Assembly (NCBI RefSeq): GCF_001428305.1
Contig: NZ_LMRZ01000004.1
Location: 229,314-293,313 of the forward strand
Direction of reading: 5' to 3'
Length of the DNA: 64,000 nucleotides
From: Janibacter sp. Soil728
Lineage (GTDB): Bacteria; Actinomycetota; Actinomycetes; Actinomycetales; Dermatophilaceae
This document shows positions 1 to 64,000 of the stretch, piece by piece. Each line of letters begins with the position of its first letter. The first letter of the stretch is position 1. A program made the translations under genes and the position numbers. The notes beneath the pieces were generated by a model. The model did no database searches and was not told the origin of the DNA. It saw only the letters and a list, made by a program, of their open reading frames with translations.

Positions 1-83
1 CGCGAGCCCCTCCTCTCGAGGTGGGGTTGAGCTGGTGAAACTCCAGCACCGACGGTGAAAGTCCGGATGGGAGGCAGCACGCG
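1..83 (+). ncRNA. FMN riboswitch (RFN element), 5' end cut off
   Basis: The window opens inside an RFN aptamer. Hallmark segments visible are the CGCGAGC at the left edge, GGTGAAACTCCAGC near 35-48, and CCGACGGTGAAAGTCCGGATGGG near 48-71, in the order known for FMN riboswitches. The 5' strand of the closing helix lies outside the window. About 145 nt separate the aptamer from ribD, room for an expression platform, although I see no clear terminator there. It should switch off the rib operon when FMN is abundant. Confidence 0.93.
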
Positions 84-226
84 GCGTCGCGGTCGTGCCG
101 TGTTGGGTCCAGCCACCCCGGTACGACGTCATCGGGCACCCCCGAGGTCTCCGCGCACGCCGTGACACGCCGTTGGCGTGCCTCCCTTCGCCCCCGTGGT
201 CCGCGTCAGGACCACGGAGAGGGCAG

Positions 227-1318
227 ATGCAGCAGCCGATCACCACCGAGAGCGCGATGGCCCGTGCCATCGAGCTGGCGGCACGCGGCCTGGGGCGCAC
301 CGCCCCCAACCCCGTCGTCGGTTGCGTCGTCCTCGACGTCGACGGGCGGACCGTCGGCGAGGGCTGGCACGAGCGGGCCGGTGATCCGCACGCCGAGGTC
401 ATGGCGCTCGCCGAGGCCGGCGACGCCGCCCGAGGTGGCACCGCGGTCGTCACCCTCGAGCCCTGCCGACACACCGGTCGCACCGGACCGTGCACCGGCG
501 CCCTGCTGGATGCCGGCGTCGCGCGGGTCGTCGTGGCCGTCCCTGACCCCACCGTGACCGCTGGCGGGGGAGCGGACCTGTTGCGCGAGCACGGGATCGA
601 CGTCGTCGAGGGCACCGGGCGTGACGCCGCCGCACACGGCAACCGCGCCTGGCTGCACGCCATGAGGACCGGCCGTCCCTTCGTCACCTGGAAGCTGGCC
701 AGCACGCTCGACGGACGCACCGCTGCCGCGGACGGCACGAGCCGCTGGATCACCGGGGCGCAGGCCCGCGCCGACGTCCACCGACTGCGGGCGCAGAGCG
801 ATGCCGTGCTCGTCGGTGGTACCACCCTGCGCGCCGACGACCCCCACCTGGCCGTCCGGGACATCGAGGGCGCGGCCCAACCGCTGCGCGTCGTCATCGA
901 CAGCCAGGCGCAGGTGCCGCTCACGGCGCGCGTCCTCGACGACGCGGCCCCGACCCTCGTGGTCGTCGCCGAGGGTGCCGACACCGCTCGCCTCACCGCT
1001 GCGGACGTCGACGTGCTCGCGGTTCCTTCCACTCCAGCGGGCCTCGACCTCATGGCGCTGCTCGCGGCACTCCACGAGCGCGGCGTGCGCTCGGTCCTGC
1101 TCGAGGGAGGGGCCCACCTCGCGGCCTCCTTCGTCGCGACCGACCTCGTCGACGAGGTCGTCGCCCACGTCGCACCGACGCTGCTCGGGGCCGGCTCGCC
1201 GGTCCTCGCGGACGCCGGCATCACCACCATCACCGAGGCCTTGCGCCTCACCACGACCGATGTCGCACGCCTCGGCGACGACATCGCCATCACGGCCACC
1301 GTGAGGAGGGAGCACTGA
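227..1318 (+). CDS. ribD: RibD, bifunctional diaminohydroxyphosphoribosylaminopyrimidine deaminase / uracil reductase
   Basis: Carries out the second and third steps of riboflavin synthesis: deamination of the pyrimidine, then NADPH-dependent reduction of the ribosyl chain. The N-terminal deaminase shows the zinc motif HAE (55-57) with Cys80 and Cys89 in a PCRHTGRTGPC context. The reductase domain follows from about residue 150. ATG 227 is chosen because GGAGAGGG lies just upstream and homology starts there; the frame is open back to 95, but those residues look non-coding. The product is 363 aa, usual for the family. It is the first gene of the FMN-riboswitch operon and its stop overlaps the ribE start (TGATG). 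Confidence 0.95.
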   Translation: MQQPITTESAMARAIELAARGLGRTAPNPVVGCVVLDVDGRTVGEGWHERAGDPHAEVMALAEAGDAARGGTAVVTLEPCRHTGRTGPCTGALLDAGVARVVVAVPDPTVTAGGGADLLREHGIDVVEGTGRDAAAHGNRAWLHAMRTGRPFVTWKLASTLDGRTAAADGTSRWITGAQARADVHRLRAQSDAVLVGGTTLRADDPHLAVRDIEGAAQPLRVVIDSQAQVPLTARVLDDAAPTLVVVAEGADTARLTAADVDVLAVPSTPAGLDLMALLAALHERGVRSVLLEGGAHLAASFVATDLVDEVVAHVAPTLLGAGSPVLADAGITTITEALRLTTTDVARLGDDIAITATVRREH

Positions 1319-1929
1319 TGTTCACCGGGATCATCGAAGAGCTCGGGGAGGTGGTCGCCATCGAGCCGGCCGCCGACTCCAGTCGAATCACCGTCCGGGG
1401 GAGCGTGACCACCACCGACTCCGCGCACGGTGCCTCGATCGCCGTCAACGGCGCCTGCCTGACCGTCACCGACCACGAGACGAAGGGGGGAGTCGTCACC
1501 TTCGACGTCATGGCAGAGAGCCTGCGCCGCACGGTCATCGGCGACCTGGCTGTCGGAGACGCCGTCAACCTCGAGCGTGCGATGGTGCTCGGCGCCCGCC
1601 TCGACGGACACCTCGTCCAGGGGCACGTCGACGGCACCGCCACGATCATCGAGCGCCGACCGGGCGACCGATGGGAGGAGGTGCGGCTCGCGATCGACCC
1701 CGAGCTGGCCCCCTTCGTCGTGGAGAAGGGCTCGATCTGCCTCGACGGGGTGAGCCTGACCCTCACCGTGGCCGCGGACGACCACGTCGAGGTCGCCCTG
1801 ATCCCCACGACCCTGGAGCTGACCACCTTGGGCCGCAAGGGGATCGGTGACCGTGTCAATGTCGAGGTCGACATCCTCGGCAAGTACGTGCAGCGCATGC
1901 TGGCGCTCGACCCCAAGGAAACCCGATGA
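1318..1929 (+). CDS. ribE: Riboflavin synthase alpha chain
   Basis: Dismutates two molecules of 6,7-dimethyl-8-ribityllumazine to riboflavin and the pyrimidinedione. The N-terminus [10 protein letters not shown] is the family signature, and the 203-residue protein holds two tandem lumazine-binding barrels (about 1-97 and 98-200); the second half repeats features such as the GH(V/D)DG turn near residue 100. The start overlaps the ribD stop by one base and the stop overlaps ribBA in an ATGA, so the operon is translationally coupled. The symbol ribC is also used for this gene in some species. Confidence 0.95.
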
Positions 1930-3173
1930 GCCACGACGACACCCTGCTCGACCCCATCGAGAGCGCGATCGAGGCGATCGCCGAGGGGCGCCCCGTCCTC
2001 GTCGTCGACGATGCCGACCGGGAGAACGAGGGAGACATCATCTTCGCCGCGGACGCGGCCACGGACGAGCTCATGGGCGTCACGGTGCGCCTCGGCAGCG
2101 GCGTCATCTGCGTCGCGATGACGGGCGAGGAGCTCGACCGTCTCGCGCTGCCGCCGATGACCGCCATCAACGAGGACTCCAAGGGGACGGCCTACTCCGT
2201 CTCCGTCGACGCACGAGAGGGCGTGACCACAGGGATCAGCGCCGCCGACCGCGCGCGCACCGCCCGACTCCTCGCCGACTCCACGACCGGCCGCGGTGAC
2301 CTGGCCCGGCCGGGCCACGTCTTCCCCCTGCGCGCTCGCGACGGGGGAGTGCTCGTGCGCCGCGGCCACACCGAGGCGGCGGTCGACCTGTGCCGACTCG
2401 GTGGTCGCGCACCGGCCGGGGTCATCTGCGAGGTCGTCGAGGAGGACGGCTCCATGTCCCGCCTGCCGCAGCTGCGGGAGCTCGCCGACGAGCGCGGCTG
2501 GCCACTGGTCAGCATCGCCGATCTGGTCGACCTGCGGCGCCGGTCCGAGTCACTCGTCGAGCGAGTGGTCTCCACGCGCCTGCCGACCGTCCACGGCGAG
2601 TTCACGGCCCACGGATATCGCAGTGGCATCGACGCCAGTGAGCACATCGCCCTCGTCCACGGGGACATCACCGCCGGAACGCCGCTCGTGCGCGTCCACA
2701 GCGAGTGCCTCACGGGAGACGTCTTCGGCTCGCTGCGCTGCGACTGCGGACCCCAGCTCGACGCGGCCCAGGCTGCGATCGCCGCTGCTGGTGCCGGCGT
2801 CATCGTCTATGTCCGCGGGCACGAAGGGCGCGGCATCGGGCTCGTCGACAAGCTGCGGACCTACGCCGGCCAGGACGCGGGTGCCGACACCGTCGACGCC
2901 AACTCCGACCTGGGCCTGCCGGTCGACGCGCGGGACTACACCCACGCGGCGCAGATGCTGCGTGACCTCGGGGTCGAGAGCGTGCGGTTGCTCAGCAACA
3001 ACCCGGACAAGGTCGTGGCACTCGCCTCGCTCGGGGTCGAGGTCGTCGAGCGGGTGGCGCTGCCGCCGCAGGTCACGAGCGACAACCTGAGGTACCTGCG
3101 CACCAAGCGCGACCGGATGGGTCACGACCTGCCGTGGCTCCCGGGCACCGACGACGATGGGAGCACACGATGA
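1926..3173 (+). CDS. ribBA: RibBA, 3,4-dihydroxy-2-butanone-4-phosphate synthase / GTP cyclohydrolase II
   Basis: Supplies both precursors of riboflavin: the four-carbon unit from ribulose-5-phosphate and the pyrimidine from GTP. The N-terminal DHBP synthase domain (1-200) has the acidic motif DRENEGD (31-37) and the GHVFPL loop (130-135). The C-terminal cyclohydrolase II (about 212-400) has the zinc cysteines Cys261, Cys272 and Cys274 and the GHEGRGIGL segment. At 415 aa it is a full-length fusion. It overlaps ribE and ribH by 4 nt each. Confidence 0.96.
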
Positions 3174-3640
3174 GCGGTCACGGAGCACCGACGATCCAGA
3201 TCGAGGGGGCCGACGGCCTCACGGTCGCGATCGTCGCGTCGAGCTGGCACACCGAGGTCATGGACGGACTGGTCGGCGGAGCCGAGGCAGCCCTGAGGGA
3301 GGTCGGCGTCGAGGCGACCCTCGTGCGGGTCGCGGGCAGCTTCGAGCTGCCGGTCGTGGCGGCCGAGCTCGCCCGCACCCACGACGCGGTCATCGCTCTG
3401 GGCGTCATCATCCGTGGGGGCACTCCCCACTTCGAGTACGTGTGCGCTGCAGCGACGGACGGCCTGTCGCGGGTGGCCCTCGACTCCGGGACCCCGATCG
3501 GGTTCGGTCTGCTCACCTGCGACGACGACGAGCAGGCGCTCGCTCGCGCAGGCCTGGTCGGCTCGAAGGAGAGCAAGGGCAGGGAGGCGACCGAGGCCGC
3601 CATCTCCACGGCGATCACGCTGCGCCGGCTGCGGGCGTGA
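3170..3640 (+). CDS. ribH: 6,7-dimethyl-8-ribityllumazine synthase
   Basis: Condenses the ribitylaminopyrimidine with dihydroxybutanone phosphate to form lumazine, the substrate of RibE. The 156-residue protein shows VAGSFELP (54-61), the catalytic His87 in GGTPHFEYV, and the KG(R)E-like C-terminal segment. ATG 3170 overlaps the ribBA stop in an ATGA, which fixes the start; the frame is open upstream to 3134 but that part is ribBA code in another frame. It is the last gene of the operon, followed by a hairpin at 3711-3752. Confidence 0.95.
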
Positions 3641-3710
3641 CGCACCCCACGCGCTCCCGGGCTCTCGCGGTGGTGACGCGGAGCACCGAGCAGGGCTAGC
3701 CTGACGCTGC

Positions 3711-3752
3711 AGCGCCGACCTGGTCGATCCCCCCTGTTCCCGGGTCGGCGCT
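3711..3752 (+). terminator. Putative terminator of the rib operon
   Basis: A perfect 10-bp inverted repeat (AGCGCCGACC / GGTCGGCGCT) with a 22-nt loop lies between ribH and the convergent anti-sigma gene. No U-tract follows, as is common in high-GC actinomycetes. The symmetric stem could serve both directions. Confidence 0.55.
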
Positions 3753-3809
3753 GTCATGCGTCCGGCGGTCCAGTGGCCCGAGCCACCCCTCAGGGAGTCG
3801 GGCGCCACC

Positions 3810-4613
3810 TCATGGAGCGATGCTCTGGGTGGTGAGGTCGACGTCGCCGAGGGCGGACTGCGCGACCTGCCGCATCTCCTCGGACGTGTAGGTCATGCCG
3901 TCGAGCTCGGCGACCGTGAGGTACGAGGTCGAGGCACCTCGGGTCGCCTCGACCCACCAGTAGGTGGAGCCGTCCTTGCCCCGGGCGTGCCAGGAGCGGA
4001 ACCGCGAGTCCCCGGGCAGGTCCTCGGTCACCCGCTGGGTGACCGTGTAGGTCTTCTCGCACTGGGCCACGGCGGTGTCGATGGCATCGGTCGGGGCATT
4101 GGTCCCACCGGAGGCGGTACCGATCCACTGCCCGGCGACCACCCGACCGTCAGACAGAGTGGACACGCGTCGCTCCCACGTGTCAGAGCGAGGTGTCTGG
4201 AAGCACTGGCCGTCGGGCTTGGCCGTGCCCACGGTGCTCGCGACCGGCAGGCCGAGCGCCGCCGACCACTCGGTGGAGTCGAGCATGTGCATCGTCGGCT
4301 CACCCGCCGAGTCCGTGGAGGTCGCTGCAGGGGGAGCCGTGCCGTCGCCGGCCTGGACGAGAAGTCCGGTCCCGGTGGCGATGAGGGCGGCTGCCGCGAC
4401 ACCGGCGAGGAGGATGAAGGAGCGCCGCCGACGCGTGGCCAGAGTGACGACCGTGTCGCCGGACACCTCGTCCCGTCCCTCGGCACGGGCCCGGACGAAG
4501 GCCGGCTCGGGCAGGGGCTGGACGGAGACGTCCTCCCGGAGGGACATCAGTGCTGAGCGGACGAGCTCGTCGTCGTCGAGGTCCCACGGCATGTCGTCGT
4601 GACGGTCAGTCAT
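3810..4613 (-). CDS. Putative membrane-anchored anti-sigma factor, partner of the ECF sigma factor
   Basis: A 267-residue protein with an acidic N-terminal cytoplasmic part (1-64), a basic stop (RRRR 61-64), one transmembrane segment (about 65-88) and a long extracytoplasmic domain with two cysteines. ATG 4613 overlaps the sigma-factor stop by 8 nt, so both are made from one transcript. It lacks the HxxxCxxC zinc motif of classical ZAS anti-sigma factors, so its role is inferred from gene order and topology. I do not recognise the outer domain; it may sense an envelope signal. The residues upstream of ATG 4613 in this frame belong to the sigma gene. Confidence 0.75.
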   Translation of the reverse strand: MTDRHDDMPWDLDDDELVRSALMSLREDVSVQPLPEPAFVRARAEGRDEVSGDTVVTLATRRRRSFILLAGVAAAALIATGTGLLVQAGDGTAPPAATSTDSAGEPTMHMLDSTEWSAALGLPVASTVGTAKPDGQCFQTPRSDTWERRVSTLSDGRVVAGQWIGTASGGTNAPTDAIDTAVAQCEKTYTVTQRVTEDLPGDSRFRSWHARGKDGSTYWWVEATRGASTSYLTVAELDGMTYTSEEMRQVAQSALGDVDLTTQSIAP

Positions 4614-5112
4614 CGTGGTCCTCCTTGTCCGTGAGTGTCTTGGCCAGCTGCGCCCGACCGCGGTGCAGGCGGGCCTTGATGGTGCCCGGTGGGGCACCGG
4701 TCTGTCGGGAGATGTCCTCGACCGACATGTCGGCGAGGTAGTGCAGTGCGAGGGTCTCGCGAACCTCGGGGCCGAGGGTGCGCAGGGCAGCGACGACCGT
4801 CACCCTGTCCACGGTGGGGCCAGCCGGTGAGGGTGGCTCCCCGTGCCGCTCCATCGCCTTGTCCCTGTTGGTGTCCTTGCGCCATGCGGAGATCGCGATG
4901 CGTCGTGCCACGGTTCGTACCCACGCGCCCGGCTCGTCAGTGGCGCGTACCTGGTCCCACCGCTGCCATGCCCGGGCGAAGGCCTCCTGAGCGGAGTCGC
5001 GTGCCAGCTCGAGGTCGCCTGTCGCGGCGTACACGAGGTGGACGACGCCTTGCGCCGTGGAGCGGTAGAAGTCGTCGAACTCGGCCTCGGCGGATGCTTC
5101 GCCTCCCTTCAT
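4606..5112 (-). CDS. ECF RNA polymerase sigma factor, SigE-like family
   Basis: A 168-residue sigma-70 factor with region 2 (FDDFYRS at about 12-18 through ARAWQRWDQV) and region 4 (LRTLGPEVRETLALHY, then SVEDISRQTGAPPGTIKARL helix-turn-helix). It should direct RNA polymerase to a small stress regulon and be held by the membrane protein encoded next to it. ATG 5112 is preceded by GGAGG 9 nt upstream, a stronger start than ATG 5220. It is divergent from the gene at 5227; the 114-bp gap holds an AT-rich patch near 5160-5175. Confidence 0.88.
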   Translation of the reverse strand: MKGGEASAEAEFDDFYRSTAQGVVHLVYAATGDLELARDSAQEAFARAWQRWDQVRATDEPGAWVRTVARRIAISAWRKDTNRDKAMERHGEPPSPAGPTVDRVTVVAALRTLGPEVRETLALHYLADMSVEDISRQTGAPPGTIKARLHRGRAQLAKTLTDKEDHDD

Positions 5113-5226
5113 CTCACCCCTCCAGACGCCTGCGGGGGCACGTGGGTTGCTCCCGGAACCGAAATCTTTTCGTGACCATCGGCTGGCCTCCACCAACCAT
5201 CCCCCTTCGTCGGTGACCATGGGGGC

Positions 5227-6390
5227 GTGACGGTGATGGAGATCCTTCGGTCGGCCACGACCGTGGACGACGGTACTCGGAGACGCCCGGAGCTGCGGGC
5301 CGCGGCTGCGGGTGCCTTGACGGCGACTGCCGGTTGGGTGCTCCCGGTCCTCCTCGTCATTCTCGGTGCCCTGGCCGTGCCGCGCGCCTCGGCCGGCTTC
5401 GGAGACGCGCTGGGCTCCGGCAGCCTGTTGTGGCTCGTCCTCGGTGGCGCCCGGCTCCACCTGGGCGCCGGGACCTTGGCGCTGACTCCTCTGCTGGGCG
5501 CCGCGCTCCTCGTCCTGCTCGCCAGGGTGGGCGCGCGCCGCGGGCTGCCCGAGGCGCCCGACCTGCGCGTGCAAGGCTCTTGGCTGGCCGGCTATGCCGC
5601 CGTCGGGGTGGTCGCCTCACTCCTGGGCTTGTTCTCGCCCGCGGGACCGGTGCTGGTGAGTCTGGTCCTGCCTCTGCTCGTCATCCCCGCGCTGGGCCTG
5701 GCCTGGGCGCACGGACTGCCGGAGCGCCCAGCGGACCTCTGGTCCCGCGCACCGCTGTCGCTGCGGCGCGGCATCATCCCGGGCGCGAAGGGCGCGCTCC
5801 TCCTCATCGCGATGGGTGCCGTCCTCGTCGCGCTGGCCACCCTCATCAACATCGGCCGGGTCGGGCACATCCACTCGGCTCTCGAGGCTGGCTTCTTCGG
5901 CGGTCTGGTCCTCGTGCTGCTGCAGGTGGCGCTGCTGCCCAACCTGGCCCTGTGGGGGCTCTCCTTCGCGGCGGGCCCCGGCTTCTCCACCACGGGCGGG
6001 GCGATGACCACGTGGTCAGGTGCCGAGGCAGGGCTGCTGCCGATGGTCCCCGTCCTCGCCGCGCAGCCACAGCCCGGTGGGCTCCCGTGGATGACCCACC
6101 TGCTCGTCCTGCTGCCGATCGCGGCCGGTGTCTGGCTCGGCCGCGAGACGCTGACCCGTGTTCCCCGGCTCGCGGCGACCCAGACCAAGCTCGCCGCAGT
6201 GGCGGCAGCGGTCGTCGTCGCGGCCCTGACCATCGGCGTGATCGACTCCCTTGCCGGTGGATCGATGGGGGCGGCCCGGCTGTCCCACTTGGGCGCCCCC
6301 GCCTTCGTGCTCATGCTCGTGCTGGCCGGTGAGCTGGCGCTGGGCGCCTTCGCCGCCCTCGCGCGCGACTGGTGGGTGCTGCGGCGCTGA
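5227..6390 (+). CDS. DUF6350-like polytopic membrane protein
   Basis: A 387-residue protein of about ten hydrophobic segments, with short basic loops and an abrupt WWVLRR C-terminus. Its length and its place shortly upstream of purN match the actinobacterial DUF6350 family, whose function is unknown; the family name is my recognition, not a search result. GTG 5227 and ATG 5236 are both possible starts, and neither has a clear ribosome binding site. Confidence 0.75.
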   Translation: MTVMEILRSATTVDDGTRRRPELRAAAAGALTATAGWVLPVLLVILGALAVPRASAGFGDALGSGSLLWLVLGGARLHLGAGTLALTPLLGAALLVLLARVGARRGLPEAPDLRVQGSWLAGYAAVGVVASLLGLFSPAGPVLVSLVLPLLVIPALGLAWAHGLPERPADLWSRAPLSLRRGIIPGAKGALLLIAMGAVLVALATLINIGRVGHIHSALEAGFFGGLVLVLLQVALLPNLALWGLSFAAGPGFSTTGGAMTTWSGAEAGLLPMVPVLAAQPQPGGLPWMTHLLVLLPIAAGVWLGRETLTRVPRLAATQTKLAAVAAAVVVAALTIGVIDSLAGGSMGAARLSHLGAPAFVLMLVLAGELALGAFAALARDWWVLRR

Positions 6391-6487
6391 GGCCATGATC
6401 GTGTGCGAGGCAACCGGTCGGGTCGCCCGCACGTCTGGTCCAGCAACGCGGTCGCTGCAGGGCTCCCGCCGGACGAAAGGCGCCACG

Positions 6488-7153
6488 ATGCACCACACCA
6501 CCCGTCCACTCGCCTTCGCCGCTGCCGGGGCCGCGATCGCCCTGGCCATCGGTGCGTGCGCCGGGCCCGACGAGACCAGTGGAGCGCCTGACGCCACGGT
6601 CACCGTCACCGCAGGACCCGACCGGTCGGGGTCGGCGACCACGGTCTCTCCCGCGGGCGGCGCGGCGCCCCGCGGAGCCACGTCGACGATCGCCGAGCCA
6701 TCGGCCCCCGAGATCCCGTCCGCCAACCGGGTGGGAGCGACGACCTCTCGCGCCGGCTGGGTCTCACCGAGCGGCAAGATCGCCTGCACCTACTCCGCGC
6801 TGGGGGGCGAAGAGCTCGCACGCTGCGACCTGCGCAGCGGCAGCCTCCCGGTCCCGCAGGACCTGCGGGGTGGCTGCGAGTTCGACATCGGCACCAGCAT
6901 GGTCGTCGACGCGCAGGGCGCCCGCCCGGGCTGCGTCAGCGACGCGGTCCAGGCGCAGTCGAGCGACGAGGCCGCCTCGGCGGGATGGTGGACGCCCGGA
7001 CTGGGTGTCTCCGCGGATGACGAGGCGATCCTCCCGTACGACCACAGCATCGGGAGCGAGCAGACGGGGTGCGAGAGCCGCGCGAGCGGAATGACCTGTC
7101 GGGTCGGGGACCACGGGTTCACGATCAACGACTCCTCCTACACCACTTGGTGA
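6488..7153 (+). CDS. Secreted lipoprotein of unknown function (DUF6636-like)
   Basis: The 221-residue product starts with a lipoprotein signal (lipobox IGAC, Cys24), then a low-complexity Ser/Thr/Ala/Pro linker (25-85), then a globular domain with SPSGKIACTY, ARCDL and several further cysteines. That pattern resembles the SPSGNIxC / RCxI repeats of DUF6636 proteins. ATG 6488 is preceded by GAAAGG; upstream codons in this frame overlap the membrane gene and are not convincing. No enzymatic motif is visible. It probably sits on the outer face of the membrane. Confidence 0.75.
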   Translation: MHHTTRPLAFAAAGAAIALAIGACAGPDETSGAPDATVTVTAGPDRSGSATTVSPAGGAAPRGATSTIAEPSAPEIPSANRVGATTSRAGWVSPSGKIACTYSALGGEELARCDLRSGSLPVPQDLRGGCEFDIGTSMVVDAQGARPGCVSDAVQAQSSDEAASAGWWTPGLGVSADDEAILPYDHSIGSEQTGCESRASGMTCRVGDHGFTINDSSYTTW

Positions 7154-7250
7154 CCTCGAGCCCCGGATGCGCACGACCTTGAGGAGATGCGCCAGAGGGT
7201 GAGGGCGGGCGAAGGGAGTGGGAGCCCCGCTGACAGGACGCCAGGGGATC

Positions 7251-7263
7251 TAGACTCCGCTGG
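7251..7263 (+). promoter_or_regulatory. Leaderless promoter of purN
   Basis: TAGACT at 7251-7256 lies 7 nt before the purN GTG (7264), so the start codon falls at the expected +1. A weak -35-like CTGACA is at 7230-7235. There is no Shine-Dalgarno sequence, consistent with a leaderless mRNA. Confidence 0.7.
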
Positions 7264-7893
7264 GTGAGCGCCCCCCTTCGTCTCGTCGTCCTCGTCTCCG
7301 GCTCGGGGACCCTCCTGCAGGTCCTGCTCGATGCCACCGCGGCCGGGACCCTGCCCGCGCAGATCGTCGCCGTGGGGACCGACCGCGCCGACTGCACCGG
7401 GCTGGCCCGCGCCGACGCCGCAGGCGTGCACACCTTTGTCGAGTCGGTGGCCGACCACCCCGACCGTGACGCCTGGGACGCCGCGCTCGCGGCGCGGGTC
7501 GCCGGGTACGAGCCAGACCTCGTCGTGACGGCGGGGTTCATGAAGATCCTCGGTCCGCGGACCCTCGACGCCTGCACCTTCCTCAACACCCACCCCGCCC
7601 TGCTGCCGGCCTTCCCCGGGGCCCATGGGGTGCGCGACGCCCTGGCCTACGGCGTGCGCGTCACCGGTTCGACCGCCCACCTCGTCGATGCCGGGGTCGA
7701 CACCGGCCCGATCATCGAGCAGCGGACCGTCGTCATCACCGACGACGACACCAAGGACACGCTCCACGAGCGGATCAAGGTCGTCGAGCGCGAGATGCTC
7801 GTCGACGTCGTGACCGCCATGGCGCTCGGCGGGTGGCGCGTCGACGGCCGCCGCGTGATCCTCGGGCCCGCGCCTGACTGCGCACGACCTTGA
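7264..7893 (+). CDS. purN: Phosphoribosylglycinamide formyltransferase
   Basis: Transfers the formyl group from 10-formyl-THF to GAR in de novo purine synthesis. The 209-residue protein has the N-terminal VLVSGSGTLLQ loop, the catalytic region TFLNTHPALLPAFPGAHGVRDAL (Asn, His of the family) and GSTAHLVDAGVDTGPII with the catalytic Asp. The GTG start has no ribosome binding site but a -10 box 7 nt upstream. purH and folD follow, so the folate-dependent purine steps are grouped. The stop codon lies in the loop of a terminator hairpin. Confidence 0.95.
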   Translation: MSAPLRLVVLVSGSGTLLQVLLDATAAGTLPAQIVAVGTDRADCTGLARADAAGVHTFVESVADHPDRDAWDAALAARVAGYEPDLVVTAGFMKILGPRTLDACTFLNTHPALLPAFPGAHGVRDALAYGVRVTGSTAHLVDAGVDTGPIIEQRTVVITDDDTKDTLHERIKVVEREMLVDVVTAMALGGWRVDGRRVILGPAPDCARP

Positions 7894-7902
7894 GGTCGTG
7901 CG
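7881..7902 (+). terminator. Hairpin at the end of purN
   Basis: A 9-bp perfect stem CGCACGACC / GGTCGTGCG encloses a TTGA loop that contains the purN stop codon, followed by GTTTCG. The left arm plus loop repeats a 17-nt sequence found before purN at 7168-7184. Confidence 0.6.
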
Positions 7903-7928
7903 GTTTCGCGGGCCGTGGCGCACGGCCG

Positions 7929-7934
7929 TAGACT
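7929..7934 (+). promoter_or_regulatory. -10 element for the purH leader
   Basis: TAGACT, identical to the purN -10 box, stands just before the ZTP aptamer. Transcription would begin near 7941, giving a leader of about 105 nt ahead of purH. Confidence 0.6.
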
Positions 7935-7937
7935 CGG

Positions 7938-8014
7938 CCCCAACACGACTGGCGAAGGTGGGTCACCACCGGGGAGTGACGACGTCGAGGTGCATCGCCC
8001 GCCTGGGTGCACCC
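7938..8014 (+). ncRNA. ZTP/ZMP riboswitch (pfl motif) upstream of purH
   Basis: The leader has the conserved blocks of the pfl motif in order: GACTGGCG (7947-7954), a GGTGGGTCACCACC hairpin, GGGGAG (7971-7976) and CCGCCTGGGTG (7999-8009). ZTP riboswitches sense the AICAR derivative that accumulates when folate is short, and they often control purH and folate genes. Here purH, which consumes AICAR, is directly downstream with folD after it. No strong terminator stem follows, so control may act at the ribosome binding site (AGGAG 8036-8040). Confidence 0.88.
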
Positions 8015-8046
8015 ATCCCGCACCACAGCGACCCCAGGAGTTCTTC

Positions 8047-9645
8047 GTGTCAGACCGCCGTCCCGTCCGCCGTGCCCTCGTCTCCGTCTACGACAAGACC
8101 GGGCTCGAGGACCTCGTCCGCGGCCTGTCCGAGGCCGGTGTCGAGCTCGTCTCCACCGGCGGCTCCGCCGCCACCATCGCCGGCCTGGGTCTGCCCGTGA
8201 CCAAGGTCGAGGACCTGACCGGCTTCCCCGAGTGCCTCGACGGGCGGGTCAAGACCCTCCACCCGCGCGTCCACGCCGGCATCCTCGCCGACACCCGGCT
8301 GCCCGACCACGTGCGTCAGCTCGAGGAGCTGGAGGTCGCCCCCTTCGACCTCGTCGTCGTCAACCTCTACCCCTTCGCCGACACGGTCGCCTCGGGCGCC
8401 GGTGTGCAGGACTGCATCGAGAAGATCGACATCGGTGGGCCGACCATGGTCCGCGCCGCGGCCAAGAACCACGCGTCCGTCGCGATCGTCACCGACCCCA
8501 CCTCCTACGGCGAGGTGCTCGAGACCGTGCGCGGCGGCGGGTTCACCCTCGCGCAGCGCCAGCGCCTGGCGACGGACGCCTTCGTCCACACGGCCACCTA
8601 CGACGTCGCGGTCGCCTCCTGGATGGGTTCGGTCGTCAGCACGAGCGACGAGACCCCCTTCCCCGGTTGGATCGGTGGGACCTACGCCAAGAAGTCCGGC
8701 CTGCGCTACGGGGAGAACCCGCACCAGTCCGCCGCGCTCTATGTCGCCGAGGGCGCCTCCGGGCTCGCGCAGGCCGAGCAGCTGCACGGCAAGGAGATGT
8801 CCTACAACAACTACGTCGACGCGGACGCCGCCCTGCGCGCCGCCCACGACCACGGCGACCAGCCGACCGTCGCCATCATCAAGCACGCCAACCCGTGCGG
8901 CATCGCGGTGGGGGAGAGCATCGAGGTGGCCTACGAGCGCGCCCACGCGTGCGACCCCGTCTCCGCCTACGGCGGCATCGTCGCCACCAACCGCCCCGTG
9001 ACGGCGGCCATGGCGACCGCGCTCAACGACACCTTCTCCGAGGTCATCGTCGCCCCGGACTTCGACGCCGACGCGCTGACGATCCTCAGGGAGAAGAAGA
9101 ACCGTCGCCTGATCCAGGTCGCGACACCGACGCCCGGTGGCGTCGAGACCCGCCCGATCTCCGGTGGGCTCCTCGTGCAGCAGCGCGACGCGATCGACGG
9201 CGTCGTCGAGGCCACGGGGGACGACAAGCCGACCCAGGGCCACGGCGACGACCCGAGCGCCTGGGTGCTCGTGACCGGCGAGGCTGCAGACGAGGCGACC
9301 CTGGCGGACCTGTCCTTCGCCTGGCGCGCGGTGCGCGCCACCAAGTCCAACGCGATCCTCCTGGCCAAGGACCAAGGGTCCGTCGGCATCGGCATGGGTC
9401 AGGTCAACCGCGTCGACTCCTGCCACCTGGCCGTGAGCCGCGCCGGTGAGGAGCGGGCGAAGGGGGCCGCCGCAGCCTCGGACGCCTTCTTCCCCTTCGC
9501 CGACGGGCTGCAGGTCCTGCTCGACGCCGGCGTCACGGCCGTCGTCGCCCCCGGCGGCTCGGTCCGCGACGACGAGGTCGTCGCGGCGGCGCAGGCTGCC
9601 GGGATCACGATGTACTTCACCGGCACACGCCACTTCGCCCACTGA
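8047..9645 (+). CDS. purH: PurH, AICAR transformylase / IMP cyclohydrolase
   Basis: Catalyses the last two steps of IMP synthesis. The N-terminal cyclohydrolase (1-200) begins [13 protein letters not shown] and contains the STGG phosphate loop. The transformylase carries GENPHQ (about 228-233) and the KHANPCG catalytic motif. Length is 532 aa, normal. GTG 8047 is chosen because AGGAG lies 6 nt upstream and homology begins there; the frame is open back into the riboswitch but that part is not protein-like. Control by the ZTP riboswitch is expected. Confidence 0.95.
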
Positions 9646-9674
9646 CCCGCCACCTCGACCGCAAGGGACATCAC

Positions 9675-10535
9675 GTGACAGCACAGATCCTCGACGGCAA
9701 GGCAGCACTGGCCTCGATCAAGGCCGAGCTCACGGTGCGGGTGGCCGCGCTCAAGGAGCGGGGCGTCACCCCGGGGCTGGGGACCGTCCTCGTGGGCGAC
9801 GACCCGGGCAGCCGGTGGTACGTCGGCGCCAAGCACAAGGACTGCGCCGAGATCGGCATCACGAGCATCCGTCGTGACCTGCCGGCGAGCTCGAGCCTCG
9901 AGGAGGTGCTCGAGGTCGTGCGTGAGCTCAACGAGGACCCGGGGTGCACCGGATTCCTCGTCCAGCAGCCGACCGGGCTGGACGAGAACAAGATCCTCTC
10001 CGCGGTGGACCCCCTCAAGGACGTCGACGGGCTGCACCCGACGAATCTCGGGTGGCTCGTCCTCGGCGAGCCGGCGCCCCTGCCCTGCACCCCCATGGGG
10101 TGCATCGAGCTGCTGCGCCGTCACGATGTGCCGATCGCGGGTGCGCACGTGGTGATCGTCGGGCGTGGCATCACCGTGGGCCGCCCCCTCAGCCTGATCC
10201 TCACCCGACGCAGCGAGAACGCCACGACGGTCTCCTGCCACACCGGCACCCGCGACCTGGCGGCAGAGGTCCGGCAGGCCGACATCGTCGTGGCCGCAGC
10301 CGGCGTCCCGGGGATCATCACCAAGGACATGGTCAAGCCCGGCGCTGCCGTGCTCGACGTGGGCGTGAGCCGGATCGTGGCCGAGGACGGGAAGTCCAAG
10401 GTCGCCGGCGATGTCGCAGCGGACGTCGCCGAGGTCGCGGGGTGGGTCAGCCCCAACCCCGGTGGTGTCGGTCCGATGACGCGGGCAATGCTGCTGACCA
10501 ATGTCGTCGAGGCGGCGGAGCGCAGCCTGGCATGA
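9675..10535 (+). CDS. folD: FolD, methylenetetrahydrofolate dehydrogenase / cyclohydrolase
   Basis: Interconverts 5,10-methylene-THF and 10-formyl-THF, feeding the formyl donor used by PurN and PurH. The 286-residue protein has the YVGAKHKDC catalytic-lysine segment (about 54-62), [23 protein letters not shown], the NADP-binding [13 protein letters not shown] and the C-terminal [14 protein letters not shown]. The GTG start lies 29 nt after purH, and the stop overlaps the next gene in an ATGA. Confidence 0.96.
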
Positions 10536-10867
10536 GTGAGCCGGGAGCAGGGGAGCTGGAGGACGGTGCGCAGGAGGCTCCTGCACAGGTTCGTCCTGCC
10601 CTCGACACCCGGCCGCTGGCAGCTTGGTGGGTGATCTTTGCCGGTCTCGTCGTCGGGCTGCTCTTCGTGCTCACCGACCACATGCTGCGCGCGACCGTGT
10701 CGCTCGGAGCCGCACTCCTGCTGGCGGCGCTGCTCCGCGTGACCCTGCCCGGGACCAAGGTCGGGGGGATCGCCGTGCGTGGTCCGTTCGTCGACGTCGT
10801 CATGCTCGTCCTGCTCGGCGTGGCGGTCCTCGTGTCGGGCTTCACCCTGGATCTCGCCGCGCGCTGA
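10532..10867 (+). CDS. DUF3017 family small membrane protein
   Basis: A 111-residue protein with a polar N-terminal 30 residues and three hydrophobic segments (about 34-52, 57-77 and 86-105). Its position directly after folD, with an ATGA overlap, is the typical place of DUF3017 proteins in actinobacteria. Function is unknown. The coupling suggests constant low expression with folD rather than a known folate role. Confidence 0.82.
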
Positions 10868-10903
10868 CGCGCGCCGATCATGGTTCGGCTACTCCCGAAG
10901 GTT

Positions 10904-10932
10904 TCCACAAAAGGGTAAAGATCTATTGTGGA
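10904..10932. promoter_or_regulatory. Operator-like inverted repeat upstream of the Thr-rich wall protein
   Basis: Perfect 7-bp arms TCCACAA (10904-10910) and TTGTGGA (10926-10932) are separated by 15 nt in an AT-rich island. The repeat overlaps the first unit of the phased GTAA repeats. It may be a regulator site or a small hairpin. Confidence 0.4.
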
Positions 10933-10952
10933 GATGGTAAGCAATCAGTAAC
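10915..10952 (+). promoter_or_regulatory. Phased GTAA direct repeats, response-regulator-type site A
   Basis: GTAA units start at 10915, 10937 and 10948, i.e. 22 and 11 bp apart. The last two form GTAAG-N6-GTAAC. Eleven-bp phased repeats are typical of OmpR/PhoB-family regulators, including MtrA in actinobacteria. Three related sites precede polysaccharide-locus genes. Confidence 0.5.
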
Positions 10953-11083
10953 GTTTGAGGCAGTCGGGGAGTCTTGGCGCCGCTTGGTGCGTCGAGAGGG
11001 GACCACGCCTTCTGCCGCCCCGTCGGTCGGCGTGACCGCGGTGAGGGCCGCCTTCGCCGCGTTGCTGAGCACGGGGAGTCATC

Positions 11084-11875
11084 ATGACCGCACGTCCATC
11101 CTTTCGTCTTGCCGGGGCAGCTGGTCTGGCCGCTGGCCTGACACTCGGCGGCAGCGTCCTCATCGCTGCCTCGACCGCCTCGGCGGCGCCCGCCGAGCAC
11201 GTCACCATCTGCCACGCGTTGGGCACGCCGGACGCTGCCGACCACGGCTACGTCGAGATCGGGCCGGCCGAGACCGGCACGGTCCGCGGGCACGCGGCGT
11301 GGGACTTCAAGACCCACGTGCCGAGCGCCAACGGCCACGAGGCTGACATCATCCCGCCCTTCACGTACTCCGATCAGGACGGTGACCATGAGTTCCCGGG
11401 TCAGAACTGGGACGCCGGGGGCGAGGCCATCCTCGACAACGGCTGCGTGGCGCCGGAGCCGACTACGCCTCCGGAGTCGACCACGACCACCGGCACGTCG
11501 ACCACCAGCACGTCGACGACCAGCACGTCGACCACCACTCCGCCGACGTCGACCACCAGCACGTCGACCACGACCCCTCCGACGTCGACGACCAGCACGT
11601 CGACCACCGCTCCGCCGACGTCGACCACCAGCACGTCGACCACGACGATGCCTCCGACGTCGACCACCACGGCCTCGAGCTCGACACACATGCCCCCGCC
11701 CGTGGTGCCGACCAACCCCGCAGGCCCGCAGACCCCTGGCGTTGTCCAGACCGATGGTGGCCCGATGGGCGGTGACTCCGGCGCGCTCCTGGGTGCCCTC
11801 GGGATCGCTGCGCTCCTCGGCACCATGGGCGCTGCCGGCGTCGTCGGCAACCGCGCCGCCTCACGCCGTCACTGA
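11084..11875 (+). CDS. Secreted Thr/Ser-rich surface protein
   Basis: A 263-residue exported protein. Residues 1-35 form a Sec signal peptide ending STASA. Residues 36-125 form a small domain with EHVTICHA, a histidine-rich middle (GH, THVPSANGHEADIIPPF), PGQNWD and NGC; Cys43 and Cys121 may pair. Residues 137-197 are a mucin-like tract of about four TSTTSTSTTTPP units, likely glycosylated. The C-terminus has a hydrophobic segment (233-254) and a basic tail (NRAASRRH), which could anchor it in the membrane; no LPxTG motif is present, so sortase attachment is not supported. The upstream region holds site A. Function is unknown. Confidence 0.8.
   Translation: MTARPSFRLAGAAGLAAGLTLGGSVLIAASTASAAPAEHVTICHALGTPDAADHGYVEIGPAETGTVRGHAAWDFKTHVPSANGHEADIIPPFTYSDQDGDHEFPGQNWDAGGEAILDNGCVAPEPTTPPESTTTTGTSTTSTSTTSTSTTTPPTSTTSTSTTTPPTSTTSTSTTAPPTSTTSTSTTTMPPTSTTTASSSTHMPPPVVPTNPAGPQTPGVVQTDGGPMGGDSGALLGALGIAALLGTMGAAGVVGNRAASRRH
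11492..11674 (+). repeat. In-frame tandem repeat of about 36 bp coding for TSTTSTSTTTPP
   Basis: Four to five imperfect 36-bp units rich in ACGTCGACC encode a Thr/Ser/Pro stalk. Single substitutions between units (TTTPP, TTAPP, TTTMPP) suggest growth by slippage or unequal recombination. Confidence 0.85.
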
Positions 11876-11889
11876 CGGTCACGGCATGA

Positions 11890-11930
11890 CGAAGGGGGTC
11901 CCGCACCTGTCCGGTGCGGGACCCCCTTCG
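11890..11930. terminator. Strong bidirectional terminator between convergent genes
   Basis: A perfect 18-bp stem (11890-11907 with 11913-11930) closes on the 5-nt loop TGTCC. The base of the stem is CGAAGGGGGTCCC on one arm and its complement on the other. It separates the wall protein gene and mdh. Confidence 0.9.
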
Positions 11931-11946
11931 GTCTGTGAGGGGTCGG

Positions 11947-12942
11947 TCAGCCCTTGATCAGGCCGAGCTTGGTCACGGCCTCGCGCTCCTCGGCGAGCTC
12001 CGCGACGGAGGCGTCGATCTTGGCGCGCGAGAAGTCGTCGATCTCGAGGCCCTGGACGATCTCCCACTTGCCGTCCTTGACGGTCACGGGGAAGGAGGAG
12101 ATGAGACCCTCGGGGACGCCGTAGGAGCCGTCGGAGCACACCGACATGGAGACCCAGTTGTCCTCGGGGGTGCCGAGGGCCCAGTCACGGGCGTGGTCGA
12201 CGGTCGCAGAGGCAGCGGAGGCGGCCGAGGAGGCGCCACGGGCCTCGATGATCGCTGCGCCACGCTTGGCGACGGTCGGGATGAAGGTGCTCTCCAGCCA
12301 CTCCTGGTCGCCCACGGTCTCGGCGGCGTTCTTGCCGGAGACCTCGGCGTGGAAGAGGTCGGGGTACTGCGTGGCGGAGTGGTTGCCCCAGATCGTCATC
12401 TTCTTGATCTCGGTGACCGGCACGCCGAGCTTGGCGGACAGCTGGCTGATGGCCCGGTTGTGGTCCAGGCGGGTCAGCGCGCTGAAGCGCTCGTTGGGGA
12501 TGTCCGGAGCGTTGTTCATCGCGATGAGCGCGTTGGTGTTGGCCGGGTTGCCGGTGATCGTGATGTGCACGTCGTCGGCCGCGACCTTGTTGAGGGCCGC
12601 GCCCTGGGGGGCGAAGATGCCGCCGTTGGCCTCGAGGAGGTCACCGCGCTCCATACCCGGGCCACGCGGACGGGCGCCCACGAGGAGGGCGTGGTTGACA
12701 CCATCGAAGACCTTTTCGGCGTCGTCGCCGATCTCGACACCCGCGAGCGTCGGGAAGGCGCAGTCGTCGAGCTCCATGACGACACCCTCCAGGGCCTTCA
12801 GGGCCGGGGTGATCTCGAGCAGACGCAGCTCGACGGGGGTGTCGGGGCCGAAGAGGGACCCACTGGCGATGCGGAAGAGAAGGCTGTAGCCGATCTGGCC
12901 GGCGGCGCCGGTGACGGCGACCTTGACGGGAGTGGTGCTCAC
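11947..12942 (-). CDS. mdh: Malate dehydrogenase
   Basis: NAD-dependent oxidation of malate to oxaloacetate in the TCA cycle. The 331-residue protein has the dinucleotide motif GAAGQIGY (12-19), the substrate arginines in the [14 protein letters not shown] loop, [10 protein letters not shown], and the catalytic His in [11 protein letters not shown]. This is the LDH-like MDH type found in actinobacteria. The start is GTG 12942; AAGGGG lies 11 nt upstream, rather far for a ribosome binding site. It stands alone and ends at the shared terminator. Confidence 0.96.
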
Positions 12943-13031
12943 GAGAAGTCGTACCCCTTAGTGCGGTGATTGGGCAGCAGATACGGGGTCGACCCTACTC
13001 CGCGGCAGGGACCTGACGTCATCGACGTCCG

Positions 13032-13814
13032 TCACCCGAGCGCGATGAGGGCCACGGGTGCGGAGGTCGGCTGCGGCGAGCCGGCGGCCGGCTCCTTGGT
13101 CAGGCCCACGCCCGCTGCGCCCTCGACATCGCCCTCGAGGAGCATCTCGCCGTCGGTGGTGGTCATCATCCCGGCCGAGACCATGGAGCCCGAGGAGTCC
13201 TGGAGCCAGGCCTGGTACGCCTTGCCGCTCCCGGGGTCGGCAAGCCCCTCGACCCGCAGCACCGCCTTGCCCATCTGGTCGGACCGCACGACGCGGACCG
13301 TGCCCCCGTCGTCGGTGGTGGCCTGCCAGGTCTGGGCATCGGAGGCTTCCAGGACCTGGTCCGAGATGCTCGTGGTGGCCTGCTCCACCACCTGCCACGT
13401 GACGCCTCCGCCGACGACGAGTGCGGCCGCAGCGGCCAGCGCGGCCCACTGCCGGCTCACCCGGCGACGAAGGGGGACGACGTTCGTCTCGGTCGGGGCC
13501 TCGGTGTCGGACTGTGCGACGGCCGGCTCCGCAGCGACGGGCTCCGCAGCGACGGGCTCCGCGGCGGCGGGCTCGTCGACGACCGGCGGGTCCTGACGGG
13601 TGGTGCGGATGGCCGCCATGATGTCGGCGCGCAGGGCCGGGGGAGGTGAGACCGCGACGGTCTCGGCGAGCAGCGGGGTGACCCCGCGTAGCGAGTCGAC
13701 CTCGTCGCGGCAGGTCTCGCAACGGCCGAGGTGTACCTCGAAGTCGGCACGTTCCCCATCACTCAGGGCGTCGAGGACGAAGGCCCCGGAGAGGCTGTGC
13801 AGGTCGTCGCTCAT
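13032..13814 (-). CDS. rskA: Anti-sigma-K factor, RskA-like
   Basis: A 260-residue membrane anti-sigma factor. The N-terminal domain has the zinc-type motif His28-x3-Cys32-x2-Cys35. A flexible AEPVA repeat (81-99) precedes one membrane span (about 122-143). The outer domain carries the RskA C-terminal signature (GKAYQAWLQDSSG, then GVTKEP-like GLTKEPAAGS). It should hold SigK at the membrane and release it on a signal, through proteolysis in known cases. ATG 13814 overlaps the sigK stop by 4 nt. Confidence 0.9.
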   Translation of the reverse strand: MSDDLHSLSGAFVLDALSDGERADFEVHLGRCETCRDEVDSLRGVTPLLAETVAVSPPPALRADIMAAIRTTRQDPPVVDEPAAAEPVAAEPVAAEPAVAQSDTEAPTETNVVPLRRRVSRQWAALAAAAALVVGGGVTWQVVEQATTSISDQVLEASDAQTWQATTDDGGTVRVVRSDQMGKAVLRVEGLADPGSGKAYQAWLQDSSGSMVSAGMMTTTDGEMLLEGDVEGAAGVGLTKEPAAGSPQPTSAPVALIALG

Positions 13815-14437
13815 GGTGTCACTCCCAGCTGGTCCCTCAGACGGATGAGTCCGTCGCGTATACGTGTCTTGGCGGTGCCGAGCGGTAGGTCCAGCAGGCT
13901 CGCCACCTCGGTGTGGGTGTAACCACCGAGGTAGGCGAGGCTGACGGCTTCGCGCTGGACCTGTGTGAGGCCGTCGAGTGCCGAGCGCACCCTGCGGGCC
14001 TCGATCCTGGCCGTGGCCTGCTCGGCCGTGGTGTCGAAGGCGACATCGCGGCTGCGTGCGTGCCAGGTGTCGTCCCGGACGGTGGCCGACTGACTCGCGC
14101 GGACCCGATCCACCGCTCTGCGGTGGGCCATCGTCAGCAGCCAGCCGATCGCCGACCCCTTGCTGGGGTCGAAGCGGGTGGCCCCGCGCCACACCTCGAG
14201 GTAGACCTCCTGGGTGACCTCCTCCGACTGGGAGGGGTTGCGCAGGACTCGCAGGATCAGGCCGTGCACGCGCGGCGCCGTCTCGTCGTAGAGGGCGGCG
14301 AAGGCGTCCTCGTCCCCCTTCGCCACCTGACGAAGACGATCAGCGAGAGGCTCGCCGGCCCCCCGACCAGATGTCCGATCGACCATGGAGTGGTCGTACG
14401 GGGAGTCGTGGTCGGGGGGAGGAGGCACGAGGTACAT
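13811..14437 (-). CDS. sigK: ECF sigma factor SigK-like
   Basis: A 208-residue sigma factor with region 2 (DAFAALYDETAPRVHGLILRVLRNPSQ, EEVTQEVYLEVW, GWLLTMAHRRAVDRVR) closely like mycobacterial SigK, and region 4 with an HTH (THTEVASLLDLPLGTAKTRI). In mycobacteria SigK controls the secreted fasciclin proteins MPT70/MPT83; here a fasciclin lipoprotein and a molybdopterin oxidoreductase lie just upstream on the same strand. ATG 14437 and ATG 14386 are both possible starts; neither has a good ribosome binding site. Confidence 0.9.
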   Translation of the reverse strand: MYLVPPPPDHDSPYDHSMVDRTSGRGAGEPLADRLRQVAKGDEDAFAALYDETAPRVHGLILRVLRNPSQSEEVTQEVYLEVWRGATRFDPSKGSAIGWLLTMAHRRAVDRVRASQSATVRDDTWHARSRDVAFDTTAEQATARIEARRVRSALDGLTQVQREAVSLAYLGGYTHTEVASLLDLPLGTAKTRIRDGLIRLRDQLGVTP

Positions 14438-14471
14438 GATGCCTGCTCAGGTCACCGTGAGTCAGACGGGG

Positions 14472-15125
14472 TTACTTGGCGGTCGGCATGAGGACGCCGT
14501 CGATGATGTAGACGGTCGCGTTGGCCGTCTGGACATTGCCGCAGACGACCTTGGCGTCGCCCACGGTGAAGGCCTCGCCGGAACCCTCGACCGTGATCTT
14601 GTCGCCGGCCAGCGTCGTGTGGGTGCCAGCCAGGTCCTCGGGGGCCAGGCGGCCCTCGACGACGTGGTGGGTGAGCACGGTCGTCAGCAGGCCCTTGGGG
14701 TCGCCCATGGCCTTGTCCATCGTGGCCTTGTCCATGGCGGCGAAGGCGTCGTTGGTGGGGGCGAAGACGGTGATGTCCTTGGCGGAGTTGAGCGTCGATC
14801 CCAGGTCGGCCTTGGTCACCGCGGTGACGAGGGTCTTGAGCGCGGGGTTGTTGCTCGCGGCGGTGGCGACCGGGTCGGTGGCCATGCCGTCGAAGGAGCC
14901 CTTGCCGGACGTCGGAACGGAGGCGCAGCCGTCGCCGAAGGGAGCGGAGGCCTTGTCGGCAGTGGAGGAGGAGCTCATCGCGTCACTCGAGGTGGAGCTG
15001 GAAGCGGCGCTCGAGGAGCTGCTGGAGCCGGAGCCCGAGTCCGAGCCACCACATGCGGTGAGGGCGAAGGGCAGGGCCAGCGCGGCGAGGGTTGCGGCGG
15101 TGCGGGTCGTGGTCATGCGGATCAT
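14472..15125 (-). CDS. Fasciclin-domain lipoprotein (MPT83-like)
   Basis: A 217-residue exported protein: lipoprotein signal with lipobox LTAC (Cys25), a Ser-rich linker (about 28-58), then one FAS1 domain containing TLNSAKDITVFAPTNDAF and the second conserved block VLTHHVVEGRL, ending YIIDGVLMP. ATG 15125 has GGAGG 5 nt upstream. FAS1 domains mediate surface adhesion, and MPT70/83 are the classic SigK targets, so the adjacent sigK-rskA pair probably controls this gene. Confidence 0.92.
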   Translation of the reverse strand: MIRMTTTRTAATLAALALPFALTACGGSDSGSGSSSSSSAASSSTSSDAMSSSSTADKASAPFGDGCASVPTSGKGSFDGMATDPVATAASNNPALKTLVTAVTKADLGSTLNSAKDITVFAPTNDAFAAMDKATMDKAMGDPKGLLTTVLTHHVVEGRLAPEDLAGTHTTLAGDKITVEGSGEAFTVGDAKVVCGNVQTANATVYIIDGVLMPTAK

Positions 15126-15194
15126 GTCGGCCTCCAGAAGGCGTGGTGGGAAGAGGTGCAAGAGGGGTTCGGAGCTGCGGCACAACCGGATTGG

Positions 15195-16718
15195 TCAGTC
15201 GGTGACCGTCACGGCGGACCGGTGCCATCCCGTGGCGCCGGAGGGGAACGGGGGCTCGATCTCCTGCGTCTGGAGCTGTCCGTCACCATCGGTCGCCCGC
15301 GCGATGAAGTCGTGCCGGCCCGGTGTGGCGTCCCAGGGCAGGAACCACTGGCGCCAGCAGTCGACATCGGCCTCGGCGCCCAGCGTGGCCCGCTGCCACG
15401 GTCCGTCGTCGATGCGCACCTCGACCTTGCTGATGCCGCGACGCTGCGCCCAGGCCACGCCACCGATGACGGTGCGACCGGGAGCGATGCGGCGCAGGGC
15501 TCGTGGTGTGTCGATGCGGGCCTGGGTGTGCACCCGGCCGTCGATGGCCCAGTCACGGTCCGTCCAGTAGGCGCTCGCGGCGTCATAGCGGGTGACGGTC
15601 ATCCGGGTCAGCCACTTGGTGGCACCGACGAAGCCGTACAGGCCGGGTGTCACGAGCCGCGCCGGGAAGCCGTGCTCGCGGGGGAGAGGCGTGCCGTTCA
15701 TCCCCACCGCGACGAGGGCGTCGCGATCGTCGAGCAGCGCCGACAGTGGCGTGGAGATCGTCATGCCGTCCGTCGACGTCGAGAGCACCTGCAGACCCGG
15801 GTCCTTGGGATCGGTGTCGAGTCCGGCGCGGGCGAGCAGCTCGCGGGTGGGCACACCGAGCCAACGGGCATTGCCGATGAGCGGACCGCCCACTTCGTTG
15901 GAGACGCAGTTGAGAGTGATGTCACGCTCGACCATCGGCATGTCGAGCAGCTCATCGAGGGTGAGCGAAAAACCTTGTGGCACATCGCCGTCGATCGTCA
16001 GCTTCCAGTCGCCGGGGTCCACGTCGGGGGCCAGCAGGGCGGTGTCGATCCGGTAGAACTCCCCGTTGGGCGTGACGAAGGGGGCGATCCCCGACTTGCC
16101 CAGCTCCACCCCCTTCGCCAGCGGTGGCAGTGGCGTTGTCGGCGTCGGGAGGGTGAGCGTCGGGGGCCGGCTGCGAGAGATCAGGCCCTGACCGGCGCCG
16201 CCGAGGGCGAGGGCCGCGGCGCCGGTGCCACCGAGGGCGAAGAGCCTGCGCCGGGTGGGCTGATCGGGCCGGCTGTGGGCCGCATCGGACGGGACCACTC
16301 GGGCCACGAGCCAGTCCAGGGTCAGGACGCCGACGACCGCGGCCACGAGGGCCGGCAACCAGGCCAGGGTGTCGGCGGTGGGCCGCAGCACCGCCGCCGC
16401 GCCCGCGAGCCCGGTGAGCAGGAGCAGCAGGCCGGTGCCGAGGATCCGGGAGCGGGGACGCACGGCTCCGGCGACAGCGGCCAGGAGCAGGGTGACGATG
16501 GCGACGGACCCGATGAGGACCGGCTTGTCCGCGGTGCCGAAGGTCCCCACGGCCCACTCCTTGACCGGCGTCGGGGTGGCGTCGATGACCTGGCTGCCGA
16601 CCGCGAGCACCGGGGACGAGGGCGGGGAGGTGAGGGCCGCGACGAGGTGTGCGGCCGCCGTGCCGAGGGTTGCCGCCAGAACTCCGCAGGCGGCGGCGGG
16701 TGCGATGCGAGATCTCAT
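15195..16718 (-). CDS. Membrane-bound molybdopterin-dependent oxidoreductase, sulfite oxidase family
   Basis: A 507-residue protein with four or five N-terminal membrane spans (about 5-150), a basic stop (TRRRLFALGG) and an outer catalytic domain of the sulfite-oxidase fold. The molybdenum-ligand cysteine lies in LNCVSNEVGG, and VTPGLYGFVGATKWL, typical of the family, follows. A Mo-co dimerisation-type domain ends the protein. It is the first gene of the apparent oxidoreductase-fasciclin-sigK-rskA operon. The natural substrate is unknown; methionine sulfoxide repair or another oxidant response is possible. The start at ATG 16718 has only a weak upstream signal. Confidence 0.88.
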   Translation of the reverse strand: MRSRIAPAAACGVLAATLGTAAAHLVAALTSPPSSPVLAVGSQVIDATPTPVKEWAVGTFGTADKPVLIGSVAIVTLLLAAVAGAVRPRSRILGTGLLLLLTGLAGAAAVLRPTADTLAWLPALVAAVVGVLTLDWLVARVVPSDAAHSRPDQPTRRRLFALGGTGAAALALGGAGQGLISRSRPPTLTLPTPTTPLPPLAKGVELGKSGIAPFVTPNGEFYRIDTALLAPDVDPGDWKLTIDGDVPQGFSLTLDELLDMPMVERDITLNCVSNEVGGPLIGNARWLGVPTRELLARAGLDTDPKDPGLQVLSTSTDGMTISTPLSALLDDRDALVAVGMNGTPLPREHGFPARLVTPGLYGFVGATKWLTRMTVTRYDAASAYWTDRDWAIDGRVHTQARIDTPRALRRIAPGRTVIGGVAWAQRRGISKVEVRIDDGPWQRATLGAEADVDCWRQWFLPWDATPGRHDFIARATDGDGQLQTQEIEPPFPSGATGWHRSAVTVTD

Positions 16719-16812
16719 GAAGAGGGTTCGGAGCGGAGCGGCTGTTGGGATGGGACGACGAAGGGGGACCCGGCCGGCGCAGTCCTGCGGGGGGACGCGC
16801 GCCCCACGACCA

Positions 16813-16842
16813 GGGGCGCCCGGCACGATGCCGAGGCGCCCC
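16813..16842 (-). terminator. Terminator of aqpZ
   Basis: On the minus strand, 22 nt after the aquaporin stop, GGGGCGCC and CGGC blocks pair with their complements around an ATCGT loop, with one bulged base. The base of the stem is flanked by GACGAAGG. Confidence 0.75.
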
Positions 16843-16863
16843 CTTCGTCCATGTGGATCAGCC

Positions 16864-17607
16864 TCAGTCGCCGTCGATGTCGATGTCGGCGCGGTTGACG
16901 CCGGTGATGACAGCGTAGGTCGCACCGGCGATGGCCGCACCCACGATCGGGGCGAGCCAGAAGGCCCACAGCTGGCCGGCAGCGCCGTCCTGGAAGAACG
17001 CGACCGCGGTCGAGCGGGCCGGGTTGACCGAGGTGTTGCTGATCGGGATCGAGATGAGGTGGATCAGCGTCAGGCTCAGGCCGATGGCGATCGGGGCGAA
17101 GCCGACCGGAGCACGCTCGTCGGTGGAGCCGAGGATCACGTAGAGGAAGAAACCAGTGAGGATCGCCTCGGCGACGAGTACGGCCACCAGCGAGTAGCCG
17201 CCGGGGGAGTGGATGCCGTAACCGTTGGCCGCGAAACCGGCGCCGGCGTCGAAGCCCTCCTTGCCGCTGGCGATCGCGAAGAGGGCACCGCCCGCGACGA
17301 GACCCGCGACGACCTGCGTGATGACGTAGGCCGGCACGTCCTTCCACTCGAAGCGTCGGCCGGTGGCCAGGCCGATGGTGACGGCGGGGTTGAAGTGGCC
17401 GCCGGAGACATGACCGACGGCGTAGGCCATCGTGAGCACGGTCAGGCCGAAGGCCAGGGCGACACCGACGAAGCCGATGCCGAGACCGGTGTCCTTGCCG
17501 TCGACGACGTGCTGGGCTGCGAAGATCGCCGACCCGCAGCCGCCGAAGACGAGCCAGAAGGTGCCGAGGAACTCGGCGCCGAGTCGGTGGACCAAGGAGT
17601 GGTGCAT
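16864..17607 (-). CDS. aqpZ: Aquaporin Z-type water channel
   Basis: A 247-residue six-span channel of the MIP family. Both pore motifs are intact, [11 protein letters not shown] and [10 protein letters not shown]. The second-half context [20 protein letters not shown] is nearly that of E. coli AqpZ, pointing to a water channel rather than a glycerol facilitator. ATG 17607 has AGGAG 5 nt upstream. It lies alone between two terminators. Confidence 0.93.
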
Positions 17608-17696
17608 ACAGGCTCCTGCCGTGGTGTCGGTCGCCCGGACCGTCGACCCGGGCATGGTCTGGATCCTAGGGAGCGGGCCGACCGGCTGCAGGACGA

Positions 17697-17730
17697 AGGG
17701 AGGGCCCCGGCGGTTGCCGGGGCCCTCCCT
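17697..17730 (-). terminator. Terminator of icd
   Basis: A perfect 15-bp stem AGGGAGGGCCCCGGC with a GGTT loop, 37 nt after the isocitrate dehydrogenase stop on the minus strand. Confidence 0.85.
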
Positions 17731-17766
17731 GGGTCGTCGTGCTCACCCCGCGAGCGGGGCGGGCGC

Positions 17767-19986
<2,220 letters not shown>

Positions 19987-20107
19987 GGGTGTCCCTCCGT
20001 GGGGTGTGGGGTGGGTCTCGCCGTGATTCTCCCACGGGCCCGAAGGGAGGGGCCCCCGGCTCCATGTCGCTCCCCGGTCGGGACCCCAGGTTGCCGCAGA
20101 TTCGCCG

Positions 20108-20144
20108 GTAAGGGTCTAGTCAAGAAGAGTAAGCGGTTGGTAAG
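20108..20144 (+). promoter_or_regulatory. Phased GTAA direct repeats, site B, ahead of the polysaccharide locus
   Basis: GTAAG units start at 20108, 20129 and 20140 (21 and 11 bp apart), with the pair GTAAG-N6-GTAAG. The layout copies site A at 10915-10952. The rest of the 240-bp icd-20227 gap holds no gene that I can support. Confidence 0.5.
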
Positions 20145-20226
20145 GTCCGATATCGGGATCATGGCCGGGGAGGTTCATGAGTCCGAGTCCGGGCGGACGT
20201 CGCACCGGACTCTGGGAGGGGCTGCG

Positions 20227-20472
20227 GTGCAGATCGAGAGCATGATGTTCGTGGGCTGGGTGGCGTTGCCCATCGCGGCCTACACGATGGGGCGGATGGC
20301 GATCCGCCGATCAAATCAGCGCACCGCCCGGCGTCCCCACGTGGATGCCACCACCCGCCTGGCCGAGATGCGGGCCGTCCAGGGGGTCGTGACCCGAGGC
20401 CGGATGGCCGAGGCGATCCGGCTCGCCGACGGCACGGCCGGCTCCAGCGCCCTCACCACCCACCGAGGTTGA
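20227..20472 (+). CDS. Small single-span membrane protein at the head of the polysaccharide locus
   Basis: An 81-residue protein with a short N-terminal membrane segment (about 5-20, FVGWVALPIAAYTMG) and a basic, soluble remainder. GTG 20227 has GGGAGGGG 6 nt upstream, and the stop is one base before the sugar transferase GTG, so the two are co-translated. I do not recognise the family. A regulatory or scaffolding role for the initiating transferase is possible but only inferred from coupling. Confidence 0.65.
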   Translation: MQIESMMFVGWVALPIAAYTMGRMAIRRSNQRTARRPHVDATTRLAEMRAVQGVVTRGRMAEAIRLADGTAGSSALTTHRG

Positions 20473-20473
20473 C

Positions 20474-21943
20474 GTGGTCGGGCCGGCGCGTCTGGTCCAC
20501 CCCGATGTCGGCGCAGGTCGTGCCGCGCTGCGTCCGCTCCAGGTCATGCTGGCGGTCACCGACCTGCTCGTGATCCTCTGGGCGACCTTCGGCGCGCAGG
20601 TCGTCCGGTTCGGCGTCGATGGGCACGGCAACGACGTCGCGGCGAGCACGGACAGCTTCACGCTGACCTACACGAGCTTCAGCGCGGGCCTGGCGCTCGT
20701 GTGGTGGCTGGCACTGCGTGTCCACGGCGCCTACGAGGCGCACATCCTCGGTCACGGAGCGTCGGAGTACCGGATCATCGCGGTGGCATCCCTGTGGGTC
20801 TTCGCCGCGGTCGCGATGCTCGCCTTCGCCCTGCAGGTGGCCGTGGCCCGCGGCTACATCCTCCTCGCACTGCCCTCGGGGATCATCGGGCTGTGGGTGG
20901 CCCGGCGCCTGTGGCGCAGGTGGCTCGGCGGTCGCCGGGCGGCCGGTGACCTCAGTCATGACGTCCTCGTCGTCGGCCACGAGACCTCGGCGCACCAGCT
21001 CGTGCAGGTCTTCGCCGCGGTGCCCGAGGCCGGCTACCGCGTCATCGGGGTCTGCGGCGCGAGCGAGGGACAGGCCATCGAGGGGATCCCGGTCCTCGGC
21101 CGTGAGCGGGACGCCGGTCGCGTGGCCATCGAGCTGGGCGTCGACGTCGTGGCCTGCGCCGACGGCCACGGGTTGGGGAGCGCCGGCCTGCGCAGACTCG
21201 GGTGGGCTCTCGAGGGCAGCGGCATCGACCTGGTCGTCTCCCCGGGGTTGACGGAGATTGCCGGCCCCCGCGTGCTGACGCGGCCCGTGGCAGGGCTCCC
21301 GCTGCTGCACGTGGAGGCGCCGAAGTTTTCCGGACCCAGGCTGGCGATGAAGTTCCTCCTCGACTGGGTTGGTGCTCTGGTACTCCTCATCGTCTTCTCT
21401 CCGCTGATGATCGTGGTCGCGGTCATGACCAAGCTGCACGACGCAGGCCCGGTCCTCTTCCGGCAGGAGCGAGTCGGTCTGGACGGCCAGACCTTCCTCA
21501 TGACGAAGTTCAGGTCGATGGACGTCGACGCCGAGGAATGCTTGGAGGACCTGCGCCGGGCTCGGGTGTCCGACCGGGACCGCGGCGTCCTGTTCAAGAT
21601 GGAGGACGACCCACGGGTGACGCCGATCGGCCGATTCATCCGTCGCTACTCGATCGACGAGCTGCCCCAGCTCTTCGACGTGCTCGCCGGCAAGATGAGC
21701 CTCGTGGGTCCTCGCCCGCCGCTGCCGTCCGAGGTGTCGCAGTACGAGGGCGACGTGGGCCGACGGCTGCTCGTGCGGCCAGGCATGACGGGGCTGTGGC
21801 AGATCAACGGGCGCAGCGACCTGTCGTGGGAGGAGTCGGTGCGCTTCGACCTGTACTACGTGGAGAACTGGTCGGTCGCCCAGGACATGATCATCCTGTG
21901 GCGCACCATCGCGGCGGTGCTGGCCAAGGACGGTGCCTACTGA
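20474..21943 (+). CDS. Initiating sugar-1-phosphate transferase (polyprenyl glycosylphosphotransferase, WbaP/CpsE type)
   Basis: Should transfer a sugar-1-phosphate from a UDP-sugar to undecaprenyl phosphate, starting repeat-unit assembly. The 489-residue protein has four N-terminal membrane spans (about 22-145), a CoA-binding-like cytoplasmic domain (160-285), a re-entrant hydrophobic helix (294-318) and the catalytic domain with FRQERVGLDG, KFRSMDVDAE, RRYSIDELPQL, MSLVGPRPPLPSE and RPGMTGLWQINGRSDLSW. The GTG start follows the previous stop by one base. Confidence 0.94.
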   Translation: MVGPARLVHPDVGAGRAALRPLQVMLAVTDLLVILWATFGAQVVRFGVDGHGNDVAASTDSFTLTYTSFSAGLALVWWLALRVHGAYEAHILGHGASEYRIIAVASLWVFAAVAMLAFALQVAVARGYILLALPSGIIGLWVARRLWRRWLGGRRAAGDLSHDVLVVGHETSAHQLVQVFAAVPEAGYRVIGVCGASEGQAIEGIPVLGRERDAGRVAIELGVDVVACADGHGLGSAGLRRLGWALEGSGIDLVVSPGLTEIAGPRVLTRPVAGLPLLHVEAPKFSGPRLAMKFLLDWVGALVLLIVFSPLMIVVAVMTKLHDAGPVLFRQERVGLDGQTFLMTKFRSMDVDAEECLEDLRRARVSDRDRGVLFKMEDDPRVTPIGRFIRRYSIDELPQLFDVLAGKMSLVGPRPPLPSEVSQYEGDVGRRLLVRPGMTGLWQINGRSDLSWEESVRFDLYYVENWSVAQDMIILWRTIAAVLAKDGAY

Positions 21944-22659
21944 TGGTGACGGACGTGCGACGGCGATGGAGTGCTCCCTTCCGTCCTCGCAACTACCGGG
22001 CCGCCTGGTCGACGTTGACGACCAGCAGACGGCCGGTCGATGCCTTGGACCGGTACGTCCGGGGGAGAGGTGACTACCCCTGGACGGTCACGCTCCGCAC
22101 ACCCGTCGGCCCGCTGGAGCTGCTCGTGCCCCACCCGCACGACGTGCGCACGGTCAACGAGGTCTTCCACCGCCACGACTACGGGGCCGGCCAGCCGGCC
22201 GTCGTCGTCGACATCGGCGGCAACATCGGCATCAGTGCCGCCTACTGGCTCAGCCGCTCGGCCACGAGCCGGGTGCACGTCTGGGAGCCGGTGCCCCACA
22301 ACCTCGAGACCCTGCGGCACAACGTCGCTCCCTTCGGGGACAGGTGCGTCGTGCACGAGGCGGCACTCGCGCCGGTGGCCGGACCGGCCACCTTCCTCAT
22401 CGATCCGGTGGGCCGCTACAGCGGGCTCGCGGAGTACCAGTCCACGACCGAGGGCCGGGTGGCCGTCGAGATCCGGTGCGAGGCCGTGGCCGATGCGCTC
22501 ACCGTGGTCCTCGAGCGGGAGGGACGTATCGACCTGGTCAAGGTCGACACCGAAGGGAGCGAGGACGCGATCGTCGCGGCGATCCCACCTCACCTGCGCG
22601 CGGCCATCGGGGAGATCGTCCACGAGTACCCCGGCGGGGTGCGCCGCATCCGCTCCTGA
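21943..22659 (+). CDS. FkbM-type SAM-dependent methyltransferase
   Basis: A 238-residue protein with the SAM loop VDIGGNIG (89-96), the acidic end of beta 2 (WEPVPHN), and the FkbM signature VKVDTEGSE (199-207). FkbM enzymes O-methylate sugars and polyketides; here a polysaccharide residue is the likely target. The ATG overlaps the transferase stop by one base (TGATG). Confidence 0.88.
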   Translation: MVTDVRRRWSAPFRPRNYRAAWSTLTTSRRPVDALDRYVRGRGDYPWTVTLRTPVGPLELLVPHPHDVRTVNEVFHRHDYGAGQPAVVVDIGGNIGISAAYWLSRSATSRVHVWEPVPHNLETLRHNVAPFGDRCVVHEAALAPVAGPATFLIDPVGRYSGLAEYQSTTEGRVAVEIRCEAVADALTVVLEREGRIDLVKVDTEGSEDAIVAAIPPHLRAAIGEIVHEYPGGVRRIRS

Positions 22660-22668
22660 GCCGATGCG

Positions 22669-22950
22669 TCAGCGGTACTCGAGCAGACGCTGCCCGACGA
22701 GGTCGTCGACGAATGCCTCGATGTCTGCGCGCACCGTCGCGACGGGGTGACCGGTCGCCTCGGCGACCGATGCCACCAGAGGTGTCGCGCCGTCAGCGAC
22801 GCTCAGCCAGATGGTCGCGGCGACGCCGGCCAGCATGACCACCGGGCCGCCCGGCAGGCGGGCGGCCATCACCCGCGGGAGGCCCAGGACGTCGGTGTCC
22901 GTGGTCCAGCCGACATCGGTGGGGATGACCGGTCGGGAGGACGTCGTCAT
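22669..22950 (-). CDS. PqqD-like peptide-binding (RRE) protein
   Basis: A 93-residue protein matching the PqqD fold in length and layout: VMAARLPGGPVVMLAGVAATIWLSVADGA, then a winged-helix part with VAEATGHPVATVRADIEAFVDDLVGQRLL. PqqD-like domains bind peptide substrates in RiPP pathways, but homologs also occur in polysaccharide loci next to nucleotidyltransferase-like proteins. ATG 22950 overlaps the stop of the 1023-residue fusion in an ATGA, so the two are coupled. No precursor peptide gene is evident nearby. Confidence 0.8.
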   Translation of the reverse strand: MTTSSRPVIPTDVGWTTDTDVLGLPRVMAARLPGGPVVMLAGVAATIWLSVADGATPLVASVAEATGHPVATVRADIEAFVDDLVGQRLLEYR

Positions 22951-25900
22951 CTGTCTCCTCCTCGGCCGAGGATCTCCAGGGCGCCCCGACGGATCCGGTC
23001 GACGAAGGCGAGCAGCGTCTCTGCCCGGGTGGGTCGATGGCCCAGCTGTGTGGCCAGGTGGTCGGTGTTGACCATGAAGGCACGCAGGGTGAGCACCAGC
23101 CGTGACCGCCGGTCCGGCGCGACGGCGATCCGAGCTCGCCACTCGTCGATCCGGCCATCTCGGGCCACCGCGGACCAGAGCGCCTGCTCCGGCGACGGGG
23201 GAAGGGAGTCGAGCATCCCCAGACCCGCTGCGAAGCCCACCTCTGCGTGCATCTGGGCCACCCAGCCGCGGACCGCTTCTCGGGTGGGCTCGTCGGCGAG
23301 GTGCCAGACGTGCCGGACATCCCGGGCCGCGCGACCGATGGACGAGGTGCGACCGGAGTGCAGGACGACGATGCCGATCTGCGCGATCAGCGCGGGCGTC
23401 GCGCACGGGACCGCAGCGATGTCCTTGTGGGTCCTCGCCGACCACAGCCGCTCGAAGGCCTCATCAGGTGGAAGTCCGATCCCCGGGAAGTGTCGGTGGA
23501 TGTCGAGATAGCCCCAGAGGTCGTGCCACAGGGTCATCGCGTGCTCGAAGGGGGAGCTGGTCGAGAAGCGACCTGTGGCGCGATAGCCCACGGCGGTGCA
23601 GGCGGCGACCAGCTGCTCGATGTGGTCCGGCCGGACGAGGACATCAGCGTCGGTGGGATGGCGGTCAGGATGGATGAGCGAGTCGTCCAGTGCCACTCCC
23701 TTGATGTGGAGCAGGTCCACGCCAGCGCGTTCGGCGACCTGCTGGACGGCCGCGTGCCCGAAGCGGACGCGCGCATCGAGCGGCACCTCGGCCCCGCTGA
23801 AGACCGCTCGGTCCTCCGGGTCGGCCGGGTCCGGGCCCACCTCCACCCGCTGCAGGACCTCCCGCATCTCCTGCACCCGGTCGGCCCACGTCGGGACAGA
23901 GGTGTCGACACCGGTGGGGTAGCGGTCGGCGGCCGGAAGGGCGGTGGTGACGGCGGCAGGGAAGTCGCGGCTCGCGACGACACGGAGGCGGTCGTCGGCG
24001 GCCTCCCGGAAGCCGGCGACCGGCGTGCTGACGACCGGTCGACCGACGGCGCGGTACTCGTAGAGCTTGATCGGGTCGAGGCTGTCGGTGAAGTCGTCGA
24101 CCACGTGCGGCACGACCAGCACGTCTGCGTGCTGCAGGTAGGCGGGGACGAGCCGGCGGTCCTTGGGCCCGAGGCGCACGATACCGGCCTCGTCCAGTCG
24201 CTCGCGCTCGCGGTCGGTCAGGGCATCCGGACCGACCAGGACGAGGGTGCCGCGATCGCCGAGCGACTCGGCCGTCTGCTCGCACAGCCGGATGTCCAGG
24301 CGGTCGGAGTGGAGGGTGCCGATGTACACGGCGACGGGCCCGGCAGGCAGGTCTGATGGCCGAGCGGTCGGGCGAGCTGTGGCCGCCGCGTCGACGGCGT
24401 TGTGGATCAGCGTGACGGGCCGGTGCCGTGACTTCGTCGTGACGAGTGACGGTGAGCAGACCACCACCTCGGCGGCCCGCTCCATGAGGGTGGCCTCGTG
24501 GGTGGCCAGCCGGGTCAGCGTGACGGCATCGCGGTCGGCCTCGAGCCAGTCGTCCGTGATGTCGTACAGAGTGGGCCATCCTGTGCGCTCGAGGACGAGA
24601 GCGCCATGGGGATCATTGGCCCAGAGCATCGGGTGCGTGAAGCCCAGTCGCGTCGCGGCCTGCTCGACCTGCGCGGCCCATCGCTCGTCCTGGTCCGGGT
24701 CCAGCCGGCGGGGGAGAGCCTTGGTCGGCTCCAGCAGCCAGAGGTTGTCGATACCGACACCGCTGAGGTGCGGTCCCCGGCGCAGCCCTCGCCCGACCCG
24801 GGGGGCGCTGCCGGAGCGCAGTCGGTGGACGGGGTCCTGCGCAGGCTCGACGACGAGGACCCGCAACGAGGGTTCCGCCAGCAGCAGACCGGCCAGCAGG
24901 TGCTGGTTTCGTCGCCACACCCGGTCCCACGGCTCCAGCGAGACGACGACGAGCTCGCGTCCCGTGCCCATGGTCGGTCGCGGCGAGCTGGCCGCGATGA
25001 CGTGGCGGTAGAGCGCCTCGGTGGCGGTGGCCTGGGCTGCCACGGAGAAGTCCCTGCGCTGTCGCTCCTGCAGCTCCCGGCCGTAGCGGTCGCGACGCTC
25101 GGGGTCCGCGGCCAGCGACGCCATGAGGTGCCCGGCCTCCTGCGCGTCACCGGGGGCGAAGAGCACAGGGTCCCGGGCGCCTCCGACGCTCTCCAGGTGG
25201 CCACCCGCCGCGGCTGCCACCACGGGGACCGCGGCGGCCATGGCCTCCACGACGGCCAGCCCCATCCCTTCGATCGTGCACGGGGCCAGGAAGAGTGACG
25301 CCTGCGCCATGAGGTGGTCGACGTCGCTGCGATGACCGAGGAAGTCGACGCTGCCGCGCACCTGGAGCCGCTCGGCCAGACCCTCCAGCGCTGCGCGCTG
25401 CGACCCGTCGCCCGCGATGGACAGTCTCCAGCCCTGCCTGTCCAGCCCCGATGCGGCGAACGCGGCGACGGCGACATCCGTCGACTTCTCTGCCTCGAGC
25501 CGCTGGGCGACGAGTACGGTGCGCGAGCGCGACGACGGGTCGCTCCCGTCAGGTCGGTCCGGGATGCCGGGCAGGATGACGGTCGCATCGACGTCGATCG
25601 ACGTGGCGATGTGCTCGCTGACGGCGATCTCCGCGCTCAGGCGGGACTGCAGCCGTTCGGCCACGGAGCGGGTGCCGGGTGTTGCTCCCCTGCGGGCGGC
25701 GAAGTGTCGGGTGCTGACGACCGGAGTCCGCACGAGTGCCGGACTGATCAGCGCGGCGACGTCGGCCGTCGTCATGTGGGTCGCGACGACGTCTGCACGA
25801 CGACCGGCGGGGCCGGTCAGGCCCCGTAGCGCGGCCCACATGTCGGGGGCGGGAGACAGCTCCACCCCCGGGCGGTCGATCGCCTCCCTCATCTGCCCCA

Positions 25901-26018
25901 GGTCGCCGCCGAGCACCGTGACCTGGTGGCCCTGGTCGTGCTGGGCCGAGGCGAGGACCGCGACGTGACGCTCGACTCCGGCGAAGTTGGTCGTGCAGAC
26001 CACGTGGGTGATCCTCAC
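22947..26018 (-). CDS. Triple fusion: GT4 glycosyltransferase - glycosyltransferase - NTP_transf_5-like nucleotidyltransferase
   Basis: A 1023-residue protein with three units. Residues 1-343 are a GT4 enzyme (GGDGSQRAAL near 203, TIEGMGLAVVEAMAAAVPVV at 248-267). Residues 353-730 are a second GT-B enzyme (WPTLYDITDDW, YIGTLHSDRLD at 565-575, DPIKLYEYRAVGRPVV at 648-663). Residues 750-1023 resemble the uncharacterised nucleotidyltransferase family PF14907, with HIKGVALDDS at 771-780 and the acidic TDADVLV at 789-795. GTG 26018 overlaps the polymerase stop in a GTGA, which fixes the start; the longer frame upstream to 27086 is shadow code. It probably adds two successive sugars; the third unit's role is unknown. 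Confidence 0.85.
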   Translation of the reverse strand: MRITHVVCTTNFAGVERHVAVLASAQHDQGHQVTVLGGDLGQMREAIDRPGVELSPAPDMWAALRGLTGPAGRRADVVATHMTTADVAALISPALVRTPVVSTRHFAARRGATPGTRSVAERLQSRLSAEIAVSEHIATSIDVDATVILPGIPDRPDGSDPSSRSRTVLVAQRLEAEKSTDVAVAAFAASGLDRQGWRLSIAGDGSQRAALEGLAERLQVRGSVDFLGHRSDVDHLMAQASLFLAPCTIEGMGLAVVEAMAAAVPVVAAAAGGHLESVGGARDPVLFAPGDAQEAGHLMASLAADPERRDRYGRELQERQRRDFSVAAQATATEALYRHVIAASSPRPTMGTGRELVVVSLEPWDRVWRRNQHLLAGLLLAEPSLRVLVVEPAQDPVHRLRSGSAPRVGRGLRRGPHLSGVGIDNLWLLEPTKALPRRLDPDQDERWAAQVEQAATRLGFTHPMLWANDPHGALVLERTGWPTLYDITDDWLEADRDAVTLTRLATHEATLMERAAEVVVCSPSLVTTKSRHRPVTLIHNAVDAAATARPTARPSDLPAGPVAVYIGTLHSDRLDIRLCEQTAESLGDRGTLVLVGPDALTDRERERLDEAGIVRLGPKDRRLVPAYLQHADVLVVPHVVDDFTDSLDPIKLYEYRAVGRPVVSTPVAGFREAADDRLRVVASRDFPAAVTTALPAADRYPTGVDTSVPTWADRVQEMREVLQRVEVGPDPADPEDRAVFSGAEVPLDARVRFGHAAVQQVAERAGVDLLHIKGVALDDSLIHPDRHPTDADVLVRPDHIEQLVAACTAVGYRATGRFSTSSPFEHAMTLWHDLWGYLDIHRHFPGIGLPPDEAFERLWSARTHKDIAAVPCATPALIAQIGIVVLHSGRTSSIGRAARDVRHVWHLADEPTREAVRGWVAQMHAEVGFAAGLGMLDSLPPSPEQALWSAVARDGRIDEWRARIAVAPDRRSRLVLTLRAFMVNTDHLATQLGHRPTRAETLLAFVDRIRRGALEILGRGGDR

Positions 26019-27352
26019 GGCCGGGCACCTGCGATGGCCGCTGGGTGCTCGGGAACCTGCAGCGACAGGTCGTCCAGTGCCCCCTGCTCGGCATCGTCGT
26101 GCTCGCGCAACGCAAGGGCTCCCAGGCAGATGCCGGCGATGACGAAGGGGATGGAGGTCTGGGCAGCGACCCAGAAGAGGTCGAGCTGACCCTGGACGAA
26201 GCGCGAGAGGACGGCCAGGACGGCGAGCGTCCCGTAGGCAGGGGGCAGCTTCCACAGGATGACGACGCTGCCGACCATCAGGACGAGGAACCCGACCAGC
26301 CCGAGGATGCCTGCCGAGGTGAGGACCTCGAGCTCGGCGTTGGGCGGTTGGAAGCCACCGGGGAAACGGTCGGTGTACCACCACCGCAGCCCGACTCCGA
26401 CGATCGGCGACGTCTGCCAGATCTCCATGGCGTCCTGGAACCACGTGAATCGCTGGAAGACGGAGTTGTGCACGTTGCCGCTGGACAGCTGGTCGCGGAC
26501 CAGGGTCAGGACGAGGACGAGGGCGGGGACGATGCCGAGCAGGATGATCTTGGAACGGCGACGGTCGGTGCGGTTGCGCAGGATGAGCACGAGCAGGACC
26601 AGCCCCAGGGCGACCACCGCCTGACGGGACTGGGTGAAGCCGATGCCGATGGCCAACCACCAGAAGGCGGTGACGCCGACCCGACGACTGAGGTTGGCCC
26701 AGGCCGGCCGGACGTAGGCGATCAGGGCCGTGATGCCCATGACCGTTCCGAGGAAGTTCTTGTGCATGCCCGGCTGGAGGTACACCGGTCGGAAGTCGCC
26801 CTGCAACGCATGCAGCACGCCGACCACGATGGTCCACGTGGCGAGGACGAGCGCCGCAGCGAGCATGAGCTTCAGGGCGAGGCTGCCCGCGCCCGATCGC
26901 CCGACGCTCCATCCCAGCAGGAGTCCTCCGGCGACGAGCAGGCCGGAGTGCGCCCAGTCCAGGGTGTTGGCCAGGTAGGGGTTGGCCACCACGGTGAAGA
27001 GGGTCGCGCTCTGGTAGATGGCGACGAGCCACAGGAGGTTGCGTAACGGAGAGCTGATCGGGTGCCGCACGAAGAGGAGGGCGCACAGCGTGCCGATGGC
27101 GAGGGCGACGTCCGACACCGAGATGTCCGTGCCGCCGTAGACGGCTCGGGCCGCGACGTAGAGCAGGGGGAGCGTGAGCAGCGGGACGACGACGGGTTGG
27201 ACGGCAGAGATGCCCAGCAGGAGCACGCCCAGCGCGGCCACGAGTGCCACGGCTGGGTGCTGGGGTGCGAACCAGCCCAGGCCGGCTGCGGCGCCGCCGA
27301 CGAGCACGAGGGCGCTGGCGGCGGTGACGCGGTCACGGACCGTGGAGCTCAT
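26015..27352 (-). CDS. Wzy-like polymerase / O-antigen ligase family membrane protein
   Basis: A 445-residue protein with 11-12 membrane spans and one large outer loop (about 270-330, with FQRFTWFQDAMEIWQTSPIVGVGLRWW). MHKNFLGTVMG and TQSRQAVVALG are typical of the Wzy_C/O-antigen ligase family. Expected to polymerise lipid-linked repeat units on the outer face of the membrane, working with the Wzx-like flippase (34359) and the Wzz/kinase (29428). It overlaps the GT fusion by 4 nt. The gap to the upstream gene is 16 nt. Confidence 0.85.
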   Translation of the reverse strand: MSSTVRDRVTAASALVLVGGAAAGLGWFAPQHPAVALVAALGVLLLGISAVQPVVVPLLTLPLLYVAARAVYGGTDISVSDVALAIGTLCALLFVRHPISSPLRNLLWLVAIYQSATLFTVVANPYLANTLDWAHSGLLVAGGLLLGWSVGRSGAGSLALKLMLAAALVLATWTIVVGVLHALQGDFRPVYLQPGMHKNFLGTVMGITALIAYVRPAWANLSRRVGVTAFWWLAIGIGFTQSRQAVVALGLVLLVLILRNRTDRRRSKIILLGIVPALVLVLTLVRDQLSSGNVHNSVFQRFTWFQDAMEIWQTSPIVGVGLRWWYTDRFPGGFQPPNAELEVLTSAGILGLVGFLVLMVGSVVILWKLPPAYGTLAVLAVLSRFVQGQLDLFWVAAQTSIPFVIAGICLGALALREHDDAEQGALDDLSLQVPEHPAAIAGARP

Positions 27353-27368
27353 CGGCGCTCAGGGCCAG

Positions 27369-29330
27369 TCATCGGGGCAGGTCCTCGAGGTCGGACTCCA
27401 CCCGGAGCGGACCGCGCACGTACCGACGGACACGGTCGCGGGCTGCGTGCCCGCGCTCGTCCCGCAGGAGCAGCGCTCGCGCAGCTGATCCGACGATCAC
27501 TGCTGCCCGCGTGACCTGCCAGCCGAGCGGCCCGAAGTGCTTGCGGTGGTAGCGCTCCTGCGAGGCGTGGAAGTGCGCATCGCGCCGGCCCGGGTCAGAG
27601 CTCGTGGCTGCCCCGAGGTGGCGGGCGGTGACCTCGGGCACCACGGCATGGCGCCACCCGAGGTCGTGGGCGCGACGGGCCCAGTCGGTCTCCTCGGCGT
27701 AGAGGAAGAAGGACTCGTCCAGGCCCCCGACCTGCTCGAGGGCCTCGGCGCGAAGGAGGAGCACGGATCCGATGACATAGCCGCGGTCACGCTGCAGTGA
27801 CCCGAGGCCGATCGCCTCCAGGACAGCACCCCCCGGTGTCGGGAAGGGCCAGGCGACCCGCCCCGGACGGTCGTCGCCGTCGAGCTGCTGCGGTCCCACG
27901 CTCGCCAGATCAGGTCGGGCACGCAGGGCCGCATGCAGCAGGTGGACCCCGGCCTCGTCGATGACGGCGTCCGGGTTGAGCAGCAGCACGTCGTTACCGG
28001 GCGTGAGCCGTTCGGCCAGTCCGTGGTTGACCCCCGCGGCGAAGCCACCATTGCGGCCCGGGTCCAGGTACCGCACCCCGAGCTCGGTGCACACCTCGCG
28101 CACGAGCGGGTCGGACGAGTTGTCGACGACGGTGACCGGGAAGTTGCGGACGGGCTCGAGGCTCGCTCGCAGGAGGTCTGGTCGGTGGTAGGCCACGACG
28201 ATGATCTCGGGGTCCGCCGCGGGTGTGGCCGTGCCTGTGCCACTGATGTGCTCGTACAGCGCCACGTAGTCCCCACCGATCGTGTCCCAGGTGAACGCGT
28301 CTGCGCGCGCCAGCCCCTCACGTCGCATTGTGGCCCAGACCTCAGGGTCTGCTCCCACGTGGTCCAGTGCACTCGCCAGGGCGGCCGGATCGCCCGGGGG
28401 GACGAGCAGCCCGGCACCGCGCACCACGTCGGGCAGCGCACCACTGTCACTGGCGACCACCGGTGTGCCACAGGCCATCGCCTCGACCGCCACGCGGCCG
28501 AACTGCTCGATCCACGTCGGTGTCGTGAGGGACGGGACGGCGAGCACGTCGAGACCCCGGTAGAACTCCGGCAGGTCCGTCTTGTCGACCGGTCCGACGA
28601 GGTCGACCCGGCCCTCGAGGTCCGATCGCGTGATTCTGGTGCGCACCTCGCTTTCCTGCGAGCCTGCGCCGGCGACGGACAGCCTCAGACGAGGGCTCAT
28701 TGCGATGGCCTCGAGGAGGACGTCGACCCCCTTGTGCGGCTCGAGGCGACCGACGTAGCCGACCCGGACGAGGTCGTGCGGGTCGAGAGCGTGCTCGGCC
28801 GCGGGGGAGAAGTGCTGGGTGTCGACGCCCAGCCCGATGGTGACGGCACGCCCGGTCAGTCCCTTGCCGGTGACGACGCGGCCGGCCTCGTCGTTGCACA
28901 CGCTGACGGCGCTCGCGTGACGCAGCGCCCACCTCTCCATCCAGCGGAAGGGAGGCGGGTAGCGCTTGTCGATGTTCTGCGCGGAGTACAGGGCGAAGGG
29001 GGTGCGCGAGCGGCGCAGTGCCCGGAGGGCCAGCACCTCGAAGGTCGCCAGCGCGAAGGGCTCCTCGTGCAGGTCCAGCACGTCCCAGTCCTCACCGAGG
29101 AGGTGCCACAGCGGCCGGGGGTCGTAGACGAAGAGCGCCGGGTGGCTGCCGAGGGTGCGCACCCCGCGCACGTCCTCGCCCTCGCGCGGACGAAGGGGGA
29201 CGGTGCGGCCCCCTTCGTCCCACTGCACGGCGGTCACCGAGACGACCTCGTGACCGGCCCGGCGGGCGACTCGCTCGCGTGCTCGCCAGTCGTCCACCAC
29301 ACCGCTGTGGGAGATCCGCAGGATCCGCAC
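27369..29330 (-). CDS. GT4-GT2 fusion glycosyltransferase
   Basis: A 653-residue two-enzyme protein. Residues 1-365 are GT4 (GYVGRLEPHKGVDVLLEA at 191-208, then IEQFGRVAVEAMACGTPVVA around 274-293). Residues 374-653 are a rhamnosyltransferase-like GT2 (VVDNSSD at 401, NPDAVI at 452, FFLYAEETDWARR at 541-553). GTG 29330 has AGGAG 8 nt upstream and homology begins there. First gene of the minus-strand block GT4-GT2, polymerase, triple fusion, PqqD-like. The two activities probably add consecutive sugars. Confidence 0.9.
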   Translation of the reverse strand: MRILRISHSGVVDDWRARERVARRAGHEVVSVTAVQWDEGGRTVPLRPREGEDVRGVRTLGSHPALFVYDPRPLWHLLGEDWDVLDLHEEPFALATFEVLALRALRRSRTPFALYSAQNIDKRYPPPFRWMERWALRHASAVSVCNDEAGRVVTGKGLTGRAVTIGLGVDTQHFSPAAEHALDPHDLVRVGYVGRLEPHKGVDVLLEAIAMSPRLRLSVAGAGSQESEVRTRITRSDLEGRVDLVGPVDKTDLPEFYRGLDVLAVPSLTTPTWIEQFGRVAVEAMACGTPVVASDSGALPDVVRGAGLLVPPGDPAALASALDHVGADPEVWATMRREGLARADAFTWDTIGGDYVALYEHISGTGTATPAADPEIIVVAYHRPDLLRASLEPVRNFPVTVVDNSSDPLVREVCTELGVRYLDPGRNGGFAAGVNHGLAERLTPGNDVLLLNPDAVIDEAGVHLLHAALRARPDLASVGPQQLDGDDRPGRVAWPFPTPGGAVLEAIGLGSLQRDRGYVIGSVLLLRAEALEQVGGLDESFFLYAEETDWARRAHDLGWRHAVVPEVTARHLGAATSSDPGRRDAHFHASQERYHRKHFGPLGWQVTRAAVIVGSAARALLLRDERGHAARDRVRRYVRGPLRVESDLEDLPR

Positions 29331-29361
29331 CTTATAGACTCCTCGCGAGTGGGTGGGGGGC

Positions 29362-29377
29362 GTCACACTGACCTTAC
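29362..29377 (-). promoter_or_regulatory. Phased direct repeat, site D, in the divergent GT/Wzz promoter region
   Basis: On the minus strand the sequence reads GTAAG-N6-GTGAC, the same 11-bp phasing as sites A and B. It lies in the 97-bp gap between two divergent polysaccharide genes and could control both. Confidence 0.45.
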
Positions 29378-29427
29378 CGTCGGCGCATCGGGCGCTGGAC
29401 GGTTCGCGCACTTGGGGAGGAGCAAGA

Positions 29428-30831
29428 GTGCAGTTCAGCGAGTTCTTGAATGTCCTGAGGGCGCGGTGGAAGCTCATCGCTGCGTGCGTCGTGCTGGCGG
29501 TCCTCGCGGCCACCGCCCTGACCCTGCTCACGACCCCGGTGTACGAGGCCAGGGCGCGCATCTACCTCAGTGCGGAGGGGCGCGGTGGGGATGCCGCGCG
29601 GACCACGGGCAATGTCTTCGTCCTCACCAGCGACGACCTCGACACCTATGTCTCCATCCTCAACACTCCTGCCGTGCTCGAGCCCTTGCGCAAGGAGCTC
29701 GGCCTCGAGCCGGGGCATCCGATCGACGTGCGTGCCGACGTCACCGGCTCGACCTCGATCCTCAACGTCACTGCCCGCTCGTCCGACCCGAAGGAAGCCG
29801 CAGAGGTCGCCAACGAGGTGGGCCCTCAGCTCGGCGCGGTGGCGGGGGAGTTCTCCACGCTGCTGAAGTCGTCCGGGCAGAAGGTCGTCTCGACGCCGAT
29901 CCAGCCGGCGTCGGCGCCGTCGCGACCGGTGTCTCCGGACCCGGTACGCAACATCGGCCTCGGTCTGCTCGCCGGTCTCGTGCTGGGGATCGGCATCGCC
30001 TTCATCAGGCACTCGCTGGACACCAAGGTGCGTGGTGAGGACGACATCCGCGCGCACTCGGATGCGCCGATGCTGGCCGCGTTGCCCCTCGACCGGTCCT
30101 CGTCCAAGGGACTCGTGAGCGTCGAGGACGACCCGCACGGTCGGCATGCCGAGGCGATCCGCCGGCTGCGGACCAACCTGATGTTCGTCGACGTCACGAC
30201 GGGTCGGCACTCCTTCGTCGTCACCTCGGCGATGCCGGGCGAAGGCAAGACGACGACGGCGGCCAACCTCGCGCTGGCGATGGCCGACTCCGGGCGCCGC
30301 ACGCTGCTCGTCGATGCCGACCTGCGCAACCCGTCCGTCGCCCGCACCCTTGGCATGGAAGGCAGCGTGGGCCTCACGAGCGTCCTGCTCGGCGAGTCCG
30401 AGGTCCACGACGTCATCCAGCCGTGGGGCTCCCACGGCATGGATGTCCTGCCGGCAGGGCCCGTCCCGCCCAACCCGAGCGAGCTGCTCGGCTCGGCGCC
30501 GATGGAGGCGCTGCTGCGCTCCCTGGTGGGTGAGTACGACTTCGTCCTGGTCGACTCCCCGCCCGTGGTGCCGGTCATCGACGCGGTCGTCATCGAGCGG
30601 CTCACCGGCGGCCTGCTCATGGTCGTGGGCGTCGACCGGACCCGCAAGAAGGACCTGGCTGCCGCACTGCGCCAGCTCGACACCGTCGGCGCCAAGGTCT
30701 CGGGGTTTGCCCGCAACTTCGTCTCCGGCAAGGCGGAGGGTGCCTACCGGTACGGCTACCACGCCTACGAGCAGGAGGTCGAGCGCGAGACCCGGCGAGC
30801 CCGCAGGACCAAGACCCGCAGCCGCGCCTGA
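29428..30831 (+). CDS. Wzz chain-length regulator fused to BY-type tyrosine kinase
   Basis: A 467-residue Wzz/BY-kinase. Residues 1-195 form the membrane part (spans about 15-36 and 175-194 with an outer loop). The kinase has Walker A (SAMPGEGKTT, 267-276), Walker A' (LLVDADLRNP, 293-302) and Walker B (FVLVDSPPV, 372-380). A C-terminal tyrosine cluster (Tyr440, 442, 444, 447) is the expected autophosphorylation site. GTG 29428 has GGAGG 7 nt upstream. It should control polymer length and export together with the Wzy-like protein. Confidence 0.93.
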   Translation: MQFSEFLNVLRARWKLIAACVVLAVLAATALTLLTTPVYEARARIYLSAEGRGGDAARTTGNVFVLTSDDLDTYVSILNTPAVLEPLRKELGLEPGHPIDVRADVTGSTSILNVTARSSDPKEAAEVANEVGPQLGAVAGEFSTLLKSSGQKVVSTPIQPASAPSRPVSPDPVRNIGLGLLAGLVLGIGIAFIRHSLDTKVRGEDDIRAHSDAPMLAALPLDRSSSKGLVSVEDDPHGRHAEAIRRLRTNLMFVDVTTGRHSFVVTSAMPGEGKTTTAANLALAMADSGRRTLLVDADLRNPSVARTLGMEGSVGLTSVLLGESEVHDVIQPWGSHGMDVLPAGPVPPNPSELLGSAPMEALLRSLVGEYDFVLVDSPPVVPVIDAVVIERLTGGLLMVVGVDRTRKKDLAAALRQLDTVGAKVSGFARNFVSGKAEGAYRYGYHAYEQEVERETRRARRTKTRSRA

Positions 30832-30847
30832 GGTGGGGTTGAGCGCC

Positions 30848-30895
30848 ACGACGAAGGGCGCCGCACGAGATCTCTCGTGCGGCGCCCTTCGTCGT
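30848..30895. terminator. Bidirectional terminator after the BY-kinase
   Basis: A 23-bp perfect inverted repeat (30848-30870 with 30873-30895) around AGATCT, containing ACGACGAAGGGCGCC at its base. It lies between the convergent kinase and Tat-exported protein genes. Confidence 0.9.
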
Positions 30896-30911
30896 CAGTG
30901 ACGGGAACCGG

Positions 30912-31595
30912 TCAGGGTGCCGCGGTGGTGACGGGGGAGGGCTCGAGGGACGCCGGGGGAGCCTGAGTGGCCGGTGCCGAGGACGAGGTGGGCGCGGCAG
31001 CCGTGCTCGTCGTGGAGCTGGTCTGGGCACTCGAGCGAGCGGCAGTCGTGCTCGACGTCGTGGCGGACGGGTCCTTGCAGCAGTCGGGAGGAGTGCCAGG
31101 CACGTTGACCGTGGCGGAGACGAAGGTCCCGTCGTGGTCGTGGTCGTCGTCCGGGTCCGGGGTGTGGCCCCAGGTGAAGGAGATGGTGAAGGTGAAGACC
31201 TGGTCTGCGCTGTTGGTCGACGTGGTGTTCATCCGCACGGTCCGCGTGGTGTTCGGCGGGATCGCGATGTTCCCCGTGTTGAGGGTGCCGCCGTCGTCGT
31301 AGCCCACATACGTCAGGGTCAGCGTCGTGCCACTCACCACGATGGTCGGCGGGACGTAGAGGTACACCGTCTTGTTGGAGGTGTTGGTGATCGTCGCCGT
31401 GAAGACGTACCCCTTGACGAAGGGGTTGCAGCTGTTGCCCGGCGCCTTGCACGCGGCGCCGAAGGAGATGGTGGGCTTGGTGCCGCTCGAGGCGTACGCG
31501 GGAGCAGCGACGCCGCCGAGGATGACCGGAGTCGTCCAGGCCGCACCCTTGGCCACCGTCCTGCGTGAGATCGGCCTGCTGGTTGCCTCGGTCAT
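30912..31595 (-). CDS. Tat-exported surface protein of unknown function
   Basis: A 227-residue protein. The N-terminus SRRTVAKGAAWTTPVILGG (6-28) is a twin-arginine-type signal, with cleavage near APAYASS. Residues 37-175 look like a beta-sandwich (alternating ITNTSNKTVYLYVP, IPPNTTRTVRMNTTS) with Cys pairs and an Asp/His-rich stretch DPDDDHDHDG that could bind metal. The last 50 residues are Ser/Thr/Ala/Pro-rich, like the wall protein at 11084. ATG 31595 has GAGGGG upstream. Its place beside the kinase suggests a matrix or surface role; no homolog is recognised. Confidence 0.75.
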   Translation of the reverse strand: MTEATSRPISRRTVAKGAAWTTPVILGGVAAPAYASSGTKPTISFGAACKAPGNSCNPFVKGYVFTATITNTSNKTVYLYVPPTIVVSGTTLTLTYVGYDDGGTLNTGNIAIPPNTTRTVRMNTTSTNSADQVFTFTISFTWGHTPDPDDDHDHDGTFVSATVNVPGTPPDCCKDPSATTSSTTAARSSAQTSSTTSTAAAPTSSSAPATQAPPASLEPSPVTTAAP

Positions 31596-31638
31596 TGACT
31601 TCCCCTCAATGTGCGTGCGGAGCAGTGGCGCCCGCGAC

Positions 31639-31664
31639 TTGACCAAAACCTTACTGACATTGAC
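31639..31664 (-). promoter_or_regulatory. Phased direct repeats, site C, between divergent surface genes
   Basis: On the minus strand the order is GTCAA-N5-GTAAG-N6-GTCAA, a looser version of sites A, B and D. A GGGTA-N7-TACCC inverted repeat lies next to it (31667-31683). It serves the gap between the Tat-exported protein and the PAP2 gene. Confidence 0.4.
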
Positions 31665-31713
31665 TGGGTACTGGCAATACCCTGACGAAGTCGAGATGGC
31701 AAGGGGGCGCGCT

Positions 31714-32355
31714 GTGAAATATGCCAAAGGGACGTGGCCGGCGCGACGATGGCTCGACGGGTACCCCACAGCAGTCGCCGTAGCTGCCCTCATCTGCCTG
31801 TATGGCATCGCGGTGCGCACGGTGCCGGGGCAGTGGCTCGACGACCAGGTCTTCGGCTGGGCGCAGCGACCGCCCTACGGGCCGCTGCGGGACGTCCTGC
31901 CGATCGCCGCACGCAGGGTCCTCCCCTTCGTCATGCTCGTCGCCCTCGGGCTGGTGGCGGGATGGCGGCTGGTCCGGGGGGAACGGGCCGTCATGGCCGT
32001 TGCGCTCCTGGTCCCGCTCATCTCGATCCCGCTGGCCCGATGGCTGCGTGTGACCCTGCCTCGGCCCGACCACGGGTACTCCTACGTCGACAACACCATG
32101 CCGTCGACCCATGCAGCCGTGGTCGTGGCGTCAGCGGTCGCGATCGCGATGATGTTTCCCTCGGAGCGACCAGCCTGGCTCGGGTGGTGTCTCGGCGGGG
32201 TGGCTGCCGTGGCCTGCCTGGGCAATGTCGTGGGCCATGCCCACCGCCCGAGCGATGTCCTCGCCTCGGTGCTCCTCGTGATCGCCGTGGCCGGAGTCGT
32301 GCGCGGCCTCAGCCGTCGGCTGGCCCGTCGGGATCGCGGGGATCGCGGGTGGTGA
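31714..32355 (+). CDS. PAP2-family membrane phosphatase
   Basis: A 213-residue protein with five or six membrane spans and all three lipid-phosphatase motifs: RVTLPRPDHGY, PSTHAAVVV and GHAHRPSDVL. Probably recycles undecaprenyl pyrophosphate to the monophosphate carrier, which fits a polysaccharide locus. GTG 31714 is preferred because AAGGGGG lies 6 nt upstream; ATG 31696 would add six residues. The 3' end overlaps the convergent GT2 gene by 47 nt. Confidence 0.85.
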   Translation: MKYAKGTWPARRWLDGYPTAVAVAALICLYGIAVRTVPGQWLDDQVFGWAQRPPYGPLRDVLPIAARRVLPFVMLVALGLVAGWRLVRGERAVMAVALLVPLISIPLARWLRVTLPRPDHGYSYVDNTMPSTHAAVVVASAVAIAMMFPSERPAWLGWCLGGVAAVACLGNVVGHAHRPSDVLASVLLVIAVAGVVRGLSRRLARRDRGDRGW

Positions 32356-33295
32356 CGGGACCGAAGCGCAGGATCCGCAGCTGCTCGAGCGTCTCCTCGA
32401 GCAGGACCCGGTTGGTGCGTTGCAGGTCGGCGATGATCAGGAGGGCGTAGGAGAAGAGCGCTCCGACGAGGAGTGCGGTCCCGAAGATCAGCGACTGGAT
32501 GTGGCCACCCCCGTCGCCCATCGCCACGAGGACGAGGAAACGCACGAAGGGGATCAGGCCCAGCAGGAGCAGCAGGGTGCCGAGCAGGCCGAAGAAGGCG
32601 TGCGGCTTGAACATGATGAAGGAGCGCATGATCGCTGACGCCGACTTGCCCATGTGCTGCCAGATGTTCTTGAAGAGGCGGGACTCGCGCGTCTTCTCGT
32701 TGGTGACCACGGGGATGGAGACGATCGACATCCGCTTGTGGCCCGCCTGGATGATCGTCTCCATGCAGTAGGAGAACTCGGTGACGATGTTCAGCCGCAT
32801 CAGCGAGGCGGCGGAGTAGGCGCGGAATCCGCTCGCCGCGTCGGGCAGGTCGGTGCTCGCGGCCCGGTTGACCACCGCCGACCCGAGAGCCTGCATCCGC
32901 CGCTTGAAGGGGGAGAAGTGCGCGATGGTCTTGGTCTGCCGGTCGGCGACGACGATGTCCGCCTCGCCGGTCAGGATCGGCTGGACGAGGTCGCCGATGC
33001 GCTCCTGCGGGTACTGGTTGTCACCATCGGTGTTGACGAGGATGTCGGCACCGTGCGCGAGGGCAAAGTCTGCTCCGTCGCGGAAGGAGCGGGCCAGGCC
33101 GAGCGGACTGTTGTGGCTGAGGATGTGCGTGACGCCCAGCTCACGCGCCACCTGCGCGGTGCGGTCACTCGAACCGTCGTCGATGACGAGGGTCTCGATG
33201 ACGTCGACACCGGGGATCGACGTGGGGATCGTGGCCAGCACGAGGGGGAGGGTGCTCTCCTCGTCGAGGCAGGGGATCTGGACGATCACCTTCAT
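32309..33295 (-). CDS. Membrane-anchored GT2 glycosyltransferase (DPM1/GtrB-like)
   Basis: A 328-residue GT2 enzyme with the N-terminal VIVQIPCLDEESTLP, VIDDGSSDRT (38-47) and DxD in VNTDGDNQYP (D90, D92). Two C-terminal membrane spans (FFGLLGTLLLLLGLIPF, then LIFGTALLVGALFSYALLII) are typical of polyprenyl-phosphate sugar synthases. It probably loads a sugar on polyprenyl phosphate for use outside the membrane. ATG 33295 has GGAGG 7 nt upstream. It overlaps the PAP2 gene tail to tail. Confidence 0.88.
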   Translation of the reverse strand: MKVIVQIPCLDEESTLPLVLATIPTSIPGVDVIETLVIDDGSSDRTAQVARELGVTHILSHNSPLGLARSFRDGADFALAHGADILVNTDGDNQYPQERIGDLVQPILTGEADIVVADRQTKTIAHFSPFKRRMQALGSAVVNRAASTDLPDAASGFRAYSAASLMRLNIVTEFSYCMETIIQAGHKRMSIVSIPVVTNEKTRESRLFKNIWQHMGKSASAIMRSFIMFKPHAFFGLLGTLLLLLGLIPFVRFLVLVAMGDGGGHIQSLIFGTALLVGALFSYALLIIADLQRTNRVLLEETLEQLRILRFGPVTTRDPRDPDGPADG

Positions 33296-33375
33296 GCTGG
33301 GTCCTCCGAGATGCGCTGAGACGAGCCGGAGCCTCAGGGTAGTCGGCGACCGGCCCCGCCCGTCACGCCGCCCGA

Positions 33376-33387
33376 TACGCTGGCGCC
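33376..33387 (+). promoter_or_regulatory. Leaderless promoter of the UDP-xylose synthase gene
   Basis: TACGCT (33376-33381) stands 6 nt before the GTG at 33388, with no Shine-Dalgarno sequence. Confidence 0.55.
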
Positions 33388-34362
33388 GTGACTGAGCCGA
33401 CCGAACTTGAGCAGACGCAGGCGCCACGACGGGTGATGGTGACCGGCGGGGCCGGGTTCATCGGGTCGCACATCGCGGAGCGACTCCTCCAGCAGGGACA
33501 CGAGGTGCTCGTGGTCGACAACTTCTACTCGAGCACGCGCCGCAACCTGACGCACCTCTTCGAGCACCCCAACTTCGAGCTCCTGCGCCACGACGTGACC
33601 TTCCCGCTCTACGTCGAGGTCGACGAGATCTACCATCTGGCCTGCCCCGCGAGCCCGATCTTCTACCAGCGCGACCCGGTCCAGACGACGAAGACGAGCG
33701 TCCTCGGCTCGATCAACATGCTCGGCCTGGCCAAGCGCACCAAGGCCAAGATCCTGCTGTCCTCGACCTCTGAGGTCTACGGCGACCCGCAGGTGCACCC
33801 CCAGACCGAGGACTACTGGGGCAATGTCAACCCCATCGGCATCCGCTCCTGCTACGACGAGGGCAAGCGCTGCGCGGAGACGCTCTTCTTCGACTACCGC
33901 CGTCAGCACGACATGCCGGTCAAGGTCGCCCGCATCTTCAACACCTACGGCCCGCGGATGCAGCCCAACGACGGTCGGGTCGTCTCCAACTTCATCGTCC
34001 AGGCGCTCGCAGGCGAGCCGCTGACGATGTACGGCGACGGCAGCCAGACCCGCTCCTTCTGCTTCGTCGACGACATGGTCGACGGCCTGATGTCGCTCAT
34101 GGCGACACCGCACGAGGTGACGGGTCCGATCAACATCGGCAACCCGGTCGAGTTCACGATGCTCGAGCTCGCCGAGCTCGTGCTCGAGCTGACCGGCAGC
34201 AGCTCCGAGCTCGTCCACCTGCCGTTGCCCCAGGACGACCCGACCCGCCGCCGGCCCGACATCACGCAAGCCACCGAGGTCCTCGGGTGGGAGCCTCGGG
34301 CGCAGCTGCGGGCCGGGCTGGAGCGCACGATCGACTACTTCGCAGCGCTGCAGCGCCCGTGA
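33388..34362 (+). CDS. UDP-glucuronate decarboxylase (UDP-xylose synthase)
   Basis: A 324-residue short-chain dehydrogenase-type enzyme: NAD loop GGAGFIG (20-26), [12 protein letters not shown] (83-94), and catalytic Tyr156 and Lys160 in SCYDEGKR. These are hallmarks of UXS, which makes UDP-xylose from UDP-glucuronate. Homologs forming other sugars usually lack the CPASP segment. It overlaps the flippase in a GTGA. A UDP-glucose dehydrogenase to supply the substrate is not in the window. Confidence 0.9.
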
Positions 34363-35912
34363 CTGAGGGCCCCATCGCCGCGGAACCTCCGCGTCGCGGC
34401 ATTGGTGAGGGGCTCATCAGCGGGACCGCATGGACGGCGATCCATGTCGTGGTGTCGGTGCCGATCGCCTTCCTCGTCAATGTCGTCGTTGCCCGGAGCC
34501 TAGGCGTCGTCGACTACGGTCGACTGGCCATCCTCACGATGGTGCTGGCGTTGGCGACGGCAGCAGCCTCCCTCGGCGTGGGTGCCGCATTGATGCAGTT
34601 CGTCACCAAGGCCTCCGAAGCTGCTCGTCACCGGGACGTGGCGCGACTCGTGTCCGGGGCGCAGGGGTACAACCTGCTCGTGGCGGCGCCCGTGGTGTCG
34701 CTCGTCGTCCTTCTCGTCGTCGACGTGCCGTGGCCCTTCCTCCTCCTGGCAGTGGTTTTCGGAATCTTCGGGCCCGCGCTGCTCCAGGTGGGGCCCATCC
34801 TCCTGGCCACCGAGCATCGGTCCGACAGGGCGGCTCAGATCGCCTTGGTCAGCAATCTGGTGATCCAGGGGACTGTCGTCATGACAGTCCTGCTCCACCC
34901 GACCTCCAGCGCGGTGTGGATCGCTCGCGTCGTCGCCACCGGTGCTCTGATGGTGCTGCCGGTGCTGGCGCTGTCACCGAGGCTGCGTCGCGCCGCCACC
35001 CGCCCGGGGTCGCCGTGGTCCTTGCCCGCTGCCTTCTGGGCCTTCGCCGTGCCCACCGGCCTCGCGGCCCTCGTCAGCCAGCTCGTCACCGACAGGGTGC
35101 AGGTCTTCTTCCTCGAATGGCTCGAGGACTCGGTCGCGGTGGGACTCTTCGCTCTGGCCTTCGGCCTCGCCGCCCAGATCCTCGCGCCGGTGCAGGCAGC
35201 TGTCGGTCCGCTGCTCCCTGCCTTCGCAGCCTTGCGTGAGCGAGGGAACGAACAGGCGCGAGTCGGCCTGCTGAGGGTGACGCGTGTGTCAGCGGTGGCC
35301 ACCGGAGGGGTGCTCTCCTTGGGACTGCCACCCCTGGCTGCCCTCATCCCGTGGATCTATGGCCAGCCCTTCGAGCCCAGCGCCGACTACTTCGTGGTGA
35401 TGGCGTGCGCGGCGGGGTTCGTCGTCGTGGGCTCCGCCTCGTATGCCTCGCTCATGGCCCGCCTCCGGGGCGGGACCTACCTCCGGGTGAACCTCTTGGC
35501 CCTGGTGGTGATGGTCAGCGTGGCCCTGACCACGATCCCGCTCCTGGGCGCGTGGGGAGCAGTGGCCTCGATGGTCACCGGCACGCTGGCCCGGGCACTT
35601 CTGATGGTGGCCGTCGAGATGCGAGCACACGTCGTGCCCCGCGCCGAGATGACACGGGCCTTCGCTCCGGTCGTGCTCGCGACAGGTGTCGTGCTCCTCG
35701 TGTGGTTCGGGGTGGTGGAGAGGCTGGGGGCTGACCCGGTCGTCGCAGCGGTCACAGGTGGCGTGATGGGAGCGGCCGGGTACATGCTCTTGGTCGCGCT
35801 GACTGGATCAGGGCTGACGCCCGAGGACCGTGACACCCTCCTGGGAGCTGTCCCGTCACGAGCTCGACGCCCGGCATCGATCGTGCTGCCCCTCGTCTCA
35901 CGAAGGCGGTAG
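34359..35912 (+). CDS. Wzx-like lipid-linked oligosaccharide flippase (MOP superfamily)
   Basis: A 517-residue protein with 12-14 membrane spans and the polysaccharide-exporter layout: [18 protein letters not shown] at the start, [17 protein letters not shown] after the second span, and [20 protein letters not shown] in the middle. It should flip the lipid-linked repeat unit to the outer face before polymerisation. GTG 34359 overlaps the UXS stop in a GTGA. Confidence 0.9.
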
Positions 35913-35930
35913 GGCACCGCGCCCCGTGGC

Positions 35931-36797
35931 TCAGGCGACGCCCGAGGGGGGCGTCGCGGAGCGACCCGGGAGGACCCGCCGGAGCCGTCGGCGCACAGCG
36001 CGCCCCCACCGGCGCAGCTGCCACCGGTCCGACCACGCGAGGGCAGCCTCTAGCTCGGCAGCGTCCGTGGCAGCCCACGCCCCGCGCAGCAGCTGGCGCA
36101 GAACCCGAGGTGGGTTGTTGGCGAGGATGTGCTCGCGCGTGACGGCCAGGTCCTCTGCGTAGGGACGAGTTCGCGAGCGGGATCCCGGGCGTACGCGGTA
36201 GCTCAGCACCGCGCACGGCATTGGGGCAGCGACCCCACCGGTTGCGCCCAGCAGCCGGACCCACCACTCGTGGTCCTCCATGCCCGTCCGCATTCCCTCG
36301 TCCCATCCGCTGGTCGCTGCCCAGTCGGCGCGGCGGAACATCGAGGCCACCGGTACAGCGGACCGCTGGGCGAAGTGCTCGAGGGACAGCTCGCCTCGCG
36401 TCGGCCACCCCGGCGCGTCCAACTCTCCGAAAGGGACCAGCCCCGCGTAGACGACAGCGCGCGCTGGGTCCTCCTCAAGGAGCTGGACCGCTTCGGCAAC
36501 GTACGTTGGTGAGACGAGGTCGTCGGCGTCCAGGCACAACACGTAATGGCCCCGACCGGCATGAATTCCGGTGTTGCGCGCGGCGGCCGGACCAGCGTTG
36601 GGCTGTCGGATGACGTTCACCGGTGCCCCGGCGCGAAGCGACGCAATGTCCACGGGGGGCTTTGAGCCGTCGTCGACGACGACGATCTCCAGACGGGGAT
36701 GAGTCTGTGCCACGACTGAGGCGAGGGCGGCCGCGAGGTGCTCGGGGTCGTCGTCGTACGTGGGGATGACGACAGTGACGAGAGGTGGTGGCTGCAT
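35931..36797 (-). CDS. GT2 glycosyltransferase
   Basis: A 288-residue GT-A enzyme with VTVVIPTYDDD (7-17), VVVDDGSKPP, RNTGI and the metal-binding DADD in YVLCLDADDLVSP. GMEDHEWWVRL carries the likely catalytic acid. The C-terminus is very basic and could touch the membrane. It is the last gene of a minus-strand run of four glycosyltransferases. Sugar specificity cannot be read from the sequence. Confidence 0.88.
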   Translation of the reverse strand: MQPPPLVTVVIPTYDDDPEHLAAALASVVAQTHPRLEIVVVDDGSKPPVDIASLRAGAPVNVIRQPNAGPAAARNTGIHAGRGHYVLCLDADDLVSPTYVAEAVQLLEEDPARAVVYAGLVPFGELDAPGWPTRGELSLEHFAQRSAVPVASMFRRADWAATSGWDEGMRTGMEDHEWWVRLLGATGGVAAPMPCAVLSYRVRPGSRSRTRPYAEDLAVTREHILANNPPRVLRQLLRGAWAATDAAELEAALAWSDRWQLRRWGRAVRRRLRRVLPGRSATPPSGVA

Positions 36798-36813
36798 GTT
36801 GGTCGTCTCCGCG

Positions 36814-37914
36814 TCAGTCGACGGCCGCGGATGGGTGGGGATCTCGAAGGGCGACGACGCGCTCGTAGGCCGCCAACGTGGCTCGAGCGGTCTCGTCCCA
36901 CGTGAACCGAGAGGTCACGCGGTCGCGGAGGGGTGCAGAGGCGCTGTCGCCGAGCGCGGCCATGGTGGTCTGCCGGATGGTTGTGGGGTCGGCGGGGTCG
37001 CAGTAGCGGGCGTCGTCGCCGAGGTACTCACGAGCGTGCCCCCGGTCGGTGGTGACGATCGTGCAGCCGGATGCCGCGGCCTCCAGCGAAACCAGCCCGG
37101 TCGTCTCGTACCAGGAGGCCAGGACGTGGGTGTGGTGACGGGCGTACAGATCAGGCAGCTCGCTGTGCTCGACGCCCGGCAGGAGCGTCACGTTGTCTGT
37201 CGCCGCAGCTCGGCACTGATCGGCGTAGTCGCGGTGATGAGGGTGCTCGGGTCCCACGATGGTCAGCGTGACGTCCGGCAGGCCACGGAGTGCCTCGATG
37301 AGGGCGAGCTGGCCCTTGTGCGGCTCGATCCGGCCCACGCTCAGCACCGTGCCGGCCAGCCGAGGGCGATCGAATCCCGGGGCGAAGAGTCCTGCGTCGA
37401 TGGCATTCGGCACGACGACCGTCTGCGTGAGCACCCCTAGGTCGTCGCGGATGTGCCGGGCCTCGCCCGCAGCATTGGGGAGCAGGACGTCGGCCATGGA
37501 CCAGGCGCGCATCCGGTCGAGCTGGTCTTCCATCTCGAGGGTCGCCAGTCGGGTCAGACTCTCGCGACCACGCAGGCTCGCACCGAGGTACCGCATGCCG
37601 CGGTAGGTACGACCCGCTCCGTCGCGGAGCGTCGGGCCGCCACCACCTGCTGCGGTTCCGTAGGCCAGTCCGACGTAGATCGTCGACATCGCGACGGGGA
37701 ACCCCCGCTGCCGGGCCTGCGCCACCTCGCCGGCGCCCAGCTGGAACCCGTGGACGATGTCCCAGCCGCCGTCGGGCAGGGAGGGCCCATCGTGCTCGTG
37801 GACCTCGACCCCGAGCGTGCGCAGGGCGCTCGCCGTCTGCTGCAGCTGGACGCGGTGACCGCCCGGGATCTCGGCACCGCTGTTGATCCACATGAGGACG
37901 CGCATCCGGCTCAT
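36814..37914 (-). CDS. GT4 glycosyltransferase
   Basis: A 366-residue GT-B enzyme. The donor-binding half shows VLSVGRIEPHKGQLALIEAL, VGPEHPHHRDY and the motif SWYETTGLVSLEAAASGC, where the usual E-x7-E pattern is present. ATG 37914 is chosen because it overlaps the upstream GT stop in an ATGA; ATGs at 37923 and 37905 are less likely. Acts in the cytoplasm on the lipid-linked unit. Confidence 0.88.
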   Translation of the reverse strand: MSRMRVLMWINSGAEIPGGHRVQLQQTASALRTLGVEVHEHDGPSLPDGGWDIVHGFQLGAGEVAQARQRGFPVAMSTIYVGLAYGTAAGGGGPTLRDGAGRTYRGMRYLGASLRGRESLTRLATLEMEDQLDRMRAWSMADVLLPNAAGEARHIRDDLGVLTQTVVVPNAIDAGLFAPGFDRPRLAGTVLSVGRIEPHKGQLALIEALRGLPDVTLTIVGPEHPHHRDYADQCRAAATDNVTLLPGVEHSELPDLYARHHTHVLASWYETTGLVSLEAAASGCTIVTTDRGHAREYLGDDARYCDPADPTTIRQTTMAALGDSASAPLRDRVTSRFTWDETARATLAAYERVVALRDPHPSAAVD

Positions 37915-39035
37915 CTGTCGCACCGTCGGTCGATGACGCCCCGGTACATGTCGATGTAGCGCTCACCGATGTGCGACCAGCTGAGGGACTCTGCGTGCGA
38001 CCGGGCCCTGTCGGCGTCGACGGGCTGCCGGTGCGCGGCGACCATGGCGGTGGCCAGGGCGTCAACGTCCCTCGGGTCGGCCGGGTGCCCAAGGCCGCCG
38101 GTGGCATCAGCCAGACCGCCGTTCGTGCTCCAGACGACACCCCGGCCCGCAGCCATGGCCTCGACCGCGACGATGCCGAAGGGTTCCAGCCGGCTCGGGA
38201 CGACGGCGACGCGTGAGGAGGCGAGCAGGGACTGGACGCCGGCACGGTCGAGGGCTCCGACGAGCTCGACGCCCGGCCCGGCCTGGGCACGCAGCCGATC
38301 GTGCTCGGGCCCGTCACCGCCGAGCCGCAGGGTCGCGGCGGGCAGCTCGGTGCGCACCTGGGCGAAGGCGCGCAGGAGGAGGTCGAAACCCTTCTGCGGG
38401 ACGTGCCTGCCCCAGGCCGCGAACGCCGGTGTCTGCGGGAGGGGAGTGACGGCCCACTGGGACGGATCAACCCCGTTGGGCAAAACCGTGCACCCGGCGA
38501 ACCGGCGTGCGATGCCGGCGGCATCCTCGCCGGCACGTTGCGAGCAGGCCGTCAGGAGGGCCGCGCGTCGACTGCCCAGACGCAGGACAGCACGGAGCTG
38601 GGCGCTGTGCTCGTAGATCCGGCCGGCGTCCATGGTCACCTCGCCTTGGGTGGTGATGATGAGCGGGACCCGCCGGAGAGCCGTCCAGATGGTCAGCGGC
38701 AGGACCTGGTTGGAGGCGCACTGGACGTGGACGAGGTCGGGGAGCGGGCCGAGGGCGTCGAGTCCGGCGAGCTGCCGTCTGAGGGCCAGGGGATGACGGA
38801 GCAGCCGGACCGGATGGGCGCCGGGGAGGTCGAAGTTGATGCGCCGCACCCTCACCCCTTCAACGACCTCGGACTCCGGCAGATCGGCGGGGTGACGATG
38901 CACGACGACGGTGACGTCGTGACCGCGTTGCTGGTACTGACGAGCCAGCTGCAGCGTGAGCTCCTCGACGCCGCCGCGAGACGGGTGGAATGCGCTGGGC
39001 GCCAACCAGATCCGCAGTGGACCAGCGGTGGTCAC
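37911..39035 (-). CDS. GT4 glycosyltransferase
   Basis: A 374-residue GT-B enzyme: LAPSAFHPSRGGVEELTLQLA at the start, FAAWGRHVPQKGFDLLLRAFA in the second domain, and PSRLEPFGIVAVEAMAAGRGV with the E-x7-E pair. GTG 39035 overlaps the preceding GT in a GTGA and the following GT overlaps in an ATGA, so three glycosyltransferases are coupled in a row. Donor sugar unknown. Confidence 0.9.
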   Translation of the reverse strand: MTTAGPLRIWLAPSAFHPSRGGVEELTLQLARQYQQRGHDVTVVVHRHPADLPESEVVEGVRVRRINFDLPGAHPVRLLRHPLALRRQLAGLDALGPLPDLVHVQCASNQVLPLTIWTALRRVPLIITTQGEVTMDAGRIYEHSAQLRAVLRLGSRRAALLTACSQRAGEDAAGIARRFAGCTVLPNGVDPSQWAVTPLPQTPAFAAWGRHVPQKGFDLLLRAFAQVRTELPAATLRLGGDGPEHDRLRAQAGPGVELVGALDRAGVQSLLASSRVAVVPSRLEPFGIVAVEAMAAGRGVVWSTNGGLADATGGLGHPADPRDVDALATAMVAAHRQPVDADRARSHAESLSWSHIGERYIDMYRGVIDRRCDR

Positions 39036-40126
39036 TGCAGGACCTCGCGGTAGACGTCGAGATGGGCGCGCGCTGCCTTTTCCCACGAAAAGGTTGCTGC
39101 ACGCTCCAGCCCTCGTCGGACGAGGTCCTCGCGATCGACCTCACGTCGTCCGACAGCACGCATCGCCTCGGCAATGTCGGCCCCGTCGGGTCCGGTCATC
39201 AGGGCATTGCCCTCACAGACCTCGGGCAGCGCTCCACGCTCCACGGCGATGACCGGGGTACCCACAGCCATGCCCTCGAGCGAAGGGAGCCCGAAGCCTT
39301 CGTAGATGCTGGGGACGACGACGGCGTTCGCAGCCGCCATGACGCGGCCGACGATGTCGAGGTCCACCTTGCCGGCGAAGACGACGCGGGGCAGATTGCC
39401 GAAGAGTTCCTGCCGTCGTTGCGAGGGAGGCCCGAGGAGCACGAGCTCGTGCTCTGGGAGTTCCGGCGCAACGGCGGCCCATGCGTCGGCCAGGCCCTCG
39501 AGGTTCTTGCGGCGAGTGACTCCCGCAGCGTGCACGAAGAAGGGACGGGTGATCCCGAGGTCCTGCAGTGCACCTCGGTCCAGCGGGTCCGGTTGCCGGA
39601 AGCTGGGTCGGACGCCATAGGGGATCACGCTCACCCGTTGCGCACCGAGGAGCTCACGGACCTCGCTCGCGGCGAACTCGGACGGGCAGATCACCTCGAC
39701 GTCGTCGCGGAGAGGGCGCAGGCACCAGTCAGGAAGGCTCCCCTCGTCCGGGAAGCGTGCTGGGGGGAGGTCGTGAAGAGTCAGGACATGCGGCCTTCGA
39801 GGACCTGGCACCCGCAGATCGAAGCGGTGCACCAGATCGGACCTCAGAGCGGTGAGTGTCCCCACGGCTCGTTCGCCGACAGAGTGGTTGAGCACGCGCT
39901 GCGGCACACGGTAGGTCGCGGCACTACGCCCGCTGCCCACGCTGTCCGAGCGGAAGTCCCACCCGGGCTCCTCAAGGTCGAGGATCGCCTGCTGGATGCT
40001 CGTCTCGTAGGTCTGCTGCCCCATGGGCACAGAGGTGTACAAGGTCAACCAGCGGACCCGCCGTGCCAGATGTTCGGAGTCGGTGTCACCTTCGCGGTGC
40101 ACAGCCTCCGGATCGCTCCCCGCCAT
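39032..40126 (-). CDS. GT4 glycosyltransferase
   Basis: A 364-residue GT-B enzyme with FFVHAAGVTRRKNLEGLADAW, a mannosyltransferase-like loop, and PSIYEGFGLPSLEGMAVGTPVI carrying the E-x7-E pair. Its start ATG 40126 lies 6 nt after a TAGAGT box, so it is probably leaderless and opens the four-gene minus-strand glycosyltransferase unit. An internal GTG is possible but less supported. Confidence 0.88.
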   Translation of the reverse strand: MAGSDPEAVHREGDTDSEHLARRVRWLTLYTSVPMGQQTYETSIQQAILDLEEPGWDFRSDSVGSGRSAATYRVPQRVLNHSVGERAVGTLTALRSDLVHRFDLRVPGPRRPHVLTLHDLPPARFPDEGSLPDWCLRPLRDDVEVICPSEFAASEVRELLGAQRVSVIPYGVRPSFRQPDPLDRGALQDLGITRPFFVHAAGVTRRKNLEGLADAWAAVAPELPEHELVLLGPPSQRRQELFGNLPRVVFAGKVDLDIVGRVMAAANAVVVPSIYEGFGLPSLEGMAVGTPVIAVERGALPEVCEGNALMTGPDGADIAEAMRAVGRREVDREDLVRRGLERAATFSWEKAARAHLDVYREVLQ

Positions 40127-40138
40127 GGCGTCACTCTA
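40127..40138 (-). promoter_or_regulatory. Leaderless promoter of the glycosyltransferase unit
   Basis: Minus strand TAGAGT (40138-40133), then 6 nt, then ATG 40126. It overlaps the 3' end of the acyltransferase gene. Confidence 0.55.
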
Positions 40139-41227
40139 GCCGTGGGGTTCGGCAACTGGCTCTGAACCGCGAGAGGGGTACTGGACTGAAGCGGCGTGGC
40201 CTCCGAGCCGGTCCTTGAGACGGAGGAAGGGCGCTTCCAACCACCGGAAGGAGGCCTCAGCCACGATGATGGTCGCCACGATGCCGATGAGCATCCGGGC
40301 CCACTCGGGTCCCACATCGATGTGGTGCCGAAGGACCTGGAGGACGGGGAAGTGGTACAGATACAGGCCGTACGAGCGGGTGCCGGCCCATCGCAGTGGA
40401 CGCCAGGTCAGGACTGCGGAGCCTGCGGACCCGGGCGAGAGAACGATGCCTGCAAGGACGAGCAACGACAGGATGCCCGTCCCACTGCTCGGCCCGGTGA
40501 GCCAGCGCTCCGGCAAGGTCCATGGGAGCAGCAGGACAACGAGGAGAACCAGGAGGGCGCCGTTGCCGATGGCGCCCAGCGCTCGACTGGAGGTGGCCTC
40601 GCGACGCCGGGAAACCACCCATGCCAGGAGTGAGCCCCAGATGATGGGGAAGCCCCGCAGATATGTACCGCGCACGTCGGTGATCGGCTCGGGCCACGGC
40701 GTGAAGATGAGAGCGACGCCCACGACTGCTGCGACCACGGCGAAGGCTCGCAACGCACGGAGGCGAGAACACAGACCGATCAGGAGCACGGGCCACACCG
40801 CGTAGAAGTGCTCCTCGATGGCGAGGGTCCAGGTGTGATCGAGCAGGGGCGCTGACCCGCCCGTGTACATCCACCAGTTCCCCAGGTACACGAGTGCCGC
40901 CAGTGTCCCGGGAGCCGCGTCGCTCAGCTGCCCGGTAGCGGCAGCCGCGGCCATGACGAGTGCGCACGTGGCGACCAGCGCTGGCCAGAGGCGCAGCATC
41001 CGGCGCAGGTAGAACCTCAGCAGTCGGATGCGTCCGTGACGTTGGGTCTCGACCAGCAGCAATGACGTGATGAGGAAGCCCGAGAGGGCAAAGAAGACAT
41101 CCACGCCCACGTACCCATTGGCGGCGAGTCCGAGATGCGCGTGGAAGATGATGACTGCGAGCGCAGCGATGCCCCGGAGCCCGTCCAGCCCCGGCCAATA
41201 GGTCCGCGCAGAGGGCCCCGCCGTCAC
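40136..41227 (-). CDS. Membrane acyltransferase (acyltransferase 3 / OafA family)
   Basis: Ten hydrophobic segments with the family's GLDGLRGIAALAVIIFHAH start (catalytic-type His), the R-x10-RR-type basic loop (RFYLRRMLRLWP), and TWTLAIEEHFYAVWP. It should O-acetylate or otherwise acylate the polysaccharide. GTG 41227 (363 aa) is chosen because TACCCT lies 6 nt upstream; the longer frame from ATG 41299 would overlap the divergent start codon at 41298. Confidence 0.85.
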   Translation of the reverse strand: MTAGPSARTYWPGLDGLRGIAALAVIIFHAHLGLAANGYVGVDVFFALSGFLITSLLLVETQRHGRIRLLRFYLRRMLRLWPALVATCALVMAAAAATGQLSDAAPGTLAALVYLGNWWMYTGGSAPLLDHTWTLAIEEHFYAVWPVLLIGLCSRLRALRAFAVVAAVVGVALIFTPWPEPITDVRGTYLRGFPIIWGSLLAWVVSRRREATSSRALGAIGNGALLVLLVVLLLPWTLPERWLTGPSSGTGILSLLVLAGIVLSPGSAGSAVLTWRPLRWAGTRSYGLYLYHFPVLQVLRHHIDVGPEWARMLIGIVATIIVAEASFRWLEAPFLRLKDRLGGHAASVQYPSRGSEPVAEPHG

Positions 41228-41297
41228 AGGGGAAGGGTACGAGGAAGTTCGAGAGAGCGAGGCACTATTCGAGTGGCTGTGCTGCCATGCTGCCTGC

Positions 41298-42089
41298 ATG
41301 GCACTGAAGGAACAGTTGCGAAGCCATCTTCCGCCGCCACTCTTCTCGGCGGGCCGATCGGTTTATCGCCTGCGTCCGTCAGCCGTCACGGCGCGCAGGC
41401 GCCATCGCCGCGATACGGCAGCAGGCATCTCGGTGGCTGAGTCTGCTGGTTGGGTCGTGCAGCGCGGGCCCTTCCGAGGGATGAAGTACGTCGAGGCCTA
41501 TGGGGACCTGGGGGCGAAGGTGCTCGGCTCTTACGAGGAAGAGCTCCACGAGACGGTGGAGCAGCTGGTTGCCGCGAACTACGACGTCATCATCAACGTC
41601 GGGGCTGCTGAGGGGTACTACGCAGTCGGGTTTGCACTGAGGTGCCCGCAGGCGAAGGTCATCGCATACGAGACGAGCCCAGCAGGTCGTGAGCTCTGTG
41701 CGTCGATGGCGCAGCTCAACGCGGTGCCTGTGGAGGTGCGGGGCACATTCACGACGGGTGACCTGGCAGATGTCCCCGACGGCAGGACCCTGGTGCTCAT
41801 GGACATCGAGGGAGGGGAGCTGGCCTTGCTGGACCCCGATGTGGCACCGTCACTGAGCCTTGTCGACCACGTGGTCGAGCTCCACGACTTCGTCGATCCA
41901 TCGATCAAGGAGACCATCTTGGCTCGCTTTCGCGACACCCATGATGCGCGGCTCGTCGCCACAACGCCACGGAGGGAAGCGGACTACCCGGAGCTGACGT
42001 CACGCACGGCCCGCGTCCTGGACGAGCACCGGCCGTGCCCGATGGAGTGGGCCATCCTCACAAGGCGCCACACGCAACGACTGCACTGA
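41298..42089 (+). CDS. FkbM-like methyltransferase of the polysaccharide locus
   Basis: A 263-residue protein with the SAM-binding-like loop INVGAAEGYYAVG (about 98-110), the acidic YETSPAGRE after beta 2, and LVLMDIEGGELALL, the counterpart of the FkbM D-x-E-G motif. The N-terminal 45 residues are basic. Class assignment rests on these motifs. It may methylate a sugar residue. The start ATG lies between divergent genes with a CATGCT 6 nt upstream; no ribosome binding site is present. Confidence 0.75.
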   Translation: MALKEQLRSHLPPPLFSAGRSVYRLRPSAVTARRRHRRDTAAGISVAESAGWVVQRGPFRGMKYVEAYGDLGAKVLGSYEEELHETVEQLVAANYDVIINVGAAEGYYAVGFALRCPQAKVIAYETSPAGRELCASMAQLNAVPVEVRGTFTTGDLADVPDGRTLVLMDIEGGELALLDPDVAPSLSLVDHVVELHDFVDPSIKETILARFRDTHDARLVATTPRREADYPELTSRTARVLDEHRPCPMEWAILTRRHTQRLH

Positions 42090-42091
42090 TC

Positions 42092-42097
42092 TAGGCT
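42092..42097 (+). promoter_or_regulatory. -10 element ahead of the GT4-GT4 fusion gene
   Basis: TAGGCT would place the transcript start near 42104, upstream of the possible starts at 42115, 42130 and 42142. Confidence 0.4.
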
Positions 42098-42129
42098 GCG
42101 CTCAGTCGAAATGTGTGTGTGGGGGGAAG

Positions 42130-44397
42130 TTGATCAGACCGGTGCAGGTGGCGATCCTCGACCACACGGCACAGCTCGGGGGAGTCGAGCTGGCGCTCGT
42201 GCGTCAGATGGACGCGCTCGCCGAGCGCGATGACGTGCGGGCACGCGTCCTGCTCTTCGCAGACGGTCCGCTCGTCGGGCGACTCCGCGAGCGGGGGCAC
42301 GAGGTCGAGGTGCTCCCCATCGACGAGGGGCTCGGCACGACGACCCGTCACGAGGCAGCTGGCCTGCGGACCGCGCTGACCTCCGCAGTGGGGGCGGCCC
42401 CCTTCGTGCGGCGGTTGGCTCGTCGCCTGCGCGAGATGGACGTGGACGTCGTCCACACGACGACACTCAAGGCCGACCTGCTCGGCGTGTCTGCGGCTCG
42501 CCTCGCGCGACTACCGCTCGTCTGGCACGTCCGCGACCGCATCGCGCCGGACTACCTCCCTTCGCCGCTCGTGCACCTCATGCGCTCCGTCGCACGGAGC
42601 GCGCCGCAGCGGGTCGTCGCCAACTCCCGCGCCACCGCCGCGACCCTCCCGGGAGCCAGAGGGCTGACCGTCGCGTATCCCGGCCTCGCCCCGGAGCAGA
42701 TCGCGTCGTCGCCCCGCCCCGAGCCGGACCATCGCATCGTCGGGATCATCGGGCGCATCTCGCCGACCAAGGGGCAGCTCGAGTTCGTCCGCGCGGCCGG
42801 CCGGATCGCCGAGCGGCACCCCGACGTGACCTTCCGCATCATCGGCTCGCCGATGTTCGGCCAGGAGGAGCACGAGCGAGAGATTCGTCGCGAGATCGAG
42901 CAGCTCGGACTGACCGACCGCGTGGAGCTACCCGGCTTCAGCGCCGACCCGAGCGCCGAGCTCGACCGGATGACCCTCGCCGTCCACGCCTCGCCCGTGC
43001 CGGAGCCCTACGGCCAGGTCGTCGCCGAGGCAATGGCTCGCGGGGTCCCGGTCATCGCGACCGACGCCGGTGGAGTGCCCGAGATCGTCCTGGGCGGCGC
43101 CGAGCCCGTGGGCTGGCTCGTCCCGCCGCGGGACGTCGACGCGCTCGCGACGGCCATGGATGCCGCTCTGTCCGATCCTGACGAGGCCGGGCGAAGGGGG
43201 CGGGCCGGCTGGGAGCGGGCTCGCACCGCACTGGGCATCGGGCCGAGCATGGACACGCTCACCGGGGTCTGGCGGGAGGTGGCCGGCCTGACCCGGCCAC
43301 GCGTGGCCATCGCGCACGACTACCTGACCCAGCGTGGGGGAGCGGAGCGGGTGGTCCTGGAGATGGCCCGGGCCTTCCCCGGTGCCACGATCCACACCAC
43401 GCTCTACGACCCCGAGGGCACCTTCCCCGAGTTCCGCGACCACGACATCCGGGTCAGCCCGCTCAACCGCGTCGGTCCGCTGCGTCGCAACCACCGGGCG
43501 GCGCTGCCCTTCCTCCCCTTCGCCGCCGGTCGCCTGCGCATCGACGCGGACCTCGTCATCGCGAGCAGCAGCGGGTGGGCGCACGGGTTCCCGACGACCG
43601 GGCGCAAGCTCGTCTACTGCCATGCCCCGGCTCGCTGGCTCTACCAGAGCGAGCGCTACCTGGGCAGCGACCCGAGGCGCTCCCCGGTCGGGCTGGCGTT
43701 GCTCGCGCTGCGCGCACCCCTTCGCGCCTGGGATCAACGCGCGGCCCGGACCGGCGATGCCTACCTCGCCAACAGCAATGTTGTGCGCGAGCGCATCGGG
43801 GAGGCCTACGGCATCGACGCCGAGGTGCTGCCGCCTCCCTTCGCCGTCGACACCACGGGGGAGCGCGAGCCCGTCCCCGAGGCTTCTGACTGGCCGGAGG
43901 GGTACCACCTCGTCGTCTCCCGGTTGATGCCGTACAAGAATGTCGACGTCGTCATCGACGCGTTCCGTGAACTGCCGGAGCGACTGCTCGTCATCGGGGC
44001 CGGCCCGCTCCTCGACCGGCTGCGAGCCAGCGCCCCCGACAACGTGCGCATCGCCACCGAACTGAGCGATGCCCAGATGCGGTGGGCCTACGAGCACGCC
44101 ACCGCACTGGTCGCCGCGAGTCACGAGGACTTCGGGCTGACACCTCTCGAGGCCGGTGCCTTCGGCAGGCCGACGATCGCTCTGCGTGCCGGCGGCTACC
44201 TCGACACCATCAGCGAAGGGGTCAACGGCGTCTTCTTCGACGAGCCGACAGCCGAGGCGATCCGTGACGCCGTCATTGCCATGCGGCAGACCACGTGGGA
44301 CTCTCATTCCCTCCGCGACCACGTGGACGCTTTCTCCCCCGAGTGCTTCGCTGATCGGTTGCAGGCCGTCGCAGCGCGTCTCTCAGTGATGCGCTAG
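42130..44397 (+). CDS. GT4-GT4 fusion glycosyltransferase
   Basis: Two complete GT-B enzymes in about 755 residues. The first half (to about 385) starts VAILDHTAQLGGVELAL and has GRISPTKGQLEFV and PEPYGQVVAEAMARGVPVIA. The second half starts RVAIAHDYLTQRGGAERVV and carries YCHAPARWLYQSERYLG and EDFGLTPLEAGAFGRPTIA, like WbaZ-type mannosyltransferases. The start is uncertain: TTG 42130 follows GGGGGGAAG, GTG 42142 gives the usual family N-terminus, and GTG 42115 is also open. Probably adds consecutive sugars. Confidence 0.87.
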   Translation: MIRPVQVAILDHTAQLGGVELALVRQMDALAERDDVRARVLLFADGPLVGRLRERGHEVEVLPIDEGLGTTTRHEAAGLRTALTSAVGAAPFVRRLARRLREMDVDVVHTTTLKADLLGVSAARLARLPLVWHVRDRIAPDYLPSPLVHLMRSVARSAPQRVVANSRATAATLPGARGLTVAYPGLAPEQIASSPRPEPDHRIVGIIGRISPTKGQLEFVRAAGRIAERHPDVTFRIIGSPMFGQEEHEREIRREIEQLGLTDRVELPGFSADPSAELDRMTLAVHASPVPEPYGQVVAEAMARGVPVIATDAGGVPEIVLGGAEPVGWLVPPRDVDALATAMDAALSDPDEAGRRGRAGWERARTALGIGPSMDTLTGVWREVAGLTRPRVAIAHDYLTQRGGAERVVLEMARAFPGATIHTTLYDPEGTFPEFRDHDIRVSPLNRVGPLRRNHRAALPFLPFAAGRLRIDADLVIASSSGWAHGFPTTGRKLVYCHAPARWLYQSERYLGSDPRRSPVGLALLALRAPLRAWDQRAARTGDAYLANSNVVRERIGEAYGIDAEVLPPPFAVDTTGEREPVPEASDWPEGYHLVVSRLMPYKNVDVVIDAFRELPERLLVIGAGPLLDRLRASAPDNVRIATELSDAQMRWAYEHATALVAASHEDFGLTPLEAGAFGRPTIALRAGGYLDTISEGVNGVFFDEPTAEAIRDAVIAMRQTTWDSHSLRDHVDAFSPECFADRLQAVAARLSVMR

Positions 44398-44410
44398 GAG
44401 GTCCAGGGCG

Positions 44411-46503
<2,093 letters not shown>

Positions 46504-46506
46504 CCG

Positions 46507-47040
46507 GTGGCCGTCCACGGTGTGTCGATCGCGGTCCCCGAGCCGTGGTGTGCGCAGCTGCAGACGCTGCGTGAGGACGTCGGGGACCCTCTGGCGCAGG
46601 CGATCCCGCCGCACATCACGCTCATGCCGCCGACGGAGATCGCCGAGTCGGAGATGGACCGCTTCCGAACCCACCTCGAGAGAGTGGCCCAGGAGCACGG
46701 TCCCTTCACGATGCGGCTACGGGGTACCGGCACCTTCCGCCCGGTCAGCCCGGTCGTCTTCGTCCAGGTGGCCCAAGGCATCCCGATGTGCGAGCGCCTC
46801 GAGCAGGCGGTGCGCCGCGGGCCGGTGTCCCGAGACCTCGAGTTCCCCTACCACCCGCACGTGACCATCGCGCACGGGATTGCCGACCCGGGTCTGGACC
46901 GAGCCTTCGACGAGCTGGCCTTCTTCGACACCAGCTTCGAGGTGGAGGACTTCCACCTGTACGACCACGGTGATGACGGTGTGTGGCGACCGGTCACCAG
47001 CTTTTCACTCAGTGGGGAGCGTCTGCAGCCCTCATCGTGA
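46507..47040 (+). CDS. 2'-5' RNA ligase / cyclic phosphodiesterase-like protein
   Basis: A 177-residue 2H-type protein with both HxT motifs, PPHITLMPP and YHPHVTIAHG, placed as in the LigT/CPDase superfamily. Members act on 2',3'-cyclic phosphates or tRNA fragments; the substrate here is unknown. GTG 46507 starts 3 nt after trpS, an arrangement common in actinobacteria. Its 3' end overlaps the convergent MarR gene by 32 nt. Confidence 0.88.
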   Translation: MAVHGVSIAVPEPWCAQLQTLREDVGDPLAQAIPPHITLMPPTEIAESEMDRFRTHLERVAQEHGPFTMRLRGTGTFRPVSPVVFVQVAQGIPMCERLEQAVRRGPVSRDLEFPYHPHVTIAHGIADPGLDRAFDELAFFDTSFEVEDFHLYDHGDDGVWRPVTSFSLSGERLQPSS

Positions 47041-47500
47041 GGTCCCCGGACGGGTCCAGACTGCTCAGGACGGCCCCGGCGATCTCACCGAGTGCCCGCA
47101 CCTGATCGGCGGTCAGCTGGTCGAGGACGCGCTCCCTGACGAAGTTGACGTGGTGGGGTGCCGCGGCCACGATCTTTGTCCATCCCTCGTCGGTGAGCAC
47201 GGCATCGGTGGCCCGGGCGTCGAGCTCGCTGCGCGAGCGGGAGACGAGTCCGCGGTCCTCCAACCGTTTGACCACGTGGGACAGACGGGGGAGCGTCGCA
47301 TTGGCGCGCCGGGCCAGCCACGACATGCGCAGCGTCCGCTCCGGGGCCTCGGAGAGCATCGCGAGCACCTGGTACTCGAAGTGCGTCAGTCCCGAGTCCT
47401 GGCGCACCTGTGCGTCCAGGCGAGCGGGGAGGACCTCGGCGAGGGCGACCACCTGCAGCCAGGTGCGCATCTCGTCGTCGTCGAGCCAGCGTGGTTCCAT
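47009..47500 (-). CDS. MarR-family transcriptional regulator
   Basis: A 163-residue winged-helix protein: LTHFEYQVLAMLSEAPERTLRMSWLARRANATLPRLSHVVKRLEDRGLV forms the helix-turn-helix, followed by the wing SRSELDARATDAVLTDEG. Dimerisation helices flank it. The effector and targets are unknown. ATG 47500 has a GATGAT box 6 nt upstream, so the mRNA may be leaderless. The terminator at 47539-47566 insulates it from the upstream mannosyltransferase. Confidence 0.92.
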   Translation of the reverse strand: MEPRWLDDDEMRTWLQVVALAEVLPARLDAQVRQDSGLTHFEYQVLAMLSEAPERTLRMSWLARRANATLPRLSHVVKRLEDRGLVSRSRSELDARATDAVLTDEGWTKIVAAAPHHVNFVRERVLDQLTADQVRALGEIAGAVLSSLDPSGDLTMRAADAPH

Positions 47501-47538
47501 GCCCGGATCATCCCAGACGTCCCGCTCCCGGTGCGACC

Positions 47539-47566
47539 GGCGAAGGGGGTGGGTCCCCCCTTCGCC
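47539..47566 (-). terminator. Terminator of the mannosyltransferase gene
   Basis: An 11-bp perfect stem GGCGAAGGGGG / CCCCCTTCGCC with a short loop, directly after the stop codon at 47568. Confidence 0.85.
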
Positions 47567-47567
47567 C

Positions 47568-48725
47568 TCAGGCGGCTCGGGAGGACATCGCGCTCTCGTA
47601 GTGACCGACGAGCTGCTCCGTCAGGCTGCTCCACGAGCGCTCGGCCACCATCGCCGGACCTCTTTCGCCCATCCGCTCCCGCTGGCTCGGTGAGTCGACC
47701 AGCTCGGTGACCCAGCGCGCGAGGTCGCCGCGCACGGCCGGGTCGAAGAGGTAGCCGCTCTGGCCGTGGGCGACGAGGTCGAGCGGACCGCCGGCGGCAG
47801 GCGCGACGACGGGCAACCCGGCAGCGGCCGCCTCCTGCAGGGTCTGGCCGAAGGTCTCCTTGGTGCCCGTGTGGACGAAGACGTCGAAGGTCGCGTAGGC
47901 GCGAGCCAGCTCTTCACCCGTGCGTGGCCCCAGGAAGGCCGGCGGGAGGTTGGGCCGCCCCGAGCTGGAGGCGACGGCCTCGGCCAGACGAGCACCCAGC
48001 TCGTTGCGGCTCGGCCCCTCGCCGACGAGCACGAGGCGCGTGCCGGGCAGCTGGGCGAGCTCAACGAGCCGGTGCAGCTCCTTCTCGGGGGCGAGCCGTC
48101 CGACGTACCCGAGGATGAGCTCCCCGTTGGGCGCCAGCGCTCGCTTGAGGGCGAGCGTCTCCGGGTCCTGCTTCCACGTCGGGGTGAACAAGCGGGTGTC
48201 CACCCCACGCCCCCACAGGGCGGTGCGGGGGATGCGGTGGGCGCGCAGCTCCTCGAGGGTGGGTCGGCTCGGGGCGAGCGTCAGGTCAGCGCGCTCGTGG
48301 AGGCGCCGCACCCACTCCCAGGTCAGCGACGAGGCGCCGCGACCGAGGGAGCCGGGGCCGTGCTGCTTGATGTAGTTGGGCATGTCCGTCTGGTAGATCG
48401 CGACCGTCGGCAGGCCAAGGGCCTCGGCGTTGTGCAGACCGCGAGCACCGACGAGGAAGGGGGAGGCGACATGGACGACGTCGGGCCGGAAGTCGCGCAG
48501 CGCTCGCCGCACGGAACCCGTAGGCACTCCCGCCCGGAAGCCACGCACCGACACGGCCGGCAGGGCCCGCACCGTGTGACCGGCGAAGGTCGCTGGAGCC
48601 GGGCCCGGGGCGATGATCATCGCCTGATGTCCCTGCTCGCGCAGGCTCTCGGCCACTCGGCACACGCTGGTGGTGACGCCGTTGAGGCTGGGCAGGAAGG
48701 ACTCGGTTGCTATCGCCACTCTCAC
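47568..48725 (-). CDS. GDP-mannose-dependent alpha-mannosyltransferase, MgtA-like
   Basis: A 385-residue GT4 enzyme very like mycobacterial MgtA: RVAIATESFLPSLNGVTTSV, DVVHVASPFLVGARGLHNA, YQTDMPNY, GYVGRLAPEKELHRLVELA, and HTGTKETFGQTLQEAAAAGLPVVAP. MgtA-type enzymes add mannose to a glycolipid anchor, the base of lipomannan-like molecules. GTG 48725 is preferred by homology; TTG 48734 sits too close to AGGAG. The divergent neighbour makes GDP-mannose, its donor. Confidence 0.9.
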   Translation of the reverse strand: MRVAIATESFLPSLNGVTTSVCRVAESLREQGHQAMIIAPGPAPATFAGHTVRALPAVSVRGFRAGVPTGSVRRALRDFRPDVVHVASPFLVGARGLHNAEALGLPTVAIYQTDMPNYIKQHGPGSLGRGASSLTWEWVRRLHERADLTLAPSRPTLEELRAHRIPRTALWGRGVDTRLFTPTWKQDPETLALKRALAPNGELILGYVGRLAPEKELHRLVELAQLPGTRLVLVGEGPSRNELGARLAEAVASSSGRPNLPPAFLGPRTGEELARAYATFDVFVHTGTKETFGQTLQEAAAAGLPVVAPAAGGPLDLVAHGQSGYLFDPAVRGDLARWVTELVDSPSQRERMGERGPAMVAERSWSSLTEQLVGHYESAMSSRAA

Positions 48726-48813
48726 GGGTCCCAATCTCCTCGCGGCGTCCTCCGGATGGGTGACCTGCAGGGGGGTGTCGGGTGATCATCAGGTGACGTC
48801 TTGGTCGTCCGGG

Positions 48814-48825
48814 TACGGTGCGCCC
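48814..48825 (+). promoter_or_regulatory. Leaderless promoter of manC
   Basis: TACGGT (48814-48819) stands 6 nt before ATG 48826, with no ribosome binding site. Confidence 0.55.
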
Positions 48826-49917
48826 ATGACGACGACACCCGATCTCGAGCGCTTCTGGGCCGTGGTGCCCGCCGGTGGTGCCGGGACGCGACTGTGGCCG
48901 GTCTCGCGGGCCTCCTCACCGAAGTTCCTGCACGACCTCACCGGCAGCGGCCGCACCCTGATCCAGGCCACGGTCGATCGGCTGCGCGTCCTCGCCGGAG
49001 AGCGGGTCCTCGTCGTCACCGGGAGTGCCCACGCCGAGGCCGTACGCCGGCAGGTACCCGACCTGCCTGCGGACCTGTTGCTCGCCGAGCCCTCGCCACG
49101 CGACTCGATGGCCGCGATCGGGCTGGCCGCGGCCGTGCTCGAGCTGCGTGACCCCGAGGCGATCATCGGGTCCTTCGCAGCCGATCACGTCATCAAGGAC
49201 GAAGAGGCCTTCGGCCGCGCGGTCACCGAGGCCGTCGGCGTCGCCCAGCGCGACCGCCTGCTGGTGACCATCGGCATCGAACCGACCTTCCCCTCCACCG
49301 GGTTCGGCTACATCCAGATGGGTCCGCGACTGCGGGCCCACCCCACGGCCACGCGCGTGCGCCAGTTCGTCGAGAAACCCGACGCCCGCCGCGCCGCGTC
49401 CTACCTGGCCACCGGCGAGTTCCGCTGGAACGCCGGCATGTTCGTCGTGCGCGCCTCCACGCTGCTCGACCTGCTCGCCGAGTGGCACCCCGACCTGGCC
49501 GCCGGTCTGCGAGAGATCGCGGCCGACCCCTCGCTGCTGGAGGAGCGCTGGGAGGGCCTGGAGAAGATCGCGATCGACCACGCGGTGGCCGAGCCCGCCG
49601 CTGACGAGGGCCTCGTCGCGGTCGTACCTGGCGACTTCGACTGGGACGACGTGGGCGACTTCAAGTCCCTGTCCGGACTGCTGCCGAAGGGGGAGGGCTC
49701 GATGACCGTCGTCGGTGACCCCGCTCAGGTGCAGGCCATCGACTCCGGTGGTCTCGTGGTCTCCGAGTCCGGCCGGATGGTCGCCATCGTGGGACTCGAG
49801 GACGTCGTCGTCGTGGAGACCGCCGACGCGCTCCTCGTCGCCAGCCGCGAGCGGGCCCAGGACGTCAAGCTCGTCGTCGAGGCGCTCAAGGCGGCCGGCC
49901 GATCCGACCTGGTGTGA
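48826..49917 (+). CDS. manC: Mannose-1-phosphate guanylyltransferase
   Basis: Makes GDP-mannose from mannose-1-phosphate and GTP. The 363-residue protein has the nucleotidyl-binding PAGGAGTRLWPVSR (15-28), SFAADHVIKDEEAF, FVEKPDARRA and WNAGMFV, in the order of the family, but lacks the C-terminal isomerase domain of bifunctional ManC. The short form is typical of actinobacteria. It supplies the MgtA-like enzyme and probably the GT4 enzymes of the polysaccharide locus. Confidence 0.93.
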   Translation: MTTTPDLERFWAVVPAGGAGTRLWPVSRASSPKFLHDLTGSGRTLIQATVDRLRVLAGERVLVVTGSAHAEAVRRQVPDLPADLLLAEPSPRDSMAAIGLAAAVLELRDPEAIIGSFAADHVIKDEEAFGRAVTEAVGVAQRDRLLVTIGIEPTFPSTGFGYIQMGPRLRAHPTATRVRQFVEKPDARRAASYLATGEFRWNAGMFVVRASTLLDLLAEWHPDLAAGLREIAADPSLLEERWEGLEKIAIDHAVAEPAADEGLVAVVPGDFDWDDVGDFKSLSGLLPKGEGSMTVVGDPAQVQAIDSGGLVVSESGRMVAIVGLEDVVVVETADALLVASRERAQDVKLVVEALKAAGRSDLV

Positions 49918-49969
49918 CCTGTCCGGTTCATCCGGTGGTCACCTCCCCGTCGTCGCGGTCTGACCTCGG

Positions 49970-49975
49970 TAGAGT
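49970..49975 (+). promoter_or_regulatory. -10 element of the M20 peptidase gene
   Basis: TAGAGT lies 9 nt before ATG 49985, giving a leader of only a few nucleotides at most. Confidence 0.5.
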
Positions 49976-49984
49976 CGCCACGCC

Positions 49985-51181
49985 ATGACTGCTCCCCTCG
50001 CCCCGACGCTCCTGCGCGTCATCGACGACCTCGTCCCCGAGCTCGTCGACTTCCGTCGGGACCTGCATGCCCACCCCGAGCTCTCCTTCCAGGAGCACCG
50101 CACGACGGCCAGGCTGCGTGAGCGTCTCGAAGCTGCGGGACTGAAGCCCAGATCCGTCAGCGAGACCGGTCTCGTCGTCGACCTGGGAGCCCCCGAGCCG
50201 CGCCGCCGGGTCGCCCTGCGCGGTGACATCGACGCCCTGCCGGTGCGCGAGCGCACCGGCCTGGACTGGAGCTCGACCACCGACGGGATCTGCCACGCCT
50301 GCGGTCACGACGTGCACGCCACCGTCCTCCTGGGCGCTGGGCTGGCGCTCGCCGAGGTGGCCGACGAGCTGGCCGCGCGCAAGGTCGGGGTGCGCCTGAT
50401 CTTCCAGCCCGCCGAGGAGCAGATGCCGGGCGGTGCCCTCAAGTTCGTCCAGGCAGGCGTGATGTCCGGCGTGGACACGGCCTATGCCGTCCACTGCGAC
50501 CCGTCCCTCGACGTCGGGGAGGTGGGCCTGCGCGAGGGCGCACTCACGGCCGCGGCGGACCAGGTGACCGTCACCCTTCGCGGTCGTGGTGGTCACACCT
50601 CTCGCCCCTTCCTCACCGAGGACCTCACGTACGCCTTGGCCAAGGTCATCACCGACGTCCCGGCCGTGCTGAGCCGACGCGTCGACCCTCGGGCCGGGCT
50701 CGTCGTGGTGTGGGGCCGGGTCTCCGCGGGCGAGGCGATCAACGTCATCCCGTCCGTCGGTGTTGCCCAGGGGACGTTGCGGATGCTCGACGTCAGTGTC
50801 TGGGAGACGATCGGTCCGCTCCTGCACGAGGTCGTCGAGGACGTCGTCAAGCCCTACGGTGTCGCGGCGACGATCGACCATGTGCGCGGTGTGCCGCCGG
50901 TCGTCAACGACTCGGCGGCGGTCGCGGCTCTCGGTCGCGCCACGATGGCTGCCGGGTTGCGCCCGGTACCGACACCGCACAGCCTCGGCGGTGAGGACTT
51001 CGCGTGGATGCTCCACGAGGCCGAGGGGGCGATGGCCCGCCTGGGGACGCGCACGCACGGAGGTCGCAGCTTCGACCTGCACCAGGGTGACCTCGTCGTC
51101 GACGAGGGGGCCGTGCGCAACGGCACTGCCCTGCTGAGCCTCGCTGCGGCGGGGGAGTGGACGCGCGTCGAGAGCGACTGA
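49985..51181 (+). CDS. M20-family amidohydrolase
   Basis: A 398-residue zinc amidohydrolase of the hippurate hydrolase/IAA-amino acid hydrolase branch: FRRDLHAHPELSFQE, ALRGDIDALPV, HACGHDVHATVLLGAG and FQPAEEQMPGG carry the metal and catalytic residues; the lid domain sits near 180-290; the C-terminal SLGGEDFAWML supplies the last metal ligand. Cleaves N-acyl amino acids or similar amides. It shows no link to its neighbours beyond orientation. Confidence 0.92.
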   Translation: MTAPLAPTLLRVIDDLVPELVDFRRDLHAHPELSFQEHRTTARLRERLEAAGLKPRSVSETGLVVDLGAPEPRRRVALRGDIDALPVRERTGLDWSSTTDGICHACGHDVHATVLLGAGLALAEVADELAARKVGVRLIFQPAEEQMPGGALKFVQAGVMSGVDTAYAVHCDPSLDVGEVGLREGALTAAADQVTVTLRGRGGHTSRPFLTEDLTYALAKVITDVPAVLSRRVDPRAGLVVVWGRVSAGEAINVIPSVGVAQGTLRMLDVSVWETIGPLLHEVVEDVVKPYGVAATIDHVRGVPPVVNDSAAVAALGRATMAAGLRPVPTPHSLGGEDFAWMLHEAEGAMARLGTRTHGGRSFDLHQGDLVVDEGAVRNGTALLSLAAAGEWTRVESD

Positions 51182-51283
51182 TCGAGGGCGAGGGTTATCC
51201 CTCCCGGGGCCGCCGACGGTCGCGGTCTCATAACAGTTGGTCCCATCCACCCCATCGCCTCTGGCGCGGGGGCTACCGCGTCG

Positions 51284-51289
51284 TAACAT
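51284..51289 (+). promoter_or_regulatory. -10 element of the nucleoside transporter operon
   Basis: TAACAT lies 6 nt before ATG 51296, so transcription should begin at that codon. The preferred start is TTG 51341 with its own ribosome binding site. Confidence 0.5.
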
Positions 51290-51340
51290 CCCGGGATGGC
51301 ACATGCGTGCCGAGATACCCCTGTTGAGAAGGAGAGCGCC

Positions 51341-52378
51341 TTGCGCCACACCGTGAAGGCCGCATCGATCTTGTCCGTGGCCGCTTTGGCCCTCACCGCA
51401 TGCGGTGGCAGCGACTCCGGCGGCGACCCCACCGCGGGCAAGGACGGCGGCAGCGACGTCAAGGCCTGCCTCGCCTACGACGTGGGCGGTCGCGGAGACC
51501 AGTCCTTCAACGACTCCGCTGCCAAGGGCCTGGATCAGGCCAAGGACGAGCTCGGGGTCGAGATCGAAGAGGTCGAGGCCAGCCAGGGCGAGAACGACGC
51601 GGCTCGCGAGGACCGCCTCAACCAGCTGGTCGACGCAGGCTGCACCAACATCGTCGGCGTGGGCTTCATCTACGCCAAGGCCATCGGCGCCGCGTCCAAG
51701 GCCAACCCCGACGTCTCCTTCGCGATCGTCGACGACGCCTCCGCCGACTCCAAGGGCCCCAACGTCGCCCAGCTCGTCTTCGCCGAGAACGAAGGCTCCT
51801 TCCTCGTCGGCGCTGCGGCCGCGATGAAGTCCAAGAGCGGCAAGGTCGGCTTCATCGGTGGCATGGACGTGCCGCTGATCAACAAGTTCGACGCGGGCTT
51901 CAAGGCCGGCGCCAAGGCTGTCGACCCCAAGATCGAGATCCAGACCAAGTACCTGGCCGAGGATGGCTCCGGCTTCGCTGACCCGGCCAAGGGCAAGACG
52001 GCCGCCGAGGGCATGTACGACAAGGGCGCGGACGTCATCTACCACGCTGCTGGCGGGTCCGGTGCGGGCGTCTTCGAGGCGGCCAAGGCCAACAAGAAGA
52101 TGGCGATCGGGGTCGACTCCGACCAGGCCAAGACCGCGGCGAAGAACGTCCAGGACGTCATCATCACCTCGATGGTCAAGAACGTGAACGTCGCGGTCTT
52201 CGACTACGTCAAGGCGTCCGTCGACGGCAAGCCGTTGTCCGGTGTCCAGGAGTTCGACCTCAAGGACGGTGGCGTCAGCTACACGACCACCGGCGGCAAG
52301 ATCGATGACATCACCGCCAAGCTCGACGCGTACAAGAAGCAGATCATCGACGGGAAGATCACCGTTCCCGTGAAGTGA
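51341..52378 (+). CDS. BMP-family nucleoside-binding lipoprotein of an ABC transporter
   Basis: A 345-residue substrate-binding lipoprotein: signal with lipobox LTAC (Cys21), then the BMP/PnrA-type domain with YDVGGRGDQSFNDSA (the nucleoside-binding DxGxxxDxSFN motif), VGFIGGMDVPLINKFDAGF and YHAAGGSGAGVFEAA. TTG 51341 has GAAGGAG 6 nt upstream. An in-frame ATG at 51296 would add 15 residues and sits at a predicted transcript start. Delivers nucleosides to the ABC transporter encoded next. Confidence 0.93.
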   Translation: MRHTVKAASILSVAALALTACGGSDSGGDPTAGKDGGSDVKACLAYDVGGRGDQSFNDSAAKGLDQAKDELGVEIEEVEASQGENDAAREDRLNQLVDAGCTNIVGVGFIYAKAIGAASKANPDVSFAIVDDASADSKGPNVAQLVFAENEGSFLVGAAAAMKSKSGKVGFIGGMDVPLINKFDAGFKAGAKAVDPKIEIQTKYLAEDGSGFADPAKGKTAAEGMYDKGADVIYHAAGGSGAGVFEAAKANKKMAIGVDSDQAKTAAKNVQDVIITSMVKNVNVAVFDYVKASVDGKPLSGVQEFDLKDGGVSYTTTGGKIDDITAKLDAYKKQIIDGKITVPVK

Positions 52379-52392
52379 CTCTGACCGGCAGT

Positions 52393-52432
52393 CCGGGGCC
52401 CGATCACACGTGAGCGTGTGGCCGGGCCCCGG
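52393..52432 (+). terminator. Attenuating hairpin between binding protein and ABC genes
   Basis: A 10-bp outer stem CCGGGGCCCG, a 2x2 internal loop and a 6-bp inner stem CACACG close on TGAG. A partial terminator here would let the binding protein be made in excess over the membrane parts. Confidence 0.7.
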
Positions 52433-52494
52433 CCCGTCCTCGGGCGCTACCCTTCGCCTGCGCACCCATGTCGCTGATGCACCACGGAGGCACC

Positions 52495-54044
<1,550 letters not shown>

Positions 54045-54048
<4 letters not shown>

Positions 54049-55145
54049 AGTTCACTCCACGCCGACTGGTGCTGACCCTCGCGGCCCCGGTCCTCGCGGT
54101 GGTCGTCGCCTTCGTCATCACCTCCCTCGTGCTGGTGGCCGTGGGCGACCCGGTGGTCCAGGTGTGGTCCACGCTGCTGTCCGAGCCGCGGCCGCGCACC
54201 CTGGTCAACATCGTCAACAGCGCCATCACCTACTACATCGCTGCCGTCGCCGTCGCGATCGGCTTCAAGATGAAGCTCTTCAACATCGGTGTCGACGGCC
54301 AGTACCGCATTGCCGCCTTCGCCGCCGCGCTCGTGGCCGGACAGGCCTGGCTCCCGGGTGGGCTCAACATCGTCCTGGCCATGCTCGTCGCCATGCTCGT
54401 CGGTGGCTTCTGGGCGGGCATCGCCGGCTGGCTCAAGGTGACCCGCGGTGTCTCCGAGGTCATCTCGACGATCATGCTCAACACGATCTCCGCCGGCCTG
54501 GTCGGCTGGGGCCTGCGCACCTGGGGCACCCGGGCCGAGGGCAGCAACACCCGCAACACCACCGAGATCCCGGCGTCGAGCCAGCTCGACGGCTTCAAGC
54601 TCATCGCTGACGCGCCCAACCGGGTGTACACGCTCCTGGTGCTCGCGGTCCTCGTCGGCATCGTCTACTGGTTCATCATCAACCGCACCCGCTTCGGCTT
54701 CGACGTGCGGGCGACCGGTGAGTCCGAGACGGCCGCCGTGGCCAGCGGCGTCAAGGTGCCGCGGATGGTCCTCATCGCCATGATCGCCTCCGGCGCCGTC
54801 GCAGGTCTGATCAGCATGCCCGCCTTCTTCGGGGCCGACCACAGCTACGGGCTCAACTTCCAGGAGGGCGTCGGCTTCATCGGCATCGGGATCGCGCTCC
54901 TCGGGCGCAACCACCCCGTCGGTATCGCCTTCGCGGCACTGCTGTGGTCCTGGCTGGAGAAGGCGAGCGATGGCTTGCAGCTGAAGGCCGATGTCTCCCC
55001 GGCGCTCGTCTACATCATCCAGGGCGTCATCCTCCTGGCGGTCGTCATCGCCTACGAGGTCGTCGCTCGCTTCGAGCGGCGCCTGGAGCAGAAGCAGGTC
55101 ACCCGCCAGCTCGACACGGCCACTCCGGAAGGAGCCTCGGCATGA
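54045..55145 (+). CDS. Nucleoside ABC transporter permease 1
   Basis: A 366-residue permease of the branched-chain/ribose type (NupB-like) with about nine spans. FNIGVDGQYRIAAFAAAL and GFDVRATGESETAAVASGVKV are the conserved cytoplasmic contact regions. ATG 54045 overlaps the ATPase stop and its own stop overlaps the second permease, so all three are coupled. Confidence 0.92.
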
Positions 55146-56407
55146 CCCTCAGCGTCGGCACCGAGACCGAGACCGTCCCCGCCGCGCGGACCACGCGGCG
55201 CATCCCCTTCTGGGCCTGGCCCCTGGGTCTCGCGGCCCTGCTCGTCGTCCTGTCGATCATCCGGATGATCACCGGTCAGGACGACATCTCCTCCTCCGGG
55301 ACACTCGGTGCTGCGCTCGCCTGGGCCATGCCCCTGGCTCTCGCGGGCCTCGGCGGTCTGTGGTCGGAGCGCGCCGGCGTCATCAACATCGGGCTCGAGG
55401 GGATGATGATCCTCGGTACCTGGGGGGCGGCCTTCGGGGCCCTCCACGGTGGTCCGTGGATGGGCGTGCTCGGTGCCGTCGTCTGCGGTGCGCTCGGCGG
55501 TCTCGTGCACGCCCTCGCGACGGTCACCTTCGGCGTCGACCACATCGTCTCCGGTGTGGCGCTCAACATCGTCGCCCTGGGCGTCGCGAGCTACCTCGCC
55601 GCGCGGTTCTTCGGCGACCTCAAGGGCGGCAGCGATGTCCAGTCGCCGCCACTCCCTTCGCTCCCGCGGGTCGGTGTCCCCGGAGTGTCCGAGCCGCTCA
55701 AGAGCGTCGAGGACAAGGGCTGGTTCTTCGTCTCCGAGCTGGCGGCAATGTTGCGTGCAGCGACCACCGACCTGTCGCTGCTGACCGTCATCGCGCTGCT
55801 CCTCCTCGTCGGGACCTGGTGGCTGTTGTGGCGCACCTCCTTCGGCCTGCGGGTGCGCTCCTGTGGTGAGTCGCCGGTCGCCGCCGAGACCCTCGGCGTC
55901 AACGTCTACCTCTACAAGTACATCGCGGTCACCGCGTCGGGCGGCCTCGCCGGCCTCGGTGGTGGCTTCCTCGCGATGGTGGCCTCCAATGCCTACCGTG
56001 AGGACCAGACGGGCGGACGCGGCTACATCGGCCTCGCGGCGATGATCTTCGGCAACTGGCGCCCCGGGGGCGTGCTCATGGGCTCGGGCCTCTTCGGCTA
56101 CATGGATGCCCTGCAGCTGCGCGGTGGAGGTTCGGCGCTGCACGCGATGCTCCTCTTCATCGGCATCCTGCTGCTCGTCATCGGTCTCTGGCAGATCCTG
56201 CGGCGTCACGCCCACGTGCAGGGCGCGATCGCCATCGTCACGGGCATTGCCGTCGTGGTCCTGTGGGCCATCAGCGACACCATCCCCGGCGAGGTGACCC
56301 GCTTCGCCCCGCACCTGACGACGCTGCTCGTGCTCGCCTTCGCCAGCCAACGTCTGCGCATGCCGGCGGCCAACGGCAAGGTCTATCGACGAGGAGAGGG
56401 GCACTGA
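55142..56407 (+). CDS. Nucleoside ABC transporter permease 2
   Basis: A 421-residue permease (NupC-like) with ten or more spans. INIGLEGMMILGTWGAAFGAL and GLRVRSCGESPVAAETLGVNV match the same functional positions as in permease 1. A loop of about 50 residues (near 160-205) carries a Pro/Ser-rich segment, longer than usual. Overlaps permease 1 by ATGA; cytidine deaminase starts 2 nt after its stop. Confidence 0.92.
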   Translation: MTLSVGTETETVPAARTTRRIPFWAWPLGLAALLVVLSIIRMITGQDDISSSGTLGAALAWAMPLALAGLGGLWSERAGVINIGLEGMMILGTWGAAFGALHGGPWMGVLGAVVCGALGGLVHALATVTFGVDHIVSGVALNIVALGVASYLAARFFGDLKGGSDVQSPPLPSLPRVGVPGVSEPLKSVEDKGWFFVSELAAMLRAATTDLSLLTVIALLLLVGTWWLLWRTSFGLRVRSCGESPVAAETLGVNVYLYKYIAVTASGGLAGLGGGFLAMVASNAYREDQTGGRGYIGLAAMIFGNWRPGGVLMGSGLFGYMDALQLRGGGSALHAMLLFIGILLLVIGLWQILRRHAHVQGAIAIVTGIAVVVLWAISDTIPGEVTRFAPHLTTLLVLAFASQRLRMPAANGKVYRRGEGH

Positions 56408-56408
56408 C

Positions 56409-56822
56409 GTGGGGCGCGCCCTGACGCAGGACGACTGGGAGCTGCTGCGCAGCACCGCGGTCGAGGCGATGGGGCAGGCGTACGCGCCGTACTCCAACTT
56501 CCCGGTCGGGGTCGCCGGTCTCGCCGACGACGGACGGCTGCTGAGCGGCTGCAATGTCGAGAACGCCTCCTACGCGGTGGGCCTGTGCGCAGAGTGCGGG
56601 CTCATCAGCGACCTCGTGCGCACTGGCGGTGGCCGCCTGGCCGCCGTCTGGTGCGTCGACTCCCGAGGCGAGACGCTCATGCCGTGCGGTCGCTGCCGAC
56701 AGATCCTCTGGGAGCACGGCGGCGAGCAGTGCCGCATCCAGACACCGGAGGGCGAGCGCTCGCTCGCCGAGATCCTGCCGCAGGCCTTCGGGGCGGACGA
56801 CCTGACCAAGGGAGCACGATGA
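56409..56822 (+). CDS. cdd: Cytidine deaminase
   Basis: Deaminates cytidine and deoxycytidine to uridine and deoxyuridine. The 137-residue protein has AYAPYSNFPVGVA, GCNVENASYAVGLCAECGL (catalytic CAE with a zinc Cys) and PCGRCRQIL (the two further zinc cysteines). The tetrameric small type. GTG 56409 follows the permease stop by one base and its stop overlaps deoA in an ATGA, so import and deamination are linked. Confidence 0.95.
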   Translation: MGRALTQDDWELLRSTAVEAMGQAYAPYSNFPVGVAGLADDGRLLSGCNVENASYAVGLCAECGLISDLVRTGGGRLAAVWCVDSRGETLMPCGRCRQILWEHGGEQCRIQTPEGERSLAEILPQAFGADDLTKGAR

Positions 56823-58120
56823 CCGAGCAGCACGATGTCGTGGACATCATCCGCACCAAGCGCGACCGGGGTGTGCTCGCCGATGACCAGATCGACTGGG
56901 TGATCGACGCCTACACGCGCGGTGTCGTCGCCGACGAGCAGATGTCGGCGCTGGCCATGGCGATCCTCATCAACGGCATGACGCGCCCTGAGATCGCCCG
57001 GTGGACCGCGGCGATGATCGCCAGCGGGGAGCGGATGGACTTCTCCGCCCTGAGCCGGCCCACCTCGGACAAGCACTCGACGGGGGGAGTCGGGGACAAG
57101 ATCACCCTCCCGCTCGCCCCGCTCGTCGCAGTCTTCGACATCGCCGTGCCGCAGCTGTCCGGCCGAGGTCTCGGCCACACCGGCGGGACGCTGGACAAGC
57201 TCGAGTCGATCCCGGGCTGGCGTGCTGATCTGAGCAATGCCCAGATGCTCGCGCAGCTCGACGACGTCGGCGCGGTCATCTGCGCCGCGGGCGCCGGGCT
57301 GGCTCCTGCCGACAAGAAGCTCTACGCCCTGCGCGATGTCACCGGCACCGTCGAGGCGATCCCACTCATCGCCAGCTCGATCATGAGCAAGAAGATCGCC
57401 GAAGGCACCGGCGCGCTCGTCCTCGACGTCAAGGTCGGGTCCGGTGCCTTCATGAAGACCCGCGAGGACGCCACCGAGCTCGCCCGCACGATGGTCGACC
57501 TCGGGACGGACGCCGGGGTCAACACCGTCGCCCTCATCACCGACATGTCCGTGCCGCTCGGCCTGACGGCCGGCAATGCCCTCGAGGTGCGCGAGTCCGT
57601 CGAGGTCCTCGCAGGTGGGGGACCGCAGGACGTCGTCGACCTCACGGTCGCGCTCGCCGACGAGATGACCCGGGCGGCTGGCAAGGACGTGGGGCCTGAC
57701 GAGCTGCGTGCCGCGCTGGCCGACGGTCGGGCCATGGATGTCTGGCGCCGGATGATCTCCGCGCAGGGTGGCGACCCGGACGCATCTCTGCCCACCGCGG
57801 CCGAGACGCACACGGTGACCGCCGACGCCGACGGCTACCTCGAGCACCTCGACGCCATGGCGGTGGGCATGGCTGCCTGGCGTCTGGGCGCGGGCCGTGC
57901 GCGCAAGGAGGACCCGGTGCAGGCCGGGGCCGGCGTCGAGCTGCACGCGCGTCCGGGCGACCGCGTGAGCGCCGGGCAGCCACTCATGACCCTGCACACC
58001 GACACCCCCGAGCGCTTCGCCCGGGCTCAGGAGTCGCTCGTCGGGGGCTGGCGCATCGCGCCGCAGGCGCCCGCCCGAGGCTCCGTCGTCCTCGACCGGA
58101 TCACTGCCCAGGAGGCATGA
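56819..58120 (+). CDS. deoA: Thymidine/pyrimidine-nucleoside phosphorylase
   Basis: Splits thymidine, and probably deoxyuridine and uridine, with phosphate into base and (deoxy)ribose-1-phosphate. The 433-residue protein has DKHSTGGVGDKITLPLAP (81-98), SGRGLGHTGGTLDKLESIPG and KKIAEGTGALVLDVKVGSGAFMK, all family hallmarks. It takes the products of Cdd and is the middle enzyme of the operon. Confidence 0.95.
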   Translation: MTEQHDVVDIIRTKRDRGVLADDQIDWVIDAYTRGVVADEQMSALAMAILINGMTRPEIARWTAAMIASGERMDFSALSRPTSDKHSTGGVGDKITLPLAPLVAVFDIAVPQLSGRGLGHTGGTLDKLESIPGWRADLSNAQMLAQLDDVGAVICAAGAGLAPADKKLYALRDVTGTVEAIPLIASSIMSKKIAEGTGALVLDVKVGSGAFMKTREDATELARTMVDLGTDAGVNTVALITDMSVPLGLTAGNALEVRESVEVLAGGGPQDVVDLTVALADEMTRAAGKDVGPDELRAALADGRAMDVWRRMISAQGGDPDASLPTAAETHTVTADADGYLEHLDAMAVGMAAWRLGAGRARKEDPVQAGAGVELHARPGDRVSAGQPLMTLHTDTPERFARAQESLVGGWRIAPQAPARGSVVLDRITAQEA

Positions 58121-58121
58121 G

Positions 58122-58481
58122 ATGCCCGAGCTCAACACCAGCCCGTCGATCATCGACGTGCCCGGCGGCAAGGTCATCGCCGAGCACGTCGGTCGGGTCG
58201 CCACCGGGAGCGAGGCGATGTCCGTCGCCCACATGAAGGCGCCGCGCGACTGGTCGGAGCCCGCACAACGCCCCGACTTCGACGAGGTGACCGTCGTCGT
58301 CTCAGGAACCGTGCTCGTCGAGCACGACGCAGGAACCACCGAGGTCACCGCCGGGCAGAGCATCGTCACCCGGGCGGGGGAGCGGGTGCGCTACTCCACC
58401 GGCCCCGAGGGCGCCGAGTACGTGGCGATCTGCACGCCCGCCTTCGCGCCGGACACCGTCCACCGAGAGGACGAAGGGTGA
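58122..58481 (+). CDS. Small cupin-fold protein
   Basis: A 119-residue single-domain cupin. The first motif is weak ([20 protein letters not shown], with Glu but no His cluster), and the second is [19 protein letters not shown]. Two of the usual metal ligands seem absent, so it may bind a ligand rather than act as a metalloenzyme. It is coupled to deoA (one base) and add (GTGA), so it presumably serves nucleoside catabolism; the exact role is unknown. Confidence 0.82.
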
Positions 58482-59623
58482 ACCTCGACGAGGCCGGGAT
58501 CCGCTCCCTTCCCAAGGTGCTGCTGCACGATCACCTCGACGGGGGTGTGCGGCCGGCCACCGTCCTCGAGATCGCCGACGAGGTGGGCCACGAGCTGCCG
58601 GCCAGTGGTGACGAGCGCACCGCCGAGGGCCTGGCGCGATGGTTCCGTGAGTCGGCCGACTCGGGCTCGCTCGTGCGCTACCTCGAGACCTTCGCGCACA
58701 CCGTCGGGGTCATGCAGACCGCGCCGGCGCTGCGTCGCGTCGCGCGGGAGTCGGTGCTCGACCTCGCTCGTGACGGCGTCGTCTACGCCGAGTCGCGCTA
58801 CGCCCCCGAGCAGCACCTCGAGGGCGGACTGACCCTCGAGCAGGTCGTCGACGAGGTCAACGCCGGCTTCCGCGAAGGGGAGGAGCAGGCCGCCGCAGAG
58901 GGGCACCCGATCATCGTGAGGGCGCTGCTCACCGCGATGCGGCATGCCGCGAAGTCACGCGAGATCGCCGAGCTGGCGGTGCGCTATCGCGACAAGGGGG
59001 CGGCTGGGTTCGACATCGCGGGAGCCGAGGCGGGCCACCCGCCGAGCCGGCATCTCGACGCCTTCGAGTACCTGCGCCGCGAGAATGCGCACTTCACGAT
59101 CCACGCCGGTGAGGCCTTCGGTCTGCCGAGCATCTGGGAGGCGCTGCAGTGGTGCGGAGCAGACCGGCTCGGCCACGGCGTGCGCATCGTCGACGACATC
59201 GGCTTCCGCGGGGGAACCGTCACCGACGACCCGCTCGCCGCCAACCAGGCTGCGAGAGAGGACCCCTCGCAGCTGCGGCTCGGTCGCCTGGCCGCCTTCG
59301 TCCGGGACACCCGGGTGCCGCTGGAGATGTGCCCGCACAGCAATGTGCAGACCGGTGCCGCGCCATCGATCGCCGCGCACCCGATCACCCTGCTGGCCAG
59401 GCTGCGCTACCGGGTCACCCTCAACACCGACAACCGGCTGATGTCGGACACCTCGATGACCCGGGAGATGCACGCCCTGGTCACCGATGCGGGCTGGGAG
59501 CTGGACGACCTGCGCTGGGTGACGACCAATGCGATGAAGTCGGCCTTCCTCCCCTTCGACGAGCGGTTGGACCTCATCGAACGAACGATCAAGCCGGCGT
59601 ACGCGGCTGCGGCCTCTGCCTGA
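58478..59623 (+). CDS. add: Adenosine deaminase
   Basis: Deaminates adenosine and deoxyadenosine. The 381-residue TIM-barrel enzyme has the zinc pair in [28 protein letters not shown], the zinc His and Glu in [17 protein letters not shown] and the last metal Asp in [19 protein letters not shown] 58478 overlaps the cupin stop. It ends the transporter-deaminase operon at the long hairpin element. Confidence 0.94.
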
Positions 59624-59650
59624 GGGCCTGGTAGGTGCCCTGATGCTGGT

Positions 59651-59758
59651 TGGAGGTAAACGCGCGGACGAAAGGTCGGCGAGTTCCCTTCCAATCAACG
59701 CCCTTGAACCTCGAATGGATGCCAACTCGCCCAAGAATCGTCCGCGCGTTTACCTCCA
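59651..59758. repeat. Long symmetric inverted-repeat element between add and deoC
   Basis: Perfect 21-nt arms at 59651-59671 (beginning TGGAGGTAAACGCG) and 59738-59758 pair. Inside, after 6-nt gaps on both sides, 8-bp arms GGCGAGTT (59678-59685) and AACTCGCC (59724-59731) pair. After 4-nt gaps, TCCA and TGGA pair. The whole forms a near-symmetric hairpin of about 108 nt. It may be a MITE-like insertion, a structured RNA or a bidirectional terminator. No second copy occurs in the window. Confidence 0.85.
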
Positions 59759-59804
59759 CCCGATGACTGGGGGCGACTGACGCCTCCACTCGGCGGCTGG
59801 GGCC

Positions 59805-60584
59805 TCAGTAGGTGGCGGTGGGTGCGGCGTCGGTGGCTTGGCCGGGCTCGGGGACGACGAGGCCGTCGGCGCCGAGCTGCTCGGCCTCGGTCAGGAGGGC
59901 GGAGGTGCTCGAGGTGCCGATGCGGGTGACGCCCTCGGCAACCATCGCCAGGAGGGTGGGGATGTCGCGGACACCACCGGAGGCCTTGACCTCCATCTGC
60001 TGCGGGGTGTTGGCGCGCATGAGCGCCACGTCCGCGAGGGTGGCGCCGCCTCCGGCGAATCCGGTGGAGGTCTTGGTGAAGTCGGCCCCCGCGTCGGCGC
60101 TGGCCCGGCAGGCGTCGATCTTGGCGCGCTCGTCGAGCAGCGCCGTCTCGAAGATGACCTTGACGATGACCCCGGCAGCGTGCCCGACCTCGACGACCGC
60201 TGCGATGTCGTCGCGCACGGCGGTGATGTCCCCGCCGCGCAGGCGGCCGATGTTGAGGACCATGTCCAGCTCGGTGGCGCCGTCGGCCAGGGCCTGCTGC
60301 GACTCGGCGACCTTGGCGGTCGTCGACGTCGTGCCGTGGGGGAAGCCGATGACGGTGCACACGCGCGTCGGGCTCCCGTCCACCTCGGTGATGGTGGCCT
60401 TGGCGAGGGCCACATCGCTCGGCCGCACGCAGACGCTCCAGATGCGGTGGCCGGCGAGCTCGCGGACCGAGGCGGCGACCTCGTCAGGGGTCAGCTCCGG
60501 CTTGAGCAAGGCGTGGTCGATCAGGTCGGCGACGTCCTGGACGGACAGCGCCGAGCCGGGGACGAAGGAGGGACGACGGGTCAT
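59805..60584 (-). CDS. deoC: Deoxyribose-phosphate aldolase
   Basis: Cleaves deoxyribose-5-phosphate to glyceraldehyde-3-phosphate and acetaldehyde, completing deoxynucleoside breakdown. The 259-residue protein has ALLKPELTP, VCVRPSDV, VIGFPHGTTST, the KVIFETALL loop and the Schiff-base lysine in DFTKTSTGF. ATG 60584 lies 6 nt after TAGGCT on the minus strand, so the mRNA appears leaderless. It converges on the transporter operon. Confidence 0.95.
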   Translation of the reverse strand: MTRRPSFVPGSALSVQDVADLIDHALLKPELTPDEVAASVRELAGHRIWSVCVRPSDVALAKATITEVDGSPTRVCTVIGFPHGTTSTTAKVAESQQALADGATELDMVLNIGRLRGGDITAVRDDIAAVVEVGHAAGVIVKVIFETALLDERAKIDACRASADAGADFTKTSTGFAGGGATLADVALMRANTPQQMEVKASGGVRDIPTLLAMVAEGVTRIGTSSTSALLTEAEQLGADGLVVPEPGQATDAAPTATY

Positions 60585-60596
60585 GAAGCCAGCCTA
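60585..60596 (-). promoter_or_regulatory. Leaderless promoter of deoC
   Basis: Minus strand TAGGCT (60596-60591), 6 nt, then ATG 60584. Confidence 0.6.
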
Positions 60597-60614
60597 AGGC
60601 CCACGCACAGGCAC

Positions 60615-60620
60615 TACGCT
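60615..60620 (+). promoter_or_regulatory. -10-like element for the membrane protein gene at 60666
   Basis: TACGCT on the plus strand in the 81-bp deoC divergent gap; the transcript would start about 40 nt before ATG 60666. Confidence 0.35.
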
Positions 60621-60665
60621 GAGCGTCGAGCCGACGGACGCGGCCCGACGTGATGATGAGGCCGT

Positions 60666-62429
60666 ATGAGTGCGCAACCTTCCACCGGAGCGGATCACGG
60701 TCGACCGTACGCAGCCGTGTCGGTCTTCCTCGTCGTGGGCTCATTCCTCACGTGGCGTTCCACCTTGGGTTTCGACCTGCGGGACAGCGCCTACGTGACA
60801 GCCATCGCCCAACGCATGGCTCGCGGCGAGACACCCTTCGTCGACGAGCTCAACCCGCACAGCTTCGGGTCGCTTCCTGCTGTCCCCAGCCTTTGGCTGT
60901 GGCACCACATCGTCGGTACCTCGGGAGTCGTCCTGCTCGGACGCCTGACCTTCGTCGTTCTGGTGGGCCTTGCCAGCGTGGTCGCCTGGCGTGCTCTGTC
61001 ACCTCATGCCGGGCGGACCATCTCAGCGGTGGCAATCGCCACAGCGGTCCTCGCGCTCCCTTACAACCAACTCGTGGTCTCGTACAACACCACGCCACAG
61101 CTGGCGCTGATGGTCGCCTCCTGCGCGGGTGTGGCGGCGGTGGCGCGGGGGTCGAGAGGCTGGGCAGCCGCGTGTGGGACGTCGGCCATGGTGGCATCCA
61201 TCGGCTACTTCGCGGTACTCCCGGCGGCGATGGTCCTCATCGGGTCGACACTGGTCGGGCGGGCCCTGTGGGTGCATGGTCGTCCGGAGAGGGCTTGGGT
61301 CTTCAGTCTGCTCGGCTCAGGGCTCCTCGTGGGCCTGGTCTTCCTCGGGTGGCTCACGCTCGTGCCGGGCTGGGGCGCCGTCCGCGACTCTCTGGCCCTG
61401 TTGGACTCGGGAGCAGGCGATCGCGGGATAGGGGTCGAGCCCTTCTACTGGCACTTCGTGGCGGGCGCGCGACTACTCCCGTTGGCGCTTCTGGTCGCGA
61501 CCATGTCGGTCGCCATCAGGTGGCCACGCGGCGTGCGCGAGGTCCTCTTGGGTGGCGCAGTCGCACTGCTCGCGTTGTGGGGTGGCGAGTGGGGGCCTCC
61601 CGGTCAGGAACCAACCGCCGGGAAGTACGCGGGAGCAGTTGCTCTGGCACTGCTCGTCGTCCTGGCTCCGGCCATGACCATCTGGCTCGGTCGACGCAGG
61701 GATCGCCTGCTCCTCTTGGTCGTCCTGATCGCGCTCCCGGCTGCGGTCGTGGGTTTCATCGCGACCTCTGCCGTGACGCTGAGCGGTGCCGCATACGGTG
61801 CCTACGCCGTCCCGCTGTCGGGGATGATCGTGCTGATCGTGTTGGTCCTGAACGCGGTGGTCACGGATGGCGGGGCGCCGCGATGGACGCAACCCATCGT
61901 GTTCCTCCCGGCCGTGGCCATGGTCGCGAGTCTCCTGTCGGTCGTCTTCAACGAGGGGCCCGTGGTCACCACGACGACACGGCTGGCCGAGGGGCCAGGC
62001 GCCGGCCTCAGCGTCGGGGTCGACAGCGGATCCGACTACGCGGCCGTGGCGCGGCTCGTCGCTGCTTGCACCGACCCCGGTGGCGGACTGTGGGCCCCCG
62101 GTGTACCCGGGGCCTACCTGTGGGTCGACCGGAGTGCTGGGGTACCCCAGTACTGGTTGTCACCGCACGAGTTCACTTCAGGGCTTCGGGTGCTCGGAGC
62201 CGTCGGAACCGATCCCGCCTGTGTGCTCGCCCCGTCCGACACGTCTCCGGGTGGTCAAGGGGAGCCGCTCGCCAGATGGCTCGACGACGGCTATGAGCGG
62301 CGTACCAGCGAGCGCCTTCGGACGGTGGGAGAGGACGGCACCCGGTACGCGCTGTTCGAGAAGCTTCCCGACGAGGAAGCGCTGCGGTCGGCCGCTGCAC
62401 AGCAGCAGCTGACTCCCGGGTCGTCCTGA
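60666..62429 (+). CDS. Large polytopic membrane protein, GT-C glycosyltransferase-like
   Basis: A 587-residue protein with about eleven or twelve membrane spans and a soluble C-terminal part (about 440-587). The first outer loop has DLRDSAYVTAIAQRMARGETPFVDEL, resembling the acidic first loop of GT-C enzymes such as ArnT or PMT. I do not recognise a named family. It may transfer sugars from polyprenyl phosphate outside the membrane; this is inference. It stands alone between nucleoside-catabolism genes. Confidence 0.7.
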   Translation: MSAQPSTGADHGRPYAAVSVFLVVGSFLTWRSTLGFDLRDSAYVTAIAQRMARGETPFVDELNPHSFGSLPAVPSLWLWHHIVGTSGVVLLGRLTFVVLVGLASVVAWRALSPHAGRTISAVAIATAVLALPYNQLVVSYNTTPQLALMVASCAGVAAVARGSRGWAAACGTSAMVASIGYFAVLPAAMVLIGSTLVGRALWVHGRPERAWVFSLLGSGLLVGLVFLGWLTLVPGWGAVRDSLALLDSGAGDRGIGVEPFYWHFVAGARLLPLALLVATMSVAIRWPRGVREVLLGGAVALLALWGGEWGPPGQEPTAGKYAGAVALALLVVLAPAMTIWLGRRRDRLLLLVVLIALPAAVVGFIATSAVTLSGAAYGAYAVPLSGMIVLIVLVLNAVVTDGGAPRWTQPIVFLPAVAMVASLLSVVFNEGPVVTTTTRLAEGPGAGLSVGVDSGSDYAAVARLVAACTDPGGGLWAPGVPGAYLWVDRSAGVPQYWLSPHEFTSGLRVLGAVGTDPACVLAPSDTSPGGQGEPLARWLDDGYERRTSERLRTVGEDGTRYALFEKLPDEEALRSAAAQQQLTPGSS

Positions 62430-62474
62430 GGGACCGGTTCCGCGCGAACGCGACGACGTTCGAAGGGCGCGGGT

Positions 62475-63110
62475 TCAGGCCGGTACGTCCATCCACCGCG
62501 AGCCCGCCTCACGCAGGACTCCCGTGCCGCCCGTGAGCTCTGCGACGACGGGCGCCAGCGACATCTGCCCGTCGGCCGGCACACCGAGCCGCAGCGTCAC
62601 CTCGGCGCCGTACGCGGCGTCGAGAACCTGGACCCCGCGGGAGCGCAGCTCGTTGTCGATCCTCCCGGCCTCGGTGTGTGGGACGACCAGCTCGTGCTCG
62701 ATCACCAGGACGCGGCGCAAGGTCCCCACGGCGTCCAGCCCGGACCGGACCGAGTCGCCGTAGGCCCGGACCAGACCACCCGTGCCGAGCAGCACCCCGC
62801 CGAACCACCGGGTGACCACCGCGACGACGTCCGAGACCTCGTGACCCAGCATGACCTCGAGCATGGGAGCGCCGGCAGTGCCCGACGGCTCACCATCGTC
62901 GGAGGACCTGGTGGTCTCGCGACCAGGTCCGATGGCGAAGGCCGAGCAGTGGTGGCGCGCATCCCGGTGCTGCTTGCGCAGCCGCTCGACCACGGCCCGC
63001 GCGTCCTCCTCCGACTCCACCCGCTCGACGGTGCACAGGAACCGGGAGCGCTTGACCTCGATCTCGGTCTCGCCGTCGCGGGCGATCGTGAGGTAGGACG
63101 TGGCGGCCAT
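62475..63110 (-). CDS. YigZ/IMPACT family protein
   Basis: A 211-residue protein with an N-terminal UPF0029 domain: EVKRSRFLCTVERV, RDARHHCSAFAIG, SDDGEPSGTAGAPMLEVM and VTRWFGGVLLGTGGLVRAYGD are the typical blocks. A C-terminal ferredoxin-like domain follows. Bacterial members are conserved but have no settled function; the eukaryotic relative IMPACT regulates translation. Convergent with the membrane protein gene. Confidence 0.92.
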   Translation of the reverse strand: MAATSYLTIARDGETEIEVKRSRFLCTVERVESEEDARAVVERLRKQHRDARHHCSAFAIGPGRETTRSSDDGEPSGTAGAPMLEVMLGHEVSDVVAVVTRWFGGVLLGTGGLVRAYGDSVRSGLDAVGTLRRVLVIEHELVVPHTEAGRIDNELRSRGVQVLDAAYGAEVTLRLGVPADGQMSLAPVVAELTGGTGVLREAGSRWMDVPA

Positions 63111-63117
63111 CGGTGCG

Positions 63118-63735
63118 TCAGGCTCCGGACAGCTCGCGCTCGGCCCGCGTCGGCGTCGCGCACCGGGCTCCGAGCTCCTCGTGCCGGGCGACGACCCGGG
63201 GCTCGTCGCGCATGAGCACCAGCCCGCGACGCACGAGCGTCAGCGGCGGCTTGCGGCGCTCCCTGAGGTCTCGGGCCAGGCGCAGGACGAAGGTCTTGAG
63301 CCGGTGGTGGCGGATGCACCACGCGGAGTGCAGCAGCCCCGCGGCGCGCAGCGCCGAGATCGCGTCGGCGGCGAAGATGCCCTCCGCGATGACGAGGTCG
63401 TCCGGGCGCGCGGTGATCGTGTGCTGCCCGACGGCTCGGGAGGCGCTGATGTCGTAGACGGGCATCGCTGCCGTGCCCGTCGTGAGGAGCGTGTGCAGAG
63501 CCGCGATCGCGGCGTCCTGGTCCCAGCTGTCGGGGTGGTCCCAGTCGATCATCCCGAGCTCCGCGCTCACCGGCAGGTCCGGCGCATCGGCGTCCTTGTA
63601 GAAGTCGTCGAGTCGCACGACCGGCCAGCCGTGGGCCCCGTGCAGCCGGTCGGCCAGCCGCGACTTGCCCGACCCGCTCGGCCCCGCGAGCACCACGACA
63701 CGGCCGTGGGGGCGGGACGGGGCAGGCGTGGGCAC
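63118..63735 (-). CDS. Uridine kinase-like P-loop protein
   Basis: A 205-residue NTPase: Walker A LAGPSGSGKS (16-25), RLDDFYKD (41-48) typical of uridine kinase/phosphoribulokinase, DWDHPDSWD, and VIAEGIFAADAI. Probably phosphorylates uridine or cytidine, feeding salvage, in keeping with the neighbouring nucleoside genes. The family is broad and substrates vary, so the assignment is by motif and context. Confidence 0.82.
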   Translation of the reverse strand: MPTPAPSRPHGRVVVLAGPSGSGKSRLADRLHGAHGWPVVRLDDFYKDADAPDLPVSAELGMIDWDHPDSWDQDAAIAALHTLLTTGTAAMPVYDISASRAVGQHTITARPDDLVIAEGIFAADAISALRAAGLLHSAWCIRHHRLKTFVLRLARDLRERRKPPLTLVRRGLVLMRDEPRVVARHEELGARCATPTRAERELSGA

Positions 63736-63746
63736 GAAGGGAGAGT

Positions 63747-64000
63747 CTAGAGGGCGGTCAGCCCCTCCATCGCGGCGCGTACAGCGGCCAGGCGCCCGGC
63801 CGCTCGCTCGCGGGCGCCCGTCAGGTCCTCACGGCCGGCGACCGGCTCGATCGCCTCGAGGTAGACCTTGAGCTTGGGCTCGGTGCCGGAGGGCCGCACG
63901 ATGATCCGCGAGTCGTCGGCCAGCAGGTAGCGCAGACCCTCGGTCGGCGGGAGGCCACCGGCACCCGCGGCCAGGTCCTCGACGCTCGCCACCGGTGACC
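63747..64000 (-). CDS. Phosphohexomutase/phosphopentomutase C-terminal end (partial)
   Basis: The frame runs off the window; only the last 84 residues or so are visible. IIVRPSGTEPKLKVYLEAIEP is the phosphate-binding domain 4 motif of alpha-D-phosphohexomutases. The PKLKVYLE ending is common in the long PGM2-type enzymes, some of which act as phosphopentomutases beside deoC and nucleoside phosphorylases. That fits here, but substrate choice is inference. Confidence 0.88.
   Translation of the reverse strand, partial: SPVASVEDLAAGAGGLPPTEGLRYLLADDSRIIVRPSGTEPKLKVYLEAIEPVAGREDLTGARERAAGRLAAVRAAMEGLTAL

Follow-up and report, generated by a model that had tools for sequence, protein, structure and literature searches.

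We propose that the glycosyltransferase-nucleotidyltransferase fusion and the PqqD-like protein encoded in the window (the whole 64,000-nucleotide stretch of Janibacter sp. Soil728 DNA analyzed here) form the part specific to this locus of a protein-modification system that is guided by an RRE and combines a kinase, NTP transfer, extension by glycosyltransferases (GTs), and export. We put the probability of this reading at roughly 0.6. The link of the system to leader-protein substrates is well supported by sequence comparison; the chemistry of the kinase, nucleotidyltransferase, and GT steps is inferred. A preliminary description of the same DNA had suspected an as yet undescribed action of the pair on a carrier. 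We count this suspicion as right and propose exported leader proteins as the carrier. The features of the locus are listed in Table 1.

Table 1. Features of the polysaccharide locus, with positions counted from the first nucleotide of the window.
Feature	Position	Strand	Basis or remark
Polyprenyl-phosphate sugar phosphotransferase (Bac_transf)	20474..21943	+	PF02397, E 1.4e-66
FkbM-type methyltransferase	21943..22659	+	PF05050 inside a longer frame; start read from the frame
PqqD-like discrete RRE protein, 93 aa	22669..22950	-	PF05402, 30.0 bits (gathering cut-off 23.4)
GT4 - GT4 (TuaH-like) - NTP_transf_5-like nucleotidyltransferase fusion	22947..26018	-	Pfam/NCBIfam, frame read
Nucleotidyltransferase-fold domain	22947..23804	-	Residues 739-1023 of the fusion
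Wzy_C O-antigen ligase/polymerase-like protein	26015..27352	-	PF04932; 4-nt overlap with the fusion gene
GT4-GT2 fusion	27369..29561	-	Pfam
Wzz/tyrosine-kinase-like chain-length regulator, start uncertain	29488..30831	+	PF02706 and AAA_31 in frame 29353-30831
Exported protein, 227 aa, leader MTEATSRPISRRTVAKGAAWTTPVILGGVAAPAYASS, proposed substrate	30912..31595	-	WxxPxI from W20 onward; W+17 Ser is S37
Wzx-like polysaccharide flippase, start uncertain	34287..35912	+	PF01943/PF13440

The fusion gene is a single open frame of 1023 codons with a GTG start. Pfam placed Glyco_trans_1_4 in two stretches of the product (best at residues 166-304; protein E 7.2e-38), and the second GT was matched by the NCBIfam model TuaH at residues 463-669. 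These matches bore out the GT-GT-nucleotidyltransferase architecture given in the preliminary description. Its expectation of an NTP_transf_5 (PF14907) unit held in part: a match was found at residues 763-887 (E 7.6e-5), but its 22.8 bits lay below the gathering score of 31.2, a cut-off passed by the stand-alone relative L106 (38.9 bits) and by a second copy in the same genome (58.0 bits). The domain has a nucleotidyltransferase fold with the DxD...D catalytic acids, and K773, G774, D790, D792, D839, and H841 were invariant across 36 aligned NTP-domain sequences, including that of the window. A survey of genomes, as the preliminary description had advised, recovered the same pair: the full fusion was present in 6 of 16 Janibacter genomes, the window's own included, and a version with an additional N-terminal GT (1396 aa) was present in Marihabitans. 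In the five other Janibacter genomes, the fusion could be aligned across 1019-1023 residues, with 57-68% identity and no internal stops, and the PqqD frame followed downstream with a 4-nt overlap in all seven fused loci. These intact alignments and the recurring overlap ruled out a sequencing or frame error. Outside these genomes, the parts of the fusion were mostly separate genes in other family members, located in the same kind of cluster.

The PqqD-like RRE protein, also predicted earlier, was confirmed by a PF05402 match above the gathering cut-off. In 46 of the 56 named loci, a PqqD domain followed the NTP domain at a distance of at most 102 bp, and natural NTP-PqqD fusions were present in L091 and L098; the PqqD profile behind this count and the fusion matches was built from the same loci. 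A 19-sequence PqqD profile matched the lasso RRE TbiB1 (5v1u) at E 5.6e-7, as well as the lasso RREs TfuB1 (6jx3) and PbaB1 (9x90) and the LPP RRE LppB (9x8z). The window PqqD would possess a comparable leader cleft, because 8 of the 12 positions that correspond to leader contacts of PbaB1 are hydrophobic and four are not (V38, L40, V43, I47, V62, T66, H68, T72, D76, F80, L84, and L89), where the contacts are those named for PbaB1, the register comes from the alignment, and the residues were read by hand. The pocket-dividing Phe of PbaB1 is retained as F80, and D76 takes the place of LppB D70 as judged from its spacing to this Phe.

No HprK-like kinase had been seen in the preliminary description. 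This statement stands for the immediate operon; however, the genome does encode an HprK-like kinase, which ends in a PqqD-like tail and is located on a contig other than that of the window. The kinase fold is PEPCK-type, and PEPCK and HprK share a fold, while HPr kinase/phosphorylase itself was absent among the best 50 matches listed in the kinase fold comparisons. In this genome and eight Janibacter relatives, the tail scored 19.8-31.8 bits with the PqqD profile from these loci (hhalign probability 96). The corresponding score was 15.7 bits for Marihabitans L071 and a weak 8.3 bits for L072, and Pfam returned no PqqD match in the tail at E 0.5. By eye, the neighbors of the kinase at L127 were housekeeping genes. 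Among 186 family genomes, the kinase was found in 94 of 96 with an NTP relative and in 15 of 90 without one. An unlikely alternative is that the RRE and kinase merely phosphorylate leader proteins, and that the NTP-GT fusion separately tailors the exopolysaccharide repeat, for example by FKRP-like phosphosugar transfer, with PqqD as an allosteric or scaffolding subunit. The position of PqqD after the NTP domain and its fusion to it, the closeness of the PqqD profile to leader-binding lasso RREs, the kinase distribution just given, and the adjoining of some leader genes to NTP-PqqD genes argue against such a separation.

The preliminary description further reported no precursor. Again this applies to the immediate operon, but the same polysaccharide locus encodes, 4.9 kb away from the fusion gene, a candidate substrate with a WxxP leader, and this protein is likely the local substrate in Janibacter sp. 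Soil728. A protein of the leader class was encoded within the same polysaccharide locus at all six fused Janibacter loci. The leaders are predicted Tat-like signals with an RR motif, a hydrophobic stretch, and, in most cases, an AxA site, where RR and the AxA site are traits of Tat signals. They carry WxxPx[V/I/L], which is the type of RRE-binding motif found in lasso and LPP leaders. We analyzed 73 distinct leaders, a subset of the 139 leader-gene places, after removal of L267 (AAWRRP), a chance frame, from the initial 74 rows of the logo. The W, P+3, RR, and GAA were set by the leader search and hence are uninformative; the informative positions are +5, +12, +17, and -4, plus the constant Ser place. 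Ser occupied W+17 in 71 of the 73, with Thr in L072 and neither residue in L225 (an 81-aa ORF). When the AxA site was displaced from its usual place, Ser was still kept at W+17 in seven of eight leaders, of which L073 and L224 are borderline. As a control, 13 other Tat-like proteins had Ser at the matching place in four cases and Ser or Thr in seven, and three of the four Ser-bearing proteins were V-variant leaders of the same class. Pfam named no family for the leader protein of the window (best E 0.048), nor did NCBIfam for the 56 of the 73 leader proteins scanned (best E 0.015). TIGR02811 (formate dehydrogenase TAT target) was touched by 6 of these 56 at E 0.024 or worse. In the accessible passages of the open PMC papers PMC13381572, PMC9266682, PMC8498205, and PMC12710340, we found no account of this substrate class. 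The functional link, which the preliminary description had drawn from gene coupling, was right about the coupling but incomplete, because the kinase with its PqqD-like tail, the NTP-PqqD fusions, and the WxxP-leader substrate in the locus give it more than coupling to rest on.

The kinase and the leader motif co-occurred strongly. In the 186 family genomes, the kinase was present in 75 of 76 motif-bearing and 34 of 110 motif-less genomes. Fisher values treat genomes as independent. Shuffling within genera is a fairer test, and none of 20000 such shuffles reached the observed association. In ten genera mixed for the kinase, the motif was found in 43 of 61 genomes with the kinase compared to 1 of 36 without it. 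A class sample of 394 genomes, of which at least eight are shared with the family set, contained ten motif-bearing genomes; the kinase occurred in eight of these and in 20 of the 384 others, and outside the family five of seven motif-bearing genomes had it. Three genomes had the motif without a detected kinase: G050, which is 83% complete, and G767 and G877 of the class sample. Of the 109 kinase-bearing family genomes, 34 gave no exact motif match, which is due in part to the strictness of the DNA pattern, as KGVAW variants near NTP genes indicate. A relaxed pattern matched at least 103 of the 186 genomes, but it was excluded from the statistics because it was noisy, a backwards control matched too, and its matches were listed only in part. 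The kinase-less genome G002 had one relaxed-pattern match, which was unlike the leader. Four genomes (G009, G011, G014, and G122) had the motif and the kinase but no NTP relative, so sugar addition cannot be universal.

Leader genes also lay near the other genes of the system. Of the 139 leader genes, 27 were no more than 2.5 kb away from a gene for the kinase or the NTP domain, compared to 0.45 expected, and the remaining 112 were not so placed. The expectation presumes genomes of 3.7 Mb and independence of sites, and weak kinase fragments are included among the typed places. In Marihabitans, the genes of the fusion, PqqD, the leader protein, and the kinase stood in a row on one strand. It could be argued that W-x-x-P...S is a lineage-specific Tat signal type whose link to the kinase reflects shared ancestry, as the RR motif, the frequent AxA site, and the relatedness of the genomes would permit. 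We regard this as improbable, given the contrast within the ten mixed genera, the recurrence of the link beyond the family, the excess of adjacency, and the retention of the W+17 Ser where the AxA site is displaced.

The surrounding genes are those of a polysaccharide locus, and a relative of the GT4-GT2 fusion was found in the same cluster at all six fused Janibacter loci. Pfam was run on 50 further window frames (20 + 30; E 0.001; a few short and alternative frames excluded). No radical SAM family was found among these 50 frames, in agreement with the preliminary description, and a PQQ biosynthesis or radical-SAM pathway was rejected on this ground. Also absent from the same frames were a lasso macrolactam synthetase (cyclase), a B2/leader protease, any signal-peptidase family, and an ABC exporter. 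Their sole ABC_tran protein (52468-54048) stands beside Bmp and BPD_transp_2 import genes. The true substrate might be a hidden small RiPP precursor of the lasso or LPP type, with the leader proteins just accompanying polysaccharide loci; indeed, an HprK-like kinase, an NTP transferase, and a discrete RRE typify paeninodin-like/LPP clusters, which are sited in capsule loci. However, the lack of cyclase and leader-protease families among the 50 scanned frames, the co-occurrence of kinase and leader proteins even when far apart, as in this genome, and the presence of the RRE motif on the exported proteins themselves leave this explanation little likelihood.

On the proposed system, cytoplasmic PqqD domains would bind the WxxP stretch of the leader, and the HprK-like kinase would phosphorylate the Ser at W+17 before export. 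The nucleotidyltransferase domain may then draw on a nucleotide donor to attach a sugar or sugar phosphate to that phosphoserine, and the two fused GT4 domains may elongate the glycan in place. Export followed by removal of the signal would leave a phospho-glycan near the protein N terminus, which could end beside, or joined to, the exopolysaccharide of the same locus. Taken jointly as a protein-primed glycan pathway, in which the RRE reads the leader, the kinase marks the W+17 Ser, and the fused enzyme, with its nucleotidyltransferase and two or three GTs, starts a glycan there and lengthens it so that the proteins leave carrying exopolysaccharide or grafted into it, these steps make a tentative picture that we consider possible rather than probable. 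RREs are familiar from RiPP pathways, the products of which are small peptides. If our reading is true, the RRE recognition code labels full-size exported proteins via their signal peptides, and actinomycetes would possess a new way of phosphorylating and glycosylating proteins. The reading also supplies a concrete, testable function for the HprK-like kinases, NTP transferases, and RREs that occur as sets in polysaccharide loci.

Among named systems, FKRP, solved with CMP and CDP-ribitol, likewise has a nucleotidyltransferase fold in a glycan-building enzyme, but only 124 residues align (rmsd 3.9), and the likeness observed is one of fold. The HprK-related kinase A system (HprK_rel_A, TIGR04352) is the best named NCBIfam match of the kinase, yet the score of 25.5 bits is far below the cut-off of 200. 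Kinases of the TIGR04352 type are found together with PqqD-like proteins in the vicinity of polysaccharide loci.

Phosphoglycosylated lasso peptides (pseudomycoidin with PsmK/PsmN, and paeninodin) resemble the present system in using a Ser kinase and a nucleotidyltransferase for hexoses. In the accessible portions of PMC9266682 and PMC8498205, a PsmK-type kinase phosphorylates Ser and the nucleotidyltransferase PsmN is needed for hexoses on the phosphoserine; these reviews leave PsmN as the sugar-adding enzyme unsettled, a host GT having remained possible. In those peptides, so far as these sources go, the modified Ser is the C-terminal core residue and the product is a small peptide, unlike here. 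Lasso-peptide membership was rejected, as the cyclase and B2 protease were missing from the 50 scanned window frames.

The closest parallels are with the LPP RiPPs (LppA/K/B/S/D/N), as far as the available text of PMC13381572 describes them. Both systems have a discrete RRE, an HprK-like kinase, and an NTP transferase in a polysaccharide-locus setting, all three in one genome although the kinase lies outside the cluster here, and substrates with a conserved N terminus and a variable C terminus. In both, a [Y/W]xxPx[V/L] leader precedes a Ser 17-18 residues past the aromatic residue: lasso/LPP RREs bind [Y/W]xxPx[LVIFA], and the phosphorylated LPP Ser (S3) lies 18 residues past the motif Tyr (Y-16) (PMC13381572). 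A further parallel is that LPP clusters have a signal-peptidase-like leader peptidase, and the leader here is an export signal. The leader here differs in being a Tat-like signal, with Trp in place of the LPP Tyr, and in lacking the HQxIxFET stretch. Of the LPP leader YxxPxVLxHQxIxFETxxS, our leaders share WxxPx[VIL] and the W+17 Ser, and nothing further. LPP RiPP membership was rejected because of this leader and because the SipW-like signal peptidase (SpI) and MsbA-like transporter were missing from the 50 scanned frames. Moreover, the substrates proposed here are exported proteins of full size, encoded in many cases far from the kinase, the NTP domain in Janibacter forms a fusion with GTs, and the hosts are actinomycetes, not the Bacillota to which the accessible text of PMC13381572 calls LPPs restricted. 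In our reading, the system works like the LPP RiPPs of Bacillota without being a member of them.

The preliminary description had joined two glycosyltransferases (GTs) and a nucleotidyltransferase (NTP) domain in one 1023-residue frame, followed by an overlapping PqqD gene, and the frames bear this out. Pfam and NCBIfam gave a GT4, a second, TuaH-like GT4 and then an NTP_transf_5-like region. The PqqD protein exceeded its Pfam cut-off; the NTP_transf_5 match was present but fell short of its own. Since both junctions of the fusion overlap by 4 nt, the Wzy_C-type gene, the fusion and PqqD are three coupled genes. By predicted gene content, the surroundings are an exopolysaccharide locus, comprising a sugar phosphotransferase, FkbM methyltransferase, Wzy-like protein, GT4-GT2 fusion, Wzz-like protein, PAP2, epimerase, Wzx-like flippase, further GTs and two acyltransferases. 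Besides the 1023-residue fusion, the locus contains two double-GT fusions (42115-44397 and the GT4-GT2 gene at 27369-29561); therefore, the joining of GT genes is common here.

Positions of the coupled genes and the candidate substrate in the window
Feature	Position	Strand	Remarks
Wzy_C-type gene	26015-27352		upstream of fusion, 4-nt overlap with it
Fusion gene, GT4 - TuaH-like GT4 - NTP_transf_5-like	22947-26018	(-)	1023 codons, GTG start, single frame
PqqD gene	22669-22950	(-)	93-codon frame, 4-nt overlap with fusion frame
Leader protein, candidate substrate	30912-31595	(-)

A genome survey confirmed that the fusion is real: the full-length protein was found in 6 of 16 Janibacter genomes, own included (the other five 57-68% identical to it; one gene on J. 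indicus contig NZ_FWXN01000004.1), and Marihabitans asiaticum (G090, loci L071/L156) has an extended 1396-aa form with a third GT fused in front. PqqD follows with a 4-nt overlap in all seven. An NTP-domain relative was present in 96 of 186 family genomes, mostly as a separate gene of ~290 aa in the loci examined, and GTs were fused to it in 2 of 56 named loci. Relatives of the first and second GT (GT1, GT2), the Wzy-like protein and GT4-GT2 were individual genes in many of the same clusters as stand-alone NTP, and in an order-level sample of 396 genomes 28 matched, with GT1/GT2 relatives adjacent in most. Because its parts occur as such neighbours, the fusion looks like formerly neighbouring genes that were joined. 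Two further families within the order each showed a single match spanning GT1 and GT2 with the NTP part absent (L137 of G315; L136 of G359), representing either an intermediate or an independent fusion.

Sequence comparison of loci showed that the HprK-like kinase, the PqqD-like domain (RRE) and NTP form one module, to which one class of exported leader proteins is tied. A PqqD domain lay ≤102 bp downstream of NTP in 46 of the 56 named loci, and a kinase lay in the flanking sequence, up to 6 kb on either side, of 15. In Marihabitans (L071), the Wzy-like, GT-GT-GT-NTP, PqqD, leader-protein (10051-10815) and kinase genes follow in this order on one strand. The own genome has a second NTP_transf_5 gene (G000:C7 52237-52845; L038:9481-10565; PF14907, 58.0 bits), adjoining apparent sulfate-assimilation genes and directly behind a 79-aa ORF, which is PqqD-like by eye only and had no Pfam match. 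This pair also occurs in L039 and L040, and two V-variant leader proteins lie <3.5 kb from it in L039.

The leader proteins, obtained by scanning the loci for exported proteins, begin with [S]RR[T/S]xxKGAAWxxP, and one lies in the polysaccharide locus of all six Janibacter genomes with the fusion. The exact leader DNA pattern occurred at 139 places in 76 of the 186 family genomes, and the reversed pattern matched once. Kinase was present in 75 of 76 motif-bearing versus 34 of 110 motif-lacking genomes. The sole exception has tandem leader proteins (G050:C299:32150 and 33141) with no kinase detected in a genome 83% complete. Across ten genera mixed for kinase, the motif occurred in 43 of 61 genomes with and 1 of 36 without it (Janibacter alone, 13/13 versus 0/3). 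The observed overlap of motif and kinase was reached in 0 of 20000 within-genus shuffles of the motif. In an even class-level sample of 394 genomes only 10 had the motif, and kinase was present in 8 of these versus 20 of 384 others (11 of 384 at E < 1e-40); outside the family, 5 of 7 motif-bearing genomes had it. Motif genes lay ≤2.5 kb from a kinase or NTP gene in 27 of 139 cases versus 0.45 expected, the other 112 being farther away. In the own genome, three leader-type proteins beyond the window (G000:C1:810701, C6:197636, C7:118915) had no NTP and kinase genes found ≤50 kb away. Several leader proteins near kinase/NTP genes (L243, L246, L253, L256) share, by eye, C-K-x-P-G after the leader, perhaps a common secreted domain lacking a Pfam name.

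Among 73 distinct leaders from the loci examined, counted from the motif Trp, W+5 was [V/I/L] in 71, W+12 was Pro in 68 and W+17 was Ser in 71, with Thr in one more; Ser made up 7.5% of following residues. The AxA site was displaced in eight leaders (two borderline) and Ser was kept at W+17 in seven, so its placement seems to be set relative to Trp rather than the cleavage site. In a small control set of 13 other Tat-like proteins, the matching place was Ser in four and Ser or Thr in seven. Three of these four belong to the leader class as its V-variant (KGVAW): in L092 and L093, both of which contain kinase as well, they lie ~1 kb from an NTP gene, and in L039 3.4 kb from one. An 81-aa ORF in L225 has the leader, no Ser at W+17 and a short remainder, and may be a decaying gene.

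Probably, the RRE would bind WxxP of the leader, the kinase would phosphorylate Ser at W+17, the NTP domain, by analogy with PsmN of the pseudomycoidin lasso cluster (reviews PMC9266682, PMC8498205), would add a sugar or phosphosugar, and the fused GTs would then extend the sugar. The PsmN analogy is weakened by the remark in review that a host GT in E. coli could not be excluded for PsmN. In four genomes (G009, G011, G014, G122), kinase and leaders occur without any NTP relative, which fits a scheme with phosphorylation as the core and sugar as a local addition.

We recognised no account of such a system in the open-access literature searched. Membership of the Bacillota RiPP family LPP was rejected: the leaders here follow a different consensus, a scan of 50 window frames matched neither a signal peptidase nor an ABC exporter, and PMC13381572 limits LPPs to Bacillota. 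WxxPx[V/I/L] agrees with the motif that this paper gives for lasso and LPP RREs; PMC12710340 has W/Y/LxxP/L/I. The motif aromatic and Ser are 17 residues apart here versus 18 in LPP (Y-16 to phosphorylated S3, PMC13381572), and the RRE, kinase and NTP would work like LPP and pseudomycoidin maturation.
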